A stretch of DNA of 34,665 nucleotides from Gemmatimonadota bacterium. Lineage in GTDB: Bacteria > Gemmatimonadota > Gemmatimonadetes > Gemmatimonadales > GWC2-71-9. The stretch spans positions 1 to 34,665 of the forward strand of contig JAEUJI010000241.1 in NCBI GenBank assembly GCA_016794805.1, given 5' to 3'. Both the position numbers and the translations under genes were made by a program. The notes beneath the pieces were generated by a model that worked only from the letters and a program-made list of their open reading frames with translations, was not told the DNA's origin and did not search any database. This document shows, in pieces, positions 1 to 34,665 of the stretch (within the stretch, counting starts at the first letter, position 1; each line of letters starts with the position of its first letter).

Positions 1-214
1 CCCGGCCGCGGGACGCCCGTCGTTGCACCGTGCCGGGCGCCATGGAACACCGTCCGGCCGTGCCGGCCTTGCAGCAGGGAAGGGCGGGCTCGACGCGCCA
101 GGCCGGAGACCTGCGCGGACGCCTGCCGCGATGTCTGGAGCTGCCCAGCACGGGGCCCGGGACCTCGGCGCTTGGGAGGACCGCCTTGCACCGCCCGGCC
201 GAGCCCGCGGGTAG
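1..214. other. Left edge: no supportable gene
   Basis: Both strands are open in several frames here, as expected at this GC content. None of the translations shows a recognisable motif, a credible ribosome binding site or the composition of a normal soluble or membrane protein; they are Arg/Pro/Gly/Ala-rich. A plus-strand frame closes with TAG at 212-214, so the end of a gene entering from outside the window cannot be excluded. I saw no tRNA or repeat here. Confidence 0.4.
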
Positions 215-250
215 AAAACCGACGGGGAGCGCGGCACGCCGCACTCCCCG
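215..250 (-). terminator. Candidate intrinsic terminator downstream of the recombinase
   Basis: Bases 223-250 form a hairpin: arms 223-229 and 244-250 pair perfectly, then one C/A mismatch, then 231-235 pairs with 238-242 around a two-base loop. Read on the minus strand, the hairpin is followed after four bases by TTTT (complement of 215-218). It lies about 120 bases past the stop of the minus-strand recombinase gene, where a terminator for that gene would be expected. The U tract is short, so the call is tentative. Confidence 0.4.
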
Positions 251-372
251 AGCACCCCACCACCATTATCCCCAACTCCCTCGGCGCTCCCTAACTGATA
301 TTGGACCTCCTCCCCCGCCACACCGGCGCCGGGGAGAATCTGACCAAGTGTACCGCCAAGCACCCGAAAAGG

Positions 373-1389
373 CTAACTCCGCACGGCGGGACGCTGGGCC
401 TCCGCCAGCCCGCCATCTGCCAGGCGGTCGGCCGGGCTCCGGACCCCCGGGACCCCGCGGTTCAGGACGTGAGTATACAGCATCGTGGTGGACACGTCTC
501 GATGCCCAAGCAACTCCTGCACCGTCCGGATATCGGTCCCCGACTCGAGCAGGTGAGTCGCGAACGAGTGCCGGAAGGTATGGCAGCTCACCCGCTTCGG
601 GACGCCGCTCCGCGCCGCCGCCGCCGCCACCGCCCGCTGCACCGCCGACGGGTGGAGATGATGCCGGCGCACCTGGCCCGCCGCCTCGTCCCGGTAGCGC
701 CGCCGCGCGGGAAAGACCCACTGCCACGGCCAGCTCCGGCCCGCCTGCGGGTACTTGACCCCCAGGGCACCCGGCAACGCCACCCAGCCATGATCCCGCC
801 CCCGGTCGCACTCCCGGCGAAACCCCTCCTCCACCTCCCCGAGATGCGCCGCCAGCTCCTCCCGGACCGACTCGGCCAGTACCGTCACGCGGTCCTTCGC
901 CCCCTTCCCCCGGCGGACCCGGATCTCCCGCCGCTCCAGGTCCACATCCTTCACCCGGAGGCTGAGGCATTCCTGCAGTCGCAGCCCACTGCCATACAGC
1001 AACCACCCGACCAGCCGGGCCGTCCCCCGCAGCTCGCCCAGCACCCGGGCCACCTCCTGAGGAGTCAGCACCACCGGGATCCGGGTCGGCTGCTGCGGCC
1101 GGGGAATCGCCCCGCCCACCCGCAGCGGGATGCGCAGGATCTCCCGATACAGGAACTGCAGCGCCGCCAGCGCCTGGGCCAGGGTGGACGGCGCCGCCTT
1201 CCGCTCCTCCGCCAGATGACGGAGGAATGCCAGCACTTCCGCCTCCCCCAGCTCACGAGGGTGGCGAAGGCCGTGAAACCGGACGTAGCGCCGGACCCAC
1301 ATGGTGTACGCCTCCTCGGTCCGGGGACTGAAGTGGCGTAACCGGAGATTGGCGCGCATCAGCGGCAGCAACTTGGAATTAGGCGGCAT
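373..1389 (-). CDS. Integron-type tyrosine recombinase (IntI family)
   Basis: Site-specific DNA recombinase of 338 residues, close to the 337 of class 1 IntI. The N-terminal SAM-like DNA-binding domain covers about residues 10-95 (LRLRHFSPRTEEAY is typical of IntI) and the catalytic domain 105-315. The tyrosine-recombinase residues are visible: R137 in GSGLRLQE, a Lys at 163 or 166 in RGKGAKDR, H270-x-x-R273 in CHTFRHSF, H296 in LLGH, and nucleophile Y305 in TTMLYTHV. The insert at about 200-228, with ALGVKYP followed by WPWQWVFP, is the IntI-specific patch separating integron integrases from XerC/D. The start at 1389 was chosen because homology begins there; a longer frame to 1542 adds only low-complexity residues. 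Another Met lies at 1359. No clear ribosome binding site precedes either. No attI or attC sites were recognised nearby, so the gene may be a solitary integrase or an integron remnant. Confidence 0.9.
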   Translation of the reverse strand: MPPNSKLLPLMRANLRLRHFSPRTEEAYTMWVRRYVRFHGLRHPRELGEAEVLAFLRHLAEERKAAPSTLAQALAALQFLYREILRIPLRVGGAIPRPQQPTRIPVVLTPQEVARVLGELRGTARLVGWLLYGSGLRLQECLSLRVKDVDLERREIRVRRGKGAKDRVTVLAESVREELAAHLGEVEEGFRRECDRGRDHGWVALPGALGVKYPQAGRSWPWQWVFPARRRYRDEAAGQVRRHHLHPSAVQRAVAAAAARSGVPKRVSCHTFRHSFATHLLESGTDIRTVQELLGHRDVSTTMLYTHVLNRGVPGVRSPADRLADGGLAEAQRPAVRS

Positions 1390-1527
1390 GGGGCGGGAAC
1401 ACGACGGACGAGTTGTCACCACAATAGCGCCTGCACCACCCGCCACCGGTACCGGAAAAACGCACGCCCGCCGGCCCCTCCCCCCCACTACGACACCCCA
1501 CTGCCATGCCAAGGCCCCGCAGGGACC

Positions 1528-1587
1528 GAAGCAATCCCCCACCCTCCAAGCGGAGAATGGGGGATCGCTTCGTCGCGCTTCTCGCGA
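1528..1587. repeat. REP-like double hairpin between recombinase and lipoprotein genes
   Basis: Two adjacent hairpins fill part of the 228-base gap between the minus-strand lipoprotein stop and the recombinase start. Arms 1528-1541 and 1558-1571 are inverted repeats matching at 13 of 14 positions, with a small inner stem (1544-1547 with 1552-1555). Next to them TCGCG (1573-1577) pairs with CGCGA (1583-1587). The layout resembles dispersed REP-type intergenic repeats and could also end transcription of the lipoprotein gene. It lacks the conserved core sites of an attC. No second copy was seen in this window. Confidence 0.6.
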
Positions 1588-1617
1588 TGACAGGCAGGGC
1601 TACCTTCGTCGGCCCGC

Positions 1618-2298
1618 CTACCGCGCCTGCAGCGACCAGAGCTGGTAGTTCTGGGCTGCGTTGTTCGCCCGCTGCCAGGCCGGTTTCACGCTGCCCGCGG
1701 CGTTCGGCGCATCAGCCTCGAACACCATGGCGTAGTTGCTGTTCTTGGTGAAGATCCGACCGGTCGAGGTCAGCCCCGTCGCCGTGGCCGGCAGCGGCAG
1801 GTGGAACAGCTGGTTGGCCCCGTAGTGGCAGGGATAGAACTGCAGCGCCTCGCCGCCATTGGCCGTCCCCGCCGCCACGTCCACGCAGTACGCCGGGTTG
1901 TAGACCGAGCGGAGCGCCACCCGCAGCCGATCGGTGCTGGCGGGCAGCGAGTTGCTGAAGCCCACCACGGTGAACCACTGCAGCGTGTCGAGCGACGAGG
2001 GGTAACAGAGCTGCGCCTGCAGCCGCACGCCGGTCCCGGGCAGCGCCGTCGGCCCGAGGCAACGGTCATACTGGTCGCCAGTCCAGTCGCGGATCTTGAC
2101 CTGCTTCCCCGCCCAGGGATTGCTGAGGAAGACGACCGGCGGCGGGCGGAGGATGAGATCCGCGGGGGCCACGTCCGCTTCGGCTGCCGTGACCGCCTCC
2201 TCCGCGGGGTTGGGTTGGGTCGAGTCGGAGACACAGGCCGACAGGCCTCCGAGAACGACGAGCGCGGACAGCACGGGCGACAGCGAGCGGGCCAGCAT
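1618..2298 (-). CDS. Secreted lipoprotein with ricin-B-like beta-trefoil
   Basis: A 226-residue exported protein. It starts MLARSLSP, then a hydrophobic segment and lipobox LSAC, so it is probably lipidated at that Cys and held on the outer face of a membrane. A short Asp/Ser/Pro/Glu-rich stretch leads to a domain of about 150 residues with spaced Q-x-W or Q-x-F motifs (LQWFTV, NQLFHL, YQLWSL). These are characteristic of ricin-type beta-trefoil carbohydrate-binding folds. The repeats are degenerate, so sugar binding is inference. The start is fixed by a strong Shine-Dalgarno sequence, AGGAGG, four bases upstream of the ATG at 2298; the frame stays open upstream but without signal. The gene runs in the same direction as the recombinase and diverges from the HAF lipoprotein at 2694. 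No catalytic domain is visible. Confidence 0.75.
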   Translation of the reverse strand: MLARSLSPVLSALVVLGGLSACVSDSTQPNPAEEAVTAAEADVAPADLILRPPPVVFLSNPWAGKQVKIRDWTGDQYDRCLGPTALPGTGVRLQAQLCYPSSLDTLQWFTVVGFSNSLPASTDRLRVALRSVYNPAYCVDVAAGTANGGEALQFYPCHYGANQLFHLPLPATATGLTSTGRIFTKNSNYAMVFEADAPNAAGSVKPAWQRANNAAQNYQLWSLQAR

Positions 2299-2447
2299 AC
2301 TTCCTCCTGATGACGCAGCGTGTGAGAGTGATGGTGCTCCAGTCCTGCATCCAAGCAACGCGATGGGGCCGATCCGGCTCTCACGCCGCTCGCGGCGCAC
2401 CGCGGTGTAGCGCACATCACAACGGCGGAAGTTCTCACTGGGCGTTA

Positions 2448-2467
2448 GGCGGTAGCGACGGTAACGA
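2448..2467. repeat. Half copy of the 9-mer palindromic repeat
   Basis: The first 17 bases are identical to the reverse complement of the right arm of the palindrome at 9643-9699, and the unit also recurs at 29580-29643. No inverted partner follows, so this is one arm only. It begins inside GCGTTAGGC (2442-2450). Confidence 0.6.
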
Positions 2468-2539
2468 AGAGACGTGTCGAGCATCGACCCCCTGATCCCC
2501 CTCTCCCGCCAACCTCACGGATCCTTCAGTTCCCTCGGC

Positions 2540-2547
2540 TATCTTGG
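2540..2547 (+). promoter_or_regulatory. TATCTTGG box, candidate -7 element
   Basis: TATCTTGG lies 147 bases upstream of the HAF lipoprotein start. It matches the Bacteroidetes -7 box TAnnTTTG at all but one fixed position, and the same octamer occurs at 5229. No clear TTG -33 element was found at the expected distance, so this is a pattern-based guess. Confidence 0.25.
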
Positions 2548-2693
2548 GGTGCGAGGTCATCCGCCTCACGGACCAGCAGGAGCGGTGGCACCAATCGCGG
2601 TTCCCAGAGACGCCCCCCCCGCCACCCCTCGACGGACACGCCCCCGCTGCCGCCGCCCCAACTCCGTCCGGCACGAAACGCGGAGGCACATTC

Positions 2694-3779
2694 ATGAGAA
2701 ACTCCTTCTGGTATCTCGCCGGGGCCCTCCTGGTCACGGGGTGCGCCGACGCCGCTCGGCCGGTGGACGAATCCGGACTGGCCCAGGCGGTCACCGTCTC
2801 CCGGGTGATCCCCGGCCTCGATCTGGGGAGCCTCGGTGGCCCGGGCGCTTCCTCTCAGGCCGGCGACATCAACAACGCCGGCGTCGTGGTGGGCGTGTCC
2901 CTCAATCAGGCTGGCCTGACGCGCGCCTTCCGCTGGACCAGGAATGGCGGCATGCAGGACCTCGGCACCCTGCCGGGTGGAACCCAGAGCGGCGCCACCC
3001 GCATCGTGGACGACGGTCAAATCCTCGGTTGGAGCGATAACGCTGCCGGCGCCCGGGTCCCCGTCCGCTGGAACACCGCCGGCCGGATCGAACAACTCCA
3101 ACTCCCCTGGCTGTCCGACACCGCGTACACCCACGAGACCGCCGACTTCAGCCAGCGCGGCGAGGTGGTCGGCTCTGCCACTGGCGAGGCGATGCACGGC
3201 TGGTACTGGTCCAGGGCCACCGGGATGCTGGACCTGCGGGACCAGGTGCCGAGCTGCATGGAGAATTTCGCGTACGCCATCAACGCCCAGGGCACGGTCA
3301 CCGGTGCGGCCTGCAGCGGGCTCGGCTATCCCATGGCGTACACCTGGAACCGCGAGCGCGGCTACCAGTTCCTGGATATTGGGGAGTTTCCGGAATCCGT
3401 CGCCTTCGGACTGGCGATCAGCGATGCCGGCACGGTGGGCGGCTTCATCGACGTCCGGCTCGCCGGCCAGCCCGCCCCCGCGATCTGGCCCAGCGGAAAG
3501 GGGCTCGTCCGCCTCCCCAATCTCCCCAGCCGTGAGCCCTGGGGGCAGGTCACCGGGGTGAACGATCGCGATATCGCGGTGGGTTACAGCAGGGATTCGA
3601 CCGGGGCCTGGCAGCCGGTGGCGTGGCCCAATGCAAGGACCCTCCTGCTGCTCGCGACCGCTGAACGCCAGGGCGGCTCGGCGGCCGCCATCAATAACCG
3701 GCGGCAGGTGGCCGGCTGGGGCGCGGGCAATGGGGGCGCACGCCACGCGATGCTGTGGCAGCTGCCCGGGGAGCGGTAA
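2694..3779 (+). CDS. HAF-repeat extracellular lipoprotein
   Basis: A 361-residue exported protein with a signal peptide ending in the lipobox VTGC (Cys17). The mature part consists of repeats of about 45-60 residues that pair an Ile-Asn-Asn/Asp-x-Gly-x-Val-x-Gly strand with an Ala-Phe-x-Trp segment. Examples are DINNAGVVVGVS, AINAQGTVTGAA, AISDAGTVGGFI, GVNDRDIAVGYS and AINNRRQVAGWG, plus AFRWTRNGGMQDLGTLPGG. This is the HAF family of probable extracellular repeats, likely a beta-propeller or solenoid; the molecular function of the family is not known. The start is the ATG at 2694, eight bases after GGAGG; upstream in-frame codons give a Pro-rich non-signal extension. It appears to be a single-gene unit, followed by a 13-bp inverted repeat. 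Confidence 0.8.
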   Translation: MRNSFWYLAGALLVTGCADAARPVDESGLAQAVTVSRVIPGLDLGSLGGPGASSQAGDINNAGVVVGVSLNQAGLTRAFRWTRNGGMQDLGTLPGGTQSGATRIVDDGQILGWSDNAAGARVPVRWNTAGRIEQLQLPWLSDTAYTHETADFSQRGEVVGSATGEAMHGWYWSRATGMLDLRDQVPSCMENFAYAINAQGTVTGAACSGLGYPMAYTWNRERGYQFLDIGEFPESVAFGLAISDAGTVGGFIDVRLAGQPAPAIWPSGKGLVRLPNLPSREPWGQVTGVNDRDIAVGYSRDSTGAWQPVAWPNARTLLLLATAERQGGSAAAINNRRQVAGWGAGNGGARHAMLWQLPGER

Positions 3780-3825
3780 GCTCCGCCCCTGCCTCCCCAG
3801 CAACACCTGGCGGGAGGTGAAGTCG

Positions 3826-3877
3826 GTGGCGGGACCGGGTCGCGACTCACGGCCCCATGCAACTCCGGTCCCGCCAC
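3826..3877. repeat. Perfect 13-bp inverted repeat
   Basis: GTGGCGGGACCGG (3826-3838) is the exact reverse complement of 3865-3877, with a 26-base loop. It lies between the HAF gene stop (3779) and the serine hydrolase start (3979). No T tract follows. It could be a Rho-assisted stop, a REP-like element or an operator. The rest of the 199-base gap shows nothing else recognisable. Confidence 0.6.
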
Positions 3878-3978
3878 AAGGCGCATTCGTCCCTTCACGG
3901 CCCCCGTTCGTCCCCTTCTCCCTCCCCCATTCATCGCTGCGGCCCCACCGTTCGCGCTCCACTCAACCGGAGCGACTG

Positions 3979-5130
3979 ATGTCCCCGCGCACCACCCTGA
4001 TTCTCGTGAGCCTGACCCTGGCCGGCGCCGCGTGTGCCGCCGACCGCAACGGCCCGGACCTGCCGCCCGCGGCCTCCGCCCTCGACAGCGTGCTGCTGGA
4101 GGCGCGGGCCGCGGCCGGTCTCCCCGCGATGGCCGCCATCGTGGTCCGCGCCGATACCACCCTCGCCATCGGCGCGGTGGGCGTCCGGAAGCAGGGCGGC
4201 CACGCCGCAGTGAGCACCGCCGACCGCTTTCACCTGGGCTCCAATGTGAAGGCGATGACTGCCACGATGATCGCGACGCTGGTGGAGGAGGGGGCGCTGC
4301 ACTGGGCCACCCGCCCGGTGGACGTCTTTCCGGAGCTGGCAGGGGAGATCAACCCCGCCTTCGGTCAGGTCACGCTCGAGCAGTTGCTGCAGCACCGCGC
4401 CGGAATCGAGCCGCTGCTCTATTTCGGCGACGTGCCCCCCTTTGCCGGTACCCCCGCGGAGCAGCGCTACCAGGGCACGGCGCTGGTGCTCGGGCTCGAT
4501 CCCGCCGGGCCAGTGGGGGAGTTCCTCTACTCCAACGCCGGCTACGCGGTGGCCGCCGCCATGGCGGAGCGGGTGACCGGCAGCCCCTGGGAACAGCTGA
4601 TGACCGAGCGGCTCTTCGCCCCGCTGGGCATCACTCCGCTGTTCGGCTGGCCCGCCGCCGCTACCGCCGGCGCCCCGTGGGGGCACGCGCCACAGGGCAA
4701 TCGGCTGGTGCCGCTCGACCCGATGGCCCCGACCATGCCCGCCGCCATCGATCCCGCCGGCGAGCAATCGCTGACGCTCGAGGCCTATGCCCGCTTCGCG
4801 CAGCTGCACCTGCGCGGACTCGCCGGCCGCCCGTCGCTGGTCGGGACCCCGACCTACGCACGCCTGCACGCGCCCGTCGGCGACTATGCGCTGGGCTGGG
4901 GAGTGGTGGACTTCGCTGGCGAGATGACCAGCACCCACAACGGCAGCACCGGCGCTTTCTACGCCACGGTGTTCCTCCAGCCGGGACGTGACCTGGCGGT
5001 GATCGTCGTCAGCAACGCCGGCGGGGACACCGCCGCCGCCGCGACCGTTGGCGCGGGGATCGAGCTGCTGCGCCGCTACGGTGGAGCGGTGCCCGGCGCC
5101 GCCGTCGCGGCCCGGCTCGCGGCGCGGTAG
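3979..5130 (+). CDS. Serine hydrolase, class C beta-lactamase / DD-peptidase fold
   Basis: A 383-residue exported enzyme of the beta-lactamase family that includes AmpC, DD-carboxypeptidases and esterases. The catalytic motifs are intact: S88-N-V-K91 (HLGSNVKAMT; nucleophile and general base), Y184-S-N186 (LYSNAGY) and H320-N-G322 (THNGSTG, equivalent to KTG). The N-terminus is a signal peptide ending near GAACAAD; it may be cut by signal peptidase I or lipidated, as the Cys context is not a classic lipobox. The start is the ATG at 3979, seven bases after GGAG. The His replacing Lys in the third motif is common in esterase and peptidase relatives, so antibiotic hydrolysis should not be assumed; substrates are probably peptides or esters in the periplasm. 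The gene stands alone, and a GC-rich hairpin lies at 5150-5168. Confidence 0.85.
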   Translation: MSPRTTLILVSLTLAGAACAADRNGPDLPPAASALDSVLLEARAAAGLPAMAAIVVRADTTLAIGAVGVRKQGGHAAVSTADRFHLGSNVKAMTATMIATLVEEGALHWATRPVDVFPELAGEINPAFGQVTLEQLLQHRAGIEPLLYFGDVPPFAGTPAEQRYQGTALVLGLDPAGPVGEFLYSNAGYAVAAAMAERVTGSPWEQLMTERLFAPLGITPLFGWPAAATAGAPWGHAPQGNRLVPLDPMAPTMPAAIDPAGEQSLTLEAYARFAQLHLRGLAGRPSLVGTPTYARLHAPVGDYALGWGVVDFAGEMTSTHNGSTGAFYATVFLQPGRDLAVIVVSNAGGDTAAAATVGAGIELLRRYGGAVPGAAVAARLAAR

Positions 5131-5149
5131 CCTCGCGCGCCAGGGCCGC

Positions 5150-5168
5150 GGCCCGCTGGTGGCGGGCC
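5150..5168 (+). terminator. GC hairpin after serine hydrolase
   Basis: GGCCCGC (5150-5156) pairs perfectly with GCGGGCC (5162-5168) around a five-base loop, 20 bases after the stop codon. No T run follows, so termination here is only suggested by position. Confidence 0.25.
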
Positions 5169-5228
5169 CTGCAGGGCAGGGGGAGGGCGATTCACCCCGC
5201 CTTCCCAGGAGCTTCATGGCCGGCGCGG

Positions 5229-5236
5229 TATCTTGG
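5229..5236 (+). promoter_or_regulatory. TATCTTGG box before the small membrane peptide
   Basis: This is a second exact copy of the octamer found at 2540. It ends 14 bases before the ATG of the 36-residue peptide. If it is a -7 box, the transcript would start almost at the ribosome binding site. Confidence 0.25.
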
Positions 5237-5250
5237 TCAGGGAGGTTCCT

Positions 5251-5361
5251 ATGCCTGCGCCCGGTAGCCAGTACGCGCCCTCTCACCATCACGCCCGCCT
5301 GATCCGGCTGGCACTGATGCTGCAGCTGCTCGCCCTCATGGCCGCCCTCCTGATGGCCTGA
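5251..5361 (+). CDS. Small single-pass membrane peptide, 36 aa
   Basis: A 36-codon frame from ATG at 5251 to TGA at 5359-5361. The first 15 residues are polar (MPAPGSQYAPSHHHA) with a three-His cluster. The rest, from about residue 18, is one continuous hydrophobic Leu/Ala/Met stretch that would span the membrane and ends only one or two residues after it. AGGGAGG lies five bases before the ATG, one of the best ribosome binding sites in the window, which argues that it is translated. I do not recognise a family. Small proteins of this form often modulate a membrane partner. The nearest downstream gene is the membrane sulfatase-like enzyme at 5534, 172 bases away, but no link is demonstrated. 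Confidence 0.6.
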   Translation: MPAPGSQYAPSHHHARLIRLALMLQLLALMAALLMA

Positions 5362-5533
5362 GGCGGTCCAGGGGCGCGAGTGACTCGATTTGCTCCTGCC
5401 GCTTTTTCGTTCATTGCGCATGATCTTGCGGACCTGAGATTGGCGGAGGCAGGGCGACGTCGCTAGCGGACGGCGCCCTGCGCCGGCTTGCCACAAGTTT
5501 CCGAGGGGCGCGCACCGGCCCGACGGAGGACGC

Positions 5534-7363
5534 TTGGCGAACCCCCGCTCCCGCAATTCCGCTGACCTCCTGGGCGCCGCGCTTTGCGTGGGGCTGGGGG
5601 TGGGGCTGCTCGAAGGCGCCCTCTACCACATCCCGCAGGTCCACCACTTCCTGACCCGGCAGAACATCCGCCTCGGCCCCGACCGCCTCTGGCTTCCCGC
5701 CGCCGCGAACCTGGTCTGGTTCGGCATCGCGGCCTTGGCGCTCGCGCTGCTGCATCGGCTCTGGCCCGGCCGGGTCTCCGCCGCCCGGGCGATCGGGGTC
5801 CTCGCAGGGCTCGCGGCGCTCAGCCTCACGATGCTGTTCACCCGGATGCACGACGTCGCCCACACCCTGATTGCGGTGGGCGTCGGGGTGCAGGCGTCGC
5901 GTCTGCTGGAGAGGCAAGGCGAAGGGGCGCTGCGCGGCCTGCGCCGTGCGCTGCTTCCCGCCCTGGGGCTGGCGGCGCTTGCCGCCGTCGGGTCCACCCT
6001 GGTGCCGCGCTTCCGGGAAGCACGGGCTCTGGCGGCCACCCCGGCGCCGCCGGCGGGCCGGCCCAACGTGCTGCTGATCATCCTGGACACGGTGCGGGGC
6101 TTCAACCTCAGCCTGCACGGGTACCACCGCGCCACCACTCCGCGGCTGGACCTGCGTGCCGCCGAGGGCGCCACCTTCGACCGGGCTATGACGGCGTCAC
6201 CCTGGACACTGCCGTCCCACGGCAGCGTCTTCACCGGGCAGTATCCCTATGCCCTGTCCACCGACTTCAAGCTGCCGCTCGACGGGACCCACCGGACCCT
6301 GGCCGAGGAGTTCACCGCCCAGGGCTATCGGACTGCCGGCTTCGTGGGGAACCTGCCCTACGGCAGCCGGGCCCTCGGCCTGGGTCGCGGCTTCCTGCAC
6401 TACGAGGACATCCCGGTCACCCCGCCCCAGATGATGCTGCACTCCACCCTCGGCCGGTGGCTCAAGGCGAACATCGTCAGCCCGATCCGCAAGCGGACCG
6501 GCCGGCACGACCTGTTCGACCGGCGCAAGGCGCCGGCGATTACCGATCGCTTCCTGGCCTGGAGCGGTGCCGCCGCCGAGCGGCCGTTCTTCGTCTTTCT
6601 CAACTATTACGACGCGCACCACCCCTATCTCCCCCCGGCTCCCTACGACCGGCGCTTCGTCCCGGAGAGCCAGCCCTCCTATGTCCCGTGGGACGTCGAG
6701 AGCCGGCGGGAGCCGTTCACCCCGGCGATGGTGGCCGCGGCGCAAGCCGCCTACGACGGGGCGATCAGCTTCCTGGATCAGGAGCTGGGGCGGATGTTCG
6801 ATACCCTGGCCGCGCGCGGCACGCTGGACAACACCATCGTCATCGTGACCTCCGACCATGGCGAACACTTCGGGGAGCACGGCCTGATGGCGCACGGCAA
6901 CAGCGTGTACCGGCCGCTGCTGCAGGTGCCGCTGTTCATTCGCTATCCGGAGCGGGTGCCGGGCGGCATTCGAATCGCGGAGCCCGTCACCCTCCGCGAT
7001 CTGGGCGCCACGGTGTTCGACCTGGCGCGGCTGGTTCCGTCCTTTCCCTGGCCGGGGGGGTCGCTCCGGGCGGCCTGGGACGGCGGCTACCAGGGTTCAC
7101 CGCCCTCGCCGGTGTACGCCGAGCTGCGGTCGGGCAAGCGGTGGCGGGCATCGCTGCTGAGCGATGGCTACCAGCTCTACCGCGACGACCAGGGCGCCCG
7201 GGCGCTGTTCGACCAGGCCAGGGACCCGAACGGCGAGGCGAACCTGATCGCGGGGGACAGTGCCACGAGTGCGCTGATCACGATTGCCGCCCGGCTAACG
7301 GAACGGATGGACTCCCTGGTCCCACCCGGCTCGCGCACCATCGCCACCGGCCGCGCGGACTAG
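5534..7363 (+). CDS. Membrane-anchored sulfatase-fold (alkaline phosphatase superfamily) enzyme
   Basis: A 609-residue protein. About four or five membrane segments lie in residues 12-157, followed by an Ala/Pro linker and a sulfatase-type domain from about residue 177, probably on the outer face. Metal-site motifs are clear: NVLLIILDTVRG (D185), NYYDAHHPYLPP and TSDHGEHFGEHG (D441, H442). At the nucleophile site the sequence reads SPWTLPSHGS, so T225 takes the position normally held by the Cys or Ser that becomes formylglycine, and the Arg of C-x-P-x-R is His. This fits the Thr-nucleophile branch such as LtaS-type phosphoglycerol or phosphoethanolamine transferases better than true sulfatases; the exact reaction is unknown. 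The start is a TTG at 5534, preceded by GGAGGA; no ATG occurs before the second half of the membrane region. Confidence 0.8.
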   Translation: MANPRSRNSADLLGAALCVGLGVGLLEGALYHIPQVHHFLTRQNIRLGPDRLWLPAAANLVWFGIAALALALLHRLWPGRVSAARAIGVLAGLAALSLTMLFTRMHDVAHTLIAVGVGVQASRLLERQGEGALRGLRRALLPALGLAALAAVGSTLVPRFREARALAATPAPPAGRPNVLLIILDTVRGFNLSLHGYHRATTPRLDLRAAEGATFDRAMTASPWTLPSHGSVFTGQYPYALSTDFKLPLDGTHRTLAEEFTAQGYRTAGFVGNLPYGSRALGLGRGFLHYEDIPVTPPQMMLHSTLGRWLKANIVSPIRKRTGRHDLFDRRKAPAITDRFLAWSGAAAERPFFVFLNYYDAHHPYLPPAPYDRRFVPESQPSYVPWDVESRREPFTPAMVAAAQAAYDGAISFLDQELGRMFDTLAARGTLDNTIVIVTSDHGEHFGEHGLMAHGNSVYRPLLQVPLFIRYPERVPGGIRIAEPVTLRDLGATVFDLARLVPSFPWPGGSLRAAWDGGYQGSPPSPVYAELRSGKRWRASLLSDGYQLYRDDQGARALFDQARDPNGEANLIAGDSATSALITIAARLTERMDSLVPPGSRTIATGRAD

Positions 7364-7499
7364 CGGTCGCCTCCCGGCGGCCGGCGCCGCTCTCCGCCCC
7401 ACCCTCGCTGAGTCCTTCCCGCACGGTGCCCGCAGGTCGCTGGCAATCCGGCAGTTACGCGCCTGTCGATTTCCCCGCTCCCCATTCGACGCATGGGTA

Positions 7500-7521
7500 G
7501 CGGCGGCACTCCTGCCGCCGC
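7500..7521. other. Perfect 9-bp hairpin upstream of the DGPF module
   Basis: GCGGCGGCA (7500-7508) pairs exactly with TGCCGCCGC (7513-7521) over a four-base loop. It sits in the 283-base gap between the sulfatase-like gene and the double YCII gene, 137 bases past the former and 126 before the latter. It may be a Rho-assisted stop or a leader structure. The rest of the gap holds no recognisable gene. Confidence 0.4.
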
Positions 7522-7646
7522 GACCGGGCCCGACGCCTGGAGGGGTGCATGACGGTGCAGGGGCGGTGCAGATTGTGCCCAGGCCTGTGCCGCTCCCGCG
7601 CCGCCGTCCCGGATCCGCCAGATATGCCGAGCTGGGAATCACGCCA

Positions 7647-8372
7647 ATGCGAATCATGATGATGCACCGCACCGAACCGAAGTGGGAACGCGGCGAGCTG
7701 CCGGGTCCGGAGCTGATCGCCGGGATGGGCGCGCTGATGGCCGAGATGCAGCAGGCGGGGGTGCTGCTCTCCGGCGGCGGGCTCCGGCCCAGCTCGATGG
7801 GGGTCCGGCTCAACGTTGCCGGGGGCAAGCGCACGATCACGCCCGGCCCGTTCACCCCCGGCAACGAGCTTCCCGCCGGCTTCGCCATCCTCCGGACCAG
7901 GTCCCTCGAGGAAGCCGTGGCATGGAGCACCCGCTTCGCCGAGCTGATCGGCGACGTCGAGGTGGACATCCGCCCGGTGACGGAAGCGTGGGATCTCGGC
8001 ATGATGCCCAGGCCGGCCGACCTGACCACCACCCGCTACATGGCGGTGCACAAGGCGAATGCCGCCTCGGAGTCCGGCGCCCCGCCCACGACCGCGATGA
8101 TGGAACGGATGGGGAAGCTGATCGAGGAGATGGCCGCCGCCGGCGTGCTGCTCGCCGCCGAGGAGCTGACCCCGAGCGCGCAGGGCCTGCGGCTCCGGTT
8201 CCGGGGCGGCAAGCGCAGCATCACCGACGGGCCCTTCGCCGAATCGAAGGAACTGATCGCCGGCTTCGTGATGCTGCAGGTGCGGAAGATCGAGGACGCG
8301 CTCCCCTGGGCGACGCGCTTCGCCGCCTGCACCGGGGATGTCGAGCTCGACCTCCGGCCGCTCGCGGACTGA
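7647..8372 (+). CDS. Double YCII/DGPF-domain protein
   Basis: A 241-residue cytoplasmic protein made of two fused YCII-like (DGPF, COG3795) ferredoxin-fold domains, residues 1-112 and 127-241. The second has the family motif intact, ITDGPFAESKELIAGF (D194-G-P-F197). In the first it reads ITPGPFTPGNELPAGF, with Pro in place of the signature Asp. Each domain carries a Met-rich helix, a LxPSxxGxRL segment and a C-terminal V-E-[VL]-D-[IL]-R-P strand. The start at 7647 (MRIMMMHRTEP) matches the normal N-terminus of the family; an upstream GTG at 7545 adds 34 unrelated residues. The gene ends 15 bases before the ECF sigma gene and is probably co-transcribed with it. Linkage of DGPF proteins to ECF42 sigma factors is a known conserved arrangement; their biochemical role is unsettled. 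Confidence 0.85.
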   Translation: MRIMMMHRTEPKWERGELPGPELIAGMGALMAEMQQAGVLLSGGGLRPSSMGVRLNVAGGKRTITPGPFTPGNELPAGFAILRTRSLEEAVAWSTRFAELIGDVEVDIRPVTEAWDLGMMPRPADLTTTRYMAVHKANAASESGAPPTTAMMERMGKLIEEMAAAGVLLAAEELTPSAQGLRLRFRGGKRSITDGPFAESKELIAGFVMLQVRKIEDALPWATRFAACTGDVELDLRPLAD

Positions 8373-8387
8373 CGGACGGCGCGGACG

Positions 8388-9650
8388 GTGACCAGCTCCG
8401 ACGCCCACCGCGCGATCGACGCCGTCTGGCGGATCGAGGCCCCGCGGCTGATCGCGGCCCTGGCCCGCCTGGTGGGGGACGTAGGCACCGCGGAGGAGCT
8501 GGCCCAGGACGCGCTGGTGGCCGCGCTGGAGCAGTGGCCCGAAGCGGGAGTGCCCCGGAACCCCGGCGCCTGGCTCATGGCCACCGCGAAGCACCGGGCG
8601 CTGGACCTGCTCCGCCGTGACAAGATGCTGGAGCGGAAGCACCGGCAGCTGAGTCACGAGCTGGAGGAACAACAGGAGCGGACCGTCCCCGACCTGCACG
8701 AGGCGCTGGATGATGACATCGGCGACGACCTGCTGCGGCTGATGTTCACCGCCTGTCACCCGGTGCTTTCCACCGAAGCCCGGGTGGCGCTCGCGCTCCG
8801 GGTGCTGGGGGGGCTCACCACCCCGGAGATCGCGCGGGCCTTCCTGGTGCCCGAGGCTACGGTGGCGCAGCGGATCGTCCGGGCCAAGCGCACCCTCGCC
8901 GAGGCGCGGGTGCCGTTCGAGGTGCCGCGGGGCGCCGATCGCGCCGAACGGCTGGCCTCGGTGCTCGGCGTGATCTACCTGATCTTCAACGAGGGCTACG
9001 CCGCCACCGCCGGCGAGGACTGGATGCGCACCGAGCTCTGCGAGGAGGCGCTCCGGCTGGGCCGGATCCTCGCCGAACTGACGCCGGAGGACCCGGAGGT
9101 GCACGGGCTGGTGGCGCTGATGGAGATCCAGGCCTCGCGCGCGGCGGCGCGCACCGGGCCGGCGGGAGAGCCGATCCTGCTGCTGGACCAGGACCGGGCG
9201 CGGTGGGACCAGCTGCTCATCCGCCGAGGCCTGGCGGCGCTGGCCCGGGCCGAGTCGCTCGGTGGCGCCCTCGGGCCCTATGCGCTGCAGGCGGCGATCG
9301 CCGCCTGTCACGCCCGGGCGGCGCGGGGCGAGGACACCGACTGGCCCCGCATCGTGGCGCTGTATGATGCGCTGGCCCAGCTCGCGCCGTCACCGGTGGT
9401 GGAACTCAACCGGGCGGTGGCGGTGGGGATGGCCTTCGGGCCGGCGGCGGGGCTCGAGGCGGTGGACCGGTTGCTCGCCGAGCCGACGCTCAAGTCCTAT
9501 CATCTCCTCCCGAGCGTGCGGGGCGACCTGCTGCAGAAGCTGGGACGGCTGGACGAGGCCCGGGCGGAGTTTGCGCGGGCGGCGGGGCTGACACGGAATG
9601 CGCGGGAGCGGGCGATCCTGCTGGAGCGGGCGGCGGGGTGTGGGCGGTAA
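8388..9650 (+). CDS. ECF RNA polymerase sigma factor, ECF42-like, with long C-terminal domain
   Basis: A 420-residue sigma factor, much longer than a plain ECF sigma (about 180-200). Region 2 covers about 15-80 (EELAQDALVAALEQWP, AWLMATAKHRALDLLRRDK) and region 4 about 115-170 (LRVLGGLTTPEIARAFLVPEATVAQRIVRAKRTL). A C-terminal extension of about 240 residues is rich in Ala/Leu helices of TPR-like character (DUF6596 type, with LASVLGVIYLIFNEGY). This architecture and flanking DGPF genes on both sides are the hallmark of group ECF42, which has no classical anti-sigma factor and is thought to be controlled through the C-terminal domain. The start is a GTG at 8388, 15 bases after the upstream stop. 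The TAA stop (9648-9650) lies inside the left arm of a 9-mer palindrome. Confidence 0.9.
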   Translation: MTSSDAHRAIDAVWRIEAPRLIAALARLVGDVGTAEELAQDALVAALEQWPEAGVPRNPGAWLMATAKHRALDLLRRDKMLERKHRQLSHELEEQQERTVPDLHEALDDDIGDDLLRLMFTACHPVLSTEARVALALRVLGGLTTPEIARAFLVPEATVAQRIVRAKRTLAEARVPFEVPRGADRAERLASVLGVIYLIFNEGYAATAGEDWMRTELCEEALRLGRILAELTPEDPEVHGLVALMEIQASRAAARTGPAGEPILLLDQDRARWDQLLIRRGLAALARAESLGGALGPYALQAAIAACHARAARGEDTDWPRIVALYDALAQLAPSPVVELNRAVAVGMAFGPAAGLEAVDRLLAEPTLKSYHLLPSVRGDLLQKLGRLDEARAEFARAAGLTRNARERAILLERAAGCGR

Positions 9651-9699
9651 CGACGGTAGCGACGGTACCGACGGTACCGTCCTTACCGTCGCTACCGCC
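9643..9699. repeat. 9-mer palindromic repeat over the sigma-factor stop codon
   Basis: Arms 9643-9667 and 9675-9699 are inverted repeats matching at 22 of 25 positions around a seven-base loop. The whole is built of degenerate nine-base units (GGTARCGAC-type in the left arm, their reverse complements in the right). The last codons and stop of the sigma gene are part of it. A related copy lies inside the kinase gene at 29580-29643 and a half copy at 2448. As RNA it would fold into a strong hairpin between the sigma and DGPF genes, able to reduce read-through or protect the upstream message. Confidence 0.85.
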
Positions 9700-9734
9700 T
9701 GCCACCGAAACCCAAACTTTCACCGGAGCACACA

Positions 9735-10163
9735 ATGCGCGTCATGGTGATCATCAAGGCGGACAAGGATTCCGAGGCCGGCGTGATGCCGAGCCAGCAG
9801 CTGCTGACGGAAATGACGGCGTACAACGAGCAGCTGGTGCAGGCCGGGATCATGCTCGCCGGGGAGGGGCTGCTCCCGAGCAGCAAGGGCAAGCGGGTCC
9901 GGTTCGACGGGGCCAAGCGCAGCGTGATTGACGGGCCCTTCGCCGAGACCAAGGAGCTGATTGCCGGCTTCTGGCTGTGGCAGGTGAAATCCATGGACGA
10001 GGCGGTGGAGTGGCTCAAGCGCTGCCCCAACCCGATGAACGCGGTGACGGACGTGGAGATCCGCCCGGTGGGCGAGGTGGATGACTTCGGGGAGGTGCTC
10101 ACTCCCGAGCTGCGCGCCCGGGATGAGGCGATGCGGGCCGAGATTGAGAAGCTCAAGAAGTGA
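9735..10163 (+). CDS. YCII/DGPF-domain protein
   Basis: A 142-residue single-domain YCII-like protein with the intact motif SVIDGPFAETKELIAGF (D66-G-P-F69) and the usual start MRVMVIIKADKDSEAG. A Met/Gln-rich helix, LLPSSKGKRVRF, the DGPF turn and VEIRPVGEVDDFG follow in family order. The C-terminus adds a charged helix (LRARDEAMRAEIEKLKK) not present in the double-domain relative. The ATG at 9735 is preceded by GGAG with eight-base spacing. It lies 84 bases after the sigma gene, separated by the palindromic repeat, and should belong to the same ECF42 module. Short complementary runs at 10164-10169 and 10190-10195 follow the stop. Function is unassigned beyond the family. Confidence 0.85.
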   Translation: MRVMVIIKADKDSEAGVMPSQQLLTEMTAYNEQLVQAGIMLAGEGLLPSSKGKRVRFDGAKRSVIDGPFAETKELIAGFWLWQVKSMDEAVEWLKRCPNPMNAVTDVEIRPVGEVDDFGEVLTPELRARDEAMRAEIEKLKK

Positions 10164-10281
10164 GCCCCCTCCGCCGTCCTGCCGCCACCGGGGGCGCCCT
10201 TGCCGAATCGCGTCCATTGCAGCATCCTCGGGCACCCCCAACCCACCTCCCTCTCAGGGAATTGCGCCCGGTCGGCCCCTC

Positions 10282-10935
10282 ATGTCCTACGTCAACTGCC
10301 CCGACTGCAACCAGAAGGCGCTGAGCGTCGCTACCCGATGCCCGCGCTGCGGGCTCGCGTTCGAGGGCCGGTTTGCCGGGCCTCCGGTCAAGCGCTCCCG
10401 GCCGATCGTGCCGATCCTGCTGCTCACCGGGGGGCTGGCCGGGGTGCTCGTGGCGGTGAACCTGGTGGTACGGGAGACGGGCACCGCGCCGAAGGTCGGG
10501 GTGCCGGTGGCAAAGGCGCCGGTGGTCAAGGCGCCGGCCGTGTCCGAGGGGATGGTCCCGCCGCCCCGGCCGGAGCCGGCGCGGCAGCCTGCGGTCGCTC
10601 CGGCCGCGGCGGAGAGCACACCGGCTGCGCCCCCGGAGCGAATCGAGCCGGAGCCCCAGCCCGTGGTCGTGGCGCCGCCGCCGGCGGCGCGCCCGGCCAC
10701 CGAGCCCCGGGTGGCGCTGGCGGTGGCCAGGGAGTCCCGGTACGCCAACACCTGGGTGAATGTGCGGGCCGGCCGCAGCCCTTCGGCGCCGGTGCTGCGC
10801 ACCCTGGAGCCGGGAGAGCTGGTGGCGGTGGACACCCCCCTGCAGGGGTGGTACCGCGTGGTGAACGGCGGCCGGGAGACGGGGTACGTGGACGGGCGGT
10901 TCCTCGATACCGCCCCGCCGCCCGACTCGCCCTGA
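10282..10935 (+). CDS. Zinc-ribbon, single-TM, SH3b-domain protein
   Basis: A 217-residue membrane protein. The N-terminal zinc ribbon has C6-x2-C9 and C20-x2-C23 (NCPDCNQ, RCPRCGLAF). One membrane helix at about 42-63 follows, then a Pro/Ala/Val-rich linker (about 68-145) and a C-terminal bacterial SH3 domain (about 150-212) with the typical segments WVNVRAGRSPSAPVL, GELVAV and WYRVV...GYVDGRFL. Predicted topology puts the ribbon in the cytoplasm and the SH3b domain in the periplasm, where such domains bind peptidoglycan or peptide ligands. The start is the ATG at 10282, immediately before the first Cys pair; there is no good ribosome binding site. It lies 191 bases upstream of the kinase operon with the same polarity. 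Whether it takes part in that signalling is unknown. Confidence 0.75.
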   Translation: MSYVNCPDCNQKALSVATRCPRCGLAFEGRFAGPPVKRSRPIVPILLLTGGLAGVLVAVNLVVRETGTAPKVGVPVAKAPVVKAPAVSEGMVPPPRPEPARQPAVAPAAAESTPAAPPERIEPEPQPVVVAPPPAARPATEPRVALAVARESRYANTWVNVRAGRSPSAPVLRTLEPGELVAVDTPLQGWYRVVNGGRETGYVDGRFLDTAPPPDSP

Positions 10936-10954
10936 GCGGAGCCGGAGGGCAGGA

Positions 10955-10987
10955 GGGGCCGCCGGCCTGACCGGGATCAGCGGCCCC
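10955..10987 (+). terminator. Hairpin after the SH3b gene
   Basis: GGGGCCGC (10955-10962) pairs exactly with GCGGCCCC (10980-10987), 20 bases after the stop codon. A C run rather than a T run follows, so it would need Rho or act only as a 3' end barrier. It separates the SH3b gene from kinase operon A. Confidence 0.35.
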
Positions 10988-11020
10988 CCCCGCGCGCTCG
11001 CGTAAACCTCCGCAGCGCTG

Positions 11021-11028
11021 CATCTTGG
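11021..11028 (+). promoter_or_regulatory. CATCTTGG box, candidate promoter of kinase operon A
   Basis: CATCTTGG differs by one base from the TATCTTGG at 2540 and 5229. It lies 99 bases upstream of the kinase 1 ATG in a gap with no gene. It is the best candidate I see for the operon A promoter; no clear -33 element accompanies it. Confidence 0.25.
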
Positions 11029-11126
11029 TGCCCTGTGACATCCCCCGCGACAACCGCCCATCCATCCTCAAGCGCCCCTCGGCGCTGCACGCGCACGTCG
11101 GTCGCTGCGGCGGTCGGTGGGGTGTG

Positions 11127-13867
11127 ATGAGCCCGATCCCCGACCGCCTCGCGTCGGCCCTGTCCGACCGCTACCGCCTGGAGCGGGAACTCGGCGCCGG
11201 CGGCATGGCCACGGTGTACCTGGCGCACGACCTCAAGCATGACCGGCAGGTCGCGATCAAGGTGCTGCGGCCGGAACTCGCGGCCGTGATCGGCGCCGAG
11301 CGGTTTCTCTCCGAGATCAAGACCACCGCCAACCTGCAGCACCCGCACATCCTGCCCCTGTTCGACTCGGGGATTGCCGTGGACTCGGCGGCTCGGCGGC
11401 TGGACGGCTCGGCGGAGGGCTCCCCGGCGGTCGAGTCGCCGAGCCGCCGAGACGCCGAGTTCCTGTTCTACGTCATGCCCTTCATCGAGGGCGAATCGCT
11501 CCGCGACCGGCTCACCCGGGAGAAGCAGCTGCCGATTGGCGATGCCCTCCGCATCGCCACCGAGATCGCGGGCGCGCTCGACTACGCCCACCGCCACAAC
11601 GTGATCCACCGCGACATCAAGCCGGAGAACATCCTGCTGCACGACGGCCGCGCGCTGGTGGCCGACTTCGGGATCGCGCTCGCCGCCAGCAAGGCGGGCG
11701 GCAGCCGGATGACCGAGACGGGAATGTCGCTCGGCACCCCGACGTACATGAGTCCCGAGCAGGCGATGGGGGAGCGGGAGATCACCGCCCGAAGCGACGT
11801 CTACGCCCTGGGCTGCGTGCTGTACGAGATGCTGATCGGCGAGCCGCCCTTCAACGGGCCCACCGCGCAGGCGATCGTCGCCAAGGTGATGACGGCCGAG
11901 CCCGCCTCCCTGGCCGGCCAGCGGAAGTCCATCCCGCCCCAGGTCGAGGGCGCGGTGTTCACGGCGCTGGAGAAGCTGCCGGCGGACCGGTGGTCGTCCG
12001 CGAAGGAGTTTGCCGAAGCGCTGGCCGGGGATGGCATGACGGCACGACGGCACGACGGCAGGAGTGTCACCGGCCGAGCCGCCGAGCCGCCGAGTCGCCG
12101 AGCCGCCCTGTACGCGGCACTCTCGCTGGCTACGCTGATCGCTCTCTGGGGCTGGCTCCGGCCCGCCGCCGAGCCGGCGACCAGCCGGCAGCAGGTGACG
12201 CTCTGGCGGCATACCCTGGGCTCCCTGCTCTCGCCCGGCGTCTCCCGGATCGCGACCCAGGCGGCGATCGCGCCCGATGGATCGAGCATCGTCTTCGCCG
12301 ATCCGGCGAACGATTCCTCCCCGCTCCGGCGCAAGCTGCGCGGTGAGGCCGACAGCCGGCCGCTCGCCGGGACCGAAGGCGGGACCTCGCCGTTCTTCTC
12401 TCCCGATGGCCGGTGGCTCGGCTTCATGGCGCCGGGGGGCCGGCTGCGGAAGGTGCCGGTCGAGGGCGGGGCGCCCATGACCCTGGCCACCGATGGCAAC
12501 ATGGTCTATCCCTCCGCGGCCTGGCTGGACGACGGGCGGATCATCTACGTGGGCGCGAGTGCCGGGTTCCGGCAGGTATCGAGTGACGGCGGGGCGAGCC
12601 GGGTGCTCGGTGATACCACGACCAACGCGACCGACAACTCCGGGATGCTCGCCCCGTTGCCGGGCAGTCGCGGCGTCCTCTTCACCAGCTGCCCCGGCAA
12701 CTGCGCCGTGGCCTCCTCGGTCCATGTCTTCGACCTGGCCACCGACAGCAGCCGGCTGCTGGTGGCCGATGCGGCTGGCGCCTGGTACTCGCCCACCGGG
12801 CACCTGCTCTACGGCGACCGGTCCGGCGCGCTGTTCGCCGCCGCGCTGGATCTCAAGCGCCTGACCCTCACCTCGGGCGCCGTGCCGGTCATCGAGGATG
12901 TGCTGCCCGGCAGCATCGCGCTCTCGGCGTCGGGCAGCCTGGTCTACGCCGTGGCCACCGGGGGCAGCGTCCCGACCGAGCTGGTGTGGGTCTCGCGCCA
13001 GGGGCAGGTGGAGCCGGTGGACTCGAGCTGGCGCGCCGACTTCCAGTACCCCGCCGTCTCGCCCGATGGCACGTCCCTGGCGGTGAGCGTGCGCGACGGC
13101 CCAACCCAGATCTGGATCCGGCGCGCCGACGGCACCCGGCAGCAGCTCACCGACAGCGGCACGGTCAACTGGCGGCCCTCCTGGTCCGCCGACAGCCGGT
13201 CCATCGTCTTCCTCTCCAACCGCCGCGGCGCCGCGCAGGGCGGGTACGACGCCTATCAGTCGGTGGTGGATGGCAGCGCCCCGGCCCAGCTCCTGCTGGA
13301 CTATCACTTCGGGCTGTGGGAGGCGGAGCTGTCGCCGGACAACCAGTGGCTGGTGGTGCGCTCGGACGAGGAGAGCAACATCGGCCGCATCCGGGCCCGG
13401 CGGCTCACCGGCGACACCACGCTGGTGCCGCAGGTCGTGGACCAGTACCTGAACAACAACGTGTCGCTGTCGCCCGACGGGCGCTGGCTCGCCTACACCT
13501 CGAACCGCTCGGGACGGAAGGAGGTCTATGTCGCCCCGTTCCCCTCGGCGACCTCCGCCCGCCTGGTGTCCCGGTACGGCGGCAGCGAGGTGCGCTGGGC
13601 GCGGAGCGGCCGCGAGCTCTTCTACAAGGGCGAGCGCGAGCTCATGGTGGTGCCGATCACCCCCGGCGCGGCCTTCGTGGCCGGCACTCCCCGGCCGCTC
13701 TTCGGCCTGTCCGGCTTCCGGTCCGCGCGGAACCGGCCGCAGTACGATGTCTCCCCCGACGGGCAGCGCTTCCTGATGATCCGGGAACCCTCGGACGAGC
13801 AGTTCGGGAAGGTGGTGTACGTCGAGCACTGGTTCCCGGAGCTCCGGGGCAAGGTGAGGGCCAAGGA

Positions 13868-13871
<4 letters not shown>
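11127..13871 (+). CDS. Ser/Thr protein kinase 1, PD40 propeller sensor
   Basis: A 914-residue Hanks-type kinase. The cytoplasmic kinase domain covers about 16-300: Gly loop ELGAGGMATVYLA, K45, HRD 161-163, DFG 180-182, activation-loop GTPTYMSPEQ. One membrane helix lies at about 326-345. The rest is a WD40-like (PD40) propeller, with repeated S-P-D-G-x-x-[IL] blades (from SPDGRWLGFM near 425 to VSPDGQRFLMI near the end), predicted outside the membrane. Two in-frame octamer arrays make it unlike normal relatives. One adds 29 residues in the loop after HILPLFDSG (about 83-111). The other forms the Arg/Ala/Glu/Pro-rich juxtamembrane linker (about 304-325). The start at 11127 is the ATG eleven residues before DRYRLERELG; an upstream frame adds unrelated residues. 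First gene of operon A; its TGA overlaps the GTG of kinase 2. Confidence 0.93.
11383..11460. repeat. Inverted octamer array inside kinase 1 (TCGGCGGC units)
   Basis: Four octamers of the TCGGCGGC type (11385-11416, with substitutions) are followed after 19 bases by three reverse-complement octamers (11436-11459). Overall 11383-11410 and 11433-11460 form an inverted repeat matching at 24 of 28 positions. It is read in frame as an Ala/Arg/Ser/Glu-rich insert in the kinase N-lobe at the same loop where kinases 4, 7 and 8 carry other octamer arrays. Confidence 0.85.
12038..12104. repeat. Two octamer arrays in the kinase 1 juxtamembrane linker
   Basis: Three GACGGCAC-type units (12038-12061) are followed by four GCCGAGCC-type units (12073-12104). 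GCCGAGCC is the reverse complement, rotated, of the TCGGCGGC unit 650 bases upstream in the same gene. The array is translated into the linker just before the membrane helix. Confidence 0.8.
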
Positions 13872-16494
<2,623 letters not shown>

Positions 16495-16498
<4 letters not shown>

Positions 16499-19131
16499 AC
16501 GCCGCCGCGGCCCGCCTGGCCGCCGCCCTCTCCGACCGCTACCGCATCGAGCGGGAGCTGGGCCAGGGTGGCATGGCGACGGTGTACCTGGCGCACGATC
16601 TCAAGCACGACCGCAAGGTCGCCATCAAGGTCCTCCGGCCGGAACTCGCCGCGCTGCTGGGAACGGAGCGCTTCCGCCGGGAGATCCGGCTGGCCGCGGG
16701 GCTGACCCATCCGCATATCCTGCCCCTGCTGGACTCCGGTGAGACACCAGAGGCCGAGGGTCCAGCGCTGTTCTGGTATGCCATGCCGTTCATCGAGGGC
16801 GAATCCCTCGGCGATCGTCTCGGCAGGGAGAAGACGCTGCCGCTGGCGGAGGCCGTCCGGCTCACCCGCCAGGTGGCCGATGCACTGCGCTACGCGCATG
16901 CCCGCGGCATCGTCCATCGCGATCTCAAGCCCGACAACATCCTGCTCGCCAATGGCCACGCGCTGGTCGCCGATTTCGGCATTGCCCGGCCCATGGAGGT
17001 GGCCCGCGCCGATCGCCTGACCGAAACCGGGCTGGTCGTGGGGACCCCGGGCTACATGAGCCCGGAACAGGCCGCGGGCGACCGGTCCCTCGATGGGCGG
17101 AGCGATCTCTTCGCGCTCGGCTGCGTGCTGTACGAAATGCTGGCAGGCCAGACGCCGTTCGACGGCCCGACCGCCCAGGCACGAATGGCCCGCACCTTTT
17201 CGGGCCAGTATACGCCGGTCGGCACGGTGCGGCCGGAGACCCACGTCCTCGACCCCCTGCTGGTCCGGATGCTCGCGGGGGATGCGAGCGCGCGCTTCCC
17301 CGACATGGCGGCGTTCCTGAAGGCCCTGGACGGCCTCCTGGACTCGACCGGCAGCCCGACGATCGAGACCGCGCGAATCGCCCCGGGGGGCACGTCAACC
17401 CGTCGCAAGAGGCTCCTCGCGGCGGGGATCGGCCTCCTGGTCCTGGCGGGCGGGTTGTACCTGCGCGGGCGCGCGGCCCCTCCCGCGGAGGCCCTCGGGC
17501 TTGCCATCGTGCCGTTCCACGCGCTGGATGCGAACGGTCGAGACAGCGCCCTGGCCGATGCGCTCCTCCCCGGCCTGGCGACGAGGCTCGCCCTCCTGCA
17601 CCGGGTGGAGATCTCCGCCAGCCACGCGATCGGTGGCCCGGGCTCCGATTCGAGCCCGGCCGATCTCAGTCGCCATGCCCTCCGGGTTGGCGCGCGCTAT
17701 GTGCTGGCGGGTGGCTTGCGCTGGAAGGAGGCCGGCGCAGGAGTCGTCCAGCTGCAGCCGCGACTGCTCGAGATCGTGGCCGGTACCGCCCCGGTACTGC
17801 GCTGGAGCGACTCCCTCTCGGTGGCGCCGGCTGAGCTGTTCCGGGCCGAGATGCGGATCGCGCGCGGCGTCGCGACCGCGCTGGGTCTCGCGCCGCGGGG
17901 CGACAATGCCACCCGGTTCGATGCCGCCCCTACCCGGGTGCCGGCCGCCTATCTCGAGTACCTGCAGGGCATGGCCGCGACCGGCGCGGACCCTGTCGAT
18001 CAGGGAACCCGGCTGGAGCGGGCCATCGGCCTCGACTCCAACTTCACGCTGGCGTGGGCGGCGCTCGGCGCCAACTGCGCCCTGGACTACCGGAACACGC
18101 AGAGCCCCGTGGGCCGGGCCTGCGCCCAGCGGGGGGCCGAACGCGCCATGGCGCTGGACTCGAATCTCGCTGATGCGCGGTATGCCGCGGGACTGTATGC
18201 CCGCCATGTGCTGCAGGACTACCCGCAGGCGCGGGCTCACCTGGAACGGGCGGTGGCACTCGCGCCGTGGGATGCCCGGAATTCGATGATGCTGGTGGCG
18301 GTATTGATGTCCCTGGGGGAGTGGGATCGCGCACGGGCGCCGGCCAATCGCGCCGAGGCGCTCGAGCCGAAGGCCATCGAGGGGGTGCTCCGAGTCGCCG
18401 ATATTGCGATCGCGCAGCATCAGTATGCCGAGGCCAACGCGGCGCTCGACCGCGCCATCCGGGTTGATTCCCTGCACAGCATCGCCATTTCCCTCCGGGC
18501 CCTGGCCATGGTACAGCAGGGCGATCTCGCCGGGGCCCAGCGCTACTTCGGCGGGGCGCCCCACCGCGGCTCGCGCCTGGCGGCGATCATCAATCGCGGA
18601 CTCCTGTACGGCCGCATCTGGTTCTATGCGCCGGCGGTTCGCGAGGAACTGCTTGCCGCCCCAGTAGAGCAGTTCGAGAACAGTGAGGCACGGCGGCAGC
18701 TCGCCCTTGCCCAGATCCACTGGCTCGCCGGCAGAACGGAGCGGGCCCGTCAGGCCGCGCGCGCCGCCATCCCCTGGGCCCGTCAGGACGTGGCCGCAAG
18801 CCCGGACAACGATGAACTGGGGATGCGGCTTGCCTTTGCCCTGGCCCTGGCCGGGCAGCGCGCGGACGCCGTCAGGGAAGGCGCCCGGAGCGCGGCGCTG
18901 CGCCCGGTGAGTCGTGATGCCCGCAACGGACCCTTCACCCAGCTCACCTTCGCCGAGATCCTGGCGGTCGCCGGGGCCAGGGACAGTGCCATCGCGGTCC
19001 TGACCGGGCTGATCGGCCGGCCGGGCCCGGCCACGCCCGGCTGGATGGCGAGCGATCCTTTCTTCACCCCGCTCGCGGGTACCCCGGCGTTCGACGCACT
19101 CACCGGGACGGCCATGGTCCGGCCAACATGA
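16495..19131 (+). CDS. Ser/Thr protein kinase 3, TolB-like and TPR sensor
   Basis: An 878-residue kinase. The kinase domain covers about 16-280, with K45, HRDLKPDN (D143), DFG 160-162 and GTPGYMSPEQ. A membrane helix lies at about 306-323. Next is a TolB-N/FlgO-like segment (about 335-470) that starts LAIVPFHALDANGRDSALADALLPGLATRL. The remainder is TPR-like helical repeats (for example YLEYLQGMAATG, NLADARYAAGLYARHV, YAEANAALDRAIRVDSLHSIA). The N-lobe loop carries only a short ordinary insert (GETPEAEGPALFWY) with no octamer array. Its ATG overlaps the kinase 2 stop as ATGA, and its own stop overlaps kinase 4 in the same way. The switch from propeller to TPR in the same operon means the coupled kinases probably read different ligands. 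Confidence 0.92.
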
Positions 19132-21503
19132 GCGCCGCCGCCGCCCGCCTCGGCGCCGCGCTCGCCGACCGCTACCGCATCGAGCGGGAGCTCGGCTCCG
19201 GCGGCATGGCCACGGTGTACCTGGCCCAGGATCTCAAGCACGACCGCAAGGTGGCCGTGAAGGTGCTCAAGCCCGAGCTGGCCGCGGTACTCGGCGCCGA
19301 GCGGTTCCTGGCCGAGATCAAGGTGACGGCACACCTCCAGCATCCCAACCTGCTGCCGCTGTTTGACAGCGGGGCGACGGGGCGACGGGGCGACGGGCCG
19401 TCGGACCACCCGTCAGAGTCCTTCTTCTACTATGTGATGCCCTATGTCGAGGGCGAGACGCTCCGCGCCCGGCTGGCGCGCGAACGGGAGCTGCCCGTCG
19501 AGGAGACGGTTCGCCTGGTCACGCTCCTCGCGAACGCCCTCGACTACGCCCATGCGCAGGGGGTCATTCACCGCGACCTCAAGCCGGACAACATCCTGCT
19601 GCAGGCGGGGCAGCCGGTGATCGCCGACTTCGGCATCGCGCTGGCCGTGGCCCAGGCCGGCGGCTCGCGGGTCACCGAGACCGGACTCTCGCTCGGTACG
19701 CCGCACTACATGAGCCCCGAGCAGGCGGCGGGGGATCGCGAGCTCGATGCGCGGTCGGACCAGTACGCGCTGGCGGCGGTCACGTACGAGATGCTGTCCG
19801 GCGAGCCGCCGCACACCGGGCCCTCCTCCCAGGCGATCATCGCGCGCCTGATGACCGAGGCGCCCCGCAGCGTGCGCGCGACGCGGCCGGCCGTGACGCC
19901 CGCGATGGACGCCGCCATCCAGCGGGCGCTCGCCAAGCCGCCGGCGGACCGGTTTGCGAGCTGCGGCGAGTTCGCGGGGGCGCTCGCTTCTGGCGCGGTG
20001 ACTCCTGCTGCACCTGCCTCGCCCCGCATCACCCGGTCGAGGGTCGTTGGTGTCGTGGCCCTCGGCCTGCTGGTGCTGGGGGCCATCGGATTCTCGCTCT
20101 ACCAGCGCGGGCGGCCGCAGCCGCTGGATTCGATCGCGGTGCTGCCCTTCGAGATCCGGAGCAGCGACCCGGATGGCGAGTACATCTCCGACGGCATCAC
20201 TCAGAGCATCAGCAACAGCCTGACCCGGCTGCCCGGGCTCAAGGTCATCCCGACCAGCGTAGCGCGGGACCGCGCCGGCAAGGCGATGGCCTCGCAGCAG
20301 GCCGGGCAGGCGCTCGGGGTCGCCGCCGTGCTCACCGGGCGGATCGCCCATCGGGGTGACACGCTGAGCATAGACGTCGAGCTCGCGGACGTGCGCGAGG
20401 GGCGGCTCCTGTGGGGCGAGCGGTTCACTCGCCCGCTGGCCGACCTGCTGGCCGTCCAGGGCCAGATCGCCACCGAGGTGTCGCGGCGGCTGCAGACCCG
20501 CCTGTCCGCCGAGGATCAGCGCCGGCTCCGGGGCGGCTCGACCGACAATCCCGAGGCCTATCAGCTCTACCTCAAGGGAGTCTACTTCACCGCCAGGTTC
20601 ACCAAGGACGGTTTCGACAAGGGCCGCGCCTACTTCCAGCGGGCCCTGGCCATTGACTCGAGTTACGCGCTGGCCTGGGAGGGGATGGCGTACAATTACG
20701 TCACCGCGGGGGACTGGTTCATCCCTCCCCGGGAGGCCGGCCCCCTCGCGAAAGCCGCCGCCGGGCGAGCGCTGGCGATCGACTCCACCCTGGCCAACGC
20801 GCACCTCTTCCTGGGCATCGTGGCCCACTGGTACGACTGGGACTGGGCCGCCGCGGAGCAGCGTTTTCGCCGCGCCATCGCGATGCGCCCCGATGATCCC
20901 CGCCCGCACGACTACTACGCCTGGTTCCTGGCGACGATGGGCCGCCACGACGAGGCGGTGGCGGAGGCCCGGCTGGCGCAGCGGCTCGACCCGGTCTCGG
21001 TGGAGGCGAGCCAGATCCTCGGGATGGTGCTGGTGCTGGCGCGCCGGTACGACGAGGCCATCGTCCAGCTGCGCGCCGCTCTCGAGCTCGACCCGAGCTA
21101 CTTCTACGCCGCGGACTTCCTGGGCCGGGCCTATGAGCAGGTGGGCCGGAAGCCGGATGCGCTGGCGGCGTATCAGCAGGCCGTCGAGCTCGACCGGGAG
21201 AACGCCGAGAACTGGTCGAACCTGGGACACGCCTACGCGGTCTCGGGCCATCCGGCGCAGGCCCGGCAGATCATCAACGACCTGAAGGCAACCGCCGCGC
21301 GGCGCTACGTCGGGCCGTACAACATCGCGCTCATCTACGCCGGCCTGGGGGACAAGGATCAGGCCTTTGCCTGGCTGGAACGGGCGTACGAAGATGGCTC
21401 GGCCCTGCTCATCCTTTATATGGGCAACGATGCCCGCTGGGACCGGCTGCGCGCCGACCCACGTTACCTCTCGCTGGCCCGGCGGATCGGGTTACCGACA
21501 TGA
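19128..21503 (+). CDS. Ser/Thr protein kinase 4, TolB-like and TPR sensor
   Basis: A 791-residue kinase. The kinase domain covers about 16-290: ELGSGGMATVYLAQDL, K45, HRD with D150, DFG 167-169, GTPHYMSPEQ. A membrane helix is at about 305-325. A TolB-N/FlgO-like domain (about 333-460) begins DSIAVLPFEIRSSDPDGEYISDGIT. About six TPRs follow (AYQLYLKGVYFTARF, YALAWEGMAYNYVTAGDW, PDALAAYQQAVELDRENAE). A 16-residue insert after LLPLFDSG (ATGRRGDGPSDHPSES) is encoded by three perfect GACGGGGC octamers and matches in length and position the inserts of kinases 7 and 8. The ATG overlaps the kinase 3 stop. The stop overlaps the phosphofructokinase start as ATGA, so kinase and glycolytic enzyme are translated from one coupled message. 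Confidence 0.92.
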   Translation: MSAAAARLGAALADRYRIERELGSGGMATVYLAQDLKHDRKVAVKVLKPELAAVLGAERFLAEIKVTAHLQHPNLLPLFDSGATGRRGDGPSDHPSESFFYYVMPYVEGETLRARLARERELPVEETVRLVTLLANALDYAHAQGVIHRDLKPDNILLQAGQPVIADFGIALAVAQAGGSRVTETGLSLGTPHYMSPEQAAGDRELDARSDQYALAAVTYEMLSGEPPHTGPSSQAIIARLMTEAPRSVRATRPAVTPAMDAAIQRALAKPPADRFASCGEFAGALASGAVTPAAPASPRITRSRVVGVVALGLLVLGAIGFSLYQRGRPQPLDSIAVLPFEIRSSDPDGEYISDGITQSISNSLTRLPGLKVIPTSVARDRAGKAMASQQAGQALGVAAVLTGRIAHRGDTLSIDVELADVREGRLLWGERFTRPLADLLAVQGQIATEVSRRLQTRLSAEDQRRLRGGSTDNPEAYQLYLKGVYFTARFTKDGFDKGRAYFQRALAIDSSYALAWEGMAYNYVTAGDWFIPPREAGPLAKAAAGRALAIDSTLANAHLFLGIVAHWYDWDWAAAEQRFRRAIAMRPDDPRPHDYYAWFLATMGRHDEAVAEARLAQRLDPVSVEASQILGMVLVLARRYDEAIVQLRAALELDPSYFYAADFLGRAYEQVGRKPDALAAYQQAVELDRENAENWSNLGHAYAVSGHPAQARQIINDLKATAARRYVGPYNIALIYAGLGDKDQAFAWLERAYEDGSALLILYMGNDARWDRLRADPRYLSLARRIGLPT
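19371..19402 (+). repeat. Octamer array inside kinase 4 (GACGGGGC units)
   Basis: Three perfect tandem copies of GGGGCGAC (19371-19378, 19379-19386, 19387-19394) are followed by a diverged GGGCCGTC. They encode the first half of the loop insert between HPNLLPLFDSG and FFYYVMPY. Confidence 0.85.
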
Positions 21504-22687
21504 GTGGCAAGCGTACCATCGCGATTCTCACCGGCGGCGGCGACGTGCCGGGCCTGAACCCGGCCATCCGCGCCATCACCATCCGGGCGGTGCGGGATGG
21601 GCACCGGGTCATCGGCATCCGCCGGGGCTGGGCCGGCCTGGTGGACTACGTGCCCGACGCCCGGGCCGACAACAGCGACAACATCCAGGTGCTCTCGGAG
21701 GCCCTCGTCAACCGGGCGGGGCGGACCGGCGGCACTTTCCTCCATACCAGCCGGACCCGGCCGAGTCACCTGCCCCAGGACCGGGTGCCAGCCCACCTGG
21801 ACGGGTACCGCGAGCCGATCAACGACGTGACCCCGGCGGTGCTGCGGAACCTGGAGCACATCGGGGTGGACGTGCTCATCCCCATTGGCGGGGACGACAC
21901 CCTGAGCTACGGCAAGCGGCTCAACGACGAAGGGGTGCACGTGGTCGCGATCCCCAAGACGATGGACAACGACGTCTACGGCACCGACTACTGCATCGGC
22001 TTCAGCACCTGCGTCACCCGGACCATCGAACTGACCCATCGGCTCCGCACCTCGGCGGGATCGCACGAGCGGTTCCTGGTCATTGAAGTCTTCGGCCGCT
22101 ACGCCGGGTTCACCGCCCTGGTGCCCTCCATGGCGGGGGCGGCGGACCGCTGCCTCATCCCGGAGCACCCGGCCGACATCGAACAGCTGGCCGAGCTGCT
22201 CACCCTCGATCGCAACCGGAACCCGAGCCGCTATGCGGTGGTGCTGGTGTCCGAGGGGGCGCGGCTGACCACCCACGACGGCATGAGCTTCGAGGGCGAG
22301 GAGACCGACATGTTCGGGCACCGGAAGCTGGGCGGCATCGGCGACCAGGTGGCGGCGGGGCTCAAGGAGTATTCGCGGAAGTACAACAACGGACGCACCA
22401 TCGACGTGGTGAGCCAGCGGCTGGGTTACCTGGTCCGCTCGGGCGATCCGGACGCGCTGGATTCGATCGTCCCCATGGCGTTCGGCAACCTCGCCCTCGA
22501 CCTGGTGCTCCGGAACCAGTTCGGCCGCCTGGTGAGTATTCACCGCGGGCACTATGACAGCGTCCCGATCGGGAGCGTGACCTCGGAGAAGAAGGTGGTG
22601 AACATTCCCCGCTACTACAACACCGAGCGGCTGCGCCCGATCTACGATTTCGACGGGGCGCCCCTCTTCATCATGACCAGCGACTGA
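21500..22687 (+). CDS. 6-phosphofructokinase, probably PPi-dependent
   Basis: A 395-residue cytosolic enzyme that phosphorylates fructose 6-phosphate to the 1,6-bisphosphate in glycolysis; PPi-dependent forms also run the reverse reaction. Visible motifs are ILTGGGDVPGLNPAIR (phosphate donor site), PIGGDDTLSYGKRL (GGDD 130-133), PKTMDNDVYGTD (152-158; catalytic Asp), VIEVFGRYAGF and YLVRSGDPDALD. Asp in GGDD, where ATP enzymes have Gly, and Lys in PKT, where they have Gly, are the residues that mark PPi-dependent enzymes (E. coli positions 104 and 124). Assignment as PPi-PFK rests on these two residues. The ATG overlaps the kinase 4 stop (ATGA), so it is the last gene of operon A; a hairpin at 22698-22718 and a 127-base gap follow. 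A metabolic enzyme in a kinase array suggests control by, or of, the kinases, but this is inference. Confidence 0.93.
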   Translation: MSGKRTIAILTGGGDVPGLNPAIRAITIRAVRDGHRVIGIRRGWAGLVDYVPDARADNSDNIQVLSEALVNRAGRTGGTFLHTSRTRPSHLPQDRVPAHLDGYREPINDVTPAVLRNLEHIGVDVLIPIGGDDTLSYGKRLNDEGVHVVAIPKTMDNDVYGTDYCIGFSTCVTRTIELTHRLRTSAGSHERFLVIEVFGRYAGFTALVPSMAGAADRCLIPEHPADIEQLAELLTLDRNRNPSRYAVVLVSEGARLTTHDGMSFEGEETDMFGHRKLGGIGDQVAAGLKEYSRKYNNGRTIDVVSQRLGYLVRSGDPDALDSIVPMAFGNLALDLVLRNQFGRLVSIHRGHYDSVPIGSVTSEKKVVNIPRYYNTERLRPIYDFDGAPLFIMTSD

Positions 22688-22697
22688 GGGGCGGGGG

Positions 22698-22718
22698 CCG
22701 GGGCGCCCACAGCCCCGG
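22698..22718 (+). terminator. Hairpin at the end of operon A
   Basis: CCGGGGC (22698-22704) pairs exactly with GCCCCGG (22712-22718), starting 11 bases after the phosphofructokinase stop. C-rich sequence and no T tract follow. Position rather than form supports a transcription end here. Confidence 0.35.
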
Positions 22719-22759
22719 GCACCCCCCACCCGCCGCTGGCGTCTGTCCCCCGGGAGCCG

Positions 22760-22767
22760 TAGCTTTC
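22760..22767 (+). promoter_or_regulatory. TAGCTTTC box, candidate promoter of kinase operon B
   Basis: TAGCTTTC fits TAnnTTTG except for the last base. It lies 48 bases upstream of the kinase 5 ATG in the only sizeable gap of the kinase region. If it works, kinases 5-9 form a separate operon. Confidence 0.25.
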
Positions 22768-22814
22768 CCCCCGCTGTCCCCTCCGCGTTGTCGCCCAACC
22801 CGACCAGGACGCCC

Positions 22815-25800
22815 ATGGACCTTCGGTCCCAGCTGCAAGCCAGTCTCGGCACCGCCTTTGCCATCGAGCGGGAGCTTGGGGGTGGCGGAATGTCCCGGGT
22901 ATTCGTGGCCCAGGAGGCCCGGCTCTCCCGCAAGGTGGTCATCAAGGTCCTGAATCCCGAGCTGGTACAGGGGCTTAATGCCCAGCGGTTCGAGCGGGAG
23001 ATCCTGCTCGCGGCCTCCCTGCAGCAGGCGAACATCGTCCCGGTGCTGGCCGCCGGGGAGGTGGACGGCCTTCCCTGGTTCACCATGCCGTATGTGGAGG
23101 GGGAGTCGCTCCGCAGCCGGCTGGATGGCAACGGGCTCCCCATCGGCGACGTGCTCGCGATCCTGCGGGATGTCACCAAGGCGCTGGCCTACGCCCACGC
23201 CCGCGGGATCGTGCACCGGGATATCAAGCCGGACAACGTCCTGCTCTCCGGCGGGACCGCGGTGGTCACCGACTTCGGCATCGCCAAGGCGCTGAGCGCC
23301 TCCCGGACCTCGGGGACGGGGGGGACGCTCACCCAGATGGGGACCGCCATCGGGACGCCGGCCTACATGGCGCCGGAGCAGGTGGCCGGCGACCCCAACC
23401 TCGACCACCGGGTGGACCTCTACGCCCTGGGGTGCATGGCGCAGGAGCTCCTCACCGGCAAGGCGCCCTTCGCCGACCGGACGCCGCAGAAGATGCTGGC
23501 CGCGCACCTGAGCGAGGCCGCGTCCCCGGTGCGCAGCCTCCGGCCCGACTGCCCCGTGCAGCTCGCCAAGCTGGTGGAGCGGCTGCTGCAGAAGGACCCC
23601 GCCGACCGTCCCGCCACCGCCGCTGACGTCCTCCACGCCCTCGACTCGGTGGGGACCATGTCCGCGCCGACCACGGCGCTGGGCCAGCCCGGGGCGCTCC
23701 CCCGGGTGCTCGGCCTCTACGCCCTGGCCACCGCCGCCGTGGCGATCCTGGCCAAGGCGGCGGTGGTGGGCATCGGGCTCCCGGACTGGGTCTTCCCCGG
23801 CGCGGTGCTGGTGATGCTGCTGGGGCTGCCGGCGATCCTCGCCACAGCGTACGTCAAGCGGGTGGCGCGCCACGCGGTGACGGCCACGCCCACGCTCACC
23901 CCCGGCGGCTCCATGGTGCCGAAGGCGCCGTCGGGCACGATCGCGACCATCGCGCTCAAGGCGCATCCCCACGTCTCCTTCCGCCGCACCGCCCGGGGCG
24001 GGATGTATGCCATGGGCACGTTCGTGGTGCTGGTGACGCTGTTCATGACCCTCCGGGCGCTCGGGATCGGGCCCTGGGGGTCACTGCTCGCGTCGGGGTC
24101 GCTGGCGGAGGATTCCCGGGTCGTGCTGGCGGACTTCAGCGCCGCCCCGGAGGACAGCAGCCTGGCGCCGATCGTGTCCGAGGCGGTCCGCGCGGCGCTG
24201 TCCCAGTCCACCGCCATCCGGGTGATGGAGGCGGGGGAGATCTCCACCCTCCTGGAACAGATGCAGCGCCCGCGGACCGCCCGGCTGGACGGGCCCACCG
24301 CGCGCGAAGTCGCCACCCGGGCCGGGGCCTCCGCGGTCCTGGGTGGGCGGCTGGCGCGGGTCGGCACCGGCTACGCCGTGAGCCTCGAGCTGGTGAGCAC
24401 CGCGGATCAGGTCTCCCTCGCCTCCTATCAGGGGACGGCGGACGGGGTCAAGGACCTGCTGGCCGTGGTGGACGAGCTGGCCCGGAAGCTCCGCGGCAAG
24501 GTGGGGGAGTCGCTCAAGCGGGTGCAGCGGAGCGTGCCGCTGCAGCAGGCCACGACGGGATCGCTGGAGGCGCTGCGGAAGTACACCGAGGCCACCCAGG
24601 CCAACGACGTGGACCAGGATTACGACCGGGCCATCCGGCTGCTGCGGGAAGCGGTGGCCATCGATTCCACCTTTGCGCTGGGGTGGCGCAAGATGGCCGC
24701 GGCGCTCATCAACGCGCGGGCCCCCGGCTCGGCCGTGGACTCCGCGCTGGAACGGGCCGCGCGGTACGCCGATCGACTGCCGGAGGTGGAGAAACAGCTG
24801 GTGCGCGGCTCCTACTACGAGCGGCACCGGACCCTCGGCGACCGGGGCAAGGCCCTGGCGGCCTACCAGGCGGCGTATGCTGCCGACAGCCTGAACAAGA
24901 TCGCGACCAACCAGCTGATCCTGATCTACACGGCGCGCCGCCAGAACGACAGTGCGATGCGCTACGCCCGCCGGGAGTTCGCGCTGGAGCCGAATGTGAT
25001 GAATGCGACGCGCATTGTGGGCGTCAACATCACGCTGGGACGGCTGGACGAGGCCGCGGCGATGACCGATTCCATCGTCCAGGCCACGCCCGAGGCTGCC
25101 GGCGCGTTCGCCGTCCTGGGCAGTCGTTTCGGTATCTACCTTGCGCGCGGACAGCGTGATTCCGCCGCGCTGGTTGCGGAAGCGATGAGTCGGCAGCCAG
25201 CCATTCCGGTCCAGGTCACGGGTCTGCAGGGGCTTGCCGGGCTGGCCGCCACCGAAGGCCGCCTGACGCAGGCCAGGGGGCTGAACGCGCAGGTCAATGC
25301 CCTGCTCGCGGAGCGTGGCGTCCCCGTGTTTGACGGCCAGGTGGAGGCGACGAGCGACATCCTCTTCCTCGGCCGGCCAGCCCAGGGTGCGCAGCGGGTC
25401 GAAGCGATCGTGGCCGGGCGCCAGTGGACCGCGGCGGATCCGAAGGACCGGCCATACTTCTGGGCCGCGACGATGCTGGCACGCGCGGGGAAGCCGGAGC
25501 GGGCCCGTCAGCTCCTGGCCCGCTACCGCGCGGAGGACCCCACCGGCGCTGCCGCGGCGCCGAACCAGAGGCAGATCGTCGTCGTCGACGGGGAGATTGC
25601 ACTGGCGGAGGGCAAGGCGGCCGAGGCGGTGCAGCAGTTCCGGGCGGGAGACCTGCGGGAAGACGGCGCGCCGATTCAGTGCGACGCCTGCACGCACTTC
25701 AATCTTGCCCGCGCGTTCGACGCCGCCGGCCAGCCCGACAGTGCGGTGAGCTACTTCGAGCGCTATCTCGCCATTCCCGCCCCGCGTCGGCAGGACTGGA

Positions 25801-25985
25801 TCTCGCTGGCCGCCGTCGAGAAGCGCCTCGGCGAGCTGTACGACAGCCGCAACGAGCGGCAGAAGGCCATCACCCACTACGCCGCGTTCGTGGACCAGTG
25901 GAAGGACGCCGACGCCGACCTGCAGCCGGTGGTCGCCACCGTGAAGCGGCGGCTCAACGAGCTGCGCGGGCAAGAGGGAGAGTAG
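22815..25985 (+). CDS. Ser/Thr protein kinase 5, divergent, three membrane segments, TPR sensor
   Basis: A 1056-residue kinase, the largest and most divergent of the set. Kinase domain about 15-280: ELGGGGMSRVFVAQ (Ser-Arg-Val-Phe instead of Ala-Thr-Val-Tyr), K44, HRD with D136, DFG 153-155, GTPAYMAPEQ. Unlike the others it has about three membrane segments (roughly 299-320, 325-345 and 398-416) with a basic cytoplasmic loop between the second and third, still leaving the C-terminus outside. The outer part begins with a TolB-like segment (SRVVLADFSAAPEDSSLAPIVSEAVRAAL, about 434-560) and continues with TPR-like repeats (YDRAIRLLREAVAIDSTFALGWRKM, PDSAVSYFERYLAIPA). The ATG at 22815 follows AGGA; an upstream TTG at 22788 would add nine residues. 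It follows a 127-base gap and so probably opens operon B. Confidence 0.9.
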   Translation: MDLRSQLQASLGTAFAIERELGGGGMSRVFVAQEARLSRKVVIKVLNPELVQGLNAQRFEREILLAASLQQANIVPVLAAGEVDGLPWFTMPYVEGESLRSRLDGNGLPIGDVLAILRDVTKALAYAHARGIVHRDIKPDNVLLSGGTAVVTDFGIAKALSASRTSGTGGTLTQMGTAIGTPAYMAPEQVAGDPNLDHRVDLYALGCMAQELLTGKAPFADRTPQKMLAAHLSEAASPVRSLRPDCPVQLAKLVERLLQKDPADRPATAADVLHALDSVGTMSAPTTALGQPGALPRVLGLYALATAAVAILAKAAVVGIGLPDWVFPGAVLVMLLGLPAILATAYVKRVARHAVTATPTLTPGGSMVPKAPSGTIATIALKAHPHVSFRRTARGGMYAMGTFVVLVTLFMTLRALGIGPWGSLLASGSLAEDSRVVLADFSAAPEDSSLAPIVSEAVRAALSQSTAIRVMEAGEISTLLEQMQRPRTARLDGPTAREVATRAGASAVLGGRLARVGTGYAVSLELVSTADQVSLASYQGTADGVKDLLAVVDELARKLRGKVGESLKRVQRSVPLQQATTGSLEALRKYTEATQANDVDQDYDRAIRLLREAVAIDSTFALGWRKMAAALINARAPGSAVDSALERAARYADRLPEVEKQLVRGSYYERHRTLGDRGKALAAYQAAYAADSLNKIATNQLILIYTARRQNDSAMRYARREFALEPNVMNATRIVGVNITLGRLDEAAAMTDSIVQATPEAAGAFAVLGSRFGIYLARGQRDSAALVAEAMSRQPAIPVQVTGLQGLAGLAATEGRLTQARGLNAQVNALLAERGVPVFDGQVEATSDILFLGRPAQGAQRVEAIVAGRQWTAADPKDRPYFWAATMLARAGKPERARQLLARYRAEDPTGAAAAPNQRQIVVVDGEIALAEGKAAEAVQQFRAGDLREDGAPIQCDACTHFNLARAFDAAGQPDSAVSYFERYLAIPAPRRQDWISLAAVEKRLGELYDSRNERQKAITHYAAFVDQWKDADADLQPVVATVKRRLNELRGQEGE

Positions 25986-26026
25986 CGCATCCCCCCGGAT
26001 CTTCTCACCAGCCGCCGGGCCACCGC

Positions 26027-28692
26027 GTGACGGACGGGGCCCAGCGCCTCTCGTCCGCCCTCGCGGACCGCTACCGCATCGAGCGGGAGCTGGGGCAGGG
26101 GGGGATGGCCACGGTGTACCTGGCCGAGGACCTCAAGCACCGGCGGAAGGTGGCGGTGAAGGTGCTGCGGCCCGAACTGGCGGCCACGCTGGGGCCCGAT
26201 CGCTTCGACCGCGAGATCGAGGTCGCCGCCCGGCTGGTGCACCCGCACATTCTCGGCCTGCTCGATTCCGGCGAGGCCGAGGGCTTCTTCTACTACGTGA
26301 TGCCGTACGTGGAGGGGGAGACGCTGCGGGACCGGATCGCCCGCTCCGGGGAGCTGCCGGTGCATGAGGCGGTGCGGCTGCTGGGGGAGATCGCCGACGC
26401 CCTGGCGGTGGCGCACAAGGCCGGCGTGGTCCACCGGGACATCAAGCCGGAGAACATCCTGCTCTCCGGCCGGCACGCCATGGTCATGGATTTCGGCGTC
26501 GCCAAGGCGGTGACCGAGGCCTCGGGCCGGCAGCAGCTCACCACCGCGGGTGTGGCGCTGGGCACCCCGGCCTACATGGCCCCGGAACAGGCCACGGCCG
26601 ATCCGCACCTGGATGGCCGGGTGGACATCTACGCGCTCGGAGTCCTGGCCTACGAGATGCTCACCGGCCTGCCGCCATTCCATGGGCTCAACCCGCAGCA
26701 GACGCTGGCCGCGCAAGTGACCCAGGCGCCGGTAATGGTCGGGCAGCGACGGCCGGGGCTCCCGGTCCTGCTGGAAAGCCTGGTGATGCGCTGCCTGGCC
26801 AAGCGGCCCGCCGACCGCTTCCAGTCGGCGGACGAGGTGGTGGCGGTGCTGGAGCCGCTGGCCACGCCCAGTGGCGGGATGACGCCGACCCACACCCAGC
26901 CGCTCACGGCGGCGGTGGCGCCGCCCATGCAGGCGGCGCGGAAGTGGCCCCTGATCCTCGCCGCCGCGGCGCTGGTGCTGGCCGTCGGGGGCCTGCTCCT
27001 GGCCCGGCGTGGCGGCAGCGGGCCGCAGCTGGTGCTGGCGAAGACCAGCCGCCTGACCAGTGCCCAGGGTCTCGAGATCCTGCCGGCCATTTCCCCGGAC
27101 GGGAAATTCCTGGCCTACGTCGCTGCAGGCCCCAGGAAGGCGAAGATCTTCCTGCAGCCCACCGATGGCGGTCGGGCGCTGGGGATCACCGACAGCCTGC
27201 CGGGAAATCAGCTCTCGCCCGACTGGTCCCCCGATGGGCGGCGGCTGGTCTTCGTGTCCCGCGATTCCGGCGGGGTGAGCATCGTCACTATGCCGCCCAC
27301 GGGGGGCGATGTCCGCCGGCTGTATTCCGTGGCGTATGGTGGCGGCGTACCGATGGCGCCGAAGTGGTCGCCTGATGGGACGCGGATTGCGTTCGAACAG
27401 GGGGACAGCGTCCTGGTGATGGCGGCGGACGGCAGCGGACTGACCTTGCTCGCGTTGATCAGCACCGTCCATTCGCTGGCCTGGTCGCCGGACGGGCGGT
27501 GGCTGGCCGGGGTCCGGGACAACGCAGAATTCGTCTATGCGAGGGCGGGGTTCGGCAACCTGGCGGCGAGCACGGTGTTCGTGCTGCCCGCCGCCGGCGG
27601 CACGCCGGTCATGGTGAGCGACTCTACCTCGATCAACCTCTCGCCGGTCTGGCTGCCGGACGCGAGTGCGCTGTTGTACGTCTCCAGCGGCGGCGGCGGC
27701 CGGGACATCTACCGCCAGCGGATTGGGCGGGGTGGCCGCCCGGACGGCGCGCCCAGCCGGGTCACCACCGGGCTCGATGCCCACACGATTGCCATTTCCC
27801 GGGATGGCAAGCGGCTGACTTACGCGAAGTACACCCGCGACCTGAACGTCTGGATGGTGCGCCTGCCGGCGAGCGGGAGCGCGAACGCCAGCGCCGCGGT
27901 GCCGATCACCCGGGGCAACCAGGCCAGCGAGGTCGTCCGGCTTTCCCCCGACGGCAGGTGGCTGGCCTACGATTCCGACCTGAACGGCAATGCCGACATT
28001 TTCATCGTCCCCTCCGATGGCGGGACCCCGCGGCAACTGACCGACACCCCCTCCGACGATCTTGCGCCCGACTGGTCGCCCGATGGGACCCAGCTGTCGT
28101 TCCACTCCTTCGGCTCCGGCAACCGCGACGTGTACACCATCGGCGCCGACGGCACTGGGCTCTCGCGGGTCACCAACGACACCCTGAGCGACTGGTACGC
28201 CGTCTGGGGGACCGACAACAACACCCTCGCCTTCAGTCGCGGCGAAGGCGCGGACATGACCGTGCTCGAGATCAAGCGCCCGTCGAAGTCGGCGCCCTGG
28301 GGACCGCCTGCGCGGGTCGGGCTGCGGATCGCCACGGCGGTGACCCGGGATCGCTCGGCCTATGTCGGCTATCCCCACGGCGACGACGCGCTCGCCGCCC
28401 GTGCCGGCGGCGGGGCGCCGGACACCCTCTTCCGGCCGCCCCCCTGGTTCATTCCCAACTGGACCCGGCTGGGGCCGGACGGCCGGACGCTGTACACCTT
28501 TGCCCGGGATCAGGCTGGTGAGCCGGTCTACTGGGCGGTGGACCTGCGGACGGGGGCATTGCGCAAGGCCGTCACCTTCGACCCTTCCGAGACCCGGACC
28601 GTCCGCGGCGTCTTCGACACCGATGGCACGCGATTCTACTTCGTCGCCGGCGAGCACCAGGCCGATCTCTGGGTGGCCGACGTGGAAGCGCG

Positions 28693-28696
<4 letters not shown>
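26027..28696 (+). CDS. Ser/Thr protein kinase 6, PD40 propeller sensor
   Basis: An 889-residue kinase, a close paralogue of kinase 2 through residue 290, including the linker PSGGMTPTHTQPL. Kinase motifs are ELGQGGMATVYLAEDL, K45, HRD with D138, DFG 155-157 and GTPAYMAPEQ. A membrane helix lies at about 307-326. The propeller has clear PD40 blades (SPDGKFLAYVAAG, SPDGRRLVFVSRD, SPDGTRIAFEQGD, SPDGRWLAYDSDLNGNADIF, SPDGTQLSFHSFGSGNRDVY), which resemble TolB-like blades. There is no loop insert (LDSGEAEGFFYYV). The start is a GTG at 26027, 41 bases after the kinase 5 stop. It lacks a ribosome binding site and was chosen because it gives the same N-terminal length as the paralogues. Its stop overlaps kinase 7 as ATGA. 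Confidence 0.92.
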
Positions 28697-31397
<2,701 letters not shown>

Positions 31398-31401
<4 letters not shown>

Positions 31402-34148
31402 CCACGATTCCGGATCGCCTCGCCGCCGCCCTCGCCGACCGCTACCGTCTCGAGCGGGAGCTGGGCGCCGGCGGCATGGCCACGGTGTACCTGGCCCAGG
31501 ATCTCAAGCACGATCGCAAGGTCGCCATCAAGGTGCTGCGGCCGGAGCTGGCGGCGGTCATCGGGGCCGAGCGGTTCTTGTCAGAGATCAAGACGACAGC
31601 GAATTTGCAGCACCCGCACATCCTGCCGCTGTTTGATTCCGGCGTGACGGACCGACGGTCCGACGGTCCGACGGACCGTCTGTCCGAGTCCTTCCTCTAC
31701 TATGTCATGCCGTTCATCGACGGCGAATCGCTCCGCGACCGGCTGGAACGGGAAAAGCAGCTCCCGATCGGCGACGCCGTCCGCATCGCCACCGAAGTGG
31801 CCGGGGCGCTCGACTACGCCCACCGCCACGGCGTGATCCATCGCGACATCAAGCCGGAGAACATCCTGCTGCATGACGGCCGGGCGCTGGTGGCGGACTT
31901 CGGGATCGCGCTGGCCGCGAGCAAGGCGGGCGGCAGCCGGATGACCGAGACCGGCATGTCGCTCGGCACCCCGACGTACATGAGCCCCGAGCAGGCGATG
32001 GGCGAGCGGGAGATCACCGCCGGGTCGGACGTCTATGCCCTGGGGTGCGTGCTCTACGAGATGCTGGTCGGCGAACCGCCGTTCACCGGTCCTACTGCGC
32101 AGGCCATCGTCGCCAAGGTCGTCACCGAGGAGCCGCGCCCCCTCCTTCCCAAGCGCCACACCATCCCGGCCAATGTCGAGGCCGCGGTGCTCACCGCGCT
32201 GGAGAAGACGCCGGCCGACCGCTTTGCCACCGCGGCGCTGTTCGCCGCCGCGCTGACCGACGCCCACTACCACACGGCCACCGCCACCGTGGCGATGCCT
32301 GCCGCCGGGAGGCCGGGCTCCCGCGCGGGCTGGCGAGGGCGGCTGCCGCTGCTGCTGGCCGGCCTCGGCGGGTTGCTGCTCGGCGCCGGCGCGCTGGCCC
32401 TCGTCCGCCGGCCGGCGTCCGCGCCGGTCATCCGCTATGGCCTGGCGCTGCCGCCGACACAGACGCCGGAGCCGAACTGGCCGGCCGTGCCCTCACCGGA
32501 CGGCTCCCGCATCGCCTACGCCGGCCCGGCCGGGGAAGGGGCAGTCCAGCTCTGGATCAAGCAGCGGGATCGCTACGCCGCCACGCCCCTGCTGGGCACG
32601 GTCGGCGTGGTGAACTTCACCTGGTCTCCCGACGGCAAGTGGATTGCCTTTACCTCGCAGGGGGAGCTCCGGAAGATCCCGGTCATCGGCGGCGCGGCCA
32701 TCACCCTGGCCAGCGGCGCCTCCGGGAACCCCGGGCTGGCCTGGCTCGATGACGAGACCATCGTCTTCCTCCCGGTGGGCGGCGGGCTGGGGCTCCGGCG
32801 CGTGTCGGCCGAGGGCGGCGTGCCGGACACCCTGGTCGCCGACACCCTGCCCAATCTCTTTCCCTCACCGTTGCCCAAGGCGCGCGGGGTGCTCTATACC
32901 CGGTGTGCCTCGTCCTGCGCGATCCAGCAGGACCTCTGGGTCGTGGACCTCCGCTCCGGTGCCACCCACCAGGTCGTGGCCGGTGCCTCGAAGGGCGTGT
33001 ATGTCCCGACCGGGCACCTCGTCTTCGTCCGGCCGGACGGCGCGCTGCTGGCGGCCGCGTTTGACCTGGGCTCCCTGACCATCGAGGGTTCCCCGGTTCC
33101 CATCCTGGACAGCATCGCGGTGATCGACCGGCAGATCCCGCTGCTGGCGGTGTCGTCATCGGGCACCCTGGTCACCCGCCTGGGCGCGACCCTCTCGCTG
33201 CTCCGGGAATACACCATGGTGTGGGTGGATCGCACCGGCCGGGAAACGCCGGTGGATCCGGGCTGGACCTTCCGGCTCACGCAGTTCGGGGACAACGTCG
33301 GCTGGGACCTGTCCCCCGACGGTACCCGCCTCGCCATCGGGCTCTCCACCGACGCGGGCGACGATATCTGGGTGAAGCAGCTGCCGCGGGGCCCCCTGTC
33401 CCGGGTCTCGTTTGAGAGCGCCGCGGAGTTCCGGCCCCGCTGGATGCCGGATGGGGTGTCCCTGATGTTCGGATCGAACCGCACCGGGGTGGGGACCGGG
33501 GGGCTCTACCGGCGGCCGGCCAATGGCACCGGGGCCGACTCCCTCATCCAGCGGGCGACGGGGGGGATCTTCGAAGGCGCCTGGTCGCCGGATGGCCGCT
33601 GGCTGCTCTTCCGCACCGGCGGGGTCGTCGGGCAGGCGGGGGGACGCGACATCGTCGGCATCCGTCCCCGGGTGGACACTGTCCCGGTGCCGATCGTCGC
33701 GACGCCCTACGACGAGGAGGCGATCGCGCTCTCCCCCGACGGCCGCTGGCTGGCGTATGAGTCGAACGAGACCGGCCGCACCGAGGTGTTCCTCCGCCCC
33801 TTTCCCGACGCAGATGCCGGCAAGTGGCAGGTGTCGAACGACGGCGGGGTCGCGCCGCTCTGGGCCCGGAATGGCCGGGAGCTGTTCTACGTCAGCGCCC
33901 AGGGGGAGATGATGGCGGCCGCCGTCGGCCCGGGAGCCGAGCCGCGGCTGGGCGCGCCCGTCTTGCTGTTCCCGCTGGGCGAGAAGATCTACATGAGCCC
34001 GCGCGAGTACTACACCCCCTTCGACGTGGGGCCCGACGGCCGCTTCATCATGGCGCGTTCAGTCACGCCGGATTCCGACCTGGAGATCCCGCTGGTCGTG
34101 GTGGACAACTGGTTCGAGGAGCTGCAGCAGAAAATGGGGCGCCGATAG
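31398..34148 (+). CDS. Ser/Thr protein kinase 8, PD40 propeller sensor
   Basis: A 916-residue kinase. Kinase domain about 16-290: ELGAGGMATVYLAQDL, K45, HRD with D150, DFG 167-169, GTPTYMSPEQAMGEREITAGSDVYALG. The loop insert VTDRRSDGPTDRLSES (83-98) is encoded by GACGGWCC octamers. A conventional linker and membrane helix lie at about 316-335 (LPLLLAGLGGLLLGAGALALV). The propeller of about 560 residues shows SPDGSRIAYAGP, SPDGKWIAFTSQG, SPDGTRLAIGLS, SPDGRWLLFRTGG and SPDGRWLAYESNETGRTEVFLRPFPD. The start is a GTG at 31398 that overlaps the kinase 7 stop (GTGA); the TAG stop shares its G with the GTG of kinase 9. Over the kinase domain it is most like kinases 1 and 7, with long stretches of near-identical DNA. 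Confidence 0.93.
31646..31680 (+). repeat. Octamer palindrome inside kinase 8 (GACGGWCC units)
   Basis: Four tandem octamers (GACGGACC, GACGGTCC twice, GACGGACC) end in GTC. Arms 31646-31662 and 31664-31680 match as an inverted repeat at 14 of 17 positions. It occupies the same codons as the array in kinase 7 but with a different order of A and T variants. Confidence 0.88.
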
Positions 34149-34665
34149 TGACTGCTCCGCTCGATCGGCTCGCCGCCGCCCTCGCCGACCGCTACCGCAT
34201 CGAACGGGAGCTGGGGGCCGGCGGCATGGCCACGGTCTACCTGGCCCAGGACCTCAAGCACGACCGGCGGGTCGCGATCAAGGTCCTCCGGCCGGAACTG
34301 GCGGCCGTGATCGGGGCCGAGCGGTTCCTGCGTGAGATCAAGACCATCGCCACCCTGCAGCACCCCCACATCCTGGGCCTGATTGACTCCGGCGAGGTAC
34401 AGGGCACCGCCTACTACGTGATGCCGTTCGTGGAGGGCGAGTCGCTGCGGGACCGGCTCACCCGGGAGAAGCAGCTCCCGATCGGGGTCGCGGTCCGGCT
34501 CGCGGGGGAGGTGGCGGCGGCGCTCGACTACGCCCACCGCCACGGCGTCATCCACCGCGACATCAAGCCGGAGAACATCCTGCTGCACGACGGGTCGGCG
34601 CTGGTGGCGGACTTCGGGATCGCGCTGGCGGTCTCCAGCGCCGGTAGCACCCGCATGACCGAGAC
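34148..34665 (+). CDS. Ser/Thr protein kinase 9, cut by the window edge
   Basis: The first 172 codons of another Hanks-type kinase, open to the end of the window. ELGAGGMATVYLAQDL, K45, HRD with D138 and DFG 155-157 are present; the sequence stops in the activation loop (AGSTRMTE). The N-lobe loop is short and uninterrupted (LIDSGEVQGTAYYVMPF), so no octamer array is present. The start is a GTG at 34148 sharing its first base with the TAG stop of kinase 8, with no spacer. Linker, membrane helix and sensor domain lie outside the window. It continues operon B, so the kinase array is longer than what is visible here. Confidence 0.9.
   Translation, partial: MTAPLDRLAAALADRYRIERELGAGGMATVYLAQDLKHDRRVAIKVLRPELAAVIGAERFLREIKTIATLQHPHILGLIDSGEVQGTAYYVMPFVEGESLRDRLTREKQLPIGVAVRLAGEVAAALDYAHRHGVIHRDIKPENILLHDGSALVADFGIALAVSSAGSTRMTE

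Follow-up and report, generated by a model that had tools for sequence, protein, structure and literature searches.

The short open reading frame discussed here lies in a stretch of 34,665 nucleotides from a bacterium of the Gemmatimonadota, the whole of which is called the window below. It is found on the plus strand between the gene of a serine hydrolase and that of a sulfatase-like hydrolase. The features of the window that matter for its interpretation are as follows:

373-1389, minus strand: integron integrase gene (TIGR02249, E 9.8e-123)
3979-5130, plus strand: upstream neighbour, a serine hydrolase of the Beta-lactamase Pfam family (PF00144), with the start taken from a simple caller
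5216-5302, plus strand: rival overlapping frame with a Shine-Dalgarno sequence (AGGAG), ATG at 5216, 28 amino acids, in a different frame, stop at 5302
5229-5236, plus strand: TATCTTGG box, with a possible -10 element (TATCTT)
5239-5245, plus strand: Shine-Dalgarno sequence AGGGAGG (contains GGAGG), 5 nt (TTCCT) before the ATG
5251-5361, plus strand: open reading frame of 36 codons, with a His-rich head, one predicted membrane helix and a predicted N-in/C-out topology
5360-5407, plus strand: terminator-like hairpin, opening within the stop codon and closing with TTTTT (5403-5407)
5534-7363, plus strand: downstream neighbour, a membrane-anchored sulfatase-like hydrolase (PF00884), with about four hydrophobic stretches before the enzyme domain

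An earlier, sequence-only reading of this DNA had described the frame, and its coordinates, the ATG, the spacing of AGGGAGG, the 36 codons, the three-His head and the single span were all borne out when the sequence was read directly. The frame ends with a TGA stop at 5359-5361, and the 36 codons are counted from the ATG at 5251; the list of open reading frames opens the same frame at an in-frame TTG at 5233. The peptide encoded from the ATG, MPAPGSQYAPSHHHARLIRLALMLQLLALMAALLMA, opens with a polar head that is rich in His (HHH at residues 12-14, R16, R19) and continues into a hydrophobic C-terminal stretch rich in Leu, Ala and Met, with Kyte-Doolittle maxima of 2.45 over 17 residues and 2.29 over 19. 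AlphaFold2, run on the single sequence, predicted one helix at residues 12-35 with a mean pLDDT of 77.7 (block means of 93 for residues 21-30, 84 for 31-36 and 58 for 1-10). Having no more than 50 amino acids and one predicted hydrophobic helix of membrane length, the peptide has the size and build of a single-span small membrane protein. By the positive-inside rule it should sit with its head inside and its C-terminus out. The frame is too short for ordinary gene finders.

The neighbouring genes deserve some comment. The sulfatase-like protein carries TASPWTLPSH at residues 220-229, the site of the FGly sulfatase motif, and because this stands where C/S-x-P-x-R is expected, the product of 5534-7363 may not be a true sulfatase. 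Its own genome holds eight relatives at E ≤ 1e-60, itself included, and one stretch of that genome (L130, C295:7000-21000) has genes of about 600 amino acids in a tandem row, several of them sulfatase-like. The integron integrase gene led to an integron gene cassette being considered and then rejected, as no attC-like pair (RYYYAAC ... GTTRRRY) 45-150 bp apart was present in the window by the strict consensus, which a degenerate site may escape. A single core-like word, GTTAGGC, lies at 2444 on the plus strand. Iterated 9-base units, CGACGGTAC / GTACCGTCG, occur at 9658-9684 and 29619-29637, some of them side by side in both orientations and hairpin-like, and the units are met again in numerous other parts of the own-genome sequence. 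An Rfam search over the window returned nothing at the gathering score, with two chance microRNA matches at 9632-9699.

Translation signals, codon choice and chance

The expectation by chance was drawn from a sample of 52 stretches of the same genome, the window included, which amounts to 582,197 bases at 68.7% G+C and covers about 15% of a genome of 3911 kb. Genes in it were called by a simple codon-score script and not by Prodigal, which gave 462 of at least 70 amino acids. Of 427 called genes with at least 100 amino acids, 79 are preceded by one of a set of Shine-Dalgarno 5-mers, and 15 have such a 5-mer at a control position. The intergenic set taken from the 52 stretches comprised 186 regions with 55,334 bases, and 50 first-order Markov shuffles of it served as the null. 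Frames of 20-69 amino acids that start with ATG and have a Shine-Dalgarno 5-mer at the right spacing (SD-ORFs) numbered three in the real regions and 5.4 +/- 2.3 in the shuffles, and for this reason the ribosome-binding site alone is no argument for a gene. One of the three is the overlapping frame at 5216-5302, whose coding score of -5.6 indicates a codon usage that is not gene-like. When a hydropathy of at least 1.6 was also demanded, the 36-codon frame was the one real SD-ORF left in the 186 regions, compared with 0.04 in the shuffles. A coding score of 9 or above was reached by none of the hydrophobic shuffle frames, and the 36-codon frame scores 9.6. The ribosome-binding site is thus ordinary when taken alone, and unusual when taken together with the membrane span and the codon usage. 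The sequence-only reading had held the match of translation signal, length and hydrophobicity unlikely to be chance, a judgement that stands for the hydrophobic SD-ORF (0.04 expected) and falls for the ribosome-binding site by itself (3 versus 5.4).

The codons of the frame provide a second line of evidence. Among the forward frames at this position the coding score is 9.4 for frame 0, and -33.4 and -16.3 for the others. In a stricter comparison the protein was held fixed, and its synonymous choices were compared between gene-like and null usage by a log-likelihood ratio. With intergenic usage as the null the ratio was 4.06 (P = 0.0024), and with the base composition of both flanks as the null it was 4.22 (P = 0.00135); both nulls assume independent codons. 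Since 19% of simulated genes (intergenic null) or 17% (flank-composition null) score as low or lower, the frame is gene-like in its choice of codons. GC3 alone is marginal (30 of 35, P = 0.047).

These results weigh against the possibility that the frame arose by chance within the beta-lactamase-like gene's 3' untranslated region, and that the hairpin is the terminator of that gene. Such an origin would agree with the overlapping second frame, which shows that G-rich spacers produce such sites, with a T-run that lies 272 nt past the beta-lactamase stop on the same strand, and with the lack of conservation in the genomes of the family and phylum described below. It is nevertheless an unlikely origin, considering that the codon choice given the protein has a P of about 0.001-0.002, that only 0.04 hydrophobic SD-ORFs were expected, and that the stop codon and the hairpin abut exactly.

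Possible promoter and terminator

The box that had been noted just upstream of the frame is present at 5229-5236 and is a putative promoter element. If TATCTT acts as a -10 element, it would place the transcript start near 5241. In 217 upstream regions, TATCTT occurs 8 times in sense and 5 times in antisense, against 0.59 expected from the whole sample; AT-rich words are generally over-represented upstream of genes, and 8 versus 5 shows no clear strand bias for this one. The longer word, TATCTTGG, has no genome-wide excess, with 14 sites compared with 23 for the reversed word, and as a promoter signature it was rejected on that ground. Seven of the 14 sites were examined, namely those readable on the plus strand of their loci. 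At L215 and L217 a long gene-like frame opens with its ATG 3-4 nt after the word, and at 2540 such a frame follows at 146 nt. The site at 5229 is itself one of the seven, and for the other three the scores suggest, without settling it, a position inside coding frames. A sigma-70 scan of 1-20000 found no site with a -35/-10 pair. The TATCTTGG box is accordingly no better than a plausible -10 element.

The hairpin at the stop codon was absent from the sequence-only reading. It folds at -24 kcal/mol with a modest z of -1.97, and 8 of 200 shuffles were as good. Its TTTTT is the only T5 on the plus strand of the window, and a T5 within 80 nt past the stop was found for one of the 386 genes tested in the own-genome sample. 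On both strands of the 582 kb there are 18 T5 runs, of which 5 have a strong adjacent hairpin and 3 of those are intergenic, the hairpin at 5360-5407 being one of the three. A standard terminator scan of 1-20000 did not list it, presumably because of its bulges, and gave four other sites against 4.4 in shuffles. In an isolated transcript of 175 nt, the mean pair probability of the terminator stem is 0.14. The region is read most simply as giving a stand-alone transcript with its end at the stop codon, and the hydrophobic SD-ORF, the codon choice and the hairpin with its T-run together suggest a monocistronic gene.

The main functional rival is a leader peptide, by which translation of the 36 codons would control the formation of the hairpin, and with it the end of transcription before the sulfatase-like gene at 5534. 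The layout is that of an attenuator, with a terminator-like hairpin right after a short frame and upstream of a candidate regulated gene. The hairpin starts inside the stop codon, so that its 5' arm would be hidden under a ribosome at termination, 126 nt separate the end of the T-run from the sulfatase start on the same strand, and T5 runs are rare after ordinary genes of this genome, as the single case among 386 shows. Between the end of the frame and the hairpin's 5' arm a duplex of -20.9 kcal/mol can also form, an alternative pairing that need not be special, with 24 of 100 codon-resampled versions disrupting the stem at least as much. HHH aside, the peptide has no run of regulatory codons, and there is no known reason for a control of a sulfatase by His. 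Moreover, the stretches of the seven other sulfatase relatives in the genome (L129-L131) are without an intergenic SD-ORF of 20-69 amino acids, and a leader peptide needs no membrane span of 20 residues. An attenuator is, on this evidence, rather improbable.

Homologue searches and a second peptide family

Against its own genome the 36-mer returned itself and two weak matches (E 1.1 and 3.6), and is thus present in a single copy. Within the genus it was found in one of two genomes, its own. Matches at E ≤ 1 were returned from 24 of the 102 genomes of the family, its own included (best foreign E 0.051), and at E ≤ 0.5 from 63 of the 395 of the phylum, its own included (best foreign E 0.004); these yielded no credible homologue, and neither did the matches from 2 of the 9 genomes behind 11 other loci (E ≤ 1). 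Searches of plasmids and phages gave nothing at E ≤ 10, and the NCBIfam, PHROGs, Pfam and PADLOC profile libraries gave no family match. None of the 17 weak matches that were inspected looks like a homologue. The three of the first batch lie in short frames; ten of the eleven in the second are inside frames of 105-565 amino acids, and the other is inside a 56-residue frame, off its start; two of the last three are inside frames of 166 and 192 amino acids, and the third is in a 30-residue frame with no membrane span.

Conservation of the frame upstream of sulfatase-like genes had been proposed as a check on its reality. Of 103 loci given, 95 had a usable match and 4 of these were too short, and in the 91 upstream regions that were left no other short hydrophobic frame resembles the 36-mer by eye. 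The expected conservation was therefore not seen in these 91 regions or in the family and phylum genomes, in what is a test of low power, and the 36-mer as a conserved partner of the sulfatase was rejected as an unsupported link. The other genome of the genus (G001) has neither the beta-lactamase-like gene (E ≤ 1e-50) nor the sulfatase-like gene (E ≤ 1e-60). At the same cut-offs, the former protein is found in 2 of 102 family genomes and the latter in 9 of 102, its own included, and no syntenic locus was found for comparison with the region of the 36-mer. Since both neighbours are hardly conserved at the cut-offs used, the missing homologues are weak counter-evidence. Literature searches on small transmembrane proteins with ribosome binding sites in Gemmatimonadetes, and on small membrane proteins upstream of sulfatase genes in Planctomycetes, found nothing.

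The scan upstream of sulfatases did bring to light an unnamed family of small membrane peptides that share the motif Y-x-[GAS]-P-[ED]-T-x-x-P-x-x-S. Scanning for it gave 13 matches, from which 5 were dropped by eye as not alike and 8 were kept (L031, L035, L060, L062, L063, L064, L065 and L069), all at loci fetched for their sulfatase homologues. The peptide of L063 lies downstream of the match. An alignment of the eight peptides (A1) has invariant Y, P, T, P, S and G. Four of the eight, compared with Pfam and NCBIfam, gave just two weak matches below the curated cut-offs, and a literature search on YFGPET found nothing. The 36-mer was rejected as a member, with the motif absent and an hhalign probability of 0.2% over one aligned column.

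A profile of the [GAS]P[ED]T peptides matches 10 of 102 family genomes (E ≤ 0.01), among them one copy in the own genome (C307:19284-19406, L131). The gene that follows this copy is not sulfatase-like by BLASTP, but the one beyond it is sulfatase-like. With the own genome left out, the peptide is present in 7 of 8 genomes that have the sulfatase and in 2 of 93 that do not, both of the latter matches being weak; Fisher's P of 1.6e-8 ignores kinship, genome size and the choice of cut-offs. Two of the genomes (G057 and G090) match by construction, because two rows of the profile come from them, and after their removal the peptide is found in 5 of 6 sulfatase genomes. Physical linkage is less general, 3 of 11 loci having a sulfatase homologue in the flanks that were fetched. 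It may be imagined that the sulfatase-like membrane enzymes of this group act together with small membrane peptides, as a rule those of the [GAS]P[ED]T kind, and that in this lineage the 36-mer is an unrelated replacement in a unit of its own, or also serves as a translation-sensing switch, its stop codon abutting the terminator before the sulfatase gene, an idea that we regard as a long shot. The [GAS]P[ED]T family near sulfatase-like genes is more testable than the 36-mer itself.

The 36-mer as a probable small membrane protein

A membrane peptide gene missed by gene finders, as the sequence-only reading had it, is the best reading of the locus; codon usage and the terminator-like hairpin speak for it, and the negative conservation test speaks weakly against it. 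On balance, the frame is probably, if far from certainly, a real gene for a small membrane protein. The sequence, the Shine-Dalgarno, the gene-like codons, the hairpin with its T-run and the predicted helix are directly seen or computed at 5229-5407; that the frame is transcribed and translated, and that its product enters the membrane in the given orientation and has a partner there, is inferred. Positions 5229-5407 would form a self-contained unit of promoter, strong ribosome-binding site, 36-codon frame and intrinsic terminator, and the product would be a peptide that crosses the membrane once, the HHHAR..R head lying in the cytoplasm and the C-terminus outside. Purely by analogy with other small bacterial membrane proteins, the peptide would most likely pack sideways against a larger inner-membrane protein and tune its stability or activity. 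Should the gene be real, its product is an orphan among small membrane proteins, from a G+C-rich bacterium that has been little studied, and a case in which codon choice given the protein, together with an abutting terminator, can support a gene where homology cannot.

A membrane-damaging small toxin of a type I toxin-antitoxin pair, which the length, the hydrophobicity and the stand-alone unit with a terminator would suit, is very unlikely in view of the single copy in the genome, the lack of a family match in the profile libraries, a 5' leader that would be very short if TATCTT is the -10, and the antisense partner, of which none was seen (the sole minus-strand T5 in the window is at 1456, with none near 5229-5407). 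Most E. coli type I toxins are given as 18-51 amino acids long in one account, which also names the type I toxins TimP, TisB and Hok (PMC7667032). The 36-mer is short and hydrophobic as they are, and the comparison with such toxins went through the profile libraries, with no match.

Closer at hand are the single-span small bacterial membrane proteins, described as a class in PMC7549839. In its size, its one hydrophobic helix and its few charges, the 36-mer resembles members such as E. coli YohP (27 amino acids). Another such protein of E. coli is YkgR, with a single span in 33 amino acids. The 36-mer departs from YohP and YkgR in its orphan sequence and its His-rich head, and no sequence relation to them was seen. 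With the [GAS]P[ED]T peptides of A1 it shares its shortness and its one span, and at several loci these too precede a sulfatase-like gene in the same orientation. They differ from it in being 47-61 amino acids long, with the span near the N-terminus and a basic tail after it, which is the opposite charge pattern. The 36-mer is probably a further example of a type of small protein that is common in bacteria, but with an orphan sequence.
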